DNA from: Rubrobacter calidifluminis
GTDB lineage: Bacteria > Actinomycetota > Rubrobacteria > Rubrobacterales > Rubrobacteraceae
DNA: 64,000 nt
Reading direction: 5' to 3'
Assembly (NCBI RefSeq): GCF_028617075.1
Contig: NZ_JAQKGV010000010.1
Coordinates: 1 to 64,000, forward strand
Position 1 is the stretch's first letter. Each line of letters opens with the position of its first letter. A program made the position numbers and the translations under genes. Shown here in pieces: positions 1 to 64,000 of this stretch. The notes under the pieces were generated by a model that worked only from the letters and a program-made list of their open reading frames with translations, made no database searches and had not been told where the DNA came from.

Positions 1-159
1 GGTTAACGTGGGACGGATCGCTAACTGGCTCAACGGTGTTCCTACCGCCGTAACTCGGCGCTCCCGATTGGCGGCTCTGGCTCCGGTGAGCTGATCGTGG
101 CTCTCCGGCGAATAAACCAACAGTATCTATGCCGGCGTTTACTTGATCTTTGCCGGACT

Positions 160-492
160 CTACGATAGGCGCCATTCCACCAGCTCCGGCCCGCCGCCTT
201 CGGCGGGGAACATCTGGACCCTGAAGCGTATATCCGGGTGGTGGGTGTCCTTGCCGCCCCGCGTGTTGTAAGCGTCGACGAACCGGCACCGGTACTCGCC
301 GGGGAAGGTCTCGTCGGTAAGCCCCACCTCGAGCCTCACGGTCACCTCTTTCTCTCCGCCGCCGTCACCGTGCATGGATATGACGCGACCGCTCGCGTCT
401 TCCCTGAAAAGGGCATCGACCCGGGAGACGCCGCTTGAGTCCCTCAGGTCCAGCTCCAGTGTGATAGTGTCCCCAACCGTGTAAGTCCTCAC
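160..492 (-). CDS. Hypothetical 110-aa protein, probably beta-sandwich
   Basis: A GTG start at 492 is preceded by a GGAGAGGAG Shine-Dalgarno about 8 nt upstream, so the longer reading frame back to 654 is not needed and its extra part is low-complexity Arg/Gly/Ser. The protein alternates hydrophobic and polar residues (YTVGDTITLELDLRD near the N-terminus, FPGEYRCRFVDAYN near residue 75), which suggests an all-beta, Ig-like or lectin-like fold. No signal peptide or membrane segment is visible. It is divergent from the ArsR gene next door. Function unknown. Confidence 0.6.
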   Translation of the reverse strand: MRTYTVGDTITLELDLRDSSGVSRVDALFREDASGRVISMHGDGGGEKEVTVRLEVGLTDETFPGEYRCRFVDAYNTRGGKDTHHPDIRFRVQMFPAEGGGPELVEWRLS

Positions 493-690
493 CGCTCTTT
501 CTCCTCTCCCGAACGGCTCCCTCTTCGCCGTCGTTGGTCGCTCGCCGGCTTTCTCCGCCCGGAACCCCGAACCGGAACCCGACCGCCTCCGCCCGCCTTC
601 CTGCGGATCGCGCCGCCCTGGCAAGTTGACGCTCCATACGCGCCGGTATAGCATTATTTCGATTGTCGTTCAACTATAGGAGAGTATCGC

Positions 691-1104
691 GTGCGAGCGA
701 TCGACGACAAAGAGAAGGATCTGGAGCGGATCGCGAGCGAGGGCGTCTGCGAGGTGGACGTCATCCACGCGGAGGCCGTGCGGCGAGCTCGGGAGGCTTT
801 GCCGGAGGAGGAGGTCACGCGGAGGGCGACGGAGATCTTCGGGCTCCTCTCCGACCCCACGCGGTCACGCATCGTCTACGCCCTCTCGGTGGAGGAGCTG
901 TGCGTCTGTGATGTAGCCGCGGTGGCGGGGCTCTCCATCAGCGCCGCGAGCCACCAGCTCAAGCGCTTGAGGGATCGGGGGGTGGTGAGCTTCCGTAAGG
1001 AGGGCCGGTTGGCCTACTACCGCCTCGAAGACGAGCATCTGCGCCGGCTCCTTGAGGACTGCGTGGGACACGTCCTCGCAGAGCGAGGGGCGACTTCCGC
1101 CTAG
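691..1104 (+). CDS. ArsR/SmtB-family metal-responsive repressor (CadC-like)
   Basis: A 137-aa winged-helix repressor. The ELCVCD motif at residues 69-74 (C71, C73) is the classic alpha3 metal site of CadC/ArsR proteins, and C20 in a CEVDVIH stretch matches the N-terminal cysteine arm of CadC-type Cd/Pb/Zn sensors. The recognition helix is around residues 81-97 (SISAASHQLKRLR). An acidic/His C-terminal helix (DEHLRRLLEDCVGH) could be a second metal site. The GTG start at 691 has TAGGAGAG 8 nt upstream. The gene sits 41 bp before the P-type ATPase on the same strand, so it very likely represses that pump until metal binds. Which metal is not decided by sequence alone. Confidence 0.9.
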   Translation: MRAIDDKEKDLERIASEGVCEVDVIHAEAVRRAREALPEEEVTRRATEIFGLLSDPTRSRIVYALSVEELCVCDVAAVAGLSISAASHQLKRLRDRGVVSFRKEGRLAYYRLEDEHLRRLLEDCVGHVLAERGATSA

Positions 1105-1145
1105 GGCTTTGACCGTACGCAGACCTTAAAAGAAAGGAGCAAAAC

Positions 1146-3098
1146 GTGGCCAAAGAACGACTTCGCGAGCGCGAGGATGTAGAGACCGAAGAGAGAGACG
1201 AGGACGAAGAGGTCGAGGGCTTTGAGGGGCCGTGGTATCTCTTCCCGCCGATGCGCAACGCCCTCATCGCGGGCGCGCTGCTGCTGATCGGGTGGCTGAT
1301 CGAGCGCTTCACGGGCTTTCCGGCCTACGTACCGATCTCCGTCTTCGTCCTCGTCATCCTGATCGGCGCTTACTACTGGGCGCGCGAGGGTCTTGAGGAA
1401 CTCGTAGAGGAGCGCGAGGTCGGCATCGAGGTCCTCATGGCGTTCGCGACCGTGGGAGCGGTGATCCTGGGCGCGTGGTTCGAGGCCGCCTTCCTGGTCT
1501 TCCTCTACGCCGGCGCCGAGGCGACCGAAGAGTACACCTACGCCCGGACCCGCACCGCCATCCGGGCGCTCCTGGACCTCGCCCCCGAGACGGCGACGCT
1601 CCTCAAGGATGGGCGCGAGGAGACGGTCCCGGCGGAGGAGCTTGCGGTCGGCGACCTCTTCCTGGTCAGGCCCGGCGAGCGCATCCCAACGGACGGTGAG
1701 ATCCTGGAGGGCGCAAGCAGCCTGGACGAGTCGGCGGTGACGGGCGAGTCGGTGCCGGTGGAGAAGGGCGAGGGGGAGAAGGTCTTCGCCGGGACCATAA
1801 ACGCCACAGGCTCCCTGAAGGTGCGCGCGACGACGAACTTCGAGTCGAACTCGTTGCAGAAGATCATCCACCTGGTCGAGGAGGCGCAGGGCGTCAAGTC
1901 CGGCGCGCAGCGCTGGATCGACCGCTTCGGTAGCCGCTACAGCCCCGCCGTCCTTTTGGGAGCGCTCTTGCTCCTGGTCGTCCCGCCGCTCTTCGGCGGC
2001 CCCTTCGACACCTGGGCCTACCGCGCGGTGGTGCTGCTCGTCGCCGCCGCTCCGTGCGCCCTGGTCATGTCCACCCCCGTGGCGGTTGCCGCGGCGATAG
2101 GCCGCGCCGGGCGCGAGGGCGTGCTCATAAAGGGCGGCATCCACCTGGAGAACCTGGCGAAGGTCAGGGTCGTCACCTTCGACAAGACCGGAACCCTCAC
2201 CCGCGGCAAGCCCGTGGTGACCGATGTCGTCGCGGGCAACGGTTCGGCCGACGGCATGCTGAGAGTCGCAGCCGGCGTCGAGCACCTGAGCGAGCACCCG
2301 CTGGCCCGGGCGATCGTCGAGCGCGCCCGCTCGGAGGGCATACATCCTGCGGAGGTCAGGGATTTCCGGTCCCTCACCGGTGCCGGTGCCAGGGCCGAGG
2401 TCGACGGCCGGACCGTCTACGTGGGCAGCCCCGCCCTGTTCCGCGATCTCGGGGTTTCCCTCGACGGTACGCTAGAAGAGATCGAGCACCTTCAGGAGGA
2501 AGGCAAGACGGTGGTCCTGGTCGGGACCGGAGAGCGTGTGGAGGGGCTCCTCGCCATCCGTGACGAGCCGCGTCCGGAGGCGAAACGCGCCATCGAAGAG
2601 TTGCACGAGATGGGCTACGAGGTAGCGATGCTCACCGGGGACAACCTGCGCACCGCCAGAGCCATCGCCCGGGAGCTGGGCATCGACGAGGTGCGCGCCG
2701 ACCTGAAGCCCGAGGACAAGGTGGAAGCCGTAAAGGAGCTGGAGCGGGAGCACGGCCCCGTGGCGATGGTCGGGGATGGCATTAACGACGCGCCGGCCCT
2801 TGCCACGGCGACCGTCGGGATGGCGATGGGCACCGCAGGTACCGACGCGGCCATAGAGGCGGCGGACGTGGCGCTCATGGGCGACGACCCACGCAAGGCT
2901 GCCTACGCTCTCAGGCTCGCCAGGCGCAGCCAGCGCATAAGCCTGCAGAACATCGTCTTCTCCATACTGGTTCTGGCCGTCCTCATCCCCGGCGCGGTAC
3001 TCGGCTTGCTCGGCATCGCCGCTGCCGTCTTCGCCCACGAGACATCGGAGCTTCTCGCCATCGCCAACGGCCTGCGCGTCGCCCGGAGGGTCGGCTGA
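1146..3098 (+). CDS. P1B-type heavy-metal efflux ATPase with APC transmembrane motif
   Basis: A 650-aa integral-membrane ATPase of the ZntA/CadA class that exports divalent metal ions using ATP. Visible are the actuator TGES loop (near residue 202), the phosphorylation motif DKTGTLT at D346, the P1B-specific HP dipeptide at H384-P385, and the hinge GDGINDAP at 543-550. The N-terminus is a short acidic cytoplasmic tail with no CXXC metal-binding domain. The transmembrane-6 metal motif reads A302-P-C rather than the usual CPC or SPC, so the metal site lacks one normal ligand. The GTG start has AAAGGAG 6 nt upstream. It follows the ArsR repressor and is probably co-transcribed with it. Confidence 0.93.
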   Translation: MAKERLREREDVETEERDEDEEVEGFEGPWYLFPPMRNALIAGALLLIGWLIERFTGFPAYVPISVFVLVILIGAYYWAREGLEELVEEREVGIEVLMAFATVGAVILGAWFEAAFLVFLYAGAEATEEYTYARTRTAIRALLDLAPETATLLKDGREETVPAEELAVGDLFLVRPGERIPTDGEILEGASSLDESAVTGESVPVEKGEGEKVFAGTINATGSLKVRATTNFESNSLQKIIHLVEEAQGVKSGAQRWIDRFGSRYSPAVLLGALLLLVVPPLFGGPFDTWAYRAVVLLVAAAPCALVMSTPVAVAAAIGRAGREGVLIKGGIHLENLAKVRVVTFDKTGTLTRGKPVVTDVVAGNGSADGMLRVAAGVEHLSEHPLARAIVERARSEGIHPAEVRDFRSLTGAGARAEVDGRTVYVGSPALFRDLGVSLDGTLEEIEHLQEEGKTVVLVGTGERVEGLLAIRDEPRPEAKRAIEELHEMGYEVAMLTGDNLRTARAIARELGIDEVRADLKPEDKVEAVKELEREHGPVAMVGDGINDAPALATATVGMAMGTAGTDAAIEAADVALMGDDPRKAAYALRLARRSQRISLQNIVFSILVLAVLIPGAVLGLLGIAAAVFAHETSELLAIANGLRVARRVG

Positions 3099-3112
3099 AG
3101 GAGGTCGATGGC

Positions 3113-4525
3113 ATGTCCGGCGCACCATCGAAAGCAACCGGCGCGGCAACCGCACCCGGCAGGACGCGCGAACATCCGCTGTGGCTGCTGCGCGACGCGC
3201 GCAGGGCCAGAAAGCAAGGCCCGGCTGCGATCGAGCGGCGGCAGCGCGCCCGGCTTGCCGGGATGGTGGCCTTCGCGTGTGCCAACTCGCCGTACTACCG
3301 CAAGCTCTACCGGGACCTGCCGGAGAAGATCGAGGATCCCACGCTCTTGCCGATTACCTCAAAGAAGGCGCTGATGGCGCGCTTCGACGACTGGGCGACC
3401 GACCGTGAGGTGACCATCGAGAAGGCGCGGGCGTTCGTTGAGAACCCCGACCTCATCGGGGAGCGGTTCCTGGGCAGGTACACGTTGCTCACCACCTCGG
3501 GCACCACCGGGAACCGCGGGATCTTCGTGCTGGACGACCGGAGCATGGCCGTGACCAGCGCCCTCGTCTTCCGCATGCTGAGCGCCTGGCTCGGGATCGG
3601 CGACGTCATCGGCATCCTCGCCGGCGGCGGGCGCATGGCCATGGTGAACGCCATGGGCGGCCACTTCGCCTCCGCGGTAGCCGCCACCCGCCTACGCGGC
3701 AAACGGGTCCAGGTCTTCCCGGTGGATATGCCCCTACCGGAGATGGTGGCTCAACTCAACCGGTTTCGGCCGGTCATAGTCGCCTCGTACGCGAGCATGG
3801 CCGCGCTCTTGGCCGGCGAGCGGGAGGCCGGCCGCCTGCGCATCGACCCGGTGCTGGTGGTGCTCTCGGCCGAGGGGCTCCCGGCACGCGAGTACGACCG
3901 GATCGCCGGGGCGTTCGACGCCAAGGTCCGCGACAGCTACGCCGCCACCGAGTGCCCCTTCATCAGCTACCGCTGCGAGCACGGCTGGCTGCACGTCAAT
4001 AGCGACTGGCTCGTCTTGGAGCCGGTCGACGCCGACCACCGCCCCGTCGCGCCGGGCAAGCACTCGCACACGGTCCTGCTCACGAACCTCGCCAACCGGG
4101 TGCAGCCCATCATCCGCTACGACCTCGGCGACAGTATCTTGCAGCGGCCCGACCCCTGCTCGTGCGGTAACACGCTGCCCGCCATCCGCGTGCAGGGCCG
4201 CGCCGCCGACGTGCTCGCCTTTCCTATCGGCGGCGAGCGGGTCACCATTCCGCCTTTGGCGTTCGGCTCGCTGGTCGATCGCACCCCGGGGGTCGAGCTG
4301 TTCCAGATCGTGCAGACCGCACCGGCGAGCCTGCGCGTGCGCCTGCATCCCGCGGCCGGTGCCGACCCGGAGCGCGTGTGGCGGATGGTGCACGACGAGA
4401 TCACGCACCTCCTCGCCGGAAACGGGCTCGACCACGTCACGGTCGAGCGCGCCGGGGAGCCGCCGGAGCAATCCGCGGGTGGCAAGTACCGTACGATAAT
4501 CCCGCTAAACTCGGGGGGATCATGA
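3113..4525 (+). CDS. PaaK-like adenylate-forming ligase (phenylacetate-CoA ligase family)
   Basis: A 470-aa AMP-binding protein. The P-loop-like motif LTTSGTTGNRG lies near residues 124-134, an Asp-Ser-Tyr-x-x-Thr-Glu acyl-adenylate core (SYAATECPF) near 281, and the ARYD-like IIRYDLGD near 337, followed by a Cys-x-Cys-Gly pair (CSCG) characteristic of the PaaK branch. The start has AAGGAGGT 7 nt upstream, 15 nt after the ATPase stop. The stop overlaps the lspA start as ATGA, so translation is coupled. Substrate unknown; in this metal-resistance setting aromatic catabolism is not obvious, and no paa genes are nearby. Confidence 0.8.
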   Translation: MSGAPSKATGAATAPGRTREHPLWLLRDARRARKQGPAAIERRQRARLAGMVAFACANSPYYRKLYRDLPEKIEDPTLLPITSKKALMARFDDWATDREVTIEKARAFVENPDLIGERFLGRYTLLTTSGTTGNRGIFVLDDRSMAVTSALVFRMLSAWLGIGDVIGILAGGGRMAMVNAMGGHFASAVAATRLRGKRVQVFPVDMPLPEMVAQLNRFRPVIVASYASMAALLAGEREAGRLRIDPVLVVLSAEGLPAREYDRIAGAFDAKVRDSYAATECPFISYRCEHGWLHVNSDWLVLEPVDADHRPVAPGKHSHTVLLTNLANRVQPIIRYDLGDSILQRPDPCSCGNTLPAIRVQGRAADVLAFPIGGERVTIPPLAFGSLVDRTPGVELFQIVQTAPASLRVRLHPAAGADPERVWRMVHDEITHLLAGNGLDHVTVERAGEPPEQSAGGKYRTIIPLNSGGS

Positions 4526-5049
4526 CCCGACGGTTCGGCAGGAAGATTGGCGTAACCTCGACAGCCGCCGCCCTGACCGTCCTCGGCGCGTACCTCGCGC
4601 GCCGGTGGGCCGAACGCGGCTTGGACTACGGCGAGACGGTCCCCCTGGCCGGCGACCTCTTCCGCCTGACCCTCGGCGAGAACCCGGGCGTGGCCTTCGG
4701 CCTGCTCGGTGGCTCCCCGCTCGTGCCCTGGCTCTCCGCGCTCGCGCTCGTCGTCTTCGCGCTTTACCTGGCTCGATCCCTGCGGGACAGCCGCGCGGGC
4801 GGTGTCTCGCTCGGCCTGATCCTCGGCGGCGGCCTCGCCAACCTGCTCGACCGCCTCGGCGACGGGCGCGTCACCGACTACCTGGACGTCGGCCTGGGGA
4901 GCTGGCGCTGGCCTACCTTCAACCTGCCCGACGCGGCGATAACGGTTGGTGTTTTCCTGGTCGTGTGGCTGCTCTGGCGTGACGCGCCCCACTCTACGAC
5001 GGGAAAGGAGAAGAATTCGCGTGGGCTCTTTGAGCGACTTCTTCGATAA
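4522..5049 (+). CDS. lspA: Lipoprotein signal peptidase (signal peptidase II)
   Basis: A 175-aa four-helix membrane aspartyl protease that removes signal peptides from prolipoproteins. The family motif with Asn and the first catalytic Asp reads NLLDRLGDGRVTDYLD (about residues 110-125), and the second reads FNLPDAAITVG. The start chosen is the ATG at 4522 inside the ATGA overlap with the preceding ligase; an upstream in-frame extension is Arg-rich and not LspA-like. The location within a metal-efflux block is typical of horizontally moving resistance islands, which often carry a second lspA, so this may not be the housekeeping copy. A decayed relative lies at 7126-7326. Confidence 0.9.
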   Translation: MTRRFGRKIGVTSTAAALTVLGAYLARRWAERGLDYGETVPLAGDLFRLTLGENPGVAFGLLGGSPLVPWLSALALVVFALYLARSLRDSRAGGVSLGLILGGGLANLLDRLGDGRVTDYLDVGLGSWRWPTFNLPDAAITVGVFLVVWLLWRDAPHSTTGKEKNSRGLFERLLR

Positions 5050-6115
5050 ACATGATCCGGACGGCAGGTGGCGCGCGGGCGCCCTTACGGGACTGGCCAG
5101 CGGCACGTTCTCGACGGTCCTTATCTCCCTGGGAGGACCCAGGATCGGGCGCGACGTGCCGCTCGACTGGATGGAGATAGCGAGCATCAACCTGCGCGAC
5201 CGGGCGATCGTCTCCGAGCCCGGCTGGCCCCAGGTCCTCCCGGGCATCCTCACCCACCAGAGCGTGGACCTTGCGTGGGCGGCGGCGTACTTCGGACTCG
5301 GCATCGGGCACCTCGGCCAGGAGAAGCAGAGGAAAGCCCTGCTCGCCGGGGCCATCCCGTGGGCGGTGGCGTCCTCCGCGTTCGAGTTCTTCGTCGCCAT
5401 CCCGATCCTCCAGCGGCTGCTCAAAATGCAGGTCCCCTACTGGACGGGCTTGACCGTTCACCTGGCGTCGAGCGTCGCTTACCCGCTCTTTCTGCGGATA
5501 CGGCGGCGCATCGCAGGGGAAGAGACGACCCCGGACGAGGATCGGCTGGCGCGCCTGACCCTCCTGGCGATGGGAGGCTCGATCGCGGCCCTCGCATTGC
5601 TCGAGGTCCTCGCCCGCAAGGGGCATGAGCCCCGCTGGCCCTTCGACCGGGAGCAGGAGATCGAGGTCGGCAGGAGCTTCCTGCGGCAGATGACGGCCCA
5701 CCACGAGCTGGGGGTCCGCCTCTCCCGCCTGCTGCGGGACAAAGCCCCACAAAAGGAGGCGCGGGTGCTGGGGACCCTGATGTACGCCGAGCACGTGGGG
5801 GAACTCGACGCGATGCGCCGCTGGTGGCGCAACTGGTACGGCGGCGAGATGCCCGAGCCGACCGAAGAGGAGCACGAGCGCATGCCCGGCATGCCGCCGA
5901 CCGGGCGGGTGGACGAGCTGGAGACGATGAGCGGGGCCGCCTTCGAGCGGAGCTTCTACCCCGTCATGATCTCCCACCACGAAGGCGCGATAACCATGTC
6001 CGACGACCTGATAAGGCGGGCCAGGGACCCCCGCCTGATCCTGTTCGCCGACCAGATCCGCTACGCGCAACGCAACCAAGTGCAGTACATGCGCGAGTTG
6101 GAGGGGCGTGCCTGA
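5021..6115 (+). CDS. Membrane protein with C-terminal DUF305 domain
   Basis: A 364-aa protein with a GTG start at 5021 and AAAGGAG 10 nt upstream; it overlaps the lspA 3' end by 29 nt. The N-terminal half (about residues 15-190) has several hydrophobic helices. The C-terminal 150 residues carry the DUF305 ferritin-like helical repeat, seen as paired MTAHHELGVRLS and MISHHEGAITMS motifs. DUF305 proteins are frequent in copper and metal-resistance loci and the His/Met pattern suits metal binding. Fusion to a multi-helix membrane domain is not the common DUF305 architecture. Role inferred as metal binding or handling at the membrane. Confidence 0.8.
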   Translation: MGSLSDFFDKHDPDGRWRAGALTGLASGTFSTVLISLGGPRIGRDVPLDWMEIASINLRDRAIVSEPGWPQVLPGILTHQSVDLAWAAAYFGLGIGHLGQEKQRKALLAGAIPWAVASSAFEFFVAIPILQRLLKMQVPYWTGLTVHLASSVAYPLFLRIRRRIAGEETTPDEDRLARLTLLAMGGSIAALALLEVLARKGHEPRWPFDREQEIEVGRSFLRQMTAHHELGVRLSRLLRDKAPQKEARVLGTLMYAEHVGELDAMRRWWRNWYGGEMPEPTEEEHERMPGMPPTGRVDELETMSGAAFERSFYPVMISHHEGAITMSDDLIRRARDPRLILFADQIRYAQRNQVQYMRELEGRA

Positions 6116-6163
6116 CGCCGTTGGCGCCCCGTTCGGAGCGCGGCCGCCCGAGGGAGCAGCCCC

Positions 6164-6901
6164 TTGAACGAGTACCTGGTCGTACTCGCGTTCGCCGCGT
6201 TGCCCGCACTTGGCAACTTCGCGGGCGGGGCGCTCGCCGAGTTCGTGCCCGTCTCGCGCCTGATGCTCAACCTCGCCCTCTACTCGGCCGCCGGCGTGGT
6301 GGTCGCCGTGGTGGCCGTGGAGCTCATGCCCCGGGCGCTGGAGGCCGACCCGGCCTGGGCCATCGTTCTGGCCTTCGTCCTGGGCGGCGTCTTCTACGTG
6401 GCCGTGGACTGGGCCATACAGCGCCTCAACGACCGCTACGGCGGCGAGGGCGGAGCTGGGCCGTGGGTGATCTTCTTCGGCGTCTCGGTTGACCTCTTCT
6501 CCGACGGGATCATGGTCGGCACCGGCTCGACGGTGGCCGTGGGCCTCGGCCTGCTCCTGGCTTTGGGACAGGTGCCCTCGGACATCCCGGAAGGCTTCGC
6601 CACCGTCGCCAACTTCAGGAGAAGGGGCGTCCCGCGCAGCCGGCGCCTGCTCCTCTCGGCGGCCTTCGCGGCGCCCATCTTCCTGGGCGCCACGCTCGGC
6701 TACTGGCTGATGCGCGACGCGTCCGAGCTCAACAAGCTCCTCTTGCTCACCTTCACCGCCGGGGTTCTCAGTACGCTGGTGGTCGAGGAACTGGTGCCTG
6801 AGGCGGTCGAGGAGGTCCCCGAGTCCCCGCTTTCGTCCCTGGCCTTCATCGGCGGCTTCGCCCTCTTCGCGCTGCTCTCTACCTACCTGGAGGTGGAGTA
6901 G
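6164..6901 (+). CDS. ZIP-family transporter with substituted metal-site histidines
   Basis: A 245-aa protein with about eight hydrophobic helices and ZIP organisation. The helix-4 and helix-5 signatures are recognisable (DLFSDGIMVG near residue 110 and SDIPEGFATV near 142), but the His-Asn pairs of the canonical HNFPEG/HNIPEG motifs are replaced by Asp-Leu and Ser-Asp. The TTG start at 6164 has GGGAG about 9 nt upstream, 48 nt after the DUF305 gene. Family members move zinc or other divalent cations, often inward; with both signature histidines gone, substrate or even activity is uncertain. Last intact gene of the metal block. Confidence 0.82.
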   Translation: MNEYLVVLAFAALPALGNFAGGALAEFVPVSRLMLNLALYSAAGVVVAVVAVELMPRALEADPAWAIVLAFVLGGVFYVAVDWAIQRLNDRYGGEGGAGPWVIFFGVSVDLFSDGIMVGTGSTVAVGLGLLLALGQVPSDIPEGFATVANFRRRGVPRSRRLLLSAAFAAPIFLGATLGYWLMRDASELNKLLLLTFTAGVLSTLVVEELVPEAVEEVPESPLSSLAFIGGFALFALLSTYLEVE

Positions 6902-7125
6902 AGGGCCGGGCAGGGACCCTGATGGCCTCCACGAGCATGGCCTGAAGACTCCGCCACGCTCGCCTGATGGTCATCCGGCTTCCCGACCACCCGGCTCCGC
7001 AGAGCAGGAGAGCATGAATCTCGTGGCCGCTAACCGGTGCCGGGCGGAGGCACGAGCCGGAAGAGCGCCCGGAGCCTGACGAGCGTTGGCGCGAGTTCGG
7101 CCCTATTCGCATCACCATCGAAGGC
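6902..7125. other. Non-coding stretch after the ZIP gene
   Basis: No convincing gene on either strand. Open frames here are short, Arg/Pro/Ser-rich and lack ribosome-binding sites. The frame leading into the broken lspA copy is open back to about 7060 (reading DERWREFGPIRITIEGV), which may be the tail of whatever sequence was joined to the lspA remnant. Confidence 0.5.
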
Positions 7126-7326
7126 GTGACCCGGAGGGACGGAGTGGGAGTCGGCGGAACGGCACTTGGCTTTGTCCTCGGCAGCCTTGCCAATTTACTC
7201 GACAGCCTGGTGCTGGCCCACCTTCAACCTCCCCAAGTGGCAATAACCGTCGACTTCCTCTTCGCTCTGAGGCTGTTCGCCCGTCTCGCACCATACGATC
7301 GTGACGGGCGAACAAGAAAGTTGTAG
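7126..7326 (+). pseudogene. lspA: Decayed second copy of lspA
   Basis: The frame from 7126 reads GGTALGFVLGSLANLLD, matching the GGVSLGLILGGGLANLLDR segment of the intact lspA at 4522-5049. About 20 residues including the first catalytic Asp are then missing. The next LspA segment appears only in a shifted frame (WPTFNLPKWQ then stop, about 7214-7243), and the original frame resumes as AITVDFLFALRLFARLAPYD. So at least one deletion and two frame changes have occurred, and it cannot make a working peptidase. Probably left by an earlier duplication or insertion of a metal block. Confidence 0.72.
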
Positions 7327-7870
7327 AGCACGCAGATCGGCATCGATGCAGTGGCTTTCGCTGCCGTCAAAGCGGGATTATGAGACCGGATCGCGACATC
7401 GCCACGCCTACGGGAAGGCTCGCACACCTACCTCCCAGGCGGCTTTATGCCGCCCCTTCGGGGTTGCCTGCGGCAACCTGGCAGGAACCGGGCTGTGCTC
7501 TCCCGGCGGAACGGCGCAGGGCGAGGCTCGGAGGTACGGGCCGCAGGCCGCCCCGGATGGTCGGCCCCCGGCCCTCTACAGACATTCTCCGGTAACGCGC
7601 CCCGACAGGGCGGCCAGCTAAAGCTCGCCGCTTGTGGAAGGCGATCCTCATCGGTACGGTCCGCAGTCGGCTCCGCTTCTCTACGCCGACCCCGGCCCTC
7701 ATCGAACATCGCGAGAAGCGCAACGCCGTAAAGGCGGAGAGCCTCCCGGAGGTCGGCACACCGCCCCGAATCACATTGAGGACGCAGAGTGAAAGTTCCG
7801 CCGACATCGAAGGATCCACGCATGATCTGACCGGGTTCCGGGTTTTGCCTACGCCAGGGAAGGCTACACC
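7327..7870. other. Decayed or structured DNA with no supported gene
   Basis: Several overlapping open frames exist on both strands but none has a recognisable domain, ribosome-binding site or consistent codon bias. Small hairpins are packed near 7440-7480: GCGGC/GCCGC, CCCC/GGGG and a 7-bp GGTTGCC/GGCAACC stem. A degenerate direct duplication lies at 7533-7576 and 7653-7700. It looks like the remains of inactivated genes or a non-coding element. Confidence 0.45.
7533..7700. repeat. Degenerate direct duplication, spacing about 120-124 bp
   Basis: GGTACGGGCCGCAG at 7533-7546 recurs as GGTACGGTCCGCAG at 7653-7666. Downstream in each unit, CGGCCCCCGGCCCTC at 7562-7576 recurs as CCGACCCCGGCCCTC at 7686-7700. 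The offset between the paired blocks is 120 then 124 bp, so this is a tandem duplication with small indels. No function can be assigned. Confidence 0.5.
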
Positions 7871-7961
7871 GGGAGGGCGGGGACGGCTAAGCCGCCCTTA
7901 AAGGGGTGTCAAGGGGCCTCCATACCGGCCGTGCCCTACCCCTTGACATCCCCGCCCTCCC
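7871..7961. repeat. Nested inverted repeat upstream of the SLOG gene
   Basis: GGGAGGGCGGGG (7871-7882) is perfectly complementary to CCCCGCCCTCCC (7950-7961). Nested inside, GGGGTGTCAAGGGG (7903-7916) pairs with CCCCTTGACATCCCC (7939-7953) with one bulged base, and a small CGGC-TAA-GCCG hairpin lies at 7884-7894. Outer and inner stems compete for the CCCC at 7950-7953, so two alternative folds are possible. The right arm also contains a consensus -35 hexamer TTGACA (7943-7948). It lies 30 bp before the SLOG start codon, which suggests a regulatory or recombination site. Confidence 0.65.
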
Positions 7962-7990
7962 GGTCCCTCCCGCCTCCAGGCAGGCAAAAC

Positions 7991-8464
7991 ATGATCTCTG
8001 GCAGCGACACATCTGGCTCTTCTTCTGCACTCCCTCTCGGTGGGGTGGTAGCTTTCTGCGGCTCCCGTCATGGCTCGCCCTTTCCTGTCTCTCCCGTGGT
8101 GGCGGCTGTGCTTTCCGCCGGCGGCTCCGTCCGCGTCGGCTGTGCCCCTGGCGTTGATGCCGCCGTCCGCTCGTGCTGCATCTCGGCCGTGGTGGTGCGC
8201 GCCTCGTCGTTTTCCGGTCCGCCGCGTGCCCGCCTGGCTGCTCGCACCCGTGCGGTGGTCGCCGGTGCGTCGGCCTTGTGCGTCTTCCCGCCCGCCGGCG
8301 GCTCCCTTGGCCCTGGCTCATCACTCGCCATCCGGTGCGCTCTGTCCGCTGGCCTTCCGGTTTGGTGTGCCGGGCCTCGGCCTTCCGTGCCTGTTTCCTG
8401 GTCTTCGCTTCGCCTGGCGGGTGTGCCCGGCTTTGTCTATCTTCCGGCGCCGTCTCTCTTCTAG
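7991..8464 (+). CDS. SLOG-fold putative nucleotide-binding protein (DprA/LOG-like superfamily)
   Basis: A 157-aa protein rich in Ser, Val, Ala and Pro. The order of motifs is that of short stand-alone SLOG (Rossmann-like) proteins: a strand ending VVAFCGSRHG (about residues 19-28), VGCAPGVDAAVRS (about 49-61), RASSF near 70, then a glycine-rich phosphate-binding segment GGSLGPGSSL near 110 and GLPVW near 127. Third codon positions are strongly G/C, supporting coding on this strand despite its pyrimidine-rich sequence; the antisense frames are Arg-rich shadows. No good Shine-Dalgarno precedes ATG 7991, and a GTG at 7931 is an alternative start. Relatives sense or cleave nucleotides, but the exact role is unknown. 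The inverted repeat at 7871-7961 lies just upstream. Confidence 0.68.
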   Translation: MISGSDTSGSSSALPLGGVVAFCGSRHGSPFPVSPVVAAVLSAGGSVRVGCAPGVDAAVRSCCISAVVVRASSFSGPPRARLAARTRAVVAGASALCVFPPAGGSLGPGSSLAIRCALSAGLPVWCAGPRPSVPVSWSSLRLAGVPGFVYLPAPSLF

Positions 8465-8501
8465 CTTGGAAGATTTTCCTGCAAATCAAACAAAATTAAT
8501 G

Positions 8502-8544
8502 TTGGGAAAACACCATGTTGCCGTACTATTACTGTACGCGCACA
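8502..8544 (+). promoter_or_regulatory. Promoter with palindromic operator before the SWIM gene
   Basis: A -35 candidate TTGGGA (8502-8507), a 16-bp spacer and a -10 TACTAT (8524-8529) are followed by TGTACGCGCACA (8533-8544), a near-perfect 12-bp palindrome at the expected transcription start. The block from GTACTAT to the end of the palindrome matches the site at 9165-9186 with only three substitutions, although the surrounding sequence is unrelated. Confidence 0.65.
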
Positions 8545-8615
8545 ATCAGTGCGGAGTGTAAAGAAGCCCGGCGGCGCTGGTCCCGCCCCGGGCGCGACCC
8601 AAGGAGGTTTGGTCC

Positions 8616-9086
8616 TTGAGTGAGCAAAGTGTACACGAGCGGCAGACGTCTCGGGCGCTGCGCGGTCTCGTTCTCTTCCGGGAGCGGGGAGTGGATATCC
8701 GGCCCATGCAGGACAGGCGCTGGCGGGTGCCTTCGTGCAGCTGCCCGCGCTTCTACGCGGTGGATCTCGAAGAGGAGTCCTGCACCTGCGCGGACTTCCA
8801 AAACCGGTGCAAGGCGTGCAAGCACGTCTTCGCGGCGGTGATCGCCGCCTCGCGCCACGGTCGGGCGGTCTCCTTCATGGCGGAGCTTCGCGCCCGGCGC
8901 GCCGAGGAGTTGGCGGAGGCGGTCGCGGAGCCGTTGGCTGAGCCGGTCACCGAGGCGGCGATCCGCCAGAGCTACGACCTGTACCTGCGGGTGTGCGGGC
9001 TCTACCCGCGCGACGGCCTACTGGTCGAGGCGGCGAGGGCTCGCCACAAGGCGGCCCTGCGCGCCTTCGTGGCCGGGGCTCCCTGA
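8616..9086 (+). CDS. SWIM zinc-finger protein
   Basis: A 156-aa protein with a SWIM-type zinc site: C56-x-C58 (SCTCADF) and C68-x-H70 (ACKHVF), with an extra Cys at 65 and a further CSC at 41-43. SWIM domains bind DNA or proteins and occur in recombination, helicase and transposon-linked proteins. The C-terminal half is helical, Ala/Arg/Glu-rich, with no recognised domain. The TTG start at 8616 is supported by AAGGAGGT 7 nt upstream. The shared operator with the next gene suggests they form one regulatory unit in the island. Confidence 0.8.
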   Translation: MSEQSVHERQTSRALRGLVLFRERGVDIRPMQDRRWRVPSCSCPRFYAVDLEEESCTCADFQNRCKACKHVFAAVIAASRHGRAVSFMAELRARRAEELAEAVAEPLAEPVTEAAIRQSYDLYLRVCGLYPRDGLLVEAARARHKAALRAFVAGAP

Positions 9087-9164
9087 CGCACGCCCTCTTC
9101 CCGCCGGGGCGCCGGCGCACACGGCCGGCGCCCCCTGACCATCTCCCGAAGAGAGCGCACAATG

Positions 9165-9186
9165 GTACTATATCTGTGCGCGCACA
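9165..9186 (+). promoter_or_regulatory. Second copy of the palindromic promoter/operator element
   Basis: GTACTAT (9165-9171, containing the -10-like TACTAT) followed by TGTGCGCGCACA (9175-9186), a perfect 12-bp palindrome. It repeats the element at 8523-8544. The start codon of the DUF6788-like gene is 15 nt downstream, so a protein bound here would cover the transcription start and ribosome-binding region. Confidence 0.65.
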
Positions 9187-9201
9187 TGCGAGAGGAGGCG
9201 C

Positions 9202-9555
9202 GTGGACCTGGACCGGATGATCGCGGGCTTGAAGGACCTCGACCGGGAGGGGCTCGCCCGCTTGCGAGAGGAGCTCGAGCTGCGGCTGCGGGAGCTCGGA
9301 GACGATGCCTCCGGGAAAGATGGCAAGCCGGCGGGCTCCGGGGTGCTGGAGTACCGCCCGCATGCGGACGGGACGCTCCAGGCGGAGGTCCGCCGGTACG
9401 TGCGCAAGGACGGCACGGTCAAGGAACAGGGACCGTACTGGTACTTCCGCTACCACGAGGGCGGCAGGCAGAAGAAGCTCTACCTGGGTAAGACTGACGA
9501 CCCGGAGGGGGAGCTTGCGCGGAGGCGGGCGACGAGTTCGGGGAAGGCGACGTAA
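9202..9555 (+). CDS. Small protein resembling DUF6788
   Basis: A 117-aa protein. Residues 1-35 form an acidic/leucine heptad-like helix (LARLREELELRLREL). The C-terminal half contains a beta-rich aromatic motif, GPYWYFRYHEGGRQKKLYLGK (about residues 77-97), typical of DUF6788-like proteins found beside recombinases and SWIM proteins. The GTG start has AGAGGAGG 3 nt upstream. Function unknown; the basic aromatic hairpin could contact nucleic acid. It is probably co-regulated with the SWIM gene through the repeated operator. Confidence 0.65.
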   Translation: MDLDRMIAGLKDLDREGLARLREELELRLRELGDDASGKDGKPAGSGVLEYRPHADGTLQAEVRRYVRKDGTVKEQGPYWYFRYHEGGRQKKLYLGKTDDPEGELARRRATSSGKAT

Positions 9556-9602
9556 TCGGGCAGAACATGCGACAATCTGGACGGAACGATAGGAGCCCTC
9601 AG

Positions 9603-9914
9603 ATGGAACAGCGGTTAGAGAAACAGACCGAAGAGATGACCCGCGCGGCCAAAGAGATCACCGAGGCCGTCAAGGAGCTTAGAACCGCGGTCGAGAGGCT
9701 GGCTGAGATCCAACGCCCCGGCGAATTCCCTGAAGACGAAGCAGTGCGGCTCGCCCAGGAAGGCGTGCACGAGGTGAGGGAAGAACTCAGGCGTGAGCGC
9801 GAGCGGTTGGGCCTCAAAGAGGAGAGAAGGCCCGCGCCGACCCCGGAGGAGATCCGGGAGTGGGAGCACCGCAGGGAAGAGCGTCGCCGGCGCGAGGGCT
9901 ATAAGCCCCTTTGA
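9603..9914 (+). CDS. Coiled-coil protein, candidate antitoxin partner of the PIN protein
   Basis: A 103-aa, highly charged, almost entirely helical protein (EKQTEEMTRAAKEITEAVKELR near the N-terminus, then REELRRERERLGLKEERR). The ATG at 9603 has AGGAG 7 nt upstream, whereas the in-frame ATG at 9567 has none. The stop overlaps the TTG start of the PIN gene as TTGA, so the two are translated together. Size, order and coupling fit a VapB-type antitoxin, but no known DNA-binding antitoxin fold (AbrB, RHH) is evident, so this is inference. Confidence 0.55.
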   Translation: MEQRLEKQTEEMTRAAKEITEAVKELRTAVERLAEIQRPGEFPEDEAVRLAQEGVHEVREELRRERERLGLKEERRPAPTPEEIREWEHRREERRRREGYKPL

Positions 9915-10348
9915 GCGGGCCGCTGGTCGTCCTCGACACGGACGCGGTCGTAACCGCCCTGATCGGCGACGAGGGCGCTTCGAGCTACCGGATCCTGCGC
10001 GCCGTGGGCGCCGGGGACATTAGGGTGGCGCTCTCCGACGCCTTCCTGGTCGAGTTGGTGAGGACCGTCCGCAACCGATACCGGCAGGGTTTGATCCTCA
10101 ACGCGGCCAGGGCCTTCGAGGTGGCGCTGGACCTGGGCCTGCAAGGCGAGCTCAGGCGGCCTCCAGGCTGGGAATGGCCCAGCGTGCCCGATCCCGAAGA
10201 CCGGTGGATACCCGACCTCGCCTACGACGCCGGTGCAGACTTCATCGTCACCTGGGATCGGCACCTGCTCGACGCCGAGCTACCCTTCAGCGCCGAGGTC
10301 GTCACTCCAGCCCAACTCCTCCAGAGGCTTTCAGCCCCTGCCCCCTAA
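9911..10348 (+). CDS. PIN-domain protein, putative VapC-like ribonuclease toxin
   Basis: A 145-aa single-domain PIN nuclease. The N-terminal VVLDTDAVVTALI has the first catalytic acidic residues, SDAFLVELV supplies a central Glu, and the C-terminal DPEDRWIPDLAYDAGADFIVTWDRHLLD holds the second acidic cluster, matching the COG1569-type putative toxin branch. PIN toxins cleave RNA using Mg or Mn. It starts with TTG inside a 4-nt overlap with the upstream coiled-coil gene, an arrangement typical of toxin-antitoxin operons. Being the last gene before the att scar, it may help stabilise the island. Confidence 0.75.
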   Translation: MSGPLVVLDTDAVVTALIGDEGASSYRILRAVGAGDIRVALSDAFLVELVRTVRNRYRQGLILNAARAFEVALDLGLQGELRRPPGWEWPSVPDPEDRWIPDLAYDAGADFIVTWDRHLLDAELPFSAEVVTPAQLLQRLSAPAP

Positions 10349-10380
10349 TCCCCCTCGCCGCATACTCGGCCGGCGAAACT

Positions 10381-10402
10381 TACCGCAACCGTACCGCAAC
10401 CG
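10381..10402. repeat. Tandem 11-bp direct repeat near the att site
   Basis: TACCGCAACCG occurs twice back to back (10381-10391, 10392-10402), and a related inverted copy (GAGCGGTACGG) lies just downstream near 10414-10424. Short repeated arm-type sites beside a tRNA att core are typical binding sites of tyrosine integrases and excisionases; that role is inferred from position. Confidence 0.5.
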
Positions 10403-10516
10403 AGCTGATGCGGAGCGGTACGGAACGGACGAAGGGTACCTGCCAAACCGCCAAAACCGCATAAATAAGCCGAATCTGCGGACGTATTAGTACGGGCTAG
10501 AACCTGTCTCTTCGAA

Positions 10517-10561
10517 CTTCTAATCCGCCGGCCGCAGGTTCGAATCCTGCCGGGCGCGCCA
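10517..10561 (+). other. 3' tRNA-Arg(TCT) fragment, probable att site
   Basis: CTTCTAA (10517-10523) is a tRNA anticodon loop with anticodon TCT. It is followed by a variable region, the T arm GCAGG-TTCGAAT-CCTGC (10534-10550), acceptor half CGGGCGC, discriminator G and an encoded CCA (10559-10561). Nothing upstream can form the matching 5' half: the base-pairing partners of the anticodon stem and acceptor stem are absent. A displaced tRNA 3' end is the usual product of site-specific integration into a tRNA gene. Confidence 0.78.
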
Positions 10562-10584
10562 CCGGCGATTTCGCCGGGTTTTGC
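10562..10584 (+). terminator. Intrinsic terminator following the tRNA fragment
   Basis: CCGGCG-ATTT-CGCCGG hairpin followed by GTTTTG. It directly follows the CCA of the tRNA-Arg fragment, as expected for the original terminator of the interrupted tRNA gene. Confidence 0.65.
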
Positions 10585-10610
10585 TGGTAGAATCATCTGC
10601 CGGGAACGTG

Positions 10611-10683
10611 GTGGCCGTAGCTCAGCCGGTAGAGCATCGGATTGTGGCTCCGAAGGTCGCGGGTTCGAATCCCGTCGGTCACC
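10611..10683 (+). tRNA. tRNA-His (GTG)
   Basis: The acceptor stem GTGGCCG pairs with CGGTCAC (one G-U), with D arm, anticodon stem TCGGA/TCCGA around loop TTGTGGC, and T arm GCGGG-TTCGAAT-CCCGT. The discriminator is C and the preceding base is G (10610), matching the G-1:C73 identity pair of histidine tRNA. CCA is not encoded. Confidence 0.95.
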
Positions 10684-10731
10684 CTGGCGCCCCCTGAGAG
10701 CCCCACCCCGCCGGGTTGGTAGAATGGGAAT

Positions 10732-11190
10732 ATGAGAAGCCTCAAGGCGGTAGTGTTCGGGCTCGCCATCGCGCTCATCGTGGAGCTGCTTCTGGTCTTC
10801 GGCATCGCCGCTCCCATATTCACAGCCTTCGTCCCCGAGGGCCTGGCCCGTACGTCTGCCCTGGCTGAGGGAGTTGTGGTTTTCGCTGCGGCGTTCGGAA
10901 TGTACTGGGGAGGGATGGCGGCCGGGTATAAGGCCGGTGGACGCCCGCGGATGCACGGGATCGCGGTGGCCGTTCTGCTGTTCGTGGTCTCACCGGCGTT
11001 GAACCTCGCTGCGGCACACGATCCTTTTGCCCAGCTCCGGGATTCCGGTTTCCTGCTGCTGTGTGGGGTGCTGTTCGTAGTCTCCCTGGCCGCGTCTTTC
11101 ATCGGGGCCGGGCGGGGCTGGCAGCTTCAGATCTACAACCGTAGGGTGAGGCGGGCCGAGCGGCGTGCGGGCAAGACGGGGAAACGCTAG
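10732..11190 (+). CDS. Hypothetical membrane protein
   Basis: A 152-aa protein with four predicted membrane helices (about residues 5-30, 45-70, 77-95, 105-128) and a basic C-terminal tail (YNRRVRRAERRAGK). No family recognised. A -10 hexamer TAGAAT (10720-10725) ends only 6 nt before the ATG and there is no Shine-Dalgarno, so the mRNA is probably leaderless. The stop overlaps the stop of the convergent coiled-coil gene by 4 nt. Confidence 0.7.
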   Translation: MRSLKAVVFGLAIALIVELLLVFGIAAPIFTAFVPEGLARTSALAEGVVVFAAAFGMYWGGMAAGYKAGGRPRMHGIAVAVLLFVVSPALNLAAAHDPFAQLRDSGFLLLCGVLFVVSLAASFIGAGRGWQLQIYNRRVRRAERRAGKTGKR

Positions 11191-12119
11191 CGGGCTCCCT
11201 CGCCGAGCATGAGCCGGCCTCTCAGGTCCAGGCGGGCGTTGGGGATTATTTCGATCGGATCGGCGCCCTCCGCTTCGAGCAGTACCTCTGCTTGAGCTGG
11301 CAGAGCGGGGTCGCAGGTGTAGCGCTTCCAGCCGAGCTCTCCCCACGAGATCGTGATCTCCACCGAACCATCATGCTTCTTTTGCTCGATCCTGACCTCG
11401 GGCAGGCCGAACGACTTTATCGTCGCTGCGGCGGTGAGCGTGTGCTCGCTGGCGTTGAACCGCTCCACGGCGAGCTGCAGCGTGTACGCGGATTCCGCCG
11501 CCTCAGGCTCGTGTTCTGCTGCATCCGGGGAGCCTGCCCGGTCGCGAGAGGGTAGGGGGGCCTCATGCCAGGCTTCTCCATTCCGGGTATGTCTCTTTGG
11601 TTCCTCCCGGATGGCGTTTTTGAGGGCCAGGTTCTCCTCCTCGAGCTGCCGTAGACGCTCGTTGTAGGCGCGAAGTTCCGCCTCGCGTCTGAGCTTCATC
11701 CCCTCGAGGTTCTCCTTGAGACTGCTGATCTCGCGCCGGTTTTTCTCCTGCTGCGCGGCGAGACGATCCAGGAAGGCCCGCCTGTCTGCCTCGCGCTGTT
11801 CAGCGAGCGCGGCGAGTCGCTTCCGAAAGTCCTCCTCCTGTTCCTTGAGCCGGATAGAGAGCGCCCGGCGCAGCTCTCGCTCACGCGTCTCGGCAACGCT
11901 TTTTATCCTGCGCACCTCGTCCTCTGGTGGGCTCACGGTCTCTTCGGGTGCGCGCTCCCGCGCCGCCATCCCTTCACGGGCCGCTCTGAGGGCCACCCGG
12001 GCCTGGGCCAGCTCGTGCCTGAGACTGGCAACCTCCTGCTCGAGGCTTTCGATGAGGACCCCCGCCGCCTCAAGCTGGCTCTCGAGTTCGCGCCCGGTTT
12101 CTCTTTCCCCTCCACCCAT
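11187..12119 (-). CDS. Long coiled-coil protein with C-terminal beta domain
   Basis: A 310-aa protein. Residues 8-175 are an almost uninterrupted coiled coil (leucine, glutamate and arginine heptads), followed by a charged linker to about 205. A compact C-terminal domain of about 100 residues (LQLAVERFNASEHTLTAAATI then alternating beta segments to the end) looks globular. No signal peptide or membrane helix. Architecture suggests a cytoplasmic scaffold; function unknown. It is transcribed away from the Fur gene's direction of flow but on the same strand, about 100 bp downstream of it. Confidence 0.72.
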   Translation of the reverse strand: MGGGERETGRELESQLEAAGVLIESLEQEVASLRHELAQARVALRAAREGMAARERAPEETVSPPEDEVRRIKSVAETRERELRRALSIRLKEQEEDFRKRLAALAEQREADRRAFLDRLAAQQEKNRREISSLKENLEGMKLRREAELRAYNERLRQLEEENLALKNAIREEPKRHTRNGEAWHEAPLPSRDRAGSPDAAEHEPEAAESAYTLQLAVERFNASEHTLTAAATIKSFGLPEVRIEQKKHDGSVEITISWGELGWKRYTCDPALPAQAEVLLEAEGADPIEIIPNARLDLRGRLMLGEGAR

Positions 12120-12161
12120 GTTCTCTCGCGTTCGAATACTACCGCTGCCGGCAGTCAGTCC

Positions 12162-12181
12162 GCTACCCGCATCAGGGTAGC
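12162..12181. other. Strong hairpin between the Fur and coiled-coil genes
   Basis: GCTACCC-GCATCA-GGGTAGC forms a 7-bp stem, directly followed by a second small CCCC-TCA-GGGG hairpin. There is no T-run on either strand, so it is not a clear intrinsic terminator. It may act as an mRNA processing or stability element between fur and the downstream gene. Confidence 0.45.
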
Positions 12182-12223
12182 CCCTCAGGGGTCGGCGGTA
12201 AAGTGCCTCTCAGGGGAAAGGGC

Positions 12224-12676
12224 TCAGCTCTCTCCGGCCTTGCGGCACTCGGGGCAGATGCCCTCGAGCACCAGGTCTGCCGAGGTCACCTCGTACGGTG
12301 TGTTCTCCTGCACCCTGGCTTTCAGGTCTCCTATCTGTATGCCGGGTACCTCCGAGACCCGACCGCAGCGGATGCAGCGGATGTCGAGGTGAGGCTCCAG
12401 GTTGAGATCGTAGCGGATCGGAGACTCGGCCCAATGCTTGGAGCTTATCACCCCGATCTCCTCGAGTACCGAGAGCGCCTGATAGACGGTGCCGAGGGCT
12501 ATCCGGGGGTTCTTGCGCTTGACGATAAGATAGACGTCCTCCGCCGAAGGATGACCATCGGCCTGCTTCAAGGCTTCGAGCACCGCCCGGCGCTGGGAGG
12601 TCAGGGTGTAACCGGAGCGCCGGAACTTCTCCTTTATTTCCGCGTCAACCCTGCCGGAGGTCATGTGTCGATCCAT
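12224..12676 (-). CDS. Fur-family metal/peroxide-responsive regulator (first copy)
   Basis: A 150-aa Fur/PerR/Zur family repressor. The N-terminal winged helix includes the SQRRAVLEAL and ALGTVYQALSVLEEIGVI signatures. The dimerisation domain carries the metal site PHLDIRCIRCGRV, with CxxC near residues 101-104, and a second GICPECRK CxxC near the C-terminus, the usual structural zinc site. ATG 12676 has AGGAA about 9 nt upstream; an in-frame ATG 12 nt later is possible. A second Fur member is at 18213. Which metal or stress it senses cannot be decided here. Confidence 0.88.
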   Translation of the reverse strand: MDRHMTSGRVDAEIKEKFRRSGYTLTSQRRAVLEALKQADGHPSAEDVYLIVKRKNPRIALGTVYQALSVLEEIGVISSKHWAESPIRYDLNLEPHLDIRCIRCGRVSEVPGIQIGDLKARVQENTPYEVTSADLVLEGICPECRKAGES

Positions 12677-12735
12677 CGATAACCATTCCTGATTCGAAGT
12701 TTATCATACGGTCTTTACGCTACCGGGGTGTACCA

Positions 12736-12741
12736 TACGAT
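12736..12741 (+). promoter_or_regulatory. -10 element giving a probable leaderless sppA mRNA
   Basis: TACGAT lies exactly 6 nt before the ATG at 12748. The interval holds no Shine-Dalgarno, so transcription should start at or next to the start codon. Confidence 0.5.
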
Positions 12742-12747
12742 TGCGCG

Positions 12748-14409
12748 ATGGTTATGGGATGTATAGTGAACCTGCTGCTTGCGGTGCGCAACCTGATCGT
12801 ACGCCTTCTGCGCCGGAGGCCGGAGTATGTGTGGGTGGAGGTATGGGGGAGCCTCCCCGGGTTCTCCCACAGGACCGGCCTGTTGCGCCGTAGGTTCCGG
12901 CCCTCCCCCGAACCCCCCAGCCTGGAGGAGATCCGCCGCAGGATGGTAGCGGCGGCCGGCCGCGGGACTGGCGTGCTGCTCCGGGTGGGGGAGCTCAGCG
13001 CGGGGTCCGCCAGGCTCGAAGAGCTGCGCCAGGAAATAGTGTCCTTCAGGGAGAAGGGTGGGCGGGTGATGGCATACATGGAGTCGGTAGACTCCCGCTC
13101 CTACTACCTGGCCTGTGCGGCAGAGAAGATCTTCTGCCCCCCTTCGGCGACGGTCGCCGTAATCGGGCTACGTACCAGGGTCAACTTTCTGAAGGACGCA
13201 TTGGATCGTATCGGGGTGGGAGTCGAGGTGCTCGCGGTTTCGCCCTACAAGTCGGCGGGGGACATCTTCACCCGCAACGACTTCTCCCGCGAAGCCAGGG
13301 AGCAGGCCGAGAGGCTGATCGAGCGCAGGTACCAGGCCTTGATTGGGGCCATCTCCCGGGGGCGCGGTCTTCCGGAGGAGAGAGTGCGCGAGCTCATCGA
13401 CGGTGCTCCATACAGCGCAGGATGCGCCGCGGAGCTCGGGCTGATCGACGGTGCGTGCTACGAAGATGAGCTGCCCGGCATCCTGGGGGTGAGGAGCAGA
13501 GATGTGAAGGATTGGAGTGCAGCCCGACGTGCCTTGCCTCGGCCTTATCGCAGTACGAGGCGCAAAAGGGTCGCACTCGTCGAGATCTCCGGTACCATAA
13601 CCCGGGGCCGGAGTCGCAAGTTGCCCGTGCCGGTACCAGTACTGGGCTCGGATCAGGCCGGCAGTGATTCTATCATCCGCGCGCTCAGAACAGCCGAGCG
13701 TGGCAGGTCCGTCGCGGCCGTGCTTCTGTACATCGATTCCGGTGGTGGGGATGCCCTGGCATCCGACCTCATCTGGCGTGAGGTGGACAGGATCAGGCGC
13801 GGAAAACCCGTGGTCGCGCTCATGGGTGACGCAGCGGCCTCCGGCGGGTACTACGTCTGCGCCCCGGCCAGCCACATCGTCGCCCACTCAACCACCCTGA
13901 CGGGTTCGATAGGAGTGTTCATCGCCCGCCCTGTGGCCGCCAGGCTCTACGGCAGGGCGGGTGTACACCCGGTGTCGCTCGAACGCGGGAGGCACGCCGG
14001 CATCTTCGACGAAAGCCGGCCCCCGACCGGGGAGGAGCTACATGTACTGCGCGACGAGCTGCACCGCAGCTACGAGGAATTCAAAGACCGGGTGTGCCGC
14101 GGGCGCAATCTACCCAAAGATGATCTCGAGAGGATCGCCGGGGGTAAGGTCTGGAGTGGCGTCGAGGCGTACGAGCTCGGGCTCGTCGACGAGGTGGGCG
14201 GTTTCCGGGAGGCACTCTCGAAGGCGGGCAGCCTCGCCGGAATCGAGGGGATTTCGGAGCGGGATATCGTGAAGGTCAGGGAGCCGGGTGGATACGTCGG
14301 GCCGGGGGAGATCACGCGTGAGGCCGCCGAGATACTTGGTCTGATCCCGCGTGTGGCGGAGCGCGTTGTGTGGGCGGCGTTGCCGTACGAGATCGTCGAG
14401 TACTGGTAG
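12748..14409 (+). CDS. sppA: Signal peptide peptidase SppA, two-domain type
   Basis: A 553-aa membrane-associated serine protease of the long (67-kDa) SppA type, which degrades leftover signal peptides. The N-terminal domain supplies the general-base Lys K168 (SPYKSAGD). The C-terminal domain has the VEISGTITRG strand and nucleophile S365 in AAASGGYYV, followed by the conserved TLTGSIGV and KVWSGVEAYELGLVDEVGG motifs. The amphipathic N-terminus (about residues 3-20) may anchor it to the membrane. Transcribed divergently from fur. Confidence 0.9.
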   Translation: MVMGCIVNLLLAVRNLIVRLLRRRPEYVWVEVWGSLPGFSHRTGLLRRRFRPSPEPPSLEEIRRRMVAAAGRGTGVLLRVGELSAGSARLEELRQEIVSFREKGGRVMAYMESVDSRSYYLACAAEKIFCPPSATVAVIGLRTRVNFLKDALDRIGVGVEVLAVSPYKSAGDIFTRNDFSREAREQAERLIERRYQALIGAISRGRGLPEERVRELIDGAPYSAGCAAELGLIDGACYEDELPGILGVRSRDVKDWSAARRALPRPYRSTRRKRVALVEISGTITRGRSRKLPVPVPVLGSDQAGSDSIIRALRTAERGRSVAAVLLYIDSGGGDALASDLIWREVDRIRRGKPVVALMGDAAASGGYYVCAPASHIVAHSTTLTGSIGVFIARPVAARLYGRAGVHPVSLERGRHAGIFDESRPPTGEELHVLRDELHRSYEEFKDRVCRGRNLPKDDLERIAGGKVWSGVEAYELGLVDEVGGFREALSKAGSLAGIEGISERDIVKVREPGGYVGPGEITREAAEILGLIPRVAERVVWAALPYEIVEYW

Positions 14410-14463
14410 TATCTCTCTGTCTCGTCGGATTTTGGCGCACGATGATTTCGAGAGGGGTACGTA

Positions 14464-15651
14464 TTGAGTACGGTTGCCAAAGGGAGCGTCGATAGGCGCG
14501 GAATGGGAGCCCTCTCCGCAGGGCATTTGTTCACCGACGTTAACCAGGGAGCGGTCGCCGCGCTGCTACCTTTCCTGGAGGCTCACCGGGGGATATCTCT
14601 CGCCGCCGCCGGTGCTCTGGTCTTCGCTTCCACGGCCAGCTCCTCGATAATCCAGCCGCTCTTTGGCGTCTTCTCCGACCGCAGGCCTTTCCCGGCGCTC
14701 ATGCCGCTCGGCATCCTCGCGGCCGGGACCGGGATCTCCCTTGTGGGGGTGGCGCCCGGATACCTGAGCATACTGTTGTGCGTAGTCCTGAGCGGAATGG
14801 GGGTCGCGGCCTTCCATCCAGAGGCCGCGAGGTTCGCGAACTATGTCTCCTCGGGGAGCGGGCGGGCGCGTGGCATGAGCTTCTTCTCGGTGGGCGGCAA
14901 TGCCGGTTTCGCGATCGGCCCCGCCATCGCGACGCCGCTGGTCGTTGTTTTCGGGCTGCCCGGTACGCTCTTCATGATCATACCCGCCGCCCTCATGTCG
15001 GCCGTACTCTTTCATGAGCTGCCTCGTCTGAAAGAGTTCCGGCCGGGTGGTGCCTCTGCCGCGGGAGGGCGATCTCCGGCGGAACAGGACGAGTGGGGCC
15101 CGTTCGTGAGGTTGACGCTCGTCGTCGCGATGCGCTCCCTGGTCTACTTCGGGCTCGTTTCTTTCGTTTCCTCTTACTACCACAAGGTGCTCGGTACCTC
15201 CGAGGCCTTCGGCAACACGGCGCTCACCCTTATGCTCCTCGGCGGGGCGGCCGGCACGCTGGTGGCCGGGCCGCTGGCCGACAGGCTCGGGCGCAAGAGG
15301 GTGCTACTGGCTTCGATGTGTCTCCTGGCCCCCCTGCTCTTCGTCTTCTCCACGCTCGGACCCGGGGCCGGGATGGTGGCGCTGGTGCTGATAGGAGCCT
15401 CGACCGTGGGTACTTTTGCCGTTACCACCGTCATGGGACAGGAGTACCTGCCGGGCCGCATAGGGTTCGCCGCCGGGGTCACGATGGGCTTCTCTATAGG
15501 ACTCGGCGGCGCCGGCGCGGTACCCCTCGGGGCGATAGCGGATCATTTCGGGTTGCATACCGTGGTGGTCATGCTCGCTTTTCTTCCGGTGGTGGGGGCG
15601 GTGCTCGCGTATACACTTCCGCGTAGGGCCCGCTCCTCAAGCGGGTCGTGA
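14464..15651 (+). CDS. MFS transporter, fosmidomycin-resistance (Fsr) type
   Basis: A 395-aa, 12-helix major facilitator. The N-terminal GHLFTDVNQGAVAALLPFL is the Fsr-branch signature, and the loop between helices 2 and 3 has GVFSDRRPFPALMP. The second half repeats the pattern with GPLADRLGRKRVL. Members export small drugs such as fosmidomycin, though native substrates are unknown. The TTG start at 14464 follows GAGAGGGG. Confidence 0.85.
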   Translation: MSTVAKGSVDRRGMGALSAGHLFTDVNQGAVAALLPFLEAHRGISLAAAGALVFASTASSSIIQPLFGVFSDRRPFPALMPLGILAAGTGISLVGVAPGYLSILLCVVLSGMGVAAFHPEAARFANYVSSGSGRARGMSFFSVGGNAGFAIGPAIATPLVVVFGLPGTLFMIIPAALMSAVLFHELPRLKEFRPGGASAAGGRSPAEQDEWGPFVRLTLVVAMRSLVYFGLVSFVSSYYHKVLGTSEAFGNTALTLMLLGGAAGTLVAGPLADRLGRKRVLLASMCLLAPLLFVFSTLGPGAGMVALVLIGASTVGTFAVTTVMGQEYLPGRIGFAAGVTMGFSIGLGGAGAVPLGAIADHFGLHTVVVMLAFLPVVGAVLAYTLPRRARSSSGS

Positions 15652-15726
15652 AAGATACTCCAGCCCTGAGGGGATGGACTGCGTATAACATGGACCCATG
15701 AACGGTGGCGCGGGGGATTTCGAGCT

Positions 15727-18180
15727 TTGAATCGTTTCCATCCTCTCGGTGACTTCGTGTACCGACACCGGGGCGCCGTGATCCTGCTGTGGGCGATGTT
15801 TTTCGTCACGAGCATCTTTTTCGCGCCCCGGCTCTCCGACAGGCTCCAGGGTGGTGGGTTCGGTGGGGGGCATACCGAGGCGGAGAGGGTCCAGTCTCTC
15901 ATGGTGCACCGTTTCGGTGTTGCCCCGACGACGCTCGAGGTCGTCTTCGACGGCGGCGGTCTCTCTGCTAGGAGCACGCGCTTCCAGGACGAGGAGCGCA
16001 GGGCTCTCCAGGGGGTGCGACGGCTGCCCGAGGTGAGCTTCATCAGAACCTATGCGGGCTCGAAAGACCCCCATCTTGTCTCCAGGGACGGGACCAAGAG
16101 TTACGCGGTAGTGGGCTTTGACGTCTCGGCCGATCGGGTGCAAAATCTCGTCGACGAGGTCAGGGAGAGGGTTCGTTCTGACCGGCTCAGGACGTACGTT
16201 ACAGGAGCTCCGGCCGTCTACCTGGACATAGTCGAGGCCACCAGCCAGGACGTGCGGCACGCAGAGCGGTTCGCTTTCCCTTTCGCGCTCGTGATACTCC
16301 TGCTCTCGTTCGGGACCGCGGTGGCGGCGGGGGTTCCGGTTGCCGTGGGCGGGGTCAGCGTTCTGATCTCTCTCGCAATCCTCTACTTCGTCTCACATCT
16401 CTACGACCTTTCGGTGTTCGTGCTCAGCATCGCCACCATGTTGGGGCTGGGGCTCGGTATAGACTACGCGCTGTTCGCGGTGAGCCGATTCCGGGAGGAA
16501 CTCGACGTCCGGCCAGTCGGGGAGGCCGTGGCGACGACTGTGGCGACCGCCGGGCGTTCGATCTTCTTCTCAGGGAGTACGGTGCTGATCGGGCTCTCCG
16601 GACTGCTCTTCTTCCCCTTCATGTTCATGCGTTCAATCGGCATCGCCGGGATCCTCGTGGTTTTCGTCTCCGTGGCAGCGGCGATCACGCTCCTTCCGGC
16701 GCTGCTCGGTATCCTGGGACATCGGGTGAACGCCCTCGCCGTAAGGCGGGGGCACGGTGCGCCGGGCATCGGTTTCTGGAGTCGCAGCGCGAGGCTTGTC
16801 ATGCGCCATCCGGTGCTCGTGCTCCTGGGGGTCGCGGTCGTGCTCGGGTTTATGCTCCTGCCGGTCAGGCACATGAGGCTCGGTCTGCCGCAGGCTACCG
16901 CGCTGCCGGTCAAGTACGAGTCCCGGGTCGGTGACGACATCCTCAGGCACGATTTCGACTATCCGCGGCTGAACCCTGTGGAGATAGTGGCGACCTTGCC
17001 GCACTCCCCGACGAGTGCCCGTGGGCTCTCCGAGCTCAGGCGTCTGGAGGAGAGGATCTCCTCGGTTGATGGGGTCTCTGAGACCAGCAGCTTCTACGAT
17101 GCGGCAGCCTCGGTTGCGGGGGATTATGCCAGGAAAGTCGCCTCTGCCCGCGAAAAGGCCCGCGAACGTGCGGCGAGGCTCATCGACGAAGAAACCGAAA
17201 AACGCCTGGCGGCCCTCAGGGCCCACTACGGCTACGTGCCGCCCGGGGCTGAGAAGGAGGTCCGGGCCCGCGTTCGAGACGAGGTGGACAGGCGAATCCT
17301 CGTGAAGTTGCCGGATCTTCCAGCGGGGCTCTCGACTGACGGCAGGGTGACGCCGCGGGGCGTTGCGAACTTCCTCTCTCTTCCTCAAGCGAAGTCTTCG
17401 AAGCGGCTCAAGGGGCTCCTGCACTCCGAGGTCTCTGGCGATATGGTCCTGATCCAGGCGACGACCAGCGCCGATCCTTACAGCGGAGCGGCGCGCGATA
17501 CCGTGGCGAGGATACGGAGCGTGGATACCCCCGCAGGGTCGAGTATCCTCGTCGGGGGGCTCTCGGCCGGGCAGAAGGACTTCATATCCAGCCTCTACAA
17601 CCACGTTCCGTATGCCGCAGGTTTCGTGCTCGGGGTGACCTTCGTGATCCTCTTCCTCACCTTCCGCTCGCTTTTTATCCCGCTTAAGGCTGTGCTCGTC
17701 AATATTCTCAGCCTGAGTGCAAGTTTCGGGGCCATGGTCTTCGTTTTTCAGGAGGGACATTTCTCTGGCTTGCTCGGCTTCACCCCGGAGGGTTTCATAG
17801 ACGCCACGCTGCCGATTCTCATGTTCTGTACTGTCTTCGGGGTCTCGATGGACTACGAGGTCTTCCTGCTCTCCCGGGTGAGGGAGGCCTACGAGCGTGG
17901 CAAATCCAATACGGAGAGCGTGACGGAGGGCGTCACGACCACCGCGGGTATCATTACCTCGGCCGCCGCCATAGTCATCGTGGTCACCGGGGCGTTCGCC
18001 TTCAGCGGTATCGTCCTGACCAAAGCCGTGGGCCTCGGGCTCGCCGTGGCCGTCTTCGTCGACGCCACCATCATCCGTATCCTGCTCGTCCCCGCCGCCA
18101 TGCGTATCCTCGGTGACTGGAACTGGTGGCCCGCCGGTCGCCGGAGGCTCTTCAAGTACAGGGACAAGATCAGTTCTTGA
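15727..18180 (+). CDS. MMPL/RND-family lipid or drug exporter
   Basis: An 817-aa protein with two repeats, each of one N-terminal helix, a large outside loop and five membrane helices (about residues 17-35 with 175-370, and 625-805). The GLGLGIDYALFAVSRFREE motif near residue 240 and its second-half counterpart VFGVSMDYEVFLLSRVREAYERG near 703 hold the MMPL proton-relay Asp-Tyr pairs. A Lys/Arg/Glu-rich helical segment sits in the second loop (about 465-520). Family members export lipids in actinobacteria. The TTG start at 15727 has a GGGGGA about 8 nt upstream, and a TATAAC -10 lies near 15684. Confidence 0.9.
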   Translation: MNRFHPLGDFVYRHRGAVILLWAMFFVTSIFFAPRLSDRLQGGGFGGGHTEAERVQSLMVHRFGVAPTTLEVVFDGGGLSARSTRFQDEERRALQGVRRLPEVSFIRTYAGSKDPHLVSRDGTKSYAVVGFDVSADRVQNLVDEVRERVRSDRLRTYVTGAPAVYLDIVEATSQDVRHAERFAFPFALVILLLSFGTAVAAGVPVAVGGVSVLISLAILYFVSHLYDLSVFVLSIATMLGLGLGIDYALFAVSRFREELDVRPVGEAVATTVATAGRSIFFSGSTVLIGLSGLLFFPFMFMRSIGIAGILVVFVSVAAAITLLPALLGILGHRVNALAVRRGHGAPGIGFWSRSARLVMRHPVLVLLGVAVVLGFMLLPVRHMRLGLPQATALPVKYESRVGDDILRHDFDYPRLNPVEIVATLPHSPTSARGLSELRRLEERISSVDGVSETSSFYDAAASVAGDYARKVASAREKARERAARLIDEETEKRLAALRAHYGYVPPGAEKEVRARVRDEVDRRILVKLPDLPAGLSTDGRVTPRGVANFLSLPQAKSSKRLKGLLHSEVSGDMVLIQATTSADPYSGAARDTVARIRSVDTPAGSSILVGGLSAGQKDFISSLYNHVPYAAGFVLGVTFVILFLTFRSLFIPLKAVLVNILSLSASFGAMVFVFQEGHFSGLLGFTPEGFIDATLPILMFCTVFGVSMDYEVFLLSRVREAYERGKSNTESVTEGVTTTAGIITSAAAIVIVVTGAFAFSGIVLTKAVGLGLAVAVFVDATIIRILLVPAAMRILGDWNWWPAGRRRLFKYRDKISS

Positions 18181-18212
18181 TCCTGCTGGTGGGAGGGGAT
18201 AGACTCAGAGAG

Positions 18213-18629
18213 ATGACGGAGTTCGAGCAGATACTCAAAGAGCGGGGATACCGCCTGACGAACCAGCGGCGGCTCATCGTGCGCGAGCTGGAGGGAGAGA
18301 GACATCTATCTGCCGAGGAGATCCACGACCGGCTCAAGGTCGAGCATCCCGAGCTCGGGCTCTCGACGGTATACAGGACCCTTGATCTCCTGACGGAACT
18401 GGGGATCGTTCGCAAGGAGGATTTCGGCGAGGGTTACTCGCGGTACGAGCTGGCGACCGGTAGGATGCATCACCACGCCCGCTGCAGGGAGTGCGGGAAG
18501 GTGATCGAATTCAGCGAGGAGCTTATGGAGTACCTTGTCCTGCAGGTCGAGCGCGAGACAGGGTTCAACACGGACTGGTACGAGATAACGCTGCACGGGC
18601 GCTGCGCGGAGTGTGCGGCTTCATCCTGA
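18213..18629 (+). CDS. Fur-family regulator (second copy)
   Basis: A 138-aa Fur-family repressor. The winged helix has TNQRRLIVRELEGERHLSAEEI and LSTVYRTLDLLTELGIV. The regulatory domain has HHHARCRECGKVIEF (His cluster plus CxxC near residues 92-101) and a C-terminal GRCAEC zinc CxxC. It differs from the copy at 12224 by its HHH metal-site motif. ATG 18213 is preceded by GGGAGGGGAT 12 nt upstream. It follows the MMPL exporter by 32 nt and may be in its operon, hinting at metal-linked lipid export. Confidence 0.87.
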   Translation: MTEFEQILKERGYRLTNQRRLIVRELEGERHLSAEEIHDRLKVEHPELGLSTVYRTLDLLTELGIVRKEDFGEGYSRYELATGRMHHHARCRECGKVIEFSEELMEYLVLQVERETGFNTDWYEITLHGRCAECAASS

Positions 18630-18635
18630 TCCCGT

Positions 18636-19394
18636 TCAGAGCGTGAACCTGCTGCCGTCCCGGGCCACGGACACTTCTCCCGTATAGCCATTTTCCTTGA
18701 CTTCCTCCGGCAGGTTCCTCTCGTCTGCTTGCGGATAGATGTGGGTGAGGACGACGCGCGCCGGGGATGACTCCCGGGCTATCCTGGCGACCCCGGAGGG
18801 TGTGAGGTGTCCGGGAACCGGAGAGCTGTCTGGGAAGGAGCATTCCACGAGCAGCAGGTCAGCCCCGCGCGCCAGCCGGGGGATGCTCCTGCAGTACTCG
18901 GTGTCGCCGGTGTAGACGAAAGATTTTCCGTCTCCTTCCAGCCTGTAGGCTATGCTTTCGGGCCGGTGTCTTGCCGGTGCCCAGCGCAGGGTTCCGTTCG
19001 GAAGCTCCATGGCCCCTCCGCGCACAGGCAGGGTGTGGACCTCGACCGGGTAATCTCCGGCCATCCACTCCCCCCAGGCGCCTTGCAGGGCCGACCAGAA
19101 CTGCTCGAAAGGTTCCGGCCCATAGACGTGCAGCGGCAGGGAGCGGGGGGATTCGGAGCCGTAGTTCAGGGTGAATAGCAGGGAGACGAGGTCGGAGGTA
19201 TGATCCGGGTGGAAGTGGGTGATGAGTATGCGGTCCACCGTCAGCGGGTCGATCCCGGCGCGCAGCATGCCCCGCAGGGCTCCGGAGCCCGGGTCCATGA
19301 CCAGGGTCTCGCTTCCGGTGCGGACGACCACGCAGCTCTGGGCGCGCTCCAGCCTAGGAACGACGGTTCCGGATCCCGCTACCACTATCTCCAT
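18636..19394 (-). CDS. MBL-fold hydrolase, RNase Z-like
   Basis: A 252-aa metallo-beta-lactamase-fold protein. The N-terminal IVVAGSGTVVPRLERAQSC, zinc motif HFHPDHTSD near residue 64, YTGDTEYC near 160 and the VLTHIYP histidine near 222 fit the RNase Z/phosphodiesterase branch. The usual RNase Z exosite arm is absent, so a small phosphodiesterase or other hydrolase is equally likely. ATG 19394 lies within the 3' end of the PAP2 gene (10-nt overlap), implying coupled translation; the long upstream extension is Arg-rich antisense noise. Confidence 0.82.
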   Translation of the reverse strand: MEIVVAGSGTVVPRLERAQSCVVVRTGSETLVMDPGSGALRGMLRAGIDPLTVDRILITHFHPDHTSDLVSLLFTLNYGSESPRSLPLHVYGPEPFEQFWSALQGAWGEWMAGDYPVEVHTLPVRGGAMELPNGTLRWAPARHRPESIAYRLEGDGKSFVYTGDTEYCRSIPRLARGADLLLVECSFPDSSPVPGHLTPSGVARIARESSPARVVLTHIYPQADERNLPEEVKENGYTGEVSVARDGSRFTL

Positions 19395-20014
19395 CCTTCC
19401 TCCTTCACCTCCCGGCCTGCGAAGACCCAGGCCAGCGCTGCGGTGCCGAGCAGCAGTCCCCCCACCACATCCGAAGTCCAGTGCGCTCCGACGTAGATCC
19501 TGCTGATCGCCATCAGTGCTATCAGCATAAGGATCAGACCCTTCGGGATGGTCCGCCGGTAGACAGAAGCCAGCGCGCCCAGCGCCAGCACCGACCTTAT
19601 CACGTGTCCGCTCGGGTAGGGAAAGGGGGTCTCGAAGTCCATGAGCAGAGAAGGGGCGGCGACCCGCACGGCGCTGGCTTCGATCGGACTCTGCGGGAGC
19701 AACGTCTTCATCGCGACCTCGACGAGTGCCGTTGCGAGAAAGGCCAGGATCAGACGGCCCGACGCCTGCCTCCGACCCCGGCTCCTGAGGGTGAGCGCGA
19801 CCGCCAGCATGGCCAGGGTGCTTACCGGGACGCTGCCGGCGATGGAGAGGAACAGACCGATATCGTCGAAGGCCCGCACCGGGTGCTCCTGCATGATACC
19901 CAGTACCCACAGGTCGGCCCCGCGTGTCCAACCGGCCGCCGCGATCGCCGAGAAGGCTACGAATGCGACGGAGAGGATTACTGCCAAGAGGAGATGGTGG
20001 CGCGAACGTTCCAT
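19385..20014 (-). CDS. PAP2-family membrane phosphatase
   Basis: A 209-aa protein with about five or six membrane helices. The three PAP2 catalytic motifs can be followed as a Lys-rich first part (VAMKTLLPQSP), PYPSGHVIRS and SRIYVGAHWTSDVVGG. Members remove phosphate from lipid phosphates such as undecaprenyl or phosphatidyl phosphate outside the membrane. ATG 20014 was chosen over a GTG 30 nt upstream because the hydrophobic N-terminus begins there; neither has a clear Shine-Dalgarno. Confidence 0.85.
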   Translation of the reverse strand: MERSRHHLLLAVILSVAFVAFSAIAAAGWTRGADLWVLGIMQEHPVRAFDDIGLFLSIAGSVPVSTLAMLAVALTLRSRGRRQASGRLILAFLATALVEVAMKTLLPQSPIEASAVRVAAPSLLMDFETPFPYPSGHVIRSVLALGALASVYRRTIPKGLILMLIALMAISRIYVGAHWTSDVVGGLLLGTAALAWVFAGREVKEEGWR

Positions 20015-20109
20015 ACTCTGGAGGTTAGCAGAGATGCCGCGCACGAAGAAGAGCGGAACACGACGCTCCGCCCTCTCTCCGGATCGTCGAAGCCTGCTCT
20101 TTGTTTCTC

Positions 20110-20988
20110 TCAGGCCACCGCGTCGCGCAGTATGCGGCCGTACTCCCCGGCTTTCAGGATGCGCTCGGCTTCGCGCTGTAGCTGGCGCACCCGCTCGCGT
20201 GAGATCTCCAGCTCCTCGCCCAGCTCGGCGAGCGTCGCGGGATCCCTGTCATCGAGCCCGTAGCGCCGGATCAGGACGTAGCGGGCTCGTTCAGGGAGTC
20301 TGGTTATGGCCTCCTTGAGCTGCTCGGTCTCCAGGCTGCGCATCACCTCGTCAGGGGTGTCCGATGTGCGCTCGTCCTCGATGAAGTCCCCAAGCTCGGA
20401 GGAGCTCTCCTCGCTGGAGACCGGTTGGTCGAGGCTCGTTGCATCGGGGATGGCGCTCATAGTCAGCCGGACCTCTTCCAGGCTCCAGCCGAGCTTCTCC
20501 GCGATCTCCTCCTCAGTGGGCTCCCGCTCGAGATCGACCGCGAGCGCGGCCACGGCGCGGCTCACCTTCCTTATCTTCTCGGTCATGTGCACCGGTACCC
20601 GGATGGTGCGCCCCTTGTCCGCAACCGCCCGCTGCACGGCCTGACGGATCCACCAGGTGGCGTACGTCGAGAAGCGGTAGCCCCGCTCGGGGTCGAACTT
20701 CTCCACCGCCTTCATCAGCCCGATGTTGCCCTCCTGAATGAGATCCTCGAAAGGCAGCCCGTATCCCCGGTACTTCTTCGCCACCGAGACTACAAGCCTG
20801 AGGTTCTTCTCTATCAGGCGTGTCCTCGCCCGGCGGTCGCCCCGCTTGTAGCGGCGTGATAACTCTATCTCTTCCCTGTGGGTGAGAAGTTCGCCCTGGC
20901 TTATGTGGGAGAGGTATTTGGCGAGAAGCTCGGGGGTCTCCAGCTCACGCTCCAGCCTACCCGCCATCCTGTTTGTCTTTTCGGCCAA
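20110..20988 (-). CDS. RNA polymerase sigma-70 factor (group 1/2, short)
   Basis: A 292-aa sigma factor lacking region 1.1. Region 1.2 ([16 protein letters not shown]), region 2 ([47 protein letters not shown]), region 3 ([15 protein letters not shown]) and region 4 ([19 protein letters not shown]) are complete, so it recognises standard -35/-10 promoters. It could be the principal sigma or a close alternative of SigB/RpoS type. The TTG at 20988 has GGGAGG 5 nt upstream. A TAGAAT -10 at 21010-21015 implies a very short leader, and an in-frame TTG at 21003 is possible as a leaderless start. Confidence 0.9.
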
Positions 20989-21136
20989 CGCAACCTCCCT
21001 CAAGGCTCCATTCTACCCGAAACCAGTTTCAGAAACTACTCTTGATCTCAGCTCCCAATCCTGGACTCGCACTCACCATGTGGTCTGGCCTGCATACCAT
21101 GATGTTCCGTCCGTACATGGTTTATATACGTAGAAG

Positions 21137-22117
21137 ATGGTGCACCAGTTGCATCGTATCGGCGGTTATACTGTGAAAGTCGTGGACGACATCGAGACTA
21201 TAGCGCTGGGGGTCGAAAGCTGCCTGCCAGGCGTGATCGAGCGGTGGGCGGAGAGGCGGTTGCGGGAACTTCCGGAAGGAGAGGCCGGCGCGCTCTCACG
21301 GAAGATGGGACGGCTCGTCGAGGTCTTCGTAGAGTTTCTGCGCAGCCCGGAGACCGTGGAGACGTTTAGCCTGGGAGGCAGGACACGCGGGTTGGTGCGC
21401 GAGGTTGCCACCGCCCAGTACGGGAACGGGCGTGACGCCGTCGGCGTGATAGAGGACTTCGCCACGCTGCGCCGGGTGCTTTGGGAGTCGGTCGAGCGGG
21501 AGCTCGATTTCTCGGGTTTCGGGGGGGATGTGGTGGCCCGCTTTTTCGTGAAGCTAATGCAGGCCTCCGACTGGGTGACGCACGCCGCGCTCGAAGAGTT
21601 CGACGTCATGGTGCGCAGGGAGATGGAGGAGGCCATGGGGCGGGCTGCGGCGACCGATCTCCTCACCGGGTTGCCGGACCGGGATCTCTTCGGACGCCTG
21701 TTGTTGCCGCGGGCCGTGGGCGACAACGAGCGGCTCTCGGTAGTCGTCTTCGATCTTGCCGGGCTTTCCGAGGTTGTGGCTGCGGGAGAGGTCGAGCGGG
21801 CCCGCGACGCCGTGCGCGCGCTCGCCGAGACGGTACAGAGGGTGGTGCCAGAGGGGGCGGTCTGCGCCCGCTTCGGGGACGACGAGATCTCCGCCCTTTT
21901 GCCCGGCGTCGGTGCGGAGGAGGCCTACGGGATCGCCGAGAACGTGGTTGCCAGGATGGGAGGGATGCAGGTCGGACTGCAGGTGGATGCAGGTATAGCG
22001 GAGTATCCAACGCACGCTGGGGAGCCCGGCGCCCTTCTGAACGAGGCCCTCAAGGCGCTCAACATGGCCAAGCGCATGGGAGGAGGAGGTATCGTGGCGG
22101 CGAGGTCCAGGACATGA
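21137..22117 (+). CDS. Degenerate GGDEF-domain protein
   Basis: A 326-aa protein. Residues 15-160 are a helical sensory domain of the RsbRD type by appearance. The C-terminal part resembles diguanylate cyclases: ATDLLTGLPDRDLFGRLL near residue 172 and GIAEYPTHAGEPGALLNEALKALNMAKRMGGG near the end. At the active site, however, it reads RFGDDEI instead of RxGGDEF, losing a glycine and the Phe. It is therefore probably a catalytically dead receptor or regulator rather than a c-di-GMP synthase. Start uncertain: ATG 21137 or GTG 21173. Divergent from the sigma gene. Confidence 0.78.
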   Translation: MVHQLHRIGGYTVKVVDDIETIALGVESCLPGVIERWAERRLRELPEGEAGALSRKMGRLVEVFVEFLRSPETVETFSLGGRTRGLVREVATAQYGNGRDAVGVIEDFATLRRVLWESVERELDFSGFGGDVVARFFVKLMQASDWVTHAALEEFDVMVRREMEEAMGRAAATDLLTGLPDRDLFGRLLLPRAVGDNERLSVVVFDLAGLSEVVAAGEVERARDAVRALAETVQRVVPEGAVCARFGDDEISALLPGVGAEEAYGIAENVVARMGGMQVGLQVDAGIAEYPTHAGEPGALLNEALKALNMAKRMGGGGIVAARSRT

Positions 22118-22130
22118 AAGAGGTACTTAG

Positions 22131-22433
22131 ATGATAGCTGTGTTCAACAGCCTGCCGGTGCGCGAGGGGGCGGCCGGACGGGTGGCCGGGATGTTCAGGG
22201 AGAGCCGCGGGAGCGTGCAGAGCTTCCCCGGCTTTGTCTCAATGGAGGTGCTTAGTTCCGAGGATGGCAGGGAGGTTGTGGTGATCACCCGCTGGCAGCG
22301 GCGGGAGGATTTCGAAAACTGGGTGAAGAGTCCAGAGTTCTCCCGTGCGCATAGAGGCAATACAGACGGGCTCATCACCGGGCACCCCACCATCTCCTTC
22401 TACGAGGTTGAGCTGGAGCGCGGGGCTGGCTGA
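22131..22433 (+). CDS. Antibiotic-biosynthesis-monooxygenase fold protein, HmoA/IsdG-like
   Basis: A 100-aa ferredoxin-like alpha/beta monooxygenase-fold protein. The pattern FPGFVSMEVLSSEDGREVVVITRWQRREDFENWVKS is typical of heme-degrading monooxygenases of the HmoA/IsdG group, although quinol monooxygenases share it. ATG 22131 is 13 nt after the GGDEF-like gene's stop, with GAGG 8 nt upstream. If heme-degrading, it would release iron, fitting the two Fur regulators in the region. Family certain, substrate not. Confidence 0.77.
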   Translation: MIAVFNSLPVREGAAGRVAGMFRESRGSVQSFPGFVSMEVLSSEDGREVVVITRWQRREDFENWVKSPEFSRAHRGNTDGLITGHPTISFYEVELERGAG

Positions 22434-22437
22434 GTGC

Positions 22438-22575
22438 TCAGCCCAGAGACCGGGTGAGCGCAGGATGTTCGCCGGAGCCGGAGGGCGTGTACTCTCCCTT
22501 CCCCAGCACGGCAAACATGAAGGCGAAGAGGAAGATCAGCACGAAGATCAGTATGGCGAACGAGAGGGTACGCAC
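22438..22575 (-). CDS. 45-aa single-span membrane protein
   Basis: A GTG at 22575 has AAGGAGG 5 nt upstream. The peptide is one membrane helix (about residues 4-24, FAILIFVLIFLFAFMFAVLG) followed by a short polar tail. A -10-like TAAAAT lies upstream near 22610, so it is transcribed on its own, divergently from the Crp-family gene. Too small for family recognition; a real small protein on the strength of its ribosome-binding site and helix. Confidence 0.62.
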   Translation of the reverse strand: MRTLSFAILIFVLIFLFAFMFAVLGKGEYTPSGSGEHPALTRSLG

Positions 22576-22753
22576 CGCGCCTCCTTCCGGGTCATCACAA
22601 CAAATGTATTTTACTCTATGGGCTGTACTGCCGCCCGCAAAGTTACCAGAGTGCGAGGTAATGTACAATAACCGGTGCTGTTTTGAGCAGGCCTATCTCT
22701 CGTGGTGACAGGAGGGCGGAGCACGTTGAATATCGGCGACTCTGGGGGCAGAG

Positions 22754-23449
22754 GTGGAGGTTGATCCCTCTCTCGAGTACAGGCAGGTTCAGGAGCAGGA
22801 GTGCAGGGAGCTGCTCGGTCTGCTGGAGGGGCTCGGTATAGCTGTAGCGGAGAGGATCTACCAGCCCGGGGACGTGATCTACAGCGAGGGTGAGTACGGC
22901 GACGCTCTCTACATACTGGTCTCCGGAGTGGTGAAGCTCTTCAGGTCCTACTCCGGCAGCAAGGAGGCCACCCTGCGGCTCCTGAGGTCGTGGGACATCT
23001 TCGGACATCTCGCCTTCGCCGGTGAGGCCCGCCAACTGGCCTACGCCGAGGCCGTCACCGAGTGCCAGGTGGTCAAGGTACCCAAGATCTTCGTAGAACG
23101 GGCCGTGCGCCAGGATGCACGGGTGGCCTTCAAGATCCTGACCCTCATGGAGTTGAGGCTGGTGCAGTACGAGGAACTGGTGAAATGTCTCCTGCCGCGC
23201 GAGACCGAGGTCCGCGTGGCCAACCTGCTGCCGATCCTGGCGCAGAAATTCGGGCAGCAGCATGACAACGGGACCACCACCATAAACCTCAGACTCACGC
23301 ACCAGGAGATCGCGGCCATGGTGGCTTCGACCCGCGAGTCCGTGACCAAGGTCCTGAACGACATGCGCGGCAGGGGCGTGATCGACATCGTGGGCGGGAG
23401 GATCACGCTGAAGAACCAGCGCGCGCTGGCGGAGCTGAGCGGCTCGTAG
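22754..23449 (+). CDS. Crp/Fnr-family transcription regulator
   Basis: A 231-aa protein. The cyclic-nucleotide-binding beta-roll spans about residues 15-130 (YQPGDVIYSEGEYGDALYILVSGVVKLF); the long dimer helix follows and the HTH is LTHQEIAAMVASTRESVTKVLNDMRGRGVI near 185-215. The typical cAMP phosphate-binding RSA motif is not obvious, and there is no N-terminal Cys cluster for an Fe-S centre, so the ligand is unknown. GTG 22754 is used; a TACAAT -10 (22664-22669) gives an 80-nt leader. Confidence 0.88.
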   Translation: MEVDPSLEYRQVQEQECRELLGLLEGLGIAVAERIYQPGDVIYSEGEYGDALYILVSGVVKLFRSYSGSKEATLRLLRSWDIFGHLAFAGEARQLAYAEAVTECQVVKVPKIFVERAVRQDARVAFKILTLMELRLVQYEELVKCLLPRETEVRVANLLPILAQKFGQQHDNGTTTINLRLTHQEIAAMVASTRESVTKVLNDMRGRGVIDIVGGRITLKNQRALAELSGS

Positions 23450-23514
23450 ACTCCCGCTGATTCCCCGGATGGTTTCGTACTCTCACACCTGGCTTGTGCC
23501 GTGGGAGGCCGGAG

Positions 23515-24333
23515 ATGACTTCTGAGCTTTTATGGTCCGCCGTCCTTGGGGCGGTGCAGGGCATGACGGAGTTTCTGCCGGTCTCGAGCTCCGGGCATCT
23601 TCTCCTTGCCCAGCGCCTCCTCGGTCTGGAGGAGGCGCGGTTCGGGCTTGCCTTCGATGCGGCGCTGCACCTGGGTACTGCGCTCGCGGTGCTGGTGTAT
23701 TTCTGGCGTGATCTCACGAGGCTCGCGATCGCTCTCTTCGTCTCGCTCGGGGATTTCGATCCTGCGGACCCTGACAGGCGGATGGTCTGGCTCCTCGTGG
23801 TCGCGTCCGTTCCAGCCGCGGTTGTCGGGCTCGCTTTCGAGGACTTCTTCTCCACCTCTGTCAGGTCACCCTGGATAGTCGTGGTGGCGTTGGTGGCCGT
23901 CGGGGTTCTTTTCCTGGTCGGCGAGGCCGTCGGAGGCAAGCGGAAGGTAGCGTCGAGTCTTTCTTTGCCCCAGGCGCTCAGCATCGGGCTGGCGCAGGCA
24001 GCAGCCCTCATACCGGGTGTCTCCAGATCCGGCGCAACGATCACCCTCGGCCTCTTTCTTGGGCTGCGCAGGGAGGAGGCGGCCAGGTTCTCTTTCCTGA
24101 TGAGCTTCCCAATCACCGTGGGCGCCGGCGGCTTCAGCCTGCTGGAGGCGATCGGTGGAGGAATGGGAGGGGATGAGGCGTTGCTCTTCGGGGTCGGGCT
24201 CCTGTCGGCGGCGGTCGTGGGATACGCCGCGATAAGGTTCCTCGTCTCCTTCCTCTCAGACCACAGCCTTGGTGTCTTCGCGTTCTACCGCTTCGCGCTC
24301 GCCGGTGGGGTCGCGGCGGCTCTCGCCGGCTGA
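23515..24333 (+). CDS. uppP: Undecaprenyl-diphosphatase
   Basis: A 272-aa membrane enzyme that dephosphorylates undecaprenyl diphosphate so the lipid carrier of cell-wall synthesis can be reused; it also gives bacitracin tolerance. The BacA motifs are present: GMTEFLPVSSSGHLLLAQ near residue 17 and PGVSRSGATITLGLFLGL near 163. ATG 23515 with GGGAGG 9 nt upstream is preferred over an upstream in-frame start with no ribosome-binding site. Confidence 0.94.
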   Translation: MTSELLWSAVLGAVQGMTEFLPVSSSGHLLLAQRLLGLEEARFGLAFDAALHLGTALAVLVYFWRDLTRLAIALFVSLGDFDPADPDRRMVWLLVVASVPAAVVGLAFEDFFSTSVRSPWIVVVALVAVGVLFLVGEAVGGKRKVASSLSLPQALSIGLAQAAALIPGVSRSGATITLGLFLGLRREEAARFSFLMSFPITVGAGGFSLLEAIGGGMGGDEALLFGVGLLSAAVVGYAAIRFLVSFLSDHSLGVFAFYRFALAGGVAAALAG

Positions 24334-24346
24334 TCCCTTCTTCTTT

Positions 24347-24376
24347 TTGACATCACACGTTTCCATCTGCTAACTT
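24347..24376 (+). promoter_or_regulatory. Promoter for the pheA leader
   Basis: A consensus -35 TTGACA (24347-24352), an 18-bp spacer and TAACTT (24371-24376). It lies just after uppP and 250 bp before the pheA start, so the transcript has a long untranslated leader. Confidence 0.55.
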
Positions 24377-24379
24377 GTC

Positions 24380-24481
24380 CTGCAGGATGCCCGCAGCAGA
24401 ACGAACTGGATGTCAGTGCCGCCCAGGAGGCGGAGGCTTCCTATACCCGCGATTTATCTAGGAGGGCACAGGAGCCCTCCT
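24380..24481 (+). promoter_or_regulatory. Structured pheA leader with terminator/attenuator hairpin
   Basis: Three consecutive hairpins: CTGC/GCAG (24380-24396), CCGCC/GGCGG (24419-24433) and a strong 8-bp AGGAGGGC/GCCCTCCT stem (24460-24481) followed by TTGTCG. The last could end transcription before pheA unless an alternative fold forms, that is, attenuation. It could instead be the uppP terminator. The conserved T-box sequence is not present. Confidence 0.5.
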
Positions 24482-24632
24482 TTGTCGTGTGATTTCACCC
24501 TCCGAACCCATCCGAAAACCGCAGGGAGGATCAGGCAGATGTCGAGATCTCACCACCATACCACGGTCATCACACAGAGCGGATGGTGGGCCGTTGTTCG
24601 CTAGGGAGAACACCGGTGCCCTCCCGTCGGAC

Positions 24633-25703
24633 ATGGAAGAGCTCAGGCGCCGGATAGACGAGGTTGACGCCCGGATAGTGAGGCTGCTCGACGAGAGAGC
24701 CAGGCTCGCGCGCAGAGTGGGTGAGGTCAAGCGTGAGCGGGGTCTCAGCGCCTATGTGCCTTCCCGTGAGCGGGCCGTCATGGACCGGGTCTTCGCGCTC
24801 AGCGAGGGGGAGTTCCCCCGCAAGGGCCTGGAGATGGTGTTCAGAGAGATCATCTCCTGTTCCATCTCGCTCGAGGCTCGGCTCAGGATCGCCTACCTGG
24901 GGCCCGAGACAACCTTCACCCACGAGGCAGCCCGCAGGGCCTTCGGTTCGAGCGTGGATTTCGAGCCGCAGGCGTCGGTGCCGGAGGTCTTCGCCAGGGT
25001 CGAGCGCGGGGAGGCGCAGTACGGGGTGGTGCCGGTCGAGAACTCAATGGAGGGGGCGGTGACCCACACCCTCGACGAGCTCATGAACAGCCCCCTGAAG
25101 GTGTGCGGCGAGGTTTATCTGCCCGTCTCTCAGAATCTGCTTTCGCGGGAGGAGCTTCTGGACAGGGTCTCCGTCGTCAGGTCGCATCCCATGGCCATCG
25201 CCCAGTGTGCCTCGTGGTTGCGGAAACACCTGCCGGGGGCCAGGATCGAAGAGGTGGAGTCTACCGGGGAGGCGGCAAGGGCCGCCGCATCGGAGCCGGG
25301 CGTTGCGGCCGTGGGCAGTGAGCTTGCGGCGGAAGTCTACGGCCTGAACGTACTCGCGCGTAACATCCAGGATTCCCGGGCGAACGCCACCCGCTTCATA
25401 ATCCTCGGCCGCTTGTGGGCCGGGGCCACCGGCAGGGACAAGACCAGCGTGGTCTTTTCGGTGAAGGACAGGCCAGGTGTACTCAAGGACGCACTGTCTG
25501 CCTTTGCCGACGAGGGTATAAACCTGACCCGCATCGAAAGCCGCCCGAGCCGCAAGCGGGCCTGGACCTACGTGTTCTTCGCGGACTTCCAGGGTCATCC
25601 GGATGAGGAGAGGGTGCAGCGGGCCCTGGCGAAGCTGGAGGAGTACTGTCCTTACGTGAGCGTGATCGGGGCATACCCGGAGGCCCCGGCGGAGGGCTTC
25701 TGA
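24633..25703 (+). CDS. pheA: Bifunctional chorismate mutase / prephenate dehydratase (P-protein)
   Basis: A 356-aa enzyme of phenylalanine biosynthesis. An AroQ-type chorismate mutase spans about residues 1-80 (RRRIDEVDARIVRLLDERARLA), then the prephenate dehydratase domain from YLGPETTFTHEAA to NATRFIIL near 248, then a C-terminal ACT domain with the Phe-binding ESRPSR motif near 304. So it converts chorismate to phenylpyruvate and should be feedback-inhibited by Phe. ATG 24633 begins the conserved mutase helix; the 48 codons upstream are non-conserved and overlap the leader. Confidence 0.93.
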   Translation: MEELRRRIDEVDARIVRLLDERARLARRVGEVKRERGLSAYVPSRERAVMDRVFALSEGEFPRKGLEMVFREIISCSISLEARLRIAYLGPETTFTHEAARRAFGSSVDFEPQASVPEVFARVERGEAQYGVVPVENSMEGAVTHTLDELMNSPLKVCGEVYLPVSQNLLSREELLDRVSVVRSHPMAIAQCASWLRKHLPGARIEEVESTGEAARAAASEPGVAAVGSELAAEVYGLNVLARNIQDSRANATRFIILGRLWAGATGRDKTSVVFSVKDRPGVLKDALSAFADEGINLTRIESRPSRKRAWTYVFFADFQGHPDEERVQRALAKLEEYCPYVSVIGAYPEAPAEGF

Positions 25704-25706
25704 GGG

Positions 25707-25949
25707 TTGGATTTCAAGGAGGCCGCCTGCGAGGTCCTGCGGGAGGTGGGCCATCCCCTGCACTACAGAGACATAACTGACCTGGCGATCGAATCCGGCT
25801 ACCTTGAGAGTGCGGGGAGGACGCCCCACAACACCATGCGTGCCAGGCTCTCGGTCGACGTGAGGGACAATCCGCATGGTCCCTTTTTGCGTACGGCCCC
25901 CGGCGTCTTCGGGCTCAAAGAGTGGTCGACCGGGGATAATGTATATTGA
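25707..25949 (+). CDS. Small HARE-HTH-like protein
   Basis: An 80-aa protein that is almost exactly one HARE-HTH winged-helix module: EAACEVLREVGHPLHYRDITDLAIESGYL, then TPHNTMRARLSVDVRDNPHGPFLRTAPGVFGL. The same module is found in the RNA polymerase delta subunit, DNA glycosylases and restriction enzymes, and binds nucleic acids or polymerase. The TTG at 25707 is 3 nt after the pheA stop, so it is read as part of the pheA operon. No catalytic domain attached. Confidence 0.72.
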   Translation: MDFKEAACEVLREVGHPLHYRDITDLAIESGYLESAGRTPHNTMRARLSVDVRDNPHGPFLRTAPGVFGLKEWSTGDNVY

Positions 25950-25986
25950 GTGTGGTCGTAACCCGGAGGCGCATGGAGGTTGCAAG

Positions 25987-26742
25987 GTGGTGGAGACCCT
26001 GAACAAGACCGGACGGGTGGCCTGGCAGATAAGCCATCTGGAAGACTACGGGCAGAGAGTCGAGAGGGCTGCCCGCAGGCTCAAGGAGATCTCTCGCGAC
26101 CGGGATCTCGCTGCGCTTGTCATTTACGAGGCGGTGCTGGCCAGAAGCGGGCGTGCGGCGGAGGAGGTCCGGGGGCTGCTTCGGAGTTTCAGGGAGACGT
26201 TCGAGGAAGAGGACGAGCCGCTCAGCATCCCGAGGGTCAGCGGTATCATGGAGGTGGAAGGGGACAGGTGGTTTTTCGGTGATGCGGATCTCAGGAGGCT
26301 GGCTGGTCAGCTCCTTGGCCAGTTTCAGCACCGCGTCGCCCAGTATAACTATCTGGACGAGCGGGAGGTCCTCAGGCGCTGGGCCGACTCCGAAGACACC
26401 AAGGTGTTTATCCGCCGGCACATCCCGGATACCGAGCCGGTAGCGGGCATCGTTCCCGGAGTGGACCTCAGGATGTTGCAGTACCTCAGGGTGGCTGCGG
26501 GAGGCAACACTGTGCTGCCCTCCGAGCTACTGGCCGCCGCTCTCGGCTCGCTGTGGGGACAGCCGCAGGACGACTACGAGGTGATAGCAGCAGTAGAGGA
26601 GCTTGCATTCAACCTGGAGTTGCCCGCGCCTCTGGTAGCCCTGATGCTGGAGGAGATGGCCGAAGGAGGCATGCCGGCACTCCCCGACTACACCGGGGAG
26701 GATGAGCAGGCTGGAGACGAAAGCCAGCCGCTTCCGGAATAG
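25987..26742 (+). CDS. Hypothetical cytoplasmic protein
   Basis: A 251-aa protein; GTG 25987 has GGAGGT 6 nt upstream. No domain recognised. The first half is helical and Arg/Glu-rich (RVERAARRLKEISRDRDLAALV), a central part has VEGDRWFFGDADLRRL, and the C-terminus ends in an acidic tail. The preceding HARE-HTH gene ends 37 nt upstream, so the two are probably co-transcribed and may work together on RNA polymerase or DNA, an inference from proximity only. Confidence 0.68.
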   Translation: MVETLNKTGRVAWQISHLEDYGQRVERAARRLKEISRDRDLAALVIYEAVLARSGRAAEEVRGLLRSFRETFEEEDEPLSIPRVSGIMEVEGDRWFFGDADLRRLAGQLLGQFQHRVAQYNYLDEREVLRRWADSEDTKVFIRRHIPDTEPVAGIVPGVDLRMLQYLRVAAGGNTVLPSELLAAALGSLWGQPQDDYEVIAAVEELAFNLELPAPLVALMLEEMAEGGMPALPDYTGEDEQAGDESQPLPE

Positions 26743-26780
26743 GCTTTGCGTCTTCAGGCAAGGTGATAGAATGCAGTAGC

Positions 26781-26794
26781 GATTACCAGTAATC
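26781..26794. promoter_or_regulatory. Dyad symmetry in the cold-shock gene leader
   Basis: GATTAC-CA-GTAATC dyad, 10-15 bp downstream of a TAGAAT -10 (about 26766-26771). It is followed by a CCGGG/CCCGG stem, giving about 100 nt of structured leader before the HTH-cold-shock gene. A repressor site or a temperature-sensitive RNA fold are both possible. Confidence 0.42.
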
Positions 26795-26876
26795 TACCGG
26801 GTGGACTGGCCCGGAGAAAGATTCATCACCCGGATATTGGTTTATTACAAGAAGAAGACCAAGGAGCAGCCATAGC

Positions 26877-27524
26877 ATGGGAGAGTCCAAGAAGAGGGTT
26901 GCGCTCAAGCCGCACATGAAGCAGATACAAGAATGGGTGGACGCCGGCAAGAGCGACGAGTGGATCGCCGACGCCCTGGGTACCAGCGCCTCCTCCGTGC
27001 AGTCGTTTCGGAGTCGCAACAACATCTACCGGCGTGACAGGTCCCTGCAGGAGCCTGAGAGCGTTTTCGAGGGGGTCCTGGACCACGGGGAGCGTGATGG
27101 CTGGGGACTCTGGTTCGACCCGGCGGTCGCCGAGGACCCAATATGGAAAGAGAACTGGGAGGGAGTCGACTCCGTCATCGTAAAGGTGAGCGGGGAATCG
27201 ATCGTCATAGAACCAGACCGCACCGGCACGCAGGGCGTCTCTACCGGCCACCTGCTGGATGAGAGCCGGGAGGATACAGACGGGGGGAAGGACGGGGACG
27301 AGGAGGAGCGTAACGGGCATGCCAGGCGGGAGAAGGGACGGGTGAAGTGGTTCGACCCGGATAAGGGCTATGGGTTCCTGGTGCGTTCAAGCGGCGAGGA
27401 TATCTTCGTGCATCATTCCGAGATAGAGGGAGACCCGGGGACGCTCGAACCGGGGGGCAGCGTGGAGTACGAGGTGGGGGAGAACGAGCGCGGCCCCAAC
27501 GCCCGCAGGGTCAGGATACTCTGA
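26877..27524 (+). CDS. HTH / cold-shock domain fusion protein
   Basis: A 215-aa protein. Residues 10-55 form a predicted helix-turn-helix (IQEWVDAGKSDEWIADALGTSASSVQSF). A middle region of about 75 residues with aromatic and acidic patches is followed by an acidic linker (EDTDGGKDGDEEERNG), then a C-terminal cold-shock domain with RNP1 KGYGFLV and RNP2 DIFVHHS. Cold-shock domains melt RNA and single-stranded DNA. The added HTH could direct it to a DNA site. RBS AAGGAG is 11 nt before the ATG. Confidence 0.82.
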   Translation: MGESKKRVALKPHMKQIQEWVDAGKSDEWIADALGTSASSVQSFRSRNNIYRRDRSLQEPESVFEGVLDHGERDGWGLWFDPAVAEDPIWKENWEGVDSVIVKVSGESIVIEPDRTGTQGVSTGHLLDESREDTDGGKDGDEEERNGHARREKGRVKWFDPDKGYGFLVRSSGEDIFVHHSEIEGDPGTLEPGGSVEYEVGENERGPNARRVRIL

Positions 27525-27552
27525 ACCGGTCTCCTGCGGAGGCGAGCTCAGT

Positions 27553-28185
27553 CTAGGCTGACAGATGAGAGGTGGAGGCGAGCTCAAGCAACCCGGGCCC
27601 GCCTCCGTCGTTCCAGCACAGGCGGGTGATGGAGGCGTTCGGGGCCCTCTCCGATCCCGGGAGGATGTCCTTCCCGAACAGCCCCCTCAGGTAGGCCCGG
27701 ATGGCCCCGCCGTGGGAGACGACAAGGATCTTGCCGCCCTCCGGCCGGTGACGGTAGAGTATTTCCGAGAGTGCCTGCTCGAAGCGCGCGAGCACCTCTT
27801 CGTCAGTTTCTGCCCCGACGAGCAGCCAGCCCTCCTCCTCCGGTAGCGAGGCCAGCTTGGCGACAAGACCGGGCATGCGCTTCTCCCGTTCGGCCCCGGT
27901 GGTGCCCTCCAGGATTCCACCGTGGCGCTCCATGAGCCCGGCCATCGGTACGACCTTCCCCCGGTACCTGGCCTCACGCGCAATGATCTCCGCGGTCTCA
28001 AGGGCCCGCGAGAGCGGGCTGGTGTAGACTGCAGAGAGGGGCTCGGACGAGAGCGCCTTCCCCGTCAGGCGCGCCTGGATCCTTCCCTCCTCTGAGAGGG
28101 GGAAGTCGAGCTGGCCCTGCCACACCCCCTCGGCGTTGGCCGTGGACTGCCCATGCCGGACTAGAAGTAATTCCAGAGGTCTCAC
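27553..28185 (-). CDS. Histidine phosphatase (phosphoglycerate-mutase superfamily)
   Basis: A 210-aa protein with the catalytic LLLVRHGQS motif (H11), a Glu in the MERHGGILEGTTG segment and the second histidine in VVSHGGAIRAYL. Members include cofactor-dependent mutases and broad phosphatases such as CobC or acid sugar phosphatases; the substrate is not predictable. GTG 28185 is preceded, 7 nt upstream, by TAATCT (28193-28198) with no Shine-Dalgarno, consistent with leaderless expression. Confidence 0.87.
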   Translation of the reverse strand: MRPLELLLVRHGQSTANAEGVWQGQLDFPLSEEGRIQARLTGKALSSEPLSAVYTSPLSRALETAEIIAREARYRGKVVPMAGLMERHGGILEGTTGAEREKRMPGLVAKLASLPEEEGWLLVGAETDEEVLARFEQALSEILYRHRPEGGKILVVSHGGAIRAYLRGLFGKDILPGSERAPNASITRLCWNDGGGPGLLELASTSHLSA

Positions 28186-28231
28186 GCGGGCCAGATTAGG
28201 GCATCAGACTATGTCTTTGCAAGCTCGACTC

Positions 28232-28483
28232 TCATCCGTAGCGCCGGCGTAGCTCGCGGATTATGTTGGTCGAGTCGACGAGCACCTCGTCCCCGATCGT
28301 CAGAATCGGGATCGCCCGCTGGCCGGAGAGTCTGATCACCTCTGCCCGCCCGTCCGCGTCGGCGTTTACCGTCTCGTACTCGAGACCAAGCCGGTCGAGT
28401 TCTTTCTTGACCCTGCGGCAGTAAGGGCAGTAATTTCCACTATAGAACTTTATCTTCTCCTGCTGCTTTGTCGCATCGCTCAA
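28232..28483 (-). CDS. Glutaredoxin-like protein
   Basis: An 83-aa thioredoxin-fold redox protein with the active site C19-PY-C22 and the cis-proline strand AIPILTIGDEVLVD (RAIPIL near residue 56). Actinobacterial relatives (mycoredoxin and NrdH type) reduce mixed disulfides or ribonucleotide reductase; the CPYC motif with a short chain also suits a classical glutaredoxin. RBS AAGGAGG precedes the ATG and a TATAAT -10 is at 28527-28532. Transcribed toward the phosphatase gene, with about 46 bp between them. Confidence 0.87.
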   Translation of the reverse strand: MSDATKQQEKIKFYSGNYCPYCRRVKKELDRLGLEYETVNADADGRAEVIRLSGQRAIPILTIGDEVLVDSTNIIRELRRRYG

Positions 28484-28526
28484 AAACCTTCCTCCTTAAA
28501 CGGTGTTGCCAAAATTCGCCCAAACG

Positions 28527-28532
28527 ATTATA
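28527..28532 (-). promoter_or_regulatory. Consensus -10 element for the glutaredoxin gene
   Basis: Read on the minus strand the hexamer is TATAAT, about 44 nt upstream of the glutaredoxin ATG with AAGGAGG between. It lies in the divergent region before the VanW gene. Confidence 0.55.
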
Positions 28533-28667
28533 ACGCCGACCCGGCGTGATCCGTGCATCATTCCTCTCTCTGGAACGGGGCCGGGGTGGATGGTAGTGTT
28601 TGCAGGATCGTGTTTTCGTAGACCGCGGTGACGGGCGGATGAGGCCAGGTTTGAAGAAAGGGCGCAT

Positions 28668-30317
28668 GTGAGTCTGGAAGGAGGGTCACATTCCGGCTGG
28701 AGCAGGCGGCGTGTGGTGGTCGCGGGCGTGCTGATGGCGCTCTGCGTCCTCGCCGGCGTCCTACTCGTGGCAGACTATGCGATGAGTGCCGGGAGGATAC
28801 ACCGCGGGGTTTCGGTGGGAGGTCTGGACCTCGGGGGTAAGACTCCGGCGCAGGCTCGCGAGATACTCTCACATCAGAAGCAGCGGCAGCTCGGAGAGAT
28901 AGTCCTTCACGGACCTGAAGGAGAGCTTGAACTCGGCGCGCAAGAGCTGGGAATGAACCTCAACGTGAGCGCTACCGTCAGGCGGGCCTATTCCATCGGG
29001 CGCGATGGAGGGTTTGTGCAGGATCTCACGCAGCGGGTGCGGGCTACCTTTGGCTCCGTGGGTGTCGAGCCCGCGATAGTCTACAGGCCGGAAGCCGCGA
29101 AAGAACGCGTGCGATGGATTGCAGCGCGCCTCGACCGGCATCCAAGAAACGCCTCAATCAGGATATCCGGCGGCCACGTCCGCGTCGTCGACGCCAGGGA
29201 GGGATACAGGGTCGATCGCTCCAGGACGCTGGACGGCATCAGGGGTGCGGTGGAGTCCATGTCCGGGAGGGCCAAGATCTACGGCGAGACCATTGAGCCG
29301 CAGGTGCCCACCTCTTCGGCTGTCGCCGCAGCCCGGAAGGCCCGCAGCGCGCTCGAGCACGACGTCACCCTGAGTGCCCTCGGGCGGCAGTGGACGCTGA
29401 GCAGGGTCGAGATCGGACGCGCCCTCTACGTGACGCGCAGCGGCAGAGACCTCGATGTTCGCCTCAGCCCCGCGAGGTTGCGCGAGAGCCTGGACGGAGT
29501 CTACGGGGCGCTCACGGTGCGCCCCGTAGAGGCGGATTATGTAGTCGACAGTCCCCATGACATAAGGGTCACCCCGAGCAGGGATGGCCGCAGGATAGAG
29601 AGCGAGAAGCTGATCGGAGCCATTCGGCACGGCGTTTTCTCCGGGGACTTCCGCTACGAGGTGCCGCTCGCCGTCTGGAGGCCGAAGCTCACCACCCGGG
29701 AGGCGATACGTCTCAAACCAACCGGGCTCATCGGGGAGTACAGCACCAACTACATGACCTACAGCGACGACCCCGGACGGGTGAAAAATCTCCAGATAGC
29801 CTCGCGCGCCATCAGCGGCCAGCTCGTCGCCCCGGGGAAGGTCTTCTCCTTCAACTCGGTGGCGGCGCCCCTGCACTATTATCCCACCAAGGTGATCGTG
29901 AACGGGAAGGTCGAGAAGGCCGACGGCGGGGGGCTGTGTCAGGTTTCGACCAACCTTTACATGGCCGCGAACAAGGCCGGGCTCGAACCGGTGGAACGCC
30001 ACCCGCACTACGCTGAGCTGCCGTACGTCCGGCCCGGCTTCGACGCGACTGTGTGGTTCGGAGCCCTGGACATGAAATTCAGAAATACCTCATCTGGTTA
30101 CATACTGCTGGAGGAGACGGTCGACACGCAGACCGGATGGGTCACGGCCCGGATCTACGGCAGGCCTACCGGAAAGCACGTCGAGATGTGGTCCAAAAAA
30201 GTCTACTCGAGTCCCAAGATAACCAGATGGGTCACCTACAAGAGGGTGACCAAGAACGGAAAGGTGCTCTTCGATGGCATCCTGCATACCGACACTTACA
30301 AACCGCTCGAGGAGTGA
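28668..30317 (+). CDS. VanW-family cell-envelope protein
   Basis: A 549-aa protein. An N-terminal membrane anchor (about residues 15-38) is followed by two repeats of the PG-binding-4-like domain (GGLDLGGKTPAQAREIL; a second copy begins near residue 220), then the VanW domain (residues about 365-480: NLQIASRAISGQLVAPGKVFSFN, GGLCQVSTNLYMAA), and a short beta tail. The GTG start at 28668 follows AAAGGG. VanW proteins accompany vancomycin resistance in some bacteria but are widespread in Gram-positives; a peptidoglycan-binding or sporulation-like role outside the membrane is inferred. Confidence 0.86.
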   Translation: MSLEGGSHSGWSRRRVVVAGVLMALCVLAGVLLVADYAMSAGRIHRGVSVGGLDLGGKTPAQAREILSHQKQRQLGEIVLHGPEGELELGAQELGMNLNVSATVRRAYSIGRDGGFVQDLTQRVRATFGSVGVEPAIVYRPEAAKERVRWIAARLDRHPRNASIRISGGHVRVVDAREGYRVDRSRTLDGIRGAVESMSGRAKIYGETIEPQVPTSSAVAAARKARSALEHDVTLSALGRQWTLSRVEIGRALYVTRSGRDLDVRLSPARLRESLDGVYGALTVRPVEADYVVDSPHDIRVTPSRDGRRIESEKLIGAIRHGVFSGDFRYEVPLAVWRPKLTTREAIRLKPTGLIGEYSTNYMTYSDDPGRVKNLQIASRAISGQLVAPGKVFSFNSVAAPLHYYPTKVIVNGKVEKADGGGLCQVSTNLYMAANKAGLEPVERHPHYAELPYVRPGFDATVWFGALDMKFRNTSSGYILLEETVDTQTGWVTARIYGRPTGKHVEMWSKKVYSSPKITRWVTYKRVTKNGKVLFDGILHTDTYKPLEE

Positions 30318-30350
30318 TTTCGCCGTCGGAATCCTCTCCTGATGAGTGCT

Positions 30351-30818
30351 CTAGCCGGAGACCTCCACGACCAGCTCGACCTCGACGGGCGAGCCGAACG
30401 GGAGCGCACAGACTCCGACGGCCGTGCGGGCGTGGGTTCCGGCCTCGCCGAATATCGTCCCTAGTAGCTCCGAGGCCCCATTAAGCACTTCCGGCTGGCG
30501 CTCGAAGCCCGGAGCGGAGGCCACGAAACCACCCACGCGCACTATGCGTGAGATCTTATCCAGCCCGCTGGCCTGTTCCGCTGCGGCGGCTAGGGCGTTG
30601 AGAGCACAGATTCTGGCCGCCTCACGGGCCTCCTCTATACTCACCTCCTCGCCCACCCTGCCCCTGGTGTGTAATCTGCCCTCCTGGAGGGGGAGCTGAC
30701 CGGCGGTGAAGATCAGGTTCCCAGATCGGACGGCGGGGACGTAGGAGCCAGCCGGGGCGGGGACAGCGGGCAGCTCGTATCCCAGCTTCTTCAGCCTCTC
30801 TTGCGGTGTGGTATGCAT
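30351..30818 (-). CDS. RidA/YjgF-family protein
   Basis: A 155-aa single-domain RidA-fold protein. The signature AVGVCALPFGSPVEVELVVEV lies near the C-terminus, with LIFTAGQLPL near 36. The long-loop form (about 150 aa) belongs to the RutC/YER057c subfamilies, which deaminate reactive enamine/imine intermediates. The canonical Arg of active RidA is not clearly placed, so activity is unproven. Its start overlaps the upstream flavin reductase stop as TGATG, so it is translated with it. Confidence 0.86.
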   Translation of the reverse strand: MHTTPQERLKKLGYELPAVPAPAGSYVPAVRSGNLIFTAGQLPLQEGRLHTRGRVGEEVSIEEAREAARICALNALAAAAEQASGLDKISRIVRVGGFVASAPGFERQPEVLNGASELLGTIFGEAGTHARTAVGVCALPFGSPVEVELVVEVSG

Positions 30819-31312
30819 CAGCGTAGCGCCTCCTCGTACTCGCCGGGGTCGTAGATCAGAGGGTAGCTCGGATCCAGCGTGTCCCCTGAGGTCACCTCCC
30901 CGATGAAGACGGTGTGGTCCCCGGCGTGCGCGGTGTCCCGCAGCCGGCAGTCGAGATAGGCCAGACAGTCGAGCAGAAACGGCGAGCCTCCGGGCGTCAG
31001 TCCGTAGGGCACGCCCTGGAACTTGTCGTGGTACTCGCCGCTGGTCTCGGCGAAGTGCGTTGCGACATCCACCTGATCCTCGCGCAGGATGCTCAGCGAG
31101 AAGGTGCCGCTCTCGAGGATTCGATCGTGAGTGTAGCGGTCGTTGCGCACGGCCACCGCCACGCAGGGCGGACGTTCCGCGGCCTGCATGACCCAGGAGG
31201 CAGTCATCGCGCTGGTCTCCTGTCCCCTCCTGGTCGCCAGCACGTAGACGCCGTGGGTCATGTGCCTCAGCACATCCAAGATCGAGTCCTCTCGCTGTGG
31301 TTCCATGTCCAC
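30818..31312 (-). CDS. Flavin reductase-like, FMN-binding split barrel
   Basis: A 164-aa flavin reductase domain protein. ILDVLRHMTHGVYVLATRRGQETSAMTASWVMQAA covers the FMN-binding N-terminal half; YAYLDCRLRDTAHAGDHTVFIGEV-like sequence near 125-140 ends the barrel. Such enzymes supply reduced flavin to two-component monooxygenases. Paired with the RidA gene. GTG 31312 is assumed, with an in-frame ATG 6 nt later; no strong Shine-Dalgarno. Confidence 0.84.
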   Translation of the reverse strand: MDMEPQREDSILDVLRHMTHGVYVLATRRGQETSAMTASWVMQAAERPPCVAVAVRNDRYTHDRILESGTFSLSILREDQVDVATHFAETSGEYHDKFQGVPYGLTPGGSPFLLDCLAYLDCRLRDTAHAGDHTVFIGEVTSGDTLDPSYPLIYDPGEYEEALR

Positions 31313-31379
31313 CGGGGTCGCGCTCCAACTCCTTGGCCGTCTGCCACATGATTTTACCAGTAGCAGTTATACTGCTCCC

Positions 31380-31421
31380 ATGCAGAGGACGGAAGACGCC
31401 GGGTGGGGGATCGCCTCTTGA
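31380..31421 (+). CDS. 13-codon leaderless ORF overlapping the prsW start
   Basis: ATG at 31380 follows a TATACT -10 (31368-31373) by 6 nt. The peptide would be MQRTEDAGWGIAS and its TGA overlaps a TTG codon (31418) in the prsW frame as TTGA. It may be a coupling leader for prsW; alternatively it is simply the 5' end of the transcript. Confidence 0.3.
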   Translation: MQRTEDAGWGIAS

Positions 31422-32404
31422 GCTCCGCAATAGCAGGCATAGGCGTGTTGCAGGCGGTTGTCTACCTGCTCTTCATCCGGGCCGTCGACCTCTACGAGCG
31501 CGAGCCTCTCTCTTACGTGGCGGCGGTTTTCGTGTGGGGCTTTACGGTGTCGGTCTTCGTCTCCGCTCTGTTCGAGTCCATCCTGCAGTACACGCTGGCC
31601 GTAGTCACCAACGCCCGATTCGCTCACGCCCTGACGGCCGTCATGGGGGCTCCGGTGATAGAGGAGTGCGCGAAGGGGGCCGCGCTCTTTCTGGTTTTCC
31701 TCTTCTCCCTGCTGCTCGCCCGTTCCCGAGGGGAGATGGAGTTCTCCGGCGTGATGGACGGCATAGTCTACGGCTCGGCGGTGGGCTTCGGATTCTCCCT
31801 GGCCGAGGATCTGGTCTATTACGCCCAGTTTGGTCCCGAGACCTTCGTGGTGCGCCGGATCTTCGGCGGCTTCGGACATGCTGCCTTCACCTCGCTCACC
31901 GGTGTCGGGATAGGGCTCGTGCCGTGGGTGCGCACGCTTCCGGCGAAGGTCTCGCTCCCGCTTCTCGGGCTGGTCGGGGCGATGTTGCTTCACGCCGCCT
32001 TCAACCTGACCGCCACCCTTTTCGGGGCCCTGGCGTATGCTTTCCTCTTTCTCGTGGTCCTCGCGTACCTCGTCCTGATAGTCCTCTGGCTGGCCTTCGA
32101 GCGGCGCGTCATCCGCCAGGAACTCTACGAGGAGACCCGGACCGGAACGATAGACCCGCGGGAGTACCCCCTCATGCCGACCTACTTAAGGCGCAAGCTG
32201 CACTACGCGCGGCTGCTCTCGCGGGGGAGGTTCGGGCACTGGAGGACCGACCGGAGGGTGCACGCTGCGGCGGTTGACCTGGCCTTCACCAAGCGCTTGG
32301 TACGCCGCAGCGGGGATCCCGCACAGCTTGAGCGCGTCGAGAGGCTCCGGGAGCGGATCTTGCGGTTGAGAGGGGTAAGGGTGGGGGAGTCGGAGGTACT
32401 CTGA
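31403..32404 (+). CDS. prsW: PrsW-family intramembrane metalloprotease
   Basis: A 333-aa polytopic protein with about seven helices. The PrsW/CPBP-like motifs are visible: VIEECAKG near residue 87 (EExxK), GFSLAEDLVYY near 131, FGHAAFTSL near 156 and a late LLHAAFNLT near 196. In Bacillus PrsW cuts an anti-sigma factor; the target here is unknown. The C-terminal 70 residues are cytoplasmic and basic. GTG 31403 is given, with TTG 31418 as an alternative coupled to a short upstream ORF. The stop overlaps the mobA start. Confidence 0.87.
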   Translation: MGDRLLSSAIAGIGVLQAVVYLLFIRAVDLYEREPLSYVAAVFVWGFTVSVFVSALFESILQYTLAVVTNARFAHALTAVMGAPVIEECAKGAALFLVFLFSLLLARSRGEMEFSGVMDGIVYGSAVGFGFSLAEDLVYYAQFGPETFVVRRIFGGFGHAAFTSLTGVGIGLVPWVRTLPAKVSLPLLGLVGAMLLHAAFNLTATLFGALAYAFLFLVVLAYLVLIVLWLAFERRVIRQELYEETRTGTIDPREYPLMPTYLRRKLHYARLLSRGRFGHWRTDRRVHAAAVDLAFTKRLVRRSGDPAQLERVERLRERILRLRGVRVGESEVL

Positions 32405-32991
32405 GCGGGGGGCTCTCGGGCATCATCCTCGCCGGGGGGGCGAGCGAGAGGATGGGCGAGGACAAGCTCCTCCTCGAAGTCGGGGGACTCGCGCTCGTCG
32501 AGAGGGTCTACCAGGCGCTCGCGGCGACCTGCTCGGAGGTGCTCGTGGTCGGGAGGGAATCTCTGCCTTTCGGCGGGGTGAGGTTCGTCCGGGATCGACG
32601 ACCGGGCCGGGAGGGTCCGCTGGCCGGGATCGAAGCCGGGCTTCATGCGGCCGGCCATCCGGTCGTATTCGTGGCGGCGGGGGACATGCCCTTTCTGCAC
32701 GAGGGACTCGTTGGACTGCTCGCCGGGGTGGTTCATGGGGGTGCCGGGGCTGCGGTGCCGTGGTTCGATGGTCCGCATCCACTCTGCGCGGCCTATGGCA
32801 GGTGGGTGTTGTCGTCTGTCTCGGCCTCCCTGGACTCTGGCGTGCGGTCCATGCGTGGATTTCTGGGGCGCCTCGGGCGCGTGATATACGTTGGCGGAGA
32901 GCAGCTCTCGGTCCTCGGGGACCCCTCTCTGATGCTCATGAACGTGAACACGCCAGCGGATCTCGAGAGGGCCAGGCGGGTGGCTGGATGA
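32401..32991 (+). CDS. mobA: MobA-like molybdenum cofactor guanylyltransferase, apparent CTG start
   Basis: A 196-aa nucleotidyltransferase fold. The family's nucleotide-binding motif is IILAGGASERMGEDK at about residues 8-22, followed by AAGDMPFLHEGLV and NVNTPADLERAR. The motif begins upstream of the first ATG (32452), and no ATG, GTG or TTG lies between the preceding in-frame stop (32329) and 32452. CTG at 32401 overlaps the prsW stop as CTGA, with GGAGGT just before it. It most likely attaches GMP to the molybdenum cofactor; other NTP sugar or IspD-type uses are possible. Confidence 0.78.
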   Translation: MSGGLSGIILAGGASERMGEDKLLLEVGGLALVERVYQALAATCSEVLVVGRESLPFGGVRFVRDRRPGREGPLAGIEAGLHAAGHPVVFVAAGDMPFLHEGLVGLLAGVVHGGAGAAVPWFDGPHPLCAAYGRWVLSSVSASLDSGVRSMRGFLGRLGRVIYVGGEQLSVLGDPSLMLMNVNTPADLERARRVAG

Positions 32992-33578
32992 GGCCGCTCC
33001 GCCAGAGCTGCAGGGACCTGGCCGGGTTGCTCGAGGTGTGGCGGAAGGGGATGCCCCGCGGCTCGGTGAGGGCTGAGGTCGCGGTGGTGCTCGGGGCGCA
33101 GGTTTTGAAGGGTGGGAGACCAAGCACGACCCTCAGGGCCCGGGCCGAACACGCGGCCCTCCTGTATGGTGCAGGGCGGGTACGGAGAATCATCGTCACC
33201 GGCGGGGTGGGGGAGAACCCGCCGAGCGAGGCCGAGGTCATGGCGGATATATTGCGCTCCCGGGGCGTGCCCGGCGAGGCGATACTGCTTGAGAGAGAGG
33301 CGTTGAGTACCTGGGACTCAGCGCTTCTCGTGGCGGCGATGCTGCGACGGATCGGGGTGGATGGCGTGTTGCTGGTCACCGACCCGCTGCACTGCGTGCG
33401 CGCCGTGGAGGCTTTTAAGGAGGCAGGAGTGGATGCCGTGGCCGAACCAGCCTACGAGAGCCCGATGTGGTACAGGAAGTGGCGGAGGGCGGGACAGCTC
33501 CTGCGGGAGGCGGCCGCGATCGTCTGGTACAGGTTTCACCATGGGATTGGTTCGCGCCGGGACACGCCGGGCCCTTAG
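32988..33578 (+). CDS. YdcF/SanA-like DUF218 protein
   Basis: A 196-aa DUF218-domain protein. VAVVLGAQVLKGGRPSTTLRARAEHAALLYGAGRVRRIIVTGG covers the conserved core, with the acidic EALSTWDSALLV and VTDPLHCVRA motifs after it. Members such as YdcF and ElyC act in envelope or cofactor-related processes. The start overlaps mobA's stop as ATGA, so prsW, mobA and this gene form one coupled operon. No N-terminal membrane helix is visible. Confidence 0.84.
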   Translation: MRPLRQSCRDLAGLLEVWRKGMPRGSVRAEVAVVLGAQVLKGGRPSTTLRARAEHAALLYGAGRVRRIIVTGGVGENPPSEAEVMADILRSRGVPGEAILLEREALSTWDSALLVAAMLRRIGVDGVLLVTDPLHCVRAVEAFKEAGVDAVAEPAYESPMWYRKWRRAGQLLREAAAIVWYRFHHGIGSRRDTPGP

Positions 33579-33614
33579 AAAAAGATTCGCCATGGTGTAT
33601 TCTCTCGGGGAGAG

Positions 33615-34244
33615 ATGACGCAGCCCCGGGATAAGAAGCTGGACAACCGCAGGGAGCCGTTCCGGATCGGCCTAGCCTACGGTGCTGTGGCGATTGTCGT
33701 CGCGATCGCCACCAATCTTTACTTCCTCTTCATCGACCCCAGAACATCCAGTGAGTGGTTGCTCGCCGTGATCCAGCAGTACCGCACCCCGTTCGCGCTG
33801 ACCGTCTACATCTTCCTCGGCATACTCGCTGCTCTGAGGGTCCGTCCATCCCGGCTCGACCCGGGTTCTTCCTACGGTTCCCTGCTCGTGCGCGACGGTG
33901 CGCTGGCCGCCACCGTGATCGCCGTTCTGGTCTGGGTGTCTCTCTTCGTTATCCTGGCACTCGAGGCCACGGTCTTCGCCGGGGCGATGCGCGACTATGC
34001 GCAGGCGGCCGCACCCAGGATCGTCCACTACGTCAACGAGGCGCGAAAGATCCTCAGCAACCCACCCCCTCCGGCGCGGGTGGGGCCGGTGCGCTCTGCT
34101 CTGCAGCCGCCGCAGCTCTGGGATCTGGGTCGTTCGATCTTCAACGGCGTCCTGCGGGCGATCATCATGGGGGGGGTGGGGGCGGCCGTGGGCGCCCTGC
34201 GCGGGCGGTCCCGCAGAAACCGTGGGCAGCAGGAGAGGGGCTAG
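33615..34244 (+). CDS. Hypothetical membrane protein
   Basis: A 209-aa protein with four hydrophobic segments (about residues 20-42, 55-75, 98-125, 170-190) and a basic C-terminus (RGRSRRNRG). No recognised family. ATG 33615 has GGGGAGAG 4 nt upstream, 36 nt after the DUF218 gene, so it may end that operon. A strong terminator follows. Confidence 0.67.
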   Translation: MTQPRDKKLDNRREPFRIGLAYGAVAIVVAIATNLYFLFIDPRTSSEWLLAVIQQYRTPFALTVYIFLGILAALRVRPSRLDPGSSYGSLLVRDGALAATVIAVLVWVSLFVILALEATVFAGAMRDYAQAAAPRIVHYVNEARKILSNPPPPARVGPVRSALQPPQLWDLGRSIFNGVLRAIIMGGVGAAVGALRGRSRRNRGQQERG

Positions 34245-34276
34245 CGCAGGAGAACGGGGGCTGAGACGCAGAATAA

Positions 34277-34300
34277 AGGACCCCGCAAACGCGGGGTCCT
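34277..34300. terminator. Bidirectional intrinsic terminator
   Basis: AGGACCCCGC-AAAC-GCGGGGTCCT, a perfect 10-bp stem. On the plus strand CTTC follows; on the minus strand TTTATTC follows. It sits between two convergent genes and should stop both. Confidence 0.82.
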
Positions 34301-34333
34301 CTTCAGGTATGGCTGCGCTCTGGCATGCTCTCT

Positions 34334-35059
34334 CTAGGAAGAGAGCTCTTCTCCCGGTTTCATGACGTGGACTATGAGGTCCGGCGCGATGCTCTGCGCC
34401 TGCTTCTTGAACTCTTCCGGCGTCCCCGGCAGGAACGGGAAGGTCCCGTAGTGGATGGGCACCGCGTGGCGCACGCCGAGCAGCCTCGCCGCGTGCGCCG
34501 CCTCGAACGGGCTCATCACGAGGCGGTCTCCGATCGGGAGAAGTGCCAGGTCCGGCCCGTAGAGCTCGCCGATCAGGCGCATGTCGCCGAAGATCGATGT
34601 GTCGCCTGCGTGGTAGAGCTTGAAGCCGCTCTCGAACTCGAGGATGAATCCGCAGGGCTCCCCGGCGTAGATCACGGTCCCGTCCTCTTCGGTGATCGAA
34701 GAGGCGTGGTGGGCGTTCACGGCTGTTATCTTCACCCCGCCGACCTGTCCGGTGCCGCCCTTGTTCAGCGGGAAGGTGTTCTCCACGCCCTTGGTGCCGA
34801 GCCAGTTGCAGATCTCGAAGTTCGCGACGACCGTCGCCCCGGTCTGCTGCGCGAGCGGAACGGCGTCCGCGATGTGGTCGAAGTGTCCGTGGGTGACGAG
34901 GATGGTGTCGAGCTCTCCAACCTGTTTGAGCTCGTCGGGCGTCTGGGGATTGTCGGCGAGGAAGGGGTCTATGATGATCTGCTCGTCACCCGCCGTGGTG
35001 ATGCGGAACGTTGCGTGTCCCAGGTAGGTTATGCGGGTGCCTCCGAGCATCTCTTCCAA
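34334..35059 (-). CDS. UPF0173-family metallo-beta-lactamase-fold hydrolase
   Basis: A 241-aa MBL-fold protein. ITYLGHATFRI near the start, the zinc motif THGHFDHIAD near residue 58, NAHHAS near 115, YHAGDTSIF near 149 and a final PIHYGTFP fit the UPF0173/YtkL-type hydrolases. Function of the family is unsettled. The TTG start at 35059 has AAGGAGG 9 nt upstream. Confidence 0.88.
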   Translation of the reverse strand: MEEMLGGTRITYLGHATFRITTAGDEQIIIDPFLADNPQTPDELKQVGELDTILVTHGHFDHIADAVPLAQQTGATVVANFEICNWLGTKGVENTFPLNKGGTGQVGGVKITAVNAHHASSITEEDGTVIYAGEPCGFILEFESGFKLYHAGDTSIFGDMRLIGELYGPDLALLPIGDRLVMSPFEAAHAARLLGVRHAVPIHYGTFPFLPGTPEEFKKQAQSIAPDLIVHVMKPGEELSS

Positions 35060-35222
35060 TCTTTGTTCCTCCTTTCACAGGGTCAGACCTCAGGGGAAAC
35101 CTCTCTAGCTATACCCCGGTGTCGTCTCCGGGAAACAGCCCGCTCCACTGACTATACTCTCCAGGGAGATTTGGCAAACAGGTCTTCTGGAGAGGGCTTT
35201 CAGTGATTTTCGAGGAGCTCTG

Positions 35223-37019
35223 GTGGCTTACCTTCCGATAGAGGATCACGGCATCATCGGCAATCTGCGCACCGCGGCACTCGTGGGGAGCGACGGCACG
35301 ATAGACTGGATGTGTCTGCCGGCGTTCGACTCGCCGAGCGTCTTCTGCTCGATCCTGGACGACGAGAAGGGGGGGCACTTCCGGCTGCGACCGCTCTCGC
35401 ACGTTCGCAGCCAGCAGATCTACCTGCCCGACACCAACGTGCTGCTCACCCGCTTCCTCTCGCCGGAGGGTGTCGTCGAGATTCTCGACTACATGCCGAT
35501 CGCCACGGGATTCGAACACAGTCGTCTGGTACGCAGCGTCCACGCCGTACGCGGCGAGATGCCCTTCGAGCTCGAGTGCCGTCCGGCCTTCGACTACGCC
35601 CGGGCCCGGCACACCGTCTCGGTCGGCAAACGAGGGGCGCTCTTCAGGGGGGCAGAAGGGACCGTGATCGGGCTCTCCTCGAAGGTGCCGCTCGAGAGGG
35701 GGCCTGGAGGCTCCGTGCGGGCCCGCTTCACGCTGGGTGAGGGCGAACGCACCACGTTCGTCCTGCGCGGGCTCGACGGGGAGGACGACCCCGGGGAGGC
35801 GCCCTCCGAGGAGGTCTTCAACAGCAACCTAAACGAGACCGTGGGCTACTGGCGGCGTTGGATCTCCCGCTGCAACTACCGCGGGCGCTGGCAGGACATG
35901 GTCCGGCGCAGTGCGTTGGTCCTCAAGCTCATGGTCTACGACCCCACCGGGGCACTCGTTGCCGCCCCCACGATGGGTCTGCCTGAGCAGATCGGGGGTG
36001 CCCGCAACTACGACTACCGCTACACCTGGCTCAGGGATGCCGGGTTTACCCTCTACGCCCTCATCAAGCTCGGCTTCGACGAGGAAGCCCACAACTTCAT
36101 GGGCTGGCTCAGGAAACGCTGCGAGGACGGCGGAGACGGCCGGTTACAGCCCCTCTACTCCATCGACGGGAGAAGCGAGATAGAGGAGTACACTCTAGAT
36201 CACCTCTCCGGCTACAGGGGCTCCCGTCCGGTCCGGGTGGGAAACGCCGCCTACGGCCAGCTCCAGCTCGACCTCTACGGCGCGGTCCTCGACGCCGCCT
36301 ACCTCTACAACAAGCACGGCGCCCCCCTCGACTACGACCTCTGGAAAGACCTGCGCAAGGTCATAGGCTGGCTCGCGGAGAACTGGCGTCAGCCGGACGA
36401 GGGGATGTGGGAGGTGCGCGGCGGCCGCCAGCAGTTCGTACCATCTAAAGTGATGTGCTGGGTGGCGCTGGAGAGGGCCATCCGCATAGCCCGCCAGCGA
36501 GGGCTGCCGGCGGGGGAGGGACGCTGGATCGAGGAGCGCGACGCCGTCTACGAGGAGGTGATGCAGCAGGGCTGGAGCGAGGAGAAGCAGAGCTTCGTCC
36601 AGCACTACGGGTCGCAGGCGCTCGACGCGGCGCTGCTCCTGATGCCGCTGGTCAAGTTCGTCGGTCCCATAGACCCGCGTTGGATCTCCACGCTGGACAG
36701 GATCCAGCAGGAGCTCTCCTTCGACACCCTCGTCGACCGCTACCGGGTTGGAGAGGCCGCCGACGACGGCTTCGAGGGTGCCGAGGGCAGCTTCAGCCTC
36801 TGCTCCTTCTGGCTCGTCGAGTGCCTCACGCAGGCCGGGAGGCTCGACGAGGCCCGACTCGCCCTGGAGAAGATGTTCTCCTATGCCAACCACCTCGGGC
36901 TCTACGCCGAGGAGATAGGCCGCAGCGGCGAGGCCCTGGGCAACTTCCCGCAGGCTTTTACACACCTCTCCCTCATCAGCGCGGCCATCCACCTCGACCG
37001 TGCTCTGGGAGGCGGCTGA
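35223..37019 (+). CDS. GH15-family glucoamylase/trehalase-like hydrolase
   Basis: A 598-aa cytoplasmic protein with the N-terminal beta-sandwich (LPIEDHGIIGNLRTAALVGSDGTIDW) and (alpha/alpha)6 barrel of actinobacterial GH15 enzymes. Active-site motifs include NYDYRYTWLRDAGF near residue 262 and the acidic GMWEVRGG near 395. Close relatives hydrolyse trehalose or alpha-glucosides. Length and lack of signal peptide fit the trehalase branch. GTG 35223 has GAGGAG 8 nt upstream; a 24-nt gap separates it from the nitrilase gene. Confidence 0.88.
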   Translation: MAYLPIEDHGIIGNLRTAALVGSDGTIDWMCLPAFDSPSVFCSILDDEKGGHFRLRPLSHVRSQQIYLPDTNVLLTRFLSPEGVVEILDYMPIATGFEHSRLVRSVHAVRGEMPFELECRPAFDYARARHTVSVGKRGALFRGAEGTVIGLSSKVPLERGPGGSVRARFTLGEGERTTFVLRGLDGEDDPGEAPSEEVFNSNLNETVGYWRRWISRCNYRGRWQDMVRRSALVLKLMVYDPTGALVAAPTMGLPEQIGGARNYDYRYTWLRDAGFTLYALIKLGFDEEAHNFMGWLRKRCEDGGDGRLQPLYSIDGRSEIEEYTLDHLSGYRGSRPVRVGNAAYGQLQLDLYGAVLDAAYLYNKHGAPLDYDLWKDLRKVIGWLAENWRQPDEGMWEVRGGRQQFVPSKVMCWVALERAIRIARQRGLPAGEGRWIEERDAVYEEVMQQGWSEEKQSFVQHYGSQALDAALLLMPLVKFVGPIDPRWISTLDRIQQELSFDTLVDRYRVGEAADDGFEGAEGSFSLCSFWLVECLTQAGRLDEARLALEKMFSYANHLGLYAEEIGRSGEALGNFPQAFTHLSLISAAIHLDRALGGG

Positions 37020-37043
37020 GACGGAGAAAGAGAGGAGAATTTC

Positions 37044-37874
37044 ATGAGCGAACGAAGGATGATCGCGGCCGCGATTCAGATGTCATCCACCCCGGACAGA
37101 GAAGAGAACAAAAAGACGGCGGAGCGCCTCATCCGCGAGGCCGCATCCGCAGGGGCGGATCTGGTGAGCCTGCCCGAGCTCTGGAGCTGCCACGGGCTCG
37201 AGAAGGTCTACCGGGAGAACGCCGAAAGTATCCCCGGGCCGACGACCGACTTCCTCGGCTCGCTCGCTCGCGAGCTGGGCATCTACCTGCTCGGCGGTTC
37301 GATCCTCGAGAAGGTGCCCGGTTCGGCGCGGTTGCACAACACCTCGACCCTCTTCGCTCCGTCGGGGGAGCTTCTGGCCGTCTACCGCAAGATACACCTC
37401 TTCGACGTGAAGGTGGCGGACAGGGAGTATTTGGAGAGCAGGACCATAGCGCCCGGGAAGGAGATCGTGACGGCGAAGGCGGGGCCGGCCACCATCGGGC
37501 TCTCGGTCTGCTACGACGTCCGCTTCCCCGAGCTCTACCGCATGCTCGCGCTCGCTGGCGCGGAGATCCTGATGGTCCCGGCCGCCTTCACGCTGCAGAC
37601 GGGCAAAGACCACTGGGAGCTTTTGTTGCGGGCGCGGGCCGTCGAGAATCAGGCGTACGTCGTCGCCCCGGCGCAGTGGGGCCAGAAGGCCGACGGGCGC
37701 TGGACCTACGGGCGGAGCATGATCGTCGACCCATGGGGAGTGGTGCTCGCCCGGTGCCCGGACAGGGACGGCTTCGCGCTCGCCCCGCTCGATCTGGGGT
37801 GCCTGGAGAGTCTGAGGGCCGAGTTCCCGGCGCTCGCCAACCGCCGCCCCGAGGTCTACCGGAGCGCCCTCTAG
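37044..37874 (+). CDS. Nitrilase-superfamily carbon-nitrogen hydrolase
   Basis: A 276-aa hydrolase with the Glu-Lys-Cys triad: ELWSC Glu near residue 47, YRKIHLFD Lys near 115 and SVCYDVRFPELYR Cys near 154. The sequence pattern is closest to omega-amidase/Nit2 or Nit1-type deaminated-glutathione amidases. Probably an amidase rather than a true nitrilase. The stop overlaps the convergent nicotinate phosphoribosyltransferase gene by 4 nt. Confidence 0.88.
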   Translation: MSERRMIAAAIQMSSTPDREENKKTAERLIREAASAGADLVSLPELWSCHGLEKVYRENAESIPGPTTDFLGSLARELGIYLLGGSILEKVPGSARLHNTSTLFAPSGELLAVYRKIHLFDVKVADREYLESRTIAPGKEIVTAKAGPATIGLSVCYDVRFPELYRMLALAGAEILMVPAAFTLQTGKDHWELLLRARAVENQAYVVAPAQWGQKADGRWTYGRSMIVDPWGVVLARCPDRDGFALAPLDLGCLESLRAEFPALANRRPEVYRSAL

Positions 37875-39031
37875 TAAAGGGGGAAGTTGCCCGTCTCGAG
37901 CTGTCTCAGCACCCTCTCGCGCAGGGCGGAGAGGTCCGGAGGGGAGGCGTAGAGCTCGGAGAGCGGCCTGAGGAGGTCCCTCGCTCCCTCGGGGGCATCT
38001 GCTCCCTCGGGAATCACCAGATGAGAGCCGTCGCGCAGTTCCAGGAGGCGCTTGCGCCCCCCGCGCTTGCCCCGCTTGTGCCGGTCCTCCCCCGCCACCT
38101 CGACGATGTCCATCGAGTAATCGATCATCGGGGCCGAGGCGATCGTCCCGCCCACCCCGTAGGCGTCGCAGACCGGGTTGAGGTGCAGGATGTACTCCAC
38201 GTCTATCCCGCCCGAGGCGAAGAGCTTCACGTGCGAGAAGCCGTTGCGGTCGAGCTCCCAGCGTACCTCGCGCATCAGGTCCCGGAAGTCCCCGCGTCGG
38301 TTGCCCGGGGTGTCTAGCCGAACGGCGGTTATGGAGTCCGGGATCGCCCGGGCGGCCTCCAGCGCGCCCACGGTCTCGTCGTCGAAGGTGTCTATGAGGA
38401 TCGTACGCGGCACCTCCGGGCCCATCACCTCATCGAACGCCTTCGCCGCCTCCGCCGTCGAGCCCAGGATCAGGACGAGCGCGTGCGGCAGCGTGCCGGT
38501 AGCCGGGATGCCGAGCCGCCTGGTCGCCAGGTCTACCGCGACCATGTCGCAACCCCCGAGGTAGGCTGATCTTTCGATCACCGGCGCGACCGAGGGGTGC
38601 ATCCTGCGCGCCCCGAACGAGATCACCGGGCGGTCCCCCGCGGCGAGCCGGCATTTGGCCGCTGCGGTCGCCACCCCCGAGGCTTGGCAGAGGAACCCCA
38701 GGATCGCCGTCTCGTGCTCGGCGAACGCGCCGTAGGGACCGGAGAGGGCGAGAACAGGCTCGTGCGGGCGGCAGATCGTCCCCTCCGGGACCGCGCGTGC
38801 ATCAACTTCCACCTCTTCGAGCAGGTACGCCACCTCGTCGAGGCCGGCCACCACGAACCACTCGTCCTCGTTGGAGCTCTTGTAGGAGACCTCCATGCAC
38901 ACAGGGGTGTCTTCCAGGCCGCGTGCCTTGAGGACCTCCATCGTGCGGTGGAAGTACGAGTCGGCCACCCTGGCCGACTTTATCTCCTCCTCGGTGGCCG
39001 AGTTGAACCTGTCGATGCCGATCTCACCCAC
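37871..39031 (-). CDS. pncB: Nicotinate phosphoribosyltransferase
   Basis: A 386-aa enzyme converting nicotinate, PRPP and ATP to nicotinate mononucleotide, the salvage route to NAD. The phospho-accepting His region reads RRMHPSVAPVIERSAYLGGCD near residue 155, and DTPGNRRGDFRDL plus VKLFASGGID line the PRPP site. GTG 39031 is preceded by GAAGGAG 8 nt upstream; a longer 485-aa reading is antisense of the divergent gene's leader. Divergent from arginase over a 163-bp gap. Confidence 0.9.
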   Translation of the reverse strand: MGEIGIDRFNSATEEEIKSARVADSYFHRTMEVLKARGLEDTPVCMEVSYKSSNEDEWFVVAGLDEVAYLLEEVEVDARAVPEGTICRPHEPVLALSGPYGAFAEHETAILGFLCQASGVATAAAKCRLAAGDRPVISFGARRMHPSVAPVIERSAYLGGCDMVAVDLATRRLGIPATGTLPHALVLILGSTAEAAKAFDEVMGPEVPRTILIDTFDDETVGALEAARAIPDSITAVRLDTPGNRRGDFRDLMREVRWELDRNGFSHVKLFASGGIDVEYILHLNPVCDAYGVGGTIASAPMIDYSMDIVEVAGEDRHKRGKRGGRKRLLELRDGSHLVIPEGADAPEGARDLLRPLSELYASPPDLSALRERVLRQLETGNFPLY

Positions 39032-39194
39032 GGTCAAGACTCCTTCGTTCTCCGGTGACGCGCCATAATCGTGGTCTGGATCTCCGTTCAGAGACGGTAT
39101 GATAGCCAATCCCCGTCCCGTGGGGCCCGAAAACGGTGGATTTCTCCCGGGAGGATGGCTTGTCGACCTGTAGAATAGCTGGTGTGGAAGCAGA

Positions 39195-40169
39195 ATGGAA
39201 AGAGGCCGGGATAGTCCCGAAGACTCCTTGAAAGCCGAAGGGGGCTCTCCGTTGCGCAAAACCGAAAGACCTCTCGGAATATTCGGCATCCCCATGGACC
39301 TCGGACAGAGCCGCCGGGGCGTGGACATGGGGCCGAGTGCGATCCGCTACGCCCGTCTTCAGGATGCGCTGGGGGAGCTCGGCTACAGGGTAGCGGACCT
39401 GGGCAACGCCTCCGTACCGCTCCCGGAACTCTCCGAGGACGGGGAGGAGGCTCGACATCTGGAGAGCATAAGGACGGTCTGCACCGAGGTCTGCGAGAAG
39501 GCCGCCGGGATCGTCTCAGGAGGCGTCATCCCATTGTTCCTCGGTGGTGATCACTCGATCTCCATCGGGACTGTCTCGGGGGTGGCCAGGGCCGGCAGGA
39601 CCGGTGTGATCTGGATCGACGCCCACGCCGACTTCAACACGCCGGAGACCTCCCCCTCGGGCAACATCCACGGGATGCCGCTCGCGGTGCTCGCCGGATA
39701 CGGTGACCCTCGGCTGGTGGAGATAGGCGGCGAAGGAGCGAGCGTACGTCCCGAGGACGTGGTGATCGTCGGGTTGAGGTCCGTAGACCCCGAGGAGCAG
39801 AAGCTGCTCCGGACGGCCGGGGTCACGGTTTTCACGATGAAGGAGATAGACGCCTACGGGGTGGCGAGCGTGGTGCGGCGGGCGCTCGAGAAACTCTCCA
39901 GCCTCGAGCGGGTGCATGTCTCCCTCGACCTCGATGCCGTCGACCCGGAGATAGCGCCCGGGGTCGGCACGCCGGTGCGCGGGGGGTTGACCTACCGCGA
40001 GGCGCATCTCGTGATGGAGCTCATCAGCGAGTCGGGGCTTCTCACCTCCCTCGACGTCGTGGAGGTGAACCCCATCCTGGACATGCGCAACGGTACCGCG
40101 GAGCTCGCGGTGGAGCTGGTCGCCAGCCTGATGGGACGTCAGATAATAGGGTTGCCGTACTCTTCCTAG
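39195..40169 (+). CDS. rocF: Arginase
   Basis: A 324-aa binuclear Mn enzyme that splits arginine into ornithine and urea. Metal-ligand motifs are complete: GGDHSISIG near residue 117, DAHADFNTPETSPSGNIHGMPL near 142 and SLDLDAVDPEIAPGVGTP near 241. It belongs to arginase rather than agmatinase by the SPSGNIHGMPL stretch. ATG 39195 follows a TAGAAT -10 (39171-39176) by 18 nt; a TTG at 39252 with AAGGGGG upstream is an alternative start matching the conserved N-terminus. Confidence 0.92.
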   Translation: MERGRDSPEDSLKAEGGSPLRKTERPLGIFGIPMDLGQSRRGVDMGPSAIRYARLQDALGELGYRVADLGNASVPLPELSEDGEEARHLESIRTVCTEVCEKAAGIVSGGVIPLFLGGDHSISIGTVSGVARAGRTGVIWIDAHADFNTPETSPSGNIHGMPLAVLAGYGDPRLVEIGGEGASVRPEDVVIVGLRSVDPEEQKLLRTAGVTVFTMKEIDAYGVASVVRRALEKLSSLERVHVSLDLDAVDPEIAPGVGTPVRGGLTYREAHLVMELISESGLLTSLDVVEVNPILDMRNGTAELAVELVASLMGRQIIGLPYSS

Positions 40170-40179
40170 AGAGGATCGT

Positions 40180-41190
40180 TTGAAGCGAGAAACTCACCAC
40201 CACATAAGACAGACGCTCCTCGGGCTGGGGGGAGGGATACTCTTCAGCGCCGTGGCCTTACTCATCGTGGCGCGCGAGTTGAAAGGGGAGAACGTCAGGG
40301 TGACGAGCACCGCCTCACTGGTGGCAGCGATCTTCCTCGCCGTTTTCACCTGGTTCGTGCAGGGAGCGATGTTCTCAGTCCTCCTCAGGCCCCTGGTCGG
40401 TCGCTACGAGTACCGCAGCATGGTGAGGCTCTACCTGGCATCTCATTCGGTGGGCGACATAACCCCCTTCATGGGAGGAGAGGTTCCCTACGAGGTGTGG
40501 GGGCTGAGCCGCGCCGGGCTCACGCCCGGGATGGGCGGGGCCCTTCTGGCGGTCAAGGCGATCCTCAACTTCACCGTTTTGGTCTCCGGCACGGTGATAG
40601 GCTTTTTGCTCTACAAGGGCGATTTCTCGATCAAGGACAGCGGGAAGATCCTGCTCGCCATCGCAGTCGGCGCGGTAATGGTCTGGGTAATAGTGGCCTT
40701 CCTGCTGCGCCGCCGCGGCGACCACGATGAGGAACCAGAGCGCAGACCCGACGAGGAGGCCGGCTGGCGCCAGAAGGCCAGGGAGTTCTACGTGGATCTT
40801 CGCTCCGGCTTCACGGAGATCTGGCGCAAAGAGCCGGGTGCGATCTTCGTATGCACCGGGCTGCACGTCGTCTACTGGACATCCTACACCGCGATCGGGG
40901 GACTGGCGCTGTTGGCAGGCGGCTGGAACGGAAACCCGCTGGAGGCCATGGCCGCACAGTTTATAGTCTATTTGCTCCTTCCGCTCTCACCTACCCCAGG
41001 CGGGAGCGGCGCCGCAGAGCTGGGTTTCGCCGCCCTGGTCGGCTCCGGCTCCGGGGGATCACTGCTCGCGGGGATCATGATCTGGCGCGGTTTGAGTTAT
41101 TACCTGCCGCTGGTTGTTGGTGCTTTCTTCGTCGGCCGGGACATAAACGAAGGGCTGCTCTCCCGTTTGGAGGGTCTCAGAGAGCACTGA
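40180..41190 (+). CDS. Flippase-like membrane protein (UPF0104/AglD type)
   Basis: A 336-aa protein with about eight hydrophobic helices. The conserved GDITPFMGGEVPYEVWGL near residue 90 and SPTPGGSGAAELGFAALV near 272 are typical of the lysylphosphatidylglycerol synthase/flippase-like transmembrane family. The C-terminal aminoacyl-lipid synthase domain of MprF is missing, so this is only the membrane part; lipid transport or sterol-like roles are possible. The TTG at 40180 is 10 nt after arginase with GAGAGG upstream. Confidence 0.83.
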   Translation: MKRETHHHIRQTLLGLGGGILFSAVALLIVARELKGENVRVTSTASLVAAIFLAVFTWFVQGAMFSVLLRPLVGRYEYRSMVRLYLASHSVGDITPFMGGEVPYEVWGLSRAGLTPGMGGALLAVKAILNFTVLVSGTVIGFLLYKGDFSIKDSGKILLAIAVGAVMVWVIVAFLLRRRGDHDEEPERRPDEEAGWRQKAREFYVDLRSGFTEIWRKEPGAIFVCTGLHVVYWTSYTAIGGLALLAGGWNGNPLEAMAAQFIVYLLLPLSPTPGGSGAAELGFAALVGSGSGGSLLAGIMIWRGLSYYLPLVVGAFFVGRDINEGLLSRLEGLREH

Positions 41191-41193
41191 GCT

Positions 41194-42249
41194 CTAGCCG
41201 GGGTCGAGCGCCCGCGCGAGGGCGGCTATCGCGCGGGGATAACGATACTGGATGCCCATGTGTCCTCCATCGAAGAGCTCCAGGGTGTGCTCTATCCCGA
41301 GCTTCTCGAGCTCCCGGGCGAAGGCCTGCGCGCCGAGGTCGAGATACCACTCGTCGGACTTTCCCGCGTCCAGGTAAATGGTGTGCATGCTCGCCAGCTC
41401 TTCGCCGTATCGGGGCGCCATCCGGACCGGATCCCACCCGAGCCACCTCTCCCAGACCTCTGCGACGAGGCGCCCGGTCTCGGTCTCGAACGGGAGGAGC
41501 GCCTTTCCGGGGTTCTCCTCGTCGGGCGAGTAGCAGGCCGCGTATCCGTAGATCTCAAGCGGCACGCCGTGGCGCTCGAACTCCATCGTCTCGGCCTTGC
41601 GGAACCGCTCGAAGAAGATCTCCCACGATCCCTCGAAGTGGTCCCTGAGGATGCGGGCCGTCTTCGGGAAGTCCGGCAGGTAACAGGCCTCGAAGAGGGC
41701 GTCGCCCGCGTGGGAGGCGAGCGCTCCGAAGACGTCCGGCCGGAGCATCGGCACCACCATCGCCCCGTAGCCCCCGCTCGACTTCCCGGTCAGCCCGCGG
41801 TGCTCGCGGGAGGCGGCGGTCGGGTAGCGGTCGTCGATGAACGGTACCACCTCGTCGCAGAGGTAGTCCATGTAGCGTCCGGTGGACGTGGAGTTTATGA
41901 ACTGCGACCCCCCGTAAGAGGTCCACGCGTCGACGAAGACGACTATCGCAGGGGGGCAGGAGCCGGAGGAGAAGAGCTCGTCTACGCGTTCTACGACTGT
42001 CGGTTCGAACGCGCTGCGGTTGAGCCACATGTCGAGCTGGCCGGTGAAGCCCTGTATCACGTAGATGGAGGCGAAGGTGCCCCCGGAGATCGACTCCGGG
42101 GGCACGTAGACGTAGAGCGGACGGCGGGAGGGATCTCCGAGGGGGTTGTCCGCGAGGATCTCGGACTCGACCGTCAGGCGCTCGAGCCGGCCCCTCAGGG
42201 GACGGTCCCAGGGAGGGCCTGGAGGGCCCTCCACCTCCTCGAGCGCCAC
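41194..42249 (-). CDS. Putative esterase, alpha/beta-hydrolase (esterase D/Fes-like)
   Basis: A 351-aa protein of the esterase D-like family. The nucleophile elbow GKSSGGYGAM near residue 165 has the G-x-S-x-G Ser, an Asp near 200 (HAGDALFE) and the catalytic His in DGGHMGIQYRYP near 333. No signal peptide is seen. GTG 42249 starts 1 nt after the sucD stop, so it is the third gene of the sucCD operon; the reason for that link is unclear. Confidence 0.82.
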   Translation of the reverse strand: MALEEVEGPPGPPWDRPLRGRLERLTVESEILADNPLGDPSRRPLYVYVPPESISGGTFASIYVIQGFTGQLDMWLNRSAFEPTVVERVDELFSSGSCPPAIVVFVDAWTSYGGSQFINSTSTGRYMDYLCDEVVPFIDDRYPTAASREHRGLTGKSSGGYGAMVVPMLRPDVFGALASHAGDALFEACYLPDFPKTARILRDHFEGSWEIFFERFRKAETMEFERHGVPLEIYGYAACYSPDEENPGKALLPFETETGRLVAEVWERWLGWDPVRMAPRYGEELASMHTIYLDAGKSDEWYLDLGAQAFARELEKLGIEHTLELFDGGHMGIQYRYPRAIAALARALDPG

Positions 42250-42250
42250 G

Positions 42251-43120
42251 CTAGCCCACGATCCCTGCGACCAGCTCGCCGACCTCGGTCGGGTTGGTCG
42301 CAGCCTTGATGCCAGCCTTCTGCAGCGCCTGGCTCTTCGCCTCGGCGGTGCTCTCGCCGCCGGAGACGATCGCACCGGCGTGCCCCATCGTCTTGCCCTC
42401 CGGAGCGGTGAACCCTGCGATGTAGGCGACGACGGGGGTCTTCATCTCGCTCTTCCAGAACTCCGCGGCCCGCTGCTCGGCGTTGCCGCCGATCTCCCCG
42501 ATCATCACGACGCACTCGGTCTCCGGGTCCTCCTCGAACTTCCTGAGGATCTCGACGAAGTCCGAGCCGATGACCGGGTCGCCGCCGATCCCGACGGCGG
42601 TCGACTGGCCGATCCCGCGCTGGGTCAGCTCGCTCACGATCTGGTAGGTGAGCGTCCCGCTGCGGCTCACCACGCCGACCCTGCCCGGCTTGAAGATGTC
42701 GGCCGGCATGATCGAGACGTTCGCCTTGCCGGGGGAGAAGATGCCCGGGCAGTTCGGCCCGATGAGGGTCGCCTCCTTGAGCGGCAGGTACCCCGAGACG
42801 CGGAGCATGTCGTGCACGGGGATGCCCTCGGTGATGCAGCAGATCGTGCCGATCCCGGCGTCCAGCTCCTCGAAGATGGCGTCGGCGGCGAAGGGCGGGG
42901 GGACGAAGATCACGCCGGTGTTCGCCCCGGTCTGTTCCACGGCCTCCTCGACCGAGTCGAAGACGGGGATGCCCTCGAAGCTCTGGCCGCCCTTGCCCGG
43001 CGTGACGCCGGCGACCACGTTGGTGCCGCTCGCGAGCATCCTCCGCGTGTGGAAGCTGCCCTCGCGCCCGGTTATCCCCTGGACCAGAAGCCGGGTGTTC
43101 TCGTCTACCAGGATCGCCAC
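42251..43120 (-). CDS. sucD: Succinyl-CoA ligase alpha subunit
   Basis: A 289-aa subunit. The CoA-binding [13 protein letters not shown] near residue 16 and the phospho-histidine loop [17 protein letters not shown] near 245 are intact. With sucC it makes ATP or GTP from succinyl-CoA in the TCA cycle. GTG 43120; AGGGGG precedes, and the gap to sucC is 1 nt. Confidence 0.95.
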
Positions 43121-43121
43121 G

Positions 43122-44276
43122 CTACCGACCCCCTTCGCTCGCGAGCTCGACCGCCCGGCGGGCCGCGTCGAGCATCGTCTTCTCGGTGTGCACGTTCTGC
43201 GGGGTGTTCTCCGAGAGGATCTTCAGGCCCTCCTCGGCGTTGGTCCCGTCGAGCCTGACGACTATCGGGAGGTCTATGCTGGTGCGCTCTATCGCGGAGA
43301 GGAGGCCCTTCGCCACCTCGTCTCCGCGGGTTATGCCGCCGAAGATGTTGAAGAAGACGCTCCTCACGTTCTCGTTGGATGTGACGATGTCGAGCGCGGT
43401 CGCGATCTTCTCGGCGTCCGCCCCGCCGCCCACGTCGCAGAAGTTCGCCGGCTCGCCCCCGGCCTGCGCGACCACGTCCAGCGTGCTCATCACGAGCCCC
43501 GCGCCGTTCCCGAGGATGCCGACGTCCCCGCCGAGCTTGACGTACTGCAGCGAGACCTCCCGGGCGCGCCGCTCCTGCGGGTCCGCGGCCTCGACGTCGC
43601 GCATCTCGGCGATGTCCGGGTGCCTGAAGAGGGCCGAATCGTCCACCGTGACCTTCGCGTCGAGCGCGACGATGTTGCCGTCGCGGGTGAGGACGAGCGG
43701 GTTGATCTCAACCAGGTTGGCATCCAGCTTCTCGAAGGCCTCGAAGAGGGTCGAGAGCGTCCTGCCGAAGCTCTTCGCCGCTTCACCCGACAGCCCCGCG
43801 GCGGACGTCAGCCGCCTCACCTGATAGGGCAACAGCCCGACGAGCGGGTTGGCGTGCACCCGGACTATCGACTCGGGCTTGGTCGCGGCGACCTCCTCGA
43901 TGTCCACCCCGCCCTCGGTCGAGAAGAGGATGAGCGGAGCCTTGGCCTCGCGGTCGACGGTGACGGAGAGGTACATCTCACGCTCTATCTCGGCCCCGGC
44001 CTCGACCAGCACCTTGCGGACCCTGTGTCCCCGGATCTCCATCGCGAGGACCGCCTCTGCTGCCTGCTCGGCTTCGGTGGGGCTCCCGACCACCTTGATG
44101 CCTCCGGCCTTGCCCCGACCTCCCGTCAGGACCTGGGCCTTGACCGCCACCGTCCCGCCGCCGAGCGTCTCGGCCGCCCTTCTTGCTTCCTCCGGCGTGG
44201 CGGCGACGATCGACGGCAGCGTCTCGATGCCGAAACCGCGCAGCAACTCCTTGCCTTGATGCTCGTAAAGATCCAA
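43122..44276 (-). CDS. sucC: Succinyl-CoA ligase beta subunit
   Basis: A 384-aa ATP-grasp subunit: N-terminal [33 protein letters not shown] near residue 46, [20 protein letters not shown] near 190, [14 protein letters not shown] near 255. The TTG start at 44276 has GGGAG 7 nt upstream, and a perfect TATAAT -10 sits at 44322-44327. It heads the sucC-sucD-esterase operon. Nucleotide preference (ATP or GTP) cannot be told here. Confidence 0.95.
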
Positions 44277-44321
44277 GCGAAAACTCCCGAAGCTCGGTTT
44301 TACCTCACAAATTCAAAAAAA

Positions 44322-44327
44322 TTATAC
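44322..44327 (-). promoter_or_regulatory. Consensus -10 of the sucCD operon
   Basis: Reads TATAAT on the minus strand; a weak -35-like CTGAAC lies 17 bp further upstream. It is followed by an AT-rich leader (ATTTTTTTGAATTTG) unusual for this GC-rich region. Confidence 0.6.
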
Positions 44328-44352
44328 AGAGCGTGCGGAGCGGGTTCAGTTA

Positions 44353-44358
44353 TATACT
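44353..44358 (+). promoter_or_regulatory. -10 element for the DUF554 gene
   Basis: TATACT, 8 nt before the GTG at 44367, with no Shine-Dalgarno in between; a leaderless transcript is likely. Confidence 0.5.
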
Positions 44359-44366
44359 TCTCTGCC

Positions 44367-45059
44367 GTGGGCGTAGGGACCGCCATAAACGTGGCCACCG
44401 TCCTCGCCGGAGGAGGGATAGGTACACTGGCCGGGGGGCGTTTCCCCCCGAAGATGCGTGATACGGCCATGCACGCCATAGGCATCGTCACGCTGCTCGT
44501 CGGTGTGCAGAACTTCCTGAAGTATCAGAACCCCCTGGTACCGCTCATCAGCGTGATCGTGGGGCTCGTCGTCGGAGAGTGGGTGGACATAGACTCCTGG
44601 TTGCGGCGGCTTGGGGATGGCCTGGAGGCCCGCTTCTCGAAGGGGACGAGCCAGGTCAGCCGGGCCTTCGTCACCACCAGTCTGCTTTTCTGCGTGGGTC
44701 CCCTCACCATCCTCGGTTCCATAGAGGACGGTCTCCGGGGGGACTACAGCCTGCTCGCGCTCAAGAGCGTCCTCGACGGCATAGCGGCGCTCTCGTTCTC
44801 TTCCGTGCTCGGGTGGGGCGTAATGCTCTCGGCCGGCACGGTCCTCGTCGTCCAGGGCTCGATAACCCTCGGTGCGGGCTTCGTGCAGGAGGTGGTGACG
44901 AAGGGCATGATCTCCGCGACCACCGCCACCGGCGGCATACTCATCTTCGGTCTCGGGCTCGGGCTTCTGAACCTTAAAGAGGTGAGGGTCGCCAACATGC
45001 TCCCCGCACTGCTCGTCGCTCCTCTGCTCGTGTCCATCATGCCCGCGTTGCGTTTGTAG
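44367..45059 (+). CDS. DUF554-family membrane protein (YqgA-like)
   Basis: A 230-aa protein with six or seven hydrophobic helices and glycine-rich loops: GTAINVATVLAGGGIGTLAGGRF at the start, LTILGSIEDGLRGDYSLLALKS near residue 115 and IFGLGLGLLNLKEVRVANMLPALL near 193, the DUF554 signature. Function unknown, though the fold resembles ion or metabolite transporters. Starts at GTG 44367; divergent from sucC with an 89-bp gap. Confidence 0.87.
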   Translation: MGVGTAINVATVLAGGGIGTLAGGRFPPKMRDTAMHAIGIVTLLVGVQNFLKYQNPLVPLISVIVGLVVGEWVDIDSWLRRLGDGLEARFSKGTSQVSRAFVTTSLLFCVGPLTILGSIEDGLRGDYSLLALKSVLDGIAALSFSSVLGWGVMLSAGTVLVVQGSITLGAGFVQEVVTKGMISATTATGGILIFGLGLGLLNLKEVRVANMLPALLVAPLLVSIMPALRL

Positions 45060-45127
45060 GCTGTGAGGCTGATGTAATATCCTGTTGTGGATTTAGTCTG
45101 ATCTCGCCAGAGTAGCGGAGGTGCAGG

Positions 45128-45361
45128 ATGGCGGAGCGTACGACCGAAGAATGGCGGGGTAGCCCGCTGGATGTGGAGGGGACCTTCGACCCCTACGGGA
45201 TAGAGGAGGTGATCCTCAGGTTCGACGACGGCACGAGCGACGTCTTCAGGTCCAAGCTGCGCGACAGGTTCTACGCCTACGAGCTGCACCAAATGGCCAC
45301 ATATCTGGAGGCTGTGGCCGACGACATACGCAAGAGCGAGAAGCGAGAGCGGGAGTCCTGA
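45128..45361 (+). CDS. Small paralogous protein A
   Basis: A 77-aa soluble protein. Its core IEEVILRFDDGTSDVFRSKLRDRFYAYELHQMA is similar in pattern to the next gene (EVVLRYADGRTATF...DRETFNHDDMME), so the two are probably diverged tandem duplicates. A short beta hairpin followed by an amphipathic helix is predicted. No family recognised. GGAGG precedes the ATG. Confidence 0.62.
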   Translation: MAERTTEEWRGSPLDVEGTFDPYGIEEVILRFDDGTSDVFRSKLRDRFYAYELHQMATYLEAVADDIRKSEKRERES

Positions 45362-45363
45362 GG

Positions 45364-45594
45364 ATGCACGGCATAATAAGGGAGAGGCAGACCGAGAGAC
45401 CAGACCACGAGAACATGGCCGTGCGCGAGGTCGTCCTGCGCTACGCCGACGGCAGGACGGCGACCTTCGTGCCCGACGCCGATCGTGAGACCTTCAACCA
45501 CGACGACATGATGGAGCTGGTCAGGGTCTTCGAGAGGGCCTCTGCCACGGCCGAGTGGGCCGAGGCGGCCGAGGACCGCCAGGCCCACCGCTAG
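45364..45594 (+). CDS. Small paralogous protein B
   Basis: A 76-aa protein starting 3 nt after protein A. The REVVLRYADGRTATFVPDADRETFNHDDMMELV core repeats A's layout (E-V-[IV]-L-R-[FY]-x-D-G) followed by a helix. The C-terminal helix is acidic and alanine-rich. Probably forms a complex with A, an inference from tandem arrangement. Stop meets the convergent DUF2630 gene. Confidence 0.62.
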   Translation: MHGIIRERQTERPDHENMAVREVVLRYADGRTATFVPDADRETFNHDDMMELVRVFERASATAEWAEAAEDRQAHR

Positions 45595-45816
45595 CTAGCG
45601 GTACCGGTCGTACTGGTCGTAGAAATCCTCGTCCGGGTCTATGTCCTCGCCGGCTAGTTCTCGCCTCCTGAGGTCCCACAGAACCTCCAGAGAGTGTTCG
45701 ATTTCCTTGATCCTGGCGTGGTCGGCGGCGGTGGCGTGGTGTTCACCCTCGCGCGAGAGAAGCCTCTCGCGCTCCTCGGAGAGTTCTTCTATCTTTTTCA
45801 GAACCTTGCTCTGCAT
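45595..45816 (-). CDS. DUF2630-family small protein
   Basis: A 73-aa acidic helical protein: KVLKKIEELSEERERLLSREGE then EIEHSLEVLWDLRRRELAGEDIDPDE. This pattern is DUF2630, common in actinobacteria, function unknown. ATG 45816 has TTGGAGGACAGGC upstream. It ends next to the convergent paralogous pair. Confidence 0.75.
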   Translation of the reverse strand: MQSKVLKKIEELSEERERLLSREGEHHATAADHARIKEIEHSLEVLWDLRRRELAGEDIDPDEDFYDQYDRYR

Positions 45817-45903
45817 GCCTGTCCTCCAAAGATGTTGCTTGCGGCATTGTATACCGAGCTCCGGAGCGACTGCCAGCGGGCATGCTCCCTGGGAAGGCCG
45901 GCT

Positions 45904-46311
45904 TTGATCGGGCGTATACATCACTTGGGGTACGTGGTGAGGGATCTCAGGTCGGCGGTCGCCTTCTACGAAGAGGTTTTCGGGATGCGGCATCTTCAGA
46001 CGGAGATGAGCGAAGAGCAGGGAGTGCTCGCGGCGCGTCTTCAGGCCGGAGATGTGGAGCTGGAGCTACTGCAGCCCACCAATCCGGATTCCCCCGTGGG
46101 TCGTTTTCTCGCCCGGCGGGGTGAAGGCATGCACCACGTCGCCTACCTCGTCCCGAACCTCGAGCGGGCGCTCGAAGAGCTCGAGAGCCGGGAATTCGAA
46201 CTCGTGGACCGCCAGCCGCGGGTCGGCTTGGGAGGGAGAAGGATCGCCTTTCTCCATCCGCAGAGCGCCTTCGGCGTCCTCACCGAGCTCGTCGAGGAGA
46301 GGGGGGAGTAA
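45904..46311 (+). CDS. mce: Methylmalonyl-CoA epimerase (VOC family)
   Basis: A 135-aa glyoxalase/VOC-fold enzyme. The metal ligands sit in [12 protein letters not shown] (His), VELELLQPT (Glu), [11 protein letters not shown] (His) and VLTELVE (Glu). It interconverts (S)- and (R)-methylmalonyl-CoA. The TTG start at 45904 has GGGAAGG 5 nt upstream. The mutase gene starts 2 nt after its stop, so both act in propionyl-CoA breakdown. Confidence 0.89.
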
Positions 46312-46313
46312 CC

Positions 46314-47897
46314 TTGTCCTCCGGCGAGAAGTTCTTCACGGGAAGCGGAATCGAGGTTCAGTCCTTCTACGGACCGTGCGATCTCGAGGACTTCGACTAT
46401 GCAGAGAGACTCGGCGATCCCGGCGAGTACCCCTACACCCGCGGCATCTACCCGACGATGTACCGCGGCCGCCCCTGGACGATGCGCCAGTACGCCGGCT
46501 TCGGCACCGCCGAGGAGACCAACCGGCGCTTCCGGCACCTCATAGAGCGGGGCCAGACCGGACTGTCCGTCGCCTTCGACCTTCCGACCCAGATGGGGCT
46601 CGACTCCGACCACCCGCTCGCCGCGAGCGAGGTGGGCAAGGTCGGGGTGGCGGTCGACTCGATCCTGGACATGCGCGAGCTCTTCAGCGGCATACCGCTC
46701 GGTTCGGTCTCGACCTCCATGACGATAAACGCCACGGCCCCCATCCTGCTCCTCCTCTACCAGATGGTCGCCGAAGAGCAGGGGGTGCCGCGGGAGAGGA
46801 TCTCCGGCACCACCCAGAACGACATACTCAAGGAGTATCTGGCGCGGGGCACCTACGTCTATCCACCCGGACCCTCGATGCGTCTCGCCACCGACCTGAT
46901 CTCCTACTGCGCCCGCGAGCTGCCCCGATGGAACCCGATCTCCATCTCCGGCTATCACATCCGCGAGGCGGGCGCCGACGCCGTGCAGGAGGTCGCCTTC
47001 ACGCTCGCCGACGCGGTGGCCTACGTCGAGGCGGCCCTCGGGGCCGGGCTCGAGGTGGACCGCTTCGCCCCCCGGCTCTCCTTCTTCTTCAGCGCCCACA
47101 GCGATCTCTTCGAAGAGATCGCCAAGTTCCGGGCTGCCAGGCGCATGTGGGCGAAGATCATGCGGGAGCGGTTCGGGGCGAGCGATCCGAAAAGCCTCAG
47201 GATGCGCTTCCATGCCCAGACGGCTGGCTCCACGCTCACCGCCCAGCAGCCCGAGAATAACATCGTGCGCACTACCGTCGAGGCTCTCGCGGCCGTGCTC
47301 GGTGGTACCCAGTCGCTGCACACCAACGCCTACGACGAGGCGCTCGCGCTCCCCACCGAACGCAGCGCGACGCTGGCGCTGCGCACCCAGCAGATCCTCG
47401 CGCACGAGAGCGGCATTACCCGCGTCGCCGACCCGCTCGGCGGTTCGTACTTCGTCGAGCGCCTCACCGACGAGGTGGAGGAGGCCGCGTGGAGGTATCT
47501 CAAGCAGATAGAGGAGCGAGGAGGCGCGGTCCGGTCGGTGGAGGAGGGATATATGCAGCGCGAGATCGAAGAGTCTGCCTTCCGCCACCAGCTTGAGGTC
47601 GAGCGGGGGGAACGCGTGGTCGTCGGCGTCAACCGCTACGAGGAATCCGGTGATGAGCCTGACATGGAGCTGCACGTCGTCGGTGAGGCCGTGGTCCGGG
47701 TGCAGCGCGAGAAGCTGCGCCGTCTCAGGGAGGAGCGCGACGCGGGGAGGGTGAAGAGGTCTCTAGCCGCACTCCGGCGGGTTGCGTCCTCCGGCGAGAA
47801 CCTCCTCTATCCGATGAAAGAGGCCCTGCGCAACCTCGCTACCCTTGGGGAGGTCTCCGACACCCTGCGCGAGGTCTTCGGCGAGCACCGGCCCTGA
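46314..47897 (+). CDS. Methylmalonyl-CoA mutase large subunit (catalytic part only)
   Basis: A 527-aa TIM-barrel mutase domain; [17 protein letters not shown] near residue 126, [20 protein letters not shown] near 165, [19 protein letters not shown] near 300 and [10 protein letters not shown] near 378 are typical. The cobalamin-binding domain (DxHxxG) normally fused at the C-terminus is absent, so a separate small subunit must exist elsewhere. It converts methylmalonyl-CoA to succinyl-CoA. TTG 46314, with GGGGGAG upstream. Confidence 0.92.
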
Positions 47898-47999
47898 TTC
47901 TGCCCCGGCCGGAGGGGCGGAGCGCTGTGATAGTATTGCATTGAAATTCGAGAGAGCGTGGGCTTTGCGGACTCCGAGGCCTCGAGGAGGGTATTACAA

Positions 48000-49121
48000 G
48001 TGGCTAACCTTTTCCGCAGACGGGAGGAGAAGCTTCGACAGGACGGGCCGACCGAGGACGCCGTCCGGGAGGCTTTGAGAGACGTCCGCGACCCGGAGAT
48101 AGGGCGCGATATCGTCTCGCTCAACATGGTCCGCGGCATCGAGATCGACGGTGGCAGGGTCAGGGTGGGGGTTGCTCTGACCACCGCCGGTTGTCCTCTC
48201 AAGCACCGGATCACGAAGGACGTCACCGACCGCCTGAAGATGGTGGAAGGCGTCTCCGAGGTCGACGTCGACTTCGGCGTGATGACCGACGCCGACCGGC
48301 AGAACCTGATGAATTCCCTCTCGGGAGGAGAACGCGAGATCGCCTCTGCCTTCCGCGACGAGTCGAAGACCCGCATAATCGCCGTCGTCAGCGGCAAGGG
48401 CGGAGTCGGTAAGAGCACCGTCGCGGTCAACCTCGCGGCTGCGCTGCAGCGGGCGGGCAAGACCGTCCAGATCCTCGACGCCGACGTGCACGGGGCTTCG
48501 GTGCCGGTGATGCTCGGGGCGCTGCAGAAGCCCAACGTCATAGACGGCGTCATCTTCCCGATAGAGTCCCCGACCGGGCTCAAGTTCATCTCGATGGGGA
48601 ACTTCGTCGGCGAGGGGCAGGCGATCATCTGGCGCGCCCCGATCGTCAACAAGGCGCTCGCCCAGCTCATGCGCGACGTCTACTGGGGCGAGCCAGACTT
48701 CGTGATCGTGGACATGCCCCCCGGCACCGGTGACGTGGCCCTAACGGTGGCGCAGATGATCCCGAAGGCCGAGGCGCTCGTCGTGACAACGCCGCAGGCC
48801 GACGCCGCGCGCGTCGCCGTGAAGGCCGGGAAGATGGCGGTGCAGGCCCACCTCAAGCTCGACGGCGTCGTCGAGAACATGAGCTACGCCGAGTGCCCGG
48901 AGTGCGGCCACGAGATGAGGATCTTCGGCGGCGACGGCGGCGAGAGGGTCGCCGCGGAGCTCGGCTCGCGCATCCTCGGGCGCATCCCGATCCTGCCGGA
49001 TACGACGGGTGAGCCCGGAAGGTGCCTCTTCGAAGAGGGCAGCTCCCCGGCGCGTGCTTTCGACGAGATCGCGGCGAGCATCGCCAGCATGAAGGTCCGC
49101 AAGAGGATACAGGTTCTCTAG
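48000..49121 (+). CDS. Mrp/NBP35-type Fe-S cluster carrier ATPase with DUF59 domain
   Basis: A 373-aa protein. An N-terminal DUF59/MIP18 domain (residues about 20-105, DVRDPEIGRDIVSLNMVRGI) is joined to a deviant Walker A P-loop NTPase (VVSGKGGVGKSTVAVNLA near 128). The CxxC pair AECPECGHE near 303 binds the cluster. It loads 4Fe-4S clusters onto targets. The GTG at 48000 has AGGAGGG 8 nt upstream. Convergent with the MaoC-like gene, overlapping by 4 nt. Confidence 0.92.
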   Translation: MANLFRRREEKLRQDGPTEDAVREALRDVRDPEIGRDIVSLNMVRGIEIDGGRVRVGVALTTAGCPLKHRITKDVTDRLKMVEGVSEVDVDFGVMTDADRQNLMNSLSGGEREIASAFRDESKTRIIAVVSGKGGVGKSTVAVNLAAALQRAGKTVQILDADVHGASVPVMLGALQKPNVIDGVIFPIESPTGLKFISMGNFVGEGQAIIWRAPIVNKALAQLMRDVYWGEPDFVIVDMPPGTGDVALTVAQMIPKAEALVVTTPQADAARVAVKAGKMAVQAHLKLDGVVENMSYAECPECGHEMRIFGGDGGERVAAELGSRILGRIPILPDTTGEPGRCLFEEGSSPARAFDEIAASIASMKVRKRIQVL

Positions 49122-49567
49122 CGCGCCAGGCGCAGCTGGCCGGGGAAACCGGAGAAGCGCGCCCGGATCACCCGAACCCCATCCTGGTTGACGAAGTCGG
49201 CGCCGCACGAGAGGCGGCGCCGCTCCTCGTCCTTCTCCAGCACCGTCACGGTGCAGGTGATCGTATCGCCGACGAACACGGGCGCCAGGTATTCGAAGTG
49301 CATCTCGGTGGCGAGAAAGCCGAGCATCCCGCCGATGTGGGTGAGCATGCTCCCTGTGAGGAGCCCCGGGATGGTTCTGCGTCCGTACCAGCTCTCCCTG
49401 GCGAACGCCTCGTCCTGGTGGTAGGGGTTGTGGTCGCCCGTGACGCCGCAGAAGAGGGCGACGTCACCCTCGGTGAAGGTGCGCCGGTAGGTGAACGTCT
49501 GCCCGACGCTCACCGCGTCGAACTCTTCCTTCAGGCGGCGCTTGAACTCCGGTGTCGCCTCGGGCAC
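49118..49567 (-). CDS. MaoC-like dehydratase/hydratase
   Basis: A 149-aa hot-dog-fold enzyme. FTEGDVALFCGVTGDHNPYHQDEAFA has the (R)-hydratase Asp/His motif (D-x-N-P-x-H) near residue 46. Such proteins hydrate enoyl-CoA or act on other acyl-CoA. GTG 49567; the mdh stop is 8 nt upstream, so it is in the mdh operon. Confidence 0.86.
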   Translation of the reverse strand: MPEATPEFKRRLKEEFDAVSVGQTFTYRRTFTEGDVALFCGVTGDHNPYHQDEAFARESWYGRRTIPGLLTGSMLTHIGGMLGFLATEMHFEYLAPVFVGDTITCTVTVLEKDEERRRLSCGADFVNQDGVRVIRARFSGFPGQLRLAR

Positions 49568-49574
49568 GGGTTCG

Positions 49575-50552
49575 TCAGCCGATCAGGCCGAGCTGCCTGA
49601 CCGCGTCGCGCTCTTCCTTGAGCTCGCCGACGGTGATCTCGAGCTTCGAGCGGGCGAAGTCCCCGACCTCGAGTCCTTCGGCGATCTCGTACTCGCCGCC
49701 GCCCGAGAGCCGCACCGGGAAGGAGGAGATGAGACCTTCCTCGACGCCGTACTCGCCGCTCGAGGCGACGGCCATCGAGTGGAGGCTGTCGGCGCCCAGC
49801 ATCCAGTCGTGGACGTGGTCTATGGCGGCGTTCGCCGCCGAGGCGGCCGAGGAGGCGCCGCGGGCTTCGATTATCTCCGCGCCGCGCCCTCCGACGCGCG
49901 GAATATACTCGTTCTCGTACCAGTCCATCTCCACCAGGTCCACGGCCCGCTGGCCCTTCACCCTGGCGTTGAAGAGGTCGGGGAACATCGTCGGCGAGTG
50001 GTTGCCCCACACGACGAGGTCCCGGATGTCCTCGACGCCCACGTCCAGCTTCTGGGCGAGCATCGAGACGGCGCGGTTCTCGTCGAGGCGGGTCATCGCG
50101 CTGAAGCGCTCGCGCGGGACGTCGGGGGCGTTGTTCATCGCGATCAGGCAGTTGGTGTTCGCCGGGTTGCCGACGACCAGCACGCGCACATCATCGGCGG
50201 CGTGGTCGTTTATGGCCCGGCCCTGGGGCTTGAAGATCTGACCGTTCGCCTCCAGAAGGTCGGCGCGCTCCATCCCCCTCTGGCGGGGCCGGGCGCCGAT
50301 GAGCAGGCAGACGTTCGCGCCGTCGAAGGCCTCCTTGGGATCCGCCGTTATGTCTATGGACTCCAGGAGGGGAAAGGCGCAGTCGTAGAGCTCCATCGCG
50401 GTGCCCTCGGCGGCCTTGAGGGCGGGTTCTATCTCCAGCAGCTTCAGCCGGATCTTCTGGTCGGGGCCGAGCATCTGACCCGAGGCTATCCTGAACAGTA
50501 TCGCGTACCCGATGGCGCCTGCGGCGCCGGTGACGGTCACGGTCTTCGACAC
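49575..50552 (-). CDS. mdh: Malate dehydrogenase (type 2, LDH-like)
   Basis: A 325-aa NAD-dependent enzyme. The glycine-rich [16 protein letters not shown] at the N-terminus, the substrate-binding [13 protein letters not shown] near residue 89, GNPANTN near 127 and the [11 protein letters not shown] segment holding the catalytic His near 184 mark the cytosolic/bacterial MDH branch. GTG 50552 has AGGAGG 10 nt upstream. Completes the TCA steps with sucCD and the isocitrate dehydrogenase in this window. Confidence 0.94.
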
Positions 50553-50730
50553 TCTGGCATGCCTCCTTTTTCGTTGCCTGAGGGCTGCACGCTGGAGCGG
50601 CCCAGGGTACCCCTCAGCATACAATCTCTAAGACCCATGATAGGTGAATTCCCCCCGCTTTGCCTGAGGCGCCCTGCATTAAAATTTCCTCTCCGAAGGA
50701 ACCACAGAAGGCAAACCCCTGGGAGGTGCT

Positions 50731-51306
50731 TTGGAGGTAAGCGAGGCCATAGAGTCGCGCAGGAGCGTGGGGAGGGTCAAACAGGATCCGGTCTCTCGTG
50801 AGCTCGTCGAGAAGATCCTGGAGAGCGCCATCCACGCTCCGAACCACAGGATCACCGAGCCGTGGCGCTTTTATGTCTTCGTCGGGCGGGGCCGGGGCAG
50901 GCTGGCCCGGGCGAGGGCCGAGCTGGCGCGCATCATGGCCGAGGAGGAGGGTGAGGACGAGGAGCTCGCGGCGGGTCGCATAAGCCGTGAGCGCAAAAAG
51001 GCCTTCCGGGCGCCGGTCGTGATCGCGGTGATCTCGAAAGGCGGGCGCGACGAGGTCGAGACGATCGAGAACTACGCGGCCTGCTGCGCGGCCGTGCAGA
51101 ACATGCAGCTCACCGCGCACGACCTCGGGCTCGGTTGCATGTGGCGCACCGGCCCGGCGGCCTACCACGACTACATGCGGGACTTCTTCGGCCTCGAGGA
51201 GAAGGACAGCATCGTCGCCTACCTCTACATCGGCTACCCGGATGCCCCGAAGACCCGGCGCAGGCGCAGCCCGGTCGAGCGGATGACGACCTGGTACGAG
51301 GGTTAG
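50731..51306 (+). CDS. Nitroreductase-family FMN oxidoreductase
   Basis: A 191-aa nitroreductase-fold enzyme. IESRRSVGRVKQDPVSRELVEKILESAIHAPNH supplies the FMN-binding start; the second half holds NMQLTAHDLGLGCMW and YLYIGYPD. Length fits the YdjA/HupE short type. Substrate unknown. TTG 50731 has GGGAGG 4 nt upstream. Overlaps the convergent MBL gene's stop by 4 nt. Confidence 0.86.
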   Translation: MEVSEAIESRRSVGRVKQDPVSRELVEKILESAIHAPNHRITEPWRFYVFVGRGRGRLARARAELARIMAEEEGEDEELAAGRISRERKKAFRAPVVIAVISKGGRDEVETIENYAACCAAVQNMQLTAHDLGLGCMWRTGPAAYHDYMRDFFGLEEKDSIVAYLYIGYPDAPKTRRRRSPVERMTTWYEG

Positions 51307-52100
51307 GACCCGAGCGAGACCGCTTCGAACCCCTTCTCGGTGCGCCTCACCCTCACCAGGGGTTCTGTGGGTTCGTGGTAGAGGATGACCAGGGCGTCGA
51401 GGCGCGCGGCCTCGGAGAGTACCTCGATGCGGTTTGTGCGGGCGGCCTTCGGGTCGGTGTCCACGGAGCTTATGAGGTCGGGGTCGAGCCAGATCTTCGC
51501 CGGTGCGAGATCCCCGGTGTAGAGCGCCAGCTCTTCGCCGGACCCTACCCAGACGATCTGATGCCCCCCGGCGTGTCCCGGGCGCACCTCGACCCTCACG
51601 CCCGGGAGGATCTCCCGCTCCCCTTCGAGCAGCTCGCACCAGCTCTCCTCCACCGCCCGCTCGACGAGCGGGACGGCTTCGTGGCGCTCCTCCTCTTCCG
51701 GCATCTTCCGGGCCTCTTCCAGCGCGGCCCGCTGCACGTAGACCGTCGCGTTCGGGAAGCTCCTCGGTCTCAGCGCCCAGCCGATGTGATCCGGGTCGAG
51801 GTGGCTGAGGATGATGGCCGTGATCTCCTCCGGTCTGTATCCGGCTTCTCGCATGCTCTCGAGCAGGTCCAGCTTTCTCCTCAGTTCGTAGCGGCCTTCG
51901 AGGGAGGGAGGGAGCTCCGGCCCGAAGCCCGCGTCGATCAGGACGTTCCCTTCCCCGGTATCGATCAGGATGGGGTGCATCGCTCCCTTTATCCTCGCCC
52001 GGCTCTTCACGCCGAGCAGGTTGCCCGCGTCGGTGACGAAGGTCCCGTCGTCGAGCACGACCACCTTCGATCCGGAAACCGTGATCTTTTGCTCAGACAC
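51303..52100 (-). CDS. Metallo-beta-lactamase-fold hydrolase (lactonase-like)
   Basis: A 265-aa MBL protein: HPILIDTGEGNVLIDAGFG near residue 43, ILSHLDPDHIGWA near 97, RPGHAGGHQIVW near 172 and YTGDLAPAK near 193. The HxDxDH motif and overall plan match N-acyl-homoserine-lactonase-type enzymes, but other lactones or esters are equally possible. GTG 52100; overlaps the upstream reductase gene by 8 nt, coupling them. Confidence 0.85.
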   Translation of the reverse strand: MSEQKITVSGSKVVVLDDGTFVTDAGNLLGVKSRARIKGAMHPILIDTGEGNVLIDAGFGPELPPSLEGRYELRRKLDLLESMREAGYRPEEITAIILSHLDPDHIGWALRPRSFPNATVYVQRAALEEARKMPEEEERHEAVPLVERAVEESWCELLEGEREILPGVRVEVRPGHAGGHQIVWVGSGEELALYTGDLAPAKIWLDPDLISSVDTDPKAARTNRIEVLSEAARLDALVILYHEPTEPLVRVRRTEKGFEAVSLGS

Positions 52101-53340
52101 CTCCGACCTCCTTTCTGCCCCCGACCGCTCCTCTCAGCGCCGCAGCGAGCGCGCCGGGATGGCGCAGCATGCGGTAGATCGGAACGTCCCCGATGAACCC
52201 TTCCACGAGCGTCTTGCGGGCGCCGGGGTGCTTCTCGCACGCCTTGAAGAGCGGCTCGAGCAGTCGCAGGTTCGGTACGAGCCGGACGAGTGCGTAGCCC
52301 GAGAGGTGCTCCCGGCCCCTGCGCCCGAGGAGCTGCCTCTCGTAGCCGCGCAGGAGACGTGCCGAGAAGTCTTTGCGCGAGTGCGCCTCGTACGCCCACG
52401 CGGCGGCGAGCCTGCCGGACTCTATCGCGTAGCCGACCCCCTCGCCGCTTATCGGGTGGATCATGCTGCCGGCATCCCCCGCGCTCATCATCCCCTGCGA
52501 GTGACGCCTGGCGCCCCACATCCCCATCTTCAGAGACCAGCTCTTCGGCGGCCCTTCGGGCTCTGCTCCCTTGAGCCACTCTTTCAGCCGCGGCTCCTCC
52601 AGGAATCGTTCGTAGAAGTCCTTGAGGTTCCTGCCCGTCTTGTGGATTGTGCGGGTGGAGACGCCCGCTCCCACGTTCGCCGTACCGTCGCCGAAGTGGA
52701 AGACCCAGCCGTAGCCCGCCCCGTGCTCGTTCATGTCGCGGGTGACGAAGACGTGCAGGTGGTCCCTGTCCGGTCCCTCGATCCCCTTGAAGTACTGCCT
52801 GCAGGCAACGGCGTTCTGGTGCGCCTTCATCCCCTCCGCCGCGAATCCCCCCACGCCGTCGGCCGCGACGACGAGCGGAGCCGAGAAGCGCAGCGTCTCG
52901 CCGTCTCTCTCGGCCGTGACCCCGGTGATCTCTCCGGTGGAGTTTCGGATGGGTTCGGTGGCCCTGGTCTGCGGCAGGAACCTGGCTCCCGCCTCCTTCG
53001 CTCTCTCAAGGAGCTTCGCGTCGGTTTCGATGCGCCGGGAGGTGTAGCCGTGGACCCCGTTGAGGGTGGGGGGGACGCTCTGCTTGAGAAAGGCGCTCTC
53101 GGTGTAGATGCTGAAGCCGCGGAATCTGCCGTGGTGGGGCTCATCGAGCCAGTCGCCGAGCCCCATGAGGGATATCTCCGAGGCGGCGTGGGGCATGAGA
53201 CCGTCGCCGCAGGGCTTGTCGCGGGGGAAATCCTGCCGGTCGATCAGGAGCACCTCTAGCCCCTCTCTCGCCGCGTGGTAGGCGGTGGAGGACCCTGCGG
53301 GGCCCGCTCCGACGACGATGAGATCGTAACGCTCTGGCAT
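52093..53340 (-). CDS. FAD-dependent geranylgeranyl reductase family oxidoreductase
   Basis: A 415-aa flavoprotein. The dinucleotide fold VVGAGPAGSSTAYHAAREGLEVLLIDR is at residue 9, a second FAD motif AGDAGSMIHPISGEGVGYAIESG near 277, with CGDGLM after the first fold. The family reduces isoprenoid side chains, for example of menaquinone or geranylgeranyl lipids; actinobacterial MenJ-type function is plausible. ATG 53340 has GGAGGAG just upstream. Confidence 0.88.
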   Translation of the reverse strand: MPERYDLIVVGAGPAGSSTAYHAAREGLEVLLIDRQDFPRDKPCGDGLMPHAASEISLMGLGDWLDEPHHGRFRGFSIYTESAFLKQSVPPTLNGVHGYTSRRIETDAKLLERAKEAGARFLPQTRATEPIRNSTGEITGVTAERDGETLRFSAPLVVAADGVGGFAAEGMKAHQNAVACRQYFKGIEGPDRDHLHVFVTRDMNEHGAGYGWVFHFGDGTANVGAGVSTRTIHKTGRNLKDFYERFLEEPRLKEWLKGAEPEGPPKSWSLKMGMWGARRHSQGMMSAGDAGSMIHPISGEGVGYAIESGRLAAAWAYEAHSRKDFSARLLRGYERQLLGRRGREHLSGYALVRLVPNLRLLEPLFKACEKHPGARKTLVEGFIGDVPIYRMLRHPGALAAALRGAVGGRKEVGGV

Positions 53341-53422
53341 CTCTCCTCCCGGCTCTCCGCTCAAAAGGGCGCAGCGGGCATTATACTTGCGGCGGGTTCT
53401 TGCTTTTTGGAGGTGTCGGAGG

Positions 53423-53626
53423 ATGCCCGTCGATCGTACGAAACCAGCCAGGTACAAGCCCGGCGACAGGGCCGCTCTTAAGGCGACCGGACAGCCGGTC
53501 GAGATACTCGATGTCCGAAGAGCCGAGTTCATCCCGGACTTCGTCTACAAGGTGAGGGTGCTCGCCGAGAAGCCCGCCCGACCATACAACCTCTCGGTAC
53601 CCGAGCACGACCTCAAAGATGCCTAG
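53423..53626 (+). CDS. Small hypothetical protein
   Basis: A 67-aa protein: DRTKPARYKPGDRAALKATGQPVEILDVRRAEFIPDFVYKVRV suggests a small SH3-like beta barrel. ATG 53423 is preceded by two GGAGG boxes; the nearer is adjacent, the farther 9 nt away. A TATACT -10 is at about 53380. Function unknown. Confidence 0.65.
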   Translation: MPVDRTKPARYKPGDRAALKATGQPVEILDVRRAEFIPDFVYKVRVLAEKPARPYNLSVPEHDLKDA

Positions 53627-53632
53627 AAGTCC

Positions 53633-54694
53633 TCAGGAGAACCCCTCCCCGGCGGTGACGCTGATGTAGGCGACGTCCACGAGCGGCACACCGGTTCTGA
53701 GCGCCCGGTCGACCGCCCGCATCAAGGCCTCTGCTGCGACCGACGAGTCGGGGAAGTGGTTGTCGAGCAGGCGGGCGGCGCGGGCGATCTCGTAGAAGGA
53801 GAACCGGCGCCGCTGGCTCGTGAGCTGGCGCACCGCCGAAAGGACCTCGGTGCTGAGCGAGACGAGCTGCTCGAGCCTCCAGCGTACCTCGTCGCCGGTG
53901 AGGTTCATGCTCTGGTAGACGCGGGCGATCTCCGCGATCTGCACCAGAGCCTCCTCGCGCTTCGAGAGGCGCTCGATGGTGCTCTCCTCCAGGTAGCGCC
54001 GGGCCGTGATCCTGGCTAACTCAAGCCTGCCCTCTGTACTGTCGTACCTGGGGAGGTGGGGCCACTCCTCCTGCGGCGCGCTCCGCGGGATCTCGGCCGG
54101 AATCTCCTGATCTCTGACGAAGATGCGCGGTACGTGTCCTCCGGCGTAGTAGGAGATCTGACGTGCCATCCTGTGCAGGGCTGGACTCTCCTGCGAGGCC
54201 CGGATCTCCACCCACCGGCGCTCACTGCTCGCGTAGAGACGCTCGAGCGCTCTCCAGGTCGCGTCTCCCCCGAGATCCAGCTCCCCGGGCCCTGCTGTCC
54301 TCACGGCGAGGTACAGGCCTCCGATCTCTGCTTCGTAAGCCTTTTTGACGGTTTCGAGGAACCGCTCGAACTCCCGGTCGACGTTGCCGGAGAGATATCT
54401 GCGCCGCTCGGCCGGAAGCACGTACATGAGCCGGCTCTTTATCCGCCGCTCGCGCCCCTCGGCGGCCTTCAGGCGATCCACCGCCTCGTAGAGCTCCCTC
54501 CTCCTGCGGTAGACGAGGTCGGAGAGCTGCCGGACCTCGGGATCGTCCGCGCTCCTGCCCTCCCAGAGCTCGTCCCTGGCGGCGCAGGCCGCGTCGTGGG
54601 CGTTGCGCGCCCGCATCACGGCGCGCTCCTGTCTCTCCTTCTCCCGCTGAGCCTCTCCCAGCTCCCGCTCCAACGCCTCTATCGTGGACGGCAT
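53633..54694 (-). CDS. Hypothetical protein with N-terminal coiled coil
   Basis: A 353-aa cytoplasmic protein. Residues 1-90 are coiled coil (LERELGEAQREKERQERAVMRARNAHD); the rest is mixed alpha with a charged HVPRIFVRDQEIPAEIP stretch near 178 and a C-terminal helical domain. No known family. ATG 54694 is the start most consistent with composition; the stretch upstream is Gly/Ser-rich. Function not inferable. Confidence 0.66.
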   Translation of the reverse strand: MPSTIEALERELGEAQREKERQERAVMRARNAHDAACAARDELWEGRSADDPEVRQLSDLVYRRRRELYEAVDRLKAAEGRERRIKSRLMYVLPAERRRYLSGNVDREFERFLETVKKAYEAEIGGLYLAVRTAGPGELDLGGDATWRALERLYASSERRWVEIRASQESPALHRMARQISYYAGGHVPRIFVRDQEIPAEIPRSAPQEEWPHLPRYDSTEGRLELARITARRYLEESTIERLSKREEALVQIAEIARVYQSMNLTGDEVRWRLEQLVSLSTEVLSAVRQLTSQRRRFSFYEIARAARLLDNHFPDSSVAAEALMRAVDRALRTGVPLVDVAYISVTAGEGFS

Positions 54695-54839
54695 GGGGAA
54701 CCCACTTCCTGTCTCTCCGCCTCTCGAGCCAGATTTTACAGCAGTGATGCCGCCGGAACGATTCCGGGTACCACAATTCTGTTGCGTATGATACAAATAG
54801 TTTGAGTGTGGTTGACCTGCGTCGGAGTGAGGAGAAAAA

Positions 54840-55451
54840 GTGAGCTTTCAGACCGGTTCTGGTGGGGCTGGAGGTGCCCCGACGGGTAGGGAGTTCGAGC
54901 CTTCGGTCCCGTTCTCGAGCTTCGTGGAGACGGCGAGGGAGGTCCTGCTGAGGCCGGTGGGATTTTTCCGGGGCCTCGCTAGGGAGGGGGACTATCTCAG
55001 CCCGCTCTTGTTCGCGCTGATCTGTTACGGGGTATCCACCTTTCTCGGTGGGGTCGTCGGGCTCATCCTGGGTCGAGAGGGGATCGGGGGTTTGATCTTG
55101 GGAGTGGTCTCCGGCATCGTGGGGGGTGCGGTGGGGCTTTTTATCGGGGCCGGGATCTACCACCTGCTCGTGGTCCTGATGGCTGGTCCGCAGCGCGCCG
55201 GATATGAGGGGACGTTTCGCGTGGCGGCGTACGCCTCGGTTACCACGCTGGTGAGCTGGGTTCCCCTGATCGGCTGGATCTTGAGCCTCTATGGCATCTA
55301 CCTCTCGATCGTCGGTATACGGGAGGTGCACTCCACGACCACGGGGCGGGCCGCCGCGATCGTGCTCATCCCGGCGGTCGTGTTTTTCATCCTCGCCATG
55401 ATATTGATCCTGCTTGCCGGGATCGCGCTGTTCCTGGGGTCGGGGAGATAG
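54840..55451 (+). CDS. Yip1-family membrane protein
   Basis: A 203-aa protein with five hydrophobic helices after a polar N-terminus: LICYGVSTFLGGVVGLILG, GGLILGVVSGIVGGAVGLFIGAG and others. The preceding VLLRPVGFFRGLAREGDYLSPLLFAL is typical of Yip1 domains. Bacterial Yip1 functions are unknown. GTG 54840 has GAGGAG 5 nt upstream; a TATGAT -10 is about 50 nt upstream. Confidence 0.76.
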   Translation: MSFQTGSGGAGGAPTGREFEPSVPFSSFVETAREVLLRPVGFFRGLAREGDYLSPLLFALICYGVSTFLGGVVGLILGREGIGGLILGVVSGIVGGAVGLFIGAGIYHLLVVLMAGPQRAGYEGTFRVAAYASVTTLVSWVPLIGWILSLYGIYLSIVGIREVHSTTTGRAAAIVLIPAVVFFILAMILILLAGIALFLGSGR

Positions 55452-55529
55452 CCGAGAAATTCCTCCCTCAAGGAGAGATATACTGAAGACCAGAGCAGTC
55501 TTAGGTCTACAGAGTGAGGGAGATTTCAC

Positions 55530-56534
55530 GTGGCACAAACCGTTACCCTCATCCCCGGAGACGGCACCGGCCCCGAGCTGACCGATTCGGTAAAAGAGGT
55601 GATCGGGGCGCTCGGGGTGGATATCGAGTGGGAGATCGTCGAGGCCGGGGAGAGCGTGATGGAGAAGGAGGGCACGCCGCTCCCGGACTACGTTCTCGAA
55701 TCCATCCGGCGCAACAAGGTCGCTCTGAAGGGGCCACTCACGACGCCCGTCGGGACGGGGTTCCGCTCGGTCAACGTGGCGCTGCGCAAGGAGCTTGATC
55801 TGTACGCCAACATCCGGCCCGCCCTGAGCCTGCCGGGGCTCGACCTCCCGTACAAGGACATAGACATCGTCCTCTACCGGGAGAACACCGAAGATCTCTA
55901 TGCGGGCGTCGAGCACTGGGTCGGCAAGCACGCGGCGGAGTCCATCAAGATCATCACCGAGGAAGGCACCGAGCGCTTCTGCCGCCTGGCCTTCGAGCGT
56001 TCCAGGGAGCAGGGCCGCAGGCACGTAACGGTCGTTCACAAGGCCAACATCATGAAGTACACCGATGGGCTCTTCCGGGATGTCTTCTTCCGGGTCGCAA
56101 AAGAGTACGAGGACGACTTCGAAGAGATAGACGACCGCATCGTTGACAACATGGCGATGCAGCTCGTCACGAAGCCTCATCTCTACGACGTGCTCGTCTG
56201 CCCCAACCTCTACGGCGACATCCTCTCCGATCTCTGCGCCGGCCTCACCGGTGGTCTCGGGGTCGCGCCCGGAGCCAACATCGGGGACGAGATAGCCGTC
56301 TTCGAGCCGGTGCACGGCTCCACCCCCAAGTACGCCGGTCAGAACAGGGCCAACCCGCTCGCGACCCTGCTCTCGGCCAAGAACATGCTCATCCACCTCG
56401 GTTACGAGGAGGACGCGGAGCGGATGCAGCGAGCCATAGAGGCGGCTCTCAAGAGCCCCGAGACGCGCACCAAAGACCTCGGCGGGACTGCGGGGACCAG
56501 GGAGTTCACGAAAACGATCGTGGCCAACCTCTGA
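55530..56534 (+). CDS. icd: Isocitrate dehydrogenase family enzyme
   Basis: A 334-aa protein of the isocitrate/isopropylmalate dehydrogenase family. [11 protein letters not shown] near residue 9, the substrate segment [15 protein letters not shown] near 112, [13 protein letters not shown] near 168, [25 protein letters not shown] near 230 and the cofactor region [12 protein letters not shown] near 257 are intact. The NTEDLYAG pattern and nearby TCA genes favour isocitrate over isopropylmalate or homoisocitrate. Cofactor NAD is likely for this short form. GTG 55530, GGGAG upstream. Confidence 0.85.
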
Positions 56535-56562
56535 GCGCCGGAGCGGTGGGGTCCTGAAGAAG

Positions 56563-57735
56563 GTGAAGGTCGAGGACCATGGGCCTGCACGCACCGGCCT
56601 GAGACCGTCCCGCAGGGCCTTGCGTATAGCGTACTTCACGGAGACTTTCCTCCCTGCAACGGACGGTGTGGTGACCCGTCTGCGCCACACCCTCGACGAG
56701 CTCTCCCGTCTCGGAGATGAGGTGGTCGTCTTCGCTCCCTCCGGGGGGCCCGAGCGCTATGCCGGGGCCAGGATCCTGGGGGTCCGCGGGATCCCTTTCC
56801 CGATGTACCCCCAGGTCAAGCTCTGTCCGCCCCATCCCGGGCTCGGGCGGGCTTTGAGCGAGTTCGGGCCGGATGTGGTTCACGTGGTGAACCCGGTGAT
56901 ACTCGGACCCGGGGGCGTCTACTACGCCCGCAGGATGGGGGTGCCGCTCGTCGCCTCCTACCATACCAATATAGCCACCTACGCCTCGCTGTACAAGCTG
57001 GGTTTTCTGGCGAACTTCGCCCGCCGGGCGATAAGAGGGTTGCACAACCAGGCCAACCTCAACCTCTGTACATCTGAGGCGACGGCGCGTTACCTCCGGA
57101 ACGAGGGCGTCCGGCGCGTCCGGCTCTGGCCGCAGGGGGTGGACTCGCGCCTCTTCTCTCCCGAGAAGCGCTCGGTGGCATGGAGAAAACGCCTCTCCGA
57201 CGGACACCCCGACGAACGTCTGCTCTTGTTCGTCGGCAGGCTCGCTCGGGAGAAGGGGATATCTTCCCTCAAGCACGTTCTGCGGGAGCTGTCGGGGGTA
57301 AGGCTGGCCGTGGTAGGTGATGGACCGGACCGCGGGAGGCTCGAGCGTGAGTTCTCCGGCCTGCCGGCCACCTTCACCGGTTTTCTGCACGGTGAAGATC
57401 TCGCGCGGGCCTACGCTTCCGCGGATCTTTTCCTCTTCCCTTCTACCACCGAGACCCTCGGGATGGCGATGCTCGAGGCCATGGCCTCCGGGCTCCCGGT
57501 CGTGGCGGCCCGCAGCGGGGCTTCGGAGGAGGTGGTGGAGGAGGGAAAGAGCGGGCGGCTGTATTCGCCCAAGGATCCGTCCGGTCTGGTCGATGCCGTG
57601 AGCGAAATACTCGGGGACGAAGAGCGGATGCGTCGGCTGCGGACGGGAGCCAGAGGTGCGGCTCTGGGGCGCAGCTGGGAGGAGGCGACGCGTACCCTGA
57701 GGGGGTACTACAAGGCGCTCGGCGGCCGGTTGTAA
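56563..57735 (+). CDS. GT4-family glycosyltransferase (PimB-like)
   Basis: A 390-aa GT-B glycosyltransferase. The acceptor-side FTETFLPATDGVVTRLRHTLDELSRLGDEV near residue 25 is typical of GT4 alpha-mannosyltransferases and sulfoquinovosyltransferases; the donor-side motif ETLGMAMLEAMASGLPVVAA near 302 is complete. It likely modifies a lipid in envelope glycolipid synthesis. GTG 56563, 28 nt after the preceding gene. Confidence 0.85.
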   Translation: MKVEDHGPARTGLRPSRRALRIAYFTETFLPATDGVVTRLRHTLDELSRLGDEVVVFAPSGGPERYAGARILGVRGIPFPMYPQVKLCPPHPGLGRALSEFGPDVVHVVNPVILGPGGVYYARRMGVPLVASYHTNIATYASLYKLGFLANFARRAIRGLHNQANLNLCTSEATARYLRNEGVRRVRLWPQGVDSRLFSPEKRSVAWRKRLSDGHPDERLLLFVGRLAREKGISSLKHVLRELSGVRLAVVGDGPDRGRLEREFSGLPATFTGFLHGEDLARAYASADLFLFPSTTETLGMAMLEAMASGLPVVAARSGASEEVVEEGKSGRLYSPKDPSGLVDAVSEILGDEERMRRLRTGARGAALGRSWEEATRTLRGYYKALGGRL

Positions 57736-57780
57736 GGTGGGCGGAGGCGTGCTAAATTACACGGGCGACCGAGATGTTAG

Positions 57781-57853
57781 GCGGACGTAGCTCAGCTGGT
57801 AGAGCATCACCTTGCCATGGTGAGGGTCGCGGGTTCGAATCCCGTCGTCCGCT
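57781..57853 (+). tRNA. tRNA-Gly (GCC)
   Basis: The acceptor stem GCGGACG pairs with CGTCCGC; anticodon stem TCACC/GGTGA around TTGCCAT gives anticodon GCC; T arm GCGGG-TTCGAAT-CCCGT. Discriminator T, CCA not encoded. First of three tRNAs. Confidence 0.96.
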
Positions 57854-57894
57854 CTGGCCGCGGAGCCGGAACATGACCGGCGCTGGCCGGCTTT

Positions 57895-57965
57895 GGCGGC
57901 ATGGCCGAGTGGTTAGGCAAGGGTCTGCAAAACCCTGTACCCCGGTTCGATTCCGGGTGCCGCCT
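57895..57965 (+). tRNA. tRNA-Cys (GCA)
   Basis: The acceptor stem GGCGGCA pairs with TGCCGCC; anticodon stem AGGGT/ACCCT around CTGCAAA gives GCA; T arm CCCGG-TTCGATT-CCGGG. Discriminator T, as usual for cysteine tRNA. Confidence 0.95.
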
Positions 57966-57983
57966 CCCGGCTTTATTGAGGAC

Positions 57984-58055
57984 GGGCGATTAGCTCAGGG
58001 GGAGAGCGCTTCCTTGACGCGGAAGAGGTCAGTGGTTCGAATCCACTATCGCCCA
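57984..58055 (+). tRNA. tRNA-Val (GAC)
   Basis: The acceptor stem GGGCGAT pairs with ATCGCCC; anticodon stem CTTCC/GGAAG around TTGACGC gives GAC; T arm AGTGG-TTCGAAT-CCACT. Discriminator A. Confidence 0.95.
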
Positions 58056-58137
58056 CTTCGCTCTTGTGTCACCCGAACTAGTTAGCCGGCGCTGAATTCC
58101 CACGCTGTCCGATTTCTGAGAGAGAGGCGCAGGATCT

Positions 58138-60072
58138 ATGTCTTCAGTCAGGTTGCCCGATGGAACAGAGTTGCACGTCGAGCCCGGGGAGCGGGCCAGT
58201 GACGTCGCGCGGAGGATAGGTCCCCGCCTGGCGCGTGAGGCGGTCGCGGCGCGCCTGGATGGGCGACTCGTCGACCTCGATGCGCCGCTGGATGGGGCGC
58301 GGGAGTTCGAGGTCATAACCAGGGATTCGCCTGAGGGGCTCTACGTGATGCGGCATTCGGCGGCGCACGTGATGGCGCAGGCGATACTCGAGCTCTATCC
58401 CGGCAGCAGGCTCACCATCGGGCCGCCGGTCGAGGACGGTTTCTACTACGACATCGAGGTGGCGGGGCGTATAACCGAGGAGGATCTGCCGCGCATCGAA
58501 GAGAAGATGCGCGAGATCGTGGAGAGGGATCTCCCGATAAGGCGCGAGGAGGTCTCAAAAGAGGAGGCCGAGCGGCTCTACGCGGACAACCCGTACAAAC
58601 TGGAGCTGATCCAGGATCTGGAGGACGGGGAGATCTCCATCTACCGGCAGGGTGATTTCTACGATCTGTGCCGGGGGCCGCACGTGCCGAGCACGGGCAG
58701 GATCGGGGCTTTCAAGCTGCAGAGCATCGCTGGAGCCTACTGGCGGGGGGATGAAAATAACCCCATGCTCACCCGCATCTACGGCACCGCATGGCCGAGT
58801 GAGAAGCAACTCAAGGCGTATTTGAAGAGGCTCGAGGAGGCGAGGGCCCGGGATCACCGCCGACTTGGGCGCGAGCTGGATCTTTTTACCTTTTCTTCCG
58901 AGGTCGGGGCCGGGATACCGCTCTTTTTACCCAAAGGAGAGACGCTCCGGCACCTGATGGAGAGCTTCGTGCGAGAGGTGCAGAGCCGCCACGGTTACGA
59001 GCACGTCTGGACGGGCAACGTGGTCAACGAAAAGCTCTACGCCCGCTCTGGGCACCTCGACCACTACCGGGATGCGATGTTCCCCCCGATGAAGGACGGG
59101 GAGAACGTCTACCGGCTCAAACCGATGAACTGTCCGAGCCACATGGTCCTCTTCAACTCCCGCTCTCACTCCTACCGGGATCTCCCGGTACGCTACGCGG
59201 AGTTCGCCACCCTCTACCGCTACGAGAAGAGCGGAGAGCTCTCCGGCCTGACGCGGGTGCGCGCGCTCACCCAGGATGACGCCCACGTCTTCTGCACCGA
59301 GGAGCAGGTGCAGGAAGAGTTCGCCCGGGCGCTCGCGATCATCCGGGAGGTGCTCGATACCTACGGTTTTACCGACTACCGGGTGCGGCTCTCGCTGCGC
59401 GATCCCGACAGCAGCAAGTACATCGCCGACGAAGAGAAGTGGCAGCGGGCCGAAGACGCCCTGCGGAGCGCGCTCGACGCCGCCGGGATAGCCTACGAAC
59501 CCGTCGAGGGCGAGGCTGCTTTCTACGGGCCTAAGGCAGACTTCATGGCGAAAGACGTACTCGGGCGTGAGTGGCAGCTCTCCACGATCCAGGTCGACTT
59601 CATCCAGCCCGGCCGGCTCGGGTGCGAGTACGTCGGTGAGGATGGAGAGAAACACACCCCGGTCCTGCTGCATCGGGCGGTGACGGGAACCACCGAGCGC
59701 TTCATGGCCGTGCTAATCGAGCACTACGCGGGTGCGTTTCCGGTCTGGCTCGCTCCGGTGCAGGCCGTCGTGATCCCGGTCGCGGACCGTCACCTGGAGT
59801 ACGCCAGGGAGGTGGGCGGGAAGCTCTCTGCCGGAGGGGTACGGGTAGAGGTAGACGACTCTCCGAACACCATGCAGAAGAAGATCCGGGAGAACTCGCG
59901 CAGAAAAGTCCCCTACCTGCTCATAGTAGGAGACAGAGAGGCCGAGGCGGGGAGCGTCAACGTACGTCGGCGAGGGGAGAAGAAGCAGGAGGAGATGGAC
60001 CTCGCTTCCTTCGTCGCTCTCGTCGATGGTCAGGTCGGAGAGGTCTTCGGCTCCCGTAGACGTCCGAGTTGA
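58138..60072 (+). CDS. thrS: Threonyl-tRNA synthetase
   Basis: A 644-aa class II synthetase. An N-terminal TGS domain (residues 1-62) is followed by the editing domain (HSAAHVMAQAILELYPGSRLTIGPPVEDGFYYDI near 76), catalytic core with motif 2-like RYAEFATLYRYEKSGELSGL near 358 and motif 3 GTTERFMAVLIEHYAGAFPVWLAP near 521, then the anticodon-binding domain to the end. The zinc-site Cys in MNCPSHM near 330 is present. ATG 58138 with a GAGAGAGAGG upstream. Confidence 0.96.
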   Translation: MSSVRLPDGTELHVEPGERASDVARRIGPRLAREAVAARLDGRLVDLDAPLDGAREFEVITRDSPEGLYVMRHSAAHVMAQAILELYPGSRLTIGPPVEDGFYYDIEVAGRITEEDLPRIEEKMREIVERDLPIRREEVSKEEAERLYADNPYKLELIQDLEDGEISIYRQGDFYDLCRGPHVPSTGRIGAFKLQSIAGAYWRGDENNPMLTRIYGTAWPSEKQLKAYLKRLEEARARDHRRLGRELDLFTFSSEVGAGIPLFLPKGETLRHLMESFVREVQSRHGYEHVWTGNVVNEKLYARSGHLDHYRDAMFPPMKDGENVYRLKPMNCPSHMVLFNSRSHSYRDLPVRYAEFATLYRYEKSGELSGLTRVRALTQDDAHVFCTEEQVQEEFARALAIIREVLDTYGFTDYRVRLSLRDPDSSKYIADEEKWQRAEDALRSALDAAGIAYEPVEGEAAFYGPKADFMAKDVLGREWQLSTIQVDFIQPGRLGCEYVGEDGEKHTPVLLHRAVTGTTERFMAVLIEHYAGAFPVWLAPVQAVVIPVADRHLEYAREVGGKLSAGGVRVEVDDSPNTMQKKIRENSRRKVPYLLIVGDREAEAGSVNVRRRGEKKQEEMDLASFVALVDGQVGEVFGSRRRPS

Positions 60073-60080
60073 GGGCGCAG

Positions 60081-60158
60081 TATAATCAAAGATGAAAGGG
60101 TCCGCTTGATCACCTCGCAGAGACGATAAAGGGCGAACTATTGATTATCTCCGGACCC
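60081..60158 (+). promoter_or_regulatory. infC operon promoter and hairpin leader
   Basis: A perfect TATAAT -10 (60081-60086) is followed by a leader in which GGGTCCG (60098-60104) pairs with CGGACCC (60152-60158), enclosing a smaller GATAA/TTATC stem. Such structured leaders before infC-rpmI-rplT are often sites of ribosomal-protein L20 control; here that is inferred from position. Confidence 0.5.
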
Positions 60159-60214
60159 GCGTAGGCTAGCTCAGAGAGGAGTGGTGTACAGTAGCACCTG
60201 AAGGAGAACCGAGA

Positions 60215-60754
60215 GTAAACGACCAGATCCGGGCTCGCTCGGTGCGGTTGATCTCGGAAAAAGGCGAACAGCTCGGCATAAAGCATATCCGCGAGGCTCA
60301 GGAGTACGCGGATAGGCTGGACCTCGATCTGGTGGAGGTCGCGCCGAACGCCAACCCGCCGGTGGTTCGTCTGATGGACTACGGCAAGTACAAGTACCAG
60401 AAGGAGCAGGCCCGCAAGGCCGCGCGCAAGAAGCAGACCAACATAAACGTGCGCGAGATAAAGCTGCGGCCCAAGATCGGGGACCACGACTTCAACACCA
60501 AACGCTCCCACGTCGAGCGGTTTCTGCGCGGCGGAGACAAGGTCAAGGTGACGATCATGTTCCGCGGGCGCGAGGTGCAGCATCCGCAGCTCGGGGAGCG
60601 TCTCCTCAGAAGGCTTGCCGAAGACCTGAAGGATCTCGGGCAGATAGAAAGCCAGCCCAACCTGGATGGCAGGAACATGATCATGGTCCTCGCCCCCAGG
60701 AAGGACGCCCAGGGGGGCAAGGATCAGCAGAAGAAGAGCGCGGCCCGCGGCTGA
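60215..60754 (+). CDS. infC: Translation initiation factor IF-3, apparent GUA start
   Basis: A 179-aa factor. The N domain motif NDQIRARSVRLISEKGEQLGI starts right after a GTA codon at 60215, which has AAGGAG 8 nt upstream. The first canonical start, GTG 60242, has no Shine-Dalgarno and would remove nine conserved residues; no ATG, GTG, TTG or ATT lies between it and the in-frame stop at 60167. IF-3 genes often use non-standard starts for self-regulation, because IF-3 itself rejects them. C domain features (FRGREVQHPQLGERLL, RNMIMVLAP) are complete. First gene of infC-rpmI-rplT. Confidence 0.88.
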   Translation, partial: VNDQIRARSVRLISEKGEQLGIKHIREAQEYADRLDLDLVEVAPNANPPVVRLMDYGKYKYQKEQARKAARKKQTNINVREIKLRPKIGDHDFNTKRSHVERFLRGGDKVKVTIMFRGREVQHPQLGERLLRRLAEDLKDLGQIESQPNLDGRNMIMVLAPRKDAQGGKDQQKKSAARG

Positions 60755-60884
60755 CCTCTGGCGGGTGGTGTAGAATAGTCAGCCGGAGCAGAGAAAGGGA
60801 GGCGAAACGGCCTGCTCCCGTGCCGCGAGCCTCCATCTTCAATCCGTCTTTGCGTCCGTAGGAAAGAAAAACGTGGAGGAAGAG

Positions 60885-61082
60885 ATGCCGAAGATGAAGA
60901 CGCACAAGGGCGCCGCCGGGCGCTTCGAGGTGGGCAAGCGAGGGAGGATCCGGCGCCGCCGCAGCGGTCACAACCACATCCTGGAGAAGAAGAGTCCGAA
61001 ACGCAAGCGCAGGCTCAACACCGAGACCACGGTCCATCCGAACGACGTGGCTCAGGTGCGGCGTCTTCTGGGGGTGAGGTAG
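60885..61082 (+). CDS. rpmI: 50S ribosomal protein L35
   Basis: A 65-aa basic protein with the L35 signature MPKMKTHKGAAGRF and a C-terminal NTETTVHPNDVAQVRRLLG. ATG 60885 with GGAGGAAG upstream. The start of rplT follows directly on its stop. Confidence 0.95.
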   Translation: MPKMKTHKGAAGRFEVGKRGRIRRRRSGHNHILEKKSPKRKRRLNTETTVHPNDVAQVRRLLGVR

Positions 61083-61475
61083 TTGGCCCGGGCGGCGCGC
61101 AGCGTACACGCCCGCAAGAAGCGGCGCAAGATCCTCAAGCAGGCCAGGGGCTATCGCGGGACCAAGCACAGCTCCTACAAGCGGGCGAAGGAGCAGGTCT
61201 GGAAGAGCGGCGTCTACGCCTACGTCGGGCGCAAGCAGAAGAAGCGTGACTTCAGGGCGCTCTGGATCCAGCGGATAAACGCCGCCGCCCGTCAGCACGG
61301 GCTATCCTATTCGCGGTTCATCCAGGGCGTGAAGCTGGCCGGAATCGACCTCGATCGCAAGATCCTGGCGGACCTCGCCGTGAACGAGCCGGAGGCTTTC
61401 GCCGCCGTGGTCTCGCGGGCCAAGGAGGCGCTTGAGGCCGACGGGGAAGCGCGGCAGCCGGCTGCCGCAGACTAG
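61083..61475 (+). CDS. rplT: 50S ribosomal protein L20
   Basis: A 130-aa basic RNA-binding protein: [25 protein letters not shown] then [25 protein letters not shown] start right after rpmI; Shine-Dalgarno-like GGGGGTGAGG lies within rpmI. In other bacteria L20 represses this operon. Confidence 0.95.
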
Positions 61476-61490
61476 GGGGTACAGCCGGCA

Positions 61491-62828
61491 CTGGGAAGGG
61501 GCCTGTTTTCCAGGTTCTCGGCCCCCAGGCTGATAGCGGCCGGGTTCGCCACGCTCATGCTCGCCGGTACCCTGGCGCTGAAATTTCCGGCGTCTACCCG
61601 GGAGGGAGGTATCTCCTGGGTGGACGCCTTTTTCGTCTCCGTCAGCGCTTCCAGCGTGACAGGGCTCACGACGGTGAGCTTCCCGAAGACCTTCACCGCC
61701 TTCGGTGAGGTGGTGGTCATGGTGCTCATGCAGCTCGGTGGTATAGGGATCATGACGTTCGCGACGCTGGGTGTCCTTCTGTCGGGGGGAAGGGTCGGAT
61801 TTCGGGAGATACTGGCGGTGCGCGAAGAGCTCGGGACCTTCGACTCGCCGCGCAACACCCTGCGGCTGGTGCGGCAGATAGCGGGGATGACGCTACTCGT
61901 AGAGCTCGTGGGAAGTTTGCTTCTGGCCGCGGGTTTCGTCCTGCACGGCATGGGACCAGGAGAGGGCGCCTTCCAGGGTGTCTTTCATGCGATCATGGCG
62001 TACTGCAACTCGGGTTTTGCCGCTCTTCCGCACGGGGACCTTCTCCCTTACGCGGGTGATCCCCTGGTGATCCTGCCACTCTCCTTTCTGATAGTGCTCG
62101 GCGGGCTTGGTTTCCCCGTGCTCGCGGACCTCTACCGCTACCCGAAGGTCCGCCATCTCAGCCTGCACTCCAGGCTGACGCTCGTCGCCACCGGGCTCCT
62201 CATCATGATCGGGGCCCTGAGCGTCGCCATCCTGGAATGGGACAACCCGGCGACCCTCGGGGGCCTGGGGCCGGCAACAAAGATCCTCGCGGCGCTCTTC
62301 CAGGGGATCACGCCGCGCACGGCCGGGTTTAATACGGTCGACTACCAGGGGCTGCATCAGCCGACGGTCCTGGTACAGATCGTGCTGATGTTCATCGGGG
62401 GAGGGCCGATCTCGACGGCGGGGGGGATAAAGGTGACGACGGCGGCGCTGATGGTGCTCTCGGTGGCCGCGGTGATCCGGGGAGAGGAACACGTCTCGGT
62501 CTTCGGGCGTCGTCTGCCACGCCAGCTGATGGCCCGGGCGCTGGCTCTGGTTTCCCTCTCGGCCCTGCTCGTGCTCTCGGCCACCTTCGCCCTGATGCTC
62601 TCGGATGGACTCCCCCTTATCCGGGCGCTTTTCGAGGTGGTCTCGGCGTTCGGGACCGTGGGGCTGACACTGGGCGTCACACCCCACCTGAGCTTCTTCG
62701 GTAAACTTCTCATAGCGGTGGTGATGTTCCTCGGAAGGGTCGGTCCCGTGACCTTCGTGGTCGCGCTCTCGGCCCGCTACAGGCCGCGCCGGTACGCCTA
62801 CCCGGAGGAGGAAATAGCCATAGGATGA
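61491..62828 (+). CDS. trkH: TrkH/KtrB-type potassium uptake membrane subunit, start uncertain
   Basis: A protein of about 445 aa. Four MPM repeats each with a selectivity-filter glycine: SSVTGLTTVSF near 60, MAYCNSGFAAL near 168, GITPRTAGFNTVDY near 275 and EVVSAFGTVGLTLGV near 391. The first helix (RLIAAGFATLMLAGTLAL) starts upstream of the first ATG (61557), and the frame back to the rplT stop holds no ATG, GTG or TTG, only CTG codons at 61491 and 61503. Pairs with the TrkA-type gene downstream. Confidence 0.85.
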   Translation: MGRGLFSRFSAPRLIAAGFATLMLAGTLALKFPASTREGGISWVDAFFVSVSASSVTGLTTVSFPKTFTAFGEVVVMVLMQLGGIGIMTFATLGVLLSGGRVGFREILAVREELGTFDSPRNTLRLVRQIAGMTLLVELVGSLLLAAGFVLHGMGPGEGAFQGVFHAIMAYCNSGFAALPHGDLLPYAGDPLVILPLSFLIVLGGLGFPVLADLYRYPKVRHLSLHSRLTLVATGLLIMIGALSVAILEWDNPATLGGLGPATKILAALFQGITPRTAGFNTVDYQGLHQPTVLVQIVLMFIGGGPISTAGGIKVTTAALMVLSVAAVIRGEEHVSVFGRRLPRQLMARALALVSLSALLVLSATFALMLSDGLPLIRALFEVVSAFGTVGLTLGVTPHLSFFGKLLIAVVMFLGRVGPVTFVVALSARYRPRRYAYPEEEIAIG

Positions 62829-63496
62829 GCAAGCAATTCGCTGTCATCGGGCTCGGGAGGGTGGGGGCCTCCCTGGCCAGGACCCTGCGCGAGATGGGGC
62901 ACGAGGTTCTCGCCATGGACCGCAACGAGGATCTCGTGCAGGAGCTCTCGGCCGAGATGCCCGGCGTGGAGCTGGTTAGCGCGGATGCTTCAGAGAGCGG
63001 GATACTCGCCGGGTTTGGCCTGGAGGACTTCGATGGAGCGGCGGTGGTCATAGGGGAGGATATACAGGCGAGCGTGCTCATAACCCTGATCCTGAAGGAG
63101 CTCGGTGTCCCTCTGGTGCTTGCGCGTGCGGGGAGCCCGCTACACGCCCGGGTTCTGGAGAAGGTCGGCGCGGACCACGTGGTAGAACCGGAGCGAGAGT
63201 TCGGGGAGCTCCTGGCGCACAGGATGTCTTCGCCAGCGATACAGGAATATCTGGAGATAGGCGGAGGGCAGGCGGTAGCCCGGGTGGCCGTCCCCGGGGA
63301 GTGGGTTGGACACAGCCTCTCCGAGCTCGGGCTGCCGGGCAGGAGAGGATTGCTCGTACTCGCCATCCAGCAGCCCGACGGGAGCTGGAGACTGCCTGAT
63401 CCCGGGGAGAAGTTGCGATCCTCGGATACCTTGATGCTGGGTGGTCCAAGACGCGAGCTCGACCGCCTCGAGATCCCGGCTTCGCGAGAAGGTTGA
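62825..63496 (+). CDS. trkA: TrkA/KtrA-type RCK regulatory subunit
   Basis: A 223-aa cytoplasmic protein. The N-terminal RCK Rossmann fold with VIGLGRVGASLARTLREMGHEVLAMDR near residue 7 binds NAD(H) or ATP; the TrkA-C domain spans about 135-223. It gates the TrkH channel. ATG overlaps the trkH stop (ATGA). One RCK copy, so it is KtrA-like rather than the double-RCK TrkA of enterics. Confidence 0.93.
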   Translation: MSKQFAVIGLGRVGASLARTLREMGHEVLAMDRNEDLVQELSAEMPGVELVSADASESGILAGFGLEDFDGAAVVIGEDIQASVLITLILKELGVPLVLARAGSPLHARVLEKVGADHVVEPEREFGELLAHRMSSPAIQEYLEIGGGQAVARVAVPGEWVGHSLSELGLPGRRGLLVLAIQQPDGSWRLPDPGEKLRSSDTLMLGGPRRELDRLEIPASREG

Positions 63497-64000
63497 GCTC
63501 GAAGGGTTCGCTCAGGCGCTACGCGAGGCTGCGACTCAAGAAGTACCGCGAGAGGGAGAGGCTGTTCCTCGCGGAGGGAGAGACCCTGTTGCGCGAGGCG
63601 ACGGTGCCCTACGTGGCCTTCTTCGAGAGGCCAGAGGAACTGCGCGCCATCTCCACGCTCTCTACCCCCGCGGGCCCCGCTGCCGTCTTCCCCTTCCTGG
63701 ATGTCGACGCTGGCGAGCTATTGGAAGTTGGCGGTCCCATCGTCGTGCTCTGCGGCGTGCAGGATCCTGGGAACGTCGGCACCGTGGTGCGCTCGGCGCA
63801 GGCCTTCGGCGGATCCGTGGCGCTCTCCAGGGGGTGTGCGGACCTTTATAATCCCAAGACGGTCCGGGCCACGATGGGCTCCTTGTTCCACGTGCCGGTG
63901 GCGCGAGACGTCGATCCGGTGGAGTTCCTGCGTCTCGCCTCGGAGTGCGGTTACCGGAGCGCCGCCGCGGTGGTGGAGGGTGGCGTCCCGCCGCGCCGGA
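63493..64000 (+). CDS. SpoU-family RNA methyltransferase (partial, cut by window end)
   Basis: The first 169 residues are present. The start LSSKGSLRRYARLRLKKYRERERLFLAEGETLLREA is the SpoU substrate-binding module; the methyltransferase domain begins with VQDPGNVGTVVRSAQAFGG near 94 and DLYNPKTVRATMGSLFHVPV near 117 (knot-forming SAM site). It methylates 2'-O ribose in rRNA or tRNA. TTG 63493 overlaps the upstream stop as TTGA with GAGAAGG 4 nt upstream. The end lies beyond the window. Confidence 0.88.
   Translation, partial: MSSKGSLRRYARLRLKKYRERERLFLAEGETLLREATVPYVAFFERPEELRAISTLSTPAGPAAVFPFLDVDAGELLEVGGPIVVLCGVQDPGNVGTVVRSAQAFGGSVALSRGCADLYNPKTVRATMGSLFHVPVARDVDPVEFLRLASECGYRSAAAVVEGGVPPRR

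Follow-up and report, generated by a model that had tools for sequence, protein, structure and literature searches.

Phage satellites of the PICI-like kind combine an integrase, an excisionase, a repressor and a primase in one block and carry no virion genes. Among genomic islands integrated in tRNA genes, the Islander collection found a 3' tRNA fragment in 3,760 of 3,919 islands and an anticodon-centred crossover in 2,083, and a 5' fragment is documented too, but in few islands (159 of 3,919; PMC4383910). For one archaeal case of the pTN3-like kind, it has been stated that the integrase promoter drives expression of the restored tRNA (PMC8371274). A survey of AICEs reported the Rubrobacteridae to be devoid of them (PMC3218068).

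Here, we analysed the first 64 kb (the window) of contig C10 of the draft genome G000 and compared it with relatives from the Rubrobacteraceae. We find that a partial tRNA-Arg(TCT) in this window is almost certainly the right end of a metal-gene island of about 25.2 kb, integrated in tRNA-Arg by a tyrosine integrase. As in Islander-type islands, one end carries a complete tRNA gene and the other a fragment of that gene in the same orientation; a tyrosine integrase lies inside; and relatives offer a precise empty site (G001, and G020 for the island copy in G009). We see no essential difference from such islands, except that the draft assembly splits this one over two contigs, C4 and C10, so that its end-to-end continuity in G000 rests on the target duplication of an insertion sequence (IS). 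The Acinetobacter baumannii islands G08 and G62, metal-resistance islands moved by an integrase of their own, likewise combine an integrase with heavy-metal resistance genes (PMC6070778), but belong to another phylum. With AICEs (PMC3218068) the island shares a tyrosine integrase, an excisionase, attachment at the 3' part of a tRNA gene and a candidate replication gene; set against the AICE Rep types, this gene is a DnaG-like primase/helicase (PHROGs matches), and no FtsK/SpoIIIE (TraB) transfer domain of the AICE type was present in the scanned island proteins (larger ORFs). It also has the integrase, excisionase, repressor and primase block, with no virion genes recognised, that marks PICI-like satellites (type: PMC10111431), although its cargo is larger than that of a PICI and no packaging or helper-interference gene was identified in the island. 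The features of the window are collected in Table 1.

Table 1. Features in and around the right end of the island (window coordinates).
Feature	Position	Strand	Evidence
Right end of the insertion sequence responsible for the assembly break between C4 and C10	1..127		Complete element in G011; uninterrupted site in G009
TATGCCGG, 8-bp IS target duplication, second copy at the C4 end	128..135		Comparison of G009, G011 and G000
ArsR/SmtB-type metal regulator	691..1104	+	Pfam HTH_5, E 2.8e-14
Heavy-metal (Zn/Cd-type) P1B ATPase	1146..3098	+	NCBIfam TIGR01525, 626 bits; Pfam
DUF305 protein, start codon uncertain	4946..6115	+	Pfam, E 7.5e-29
ZIP-family metal transporter, start codon uncertain	6164..6901	+	Pfam, E 6.6e-14
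PIN-family putative toxin	9911..10348	+	Pfam PIN_3; NCBIfam TIGR00305 above cut-off
Putative integrase arm-type site made of two 9-bp repeats, period 11 bp: ACCGCAACC GT ACCGCAACC	10382..10401	+	Role inferred
attR core, displaced 3' part of tRNA-Arg(TCT)	10513..10559	+	Match to the intact gene; partial Rfam fit; same remnant at the right ends in G009 and G011
Crossover interval ACTTCTAATCCGCCGG, anticodon loop and 3' anticodon stem	10516..10531	+	Alignment of attL, attR and attB
Terminator-like hairpin, original Arg-His spacer	10562..10583	+	Pattern scan; also in the uninterrupted G001 cluster
tRNA-His(GTG), with which intact chromosomal genes resume to the right of the island	10611..10684	+	ARAGORN; Rfam; next after Arg in G001

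The scar begins in the 5' strand of the anticodon stem and ends at the discriminator base. A search of the organism's own genome aligned it with C4:182220-182266, the 3' part of the intact tRNA-Arg(TCT) gene, with 45 of 47 bases identical (96%, E 1.5e-15), and the remaining genome matches were full genes for other tRNAs. ARAGORN called no tRNA at 10513-10559, its sole call nearby being tRNA-His, and the Rfam tRNA model reached 24.2 bits against a cut-off of 29, with a good fit solely from the anticodon stem onwards. The first-pass annotation, made from the letters of this DNA, had described a 3' remnant of tRNA-Arg(TCT) without a 5' half and read it as the attachment site of an island integrated into a tRNA gene. 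The remnant is real, and the attachment-site reading is supported by the intact tRNA, the integrase and the empty site described below; the span first given, 10517-10561, starts 4 nt inside the scar, whose exact bounds are 10513-10559.

Two further details of that description need qualification. The letters CCA at 10559-10561, taken at first as an encoded CCA end, are present; however, the same position reads CCC in the G001 empty site and CTT in the intact attL gene. We dropped them as the mark of a once-mature tRNA, and the CCA looks incidental rather than diagnostic. Similarly, the terminator ascribed to the remnant is indeed terminator-like (a hairpin at 10562-10577 followed by a T tract), but the same hairpin lies between Arg and His in G001 and is therefore part of the original Arg-His spacer. 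Rfam also gave a weak YrlA match at 10509-10659, whose score of 24.5 falls short of the cut-off of 69; we discount it, since the tRNA half and tRNA-His together mimic a tRNA-like module.

Alignment of attL, attR and attB brackets the strand exchange. Base 10515 is A in attR and G in attB, and therefore came from the element; base 10532 is C in attR, as in attB, and T in attL, and attL therefore got that base from the element. These two mismatches place the exchange within 16 nt of the anticodon arm. At these positions G011 agrees with G000, and G009 has the same bracket with C in place of A. Just inside both island ends, and in the same orientation, lies the 20-mer ACCGCAACCGTACCGCAACC, found once in the window and once in the examined C4 stretch (182339-182358). 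An arm-like repeat search allowing up to three mismatches returned this single match in the window, with 0 expected, and the same tandem repeat occurs at both ends of the G011 island. We infer that the 20-mer repeats are arm-type integrase sites.

The first-pass annotation had proposed looking upstream for the intact tRNA-Arg(TCT) and for an integrase. Both exist, at the other end of the island and outside the window: the intact gene, at C4:182193-182266 on another contig of the same genome, is the last member of a Pro(TGG)-Gly(TCC)-Arg(TCT) cluster, and the coding region of a 375-aa tyrosine integrase on the reverse strand begins 98 bp after it (Phage_integrase PF00589, E 8.2e-28). An intact tRNA-Arg immediately upstream of the remnant, named as an observation that would speak against integration, is not there. 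After the integrase come an excisionase-like ORF (C4:183675-183875), which exceeds the TIGR01764 cut-off, a divergent LexA-like S24 protein, which scores above the cut-off of the LexA model, and a 756-aa primase/helicase-like protein with only distant, partial matches in phage and plasmid collections. For xis, ORF L006:8247-8519 was set aside for its implausible translation, and the overlapping ORF 8276-8476 is the better candidate. Int and Xis would be expected to excise the island, and the LexA-like repressor may control this step.

The cargo, in the window and on C4, is mostly concerned with metal handling and comprises two P1B-type ATPases, ArsR-type regulators, a ZIP transporter and a DUF305 protein; these protein families suggest that the island may confer metal resistance on its host. 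The PIN-family putative toxin gene adjoins attR, and the ORF just before it (9567-9914) is, from its position alone, a possible antitoxin. Relaxase, coupling-protein, secretion and virion genes were not recognised in the scanned island proteins (larger ORFs). A 0.85-kb stretch occurs in both island parts (window 7488-8325 and L006:14163-14976, 73% identity), and the ORFs of the window copy have no Pfam match.

The same island lies between an intact tRNA-Arg and an Arg scar in two genomes from genera other than that of G000, namely G009 (43.1 kb, complete genome) and G011 (27.6 kb). The possibility that relatives carry the island genes without the tRNA fragment, also raised at first, thus fails. 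Identity to G009 is 99.1% over window 128-10565; identity to G011 is 99.7% over window 1-7401 and 99.97% over window 7394-10559. In contrast to the 99.1-99.97% for most of the island's window part, the chromosomal flanks are only about 77-93% alike (about 77% for the upstream flanks of G009 and G011). Near-identical islands within diverged flanks suggest recent movement of the island between genera. Uniformity is lower in the left part of the island, with about 93% identity for G009 against G011. The islands differ in length owing to IS insertions and to about 19 kb of additional DNA in G009, which includes another P-type ATPase, a cation-efflux protein, and ZIP and phosphatase-type proteins. 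In G025, the integrase lies at the same tRNA and the right end of the island is on another contig.

The alternative that survives best accepts the same integration but takes the element to be, by now, a defective prophage or conjugative-element remnant rather than a mobile island itself. The lack of recognised transfer or virion genes among the scanned proteins and the resemblance of the primase and repressor to phage proteins would fit such decay. It is nonetheless a rather unlikely reading, considering that four genomes share an unbroken integrase reading frame at 99-100% identity and that near-identical islands in three genera point to recent movement. For transfer between cells, a helper phage, a conjugative element and natural uptake are all conceivable.

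A relative lacking the island at this point, which the first-pass annotation had also called for, is found within the genus: in G001, the Pro-Gly-Arg-His cluster is unbroken. The 5.3 kb of C4 through the end of tRNA-Arg match G001 at 93.5%, and the window from 10513 through tRNA-His matches it at 98%. Farther right, past a 2.4-kb insert that G001 has of its own behind tRNA-His and that makes it an imperfect comparator beyond that gene, collinearity with G001 extends from window position 10699 to about 61,477, at 79-89% identity. Since the flanks match on both sides, the chromosome is continuous and the island is missing in G001 at exactly the position of the scar. The sharp change in gene content first claimed here holds, with everything to the left belonging to the island and the right side collinear with G001. 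The sequence to the right of the G009 scar aligns collinearly, at 83-85%, with what lies to the right of the intact tRNA-Arg of G020; by this comparison G020 is a second empty site, for the G009 copy of the island.

It is hard to see how the scar could then be a decayed duplicate or pseudogene of tRNA-Arg beside tRNA-His that arose with no integration. A lone partial tRNA copy is compatible with duplication and decay, but on its right the scar adjoins the original Arg-His spacer, the intact gene sits at the left edge of the same element beside the integrase, the same arrangement recurs in G009 and G011, and the empty site in G001 refutes it; we assign this explanation a negligible probability.

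We note that the neighbourhood of this site holds further insertions. In G009, another 30 kb (C1:828698-858737), collinear with G020, lie between the Arg scar and tRNA-His and may be an older insertion or a lineage-specific region of its genus. The tRNA-His gene is also a target: a broken integrase lies right behind it in G001 (C4:121383-123838; L186), and G011 has a 3' tRNA-His fragment 2.4 kb downstream (C15; L189).

Comparison of the contig ends found no direct overlap between C4 and C10, because an IS lies at their junction. C4 stops and C10 starts inside its ends (G000:C4:195213-195344 and window 1-135), and the IS interior is in no contig of the G000 assembly. The complete IS in G011 has 1,765 bp, 17-bp terminal inverted repeats and a transposase-like ORF. 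The 8-bp target sequence occurs once in G009, where the C4 and C10 sequences run straight into each other, twice in G011, flanking the IS, and once at each contig end in G000. The split target duplication therefore makes C4 and C10 neighbours; on this evidence they can probably be joined in G000, giving an island of 13,078 + about 1,515 + 10,559 = about 25.2 kb. An inversion or translocation that split the tRNA cluster, no mobile element being involved, would also leave two tRNA halves on different contigs of a draft assembly, but is extremely improbable given this adjacency, the int and xis genes in the DNA between, and the complete genome G009, where the two matching tRNA pieces enclose the same DNA.

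For an island integrated in tRNA-Arg, we propose the following course. The attP of a circular element bore a copy of about 47 bp of the 3' part of tRNA-Arg(TCT) and recombined, via the element's own tyrosine integrase, with the chromosomal tRNA-Arg of the Pro-Gly-Arg-His cluster, the strands being exchanged within the anticodon arm. On the left, the native 5' half was joined to the 3' half from the element, which yielded a complete tRNA with its native promoter side retained. On the right, the native 3' half stayed behind as a non-functional scar, followed by the old hairpin and tRNA-His. The element of about 25.2 kb carries int, xis, the LexA-like S24 repressor, the primase/helicase and the genes for heavy-metal export and handling.

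Integrases of this lineage often lie about 100-130 bp from varied tRNA genes in Rubrobacteraceae. Of 40 genomes of the family, 15 contain related primases, sometimes less than 10 kb from a related integrase (e.g., G020 near 1.94 Mb). Reverse-type elements at tRNA-Arg(TCT) itself are seen in G020 (C1, about 1616350-1625320; L170) and G017 (C1, about 1561040-1569860; L167). In both, a related integrase (56-67% identical) lies upstream of tRNA-Arg on the same strand, a 5' tRNA-Arg fragment follows tRNA-Gly 8.7-8.9 kb upstream, and paired 11-bp-period repeats (ACTGCTGCC type) were recognised by eye near both ends. Judging from this arrangement, these elements restored the 5' half of tRNA-Arg, and expression of the restored tRNA would need an element-borne promoter. 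In G028 (C82, about 32150-36987; L173, L174), an integrase lies between two 3' tRNA-Arg fragments spaced 4.8 kb apart, and the stretch has no intact tRNA-Arg; stacked integrations are the likely cause.

As a wider and decidedly tentative reading, the island may belong to an undescribed family of Rubrobacterales elements, characterised by int, xis, a LexA-like switch and a primase/helicase, that would replicate after excision under the control of DNA damage and spread in the manner of satellites or mobilizable elements. The integrases of its lineage might recognise one and the same anticodon-loop site in either orientation, in which case the 3' half of the tRNA would be restored by some members and the 5' half by others.

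In sum, the mechanism is textbook tRNA-gene integration with a 3' scar, here documented by both ends, two empty sites and near-identical copies. The result delimits, to the base, a metal-handling island common to three genera of Rubrobacteraceae. The G000 island moreover offers a ready att system, with an attB of a 16-nt crossover interval, paired arm-like repeats, and int and xis, which would suit bacteria having few genetic tools.
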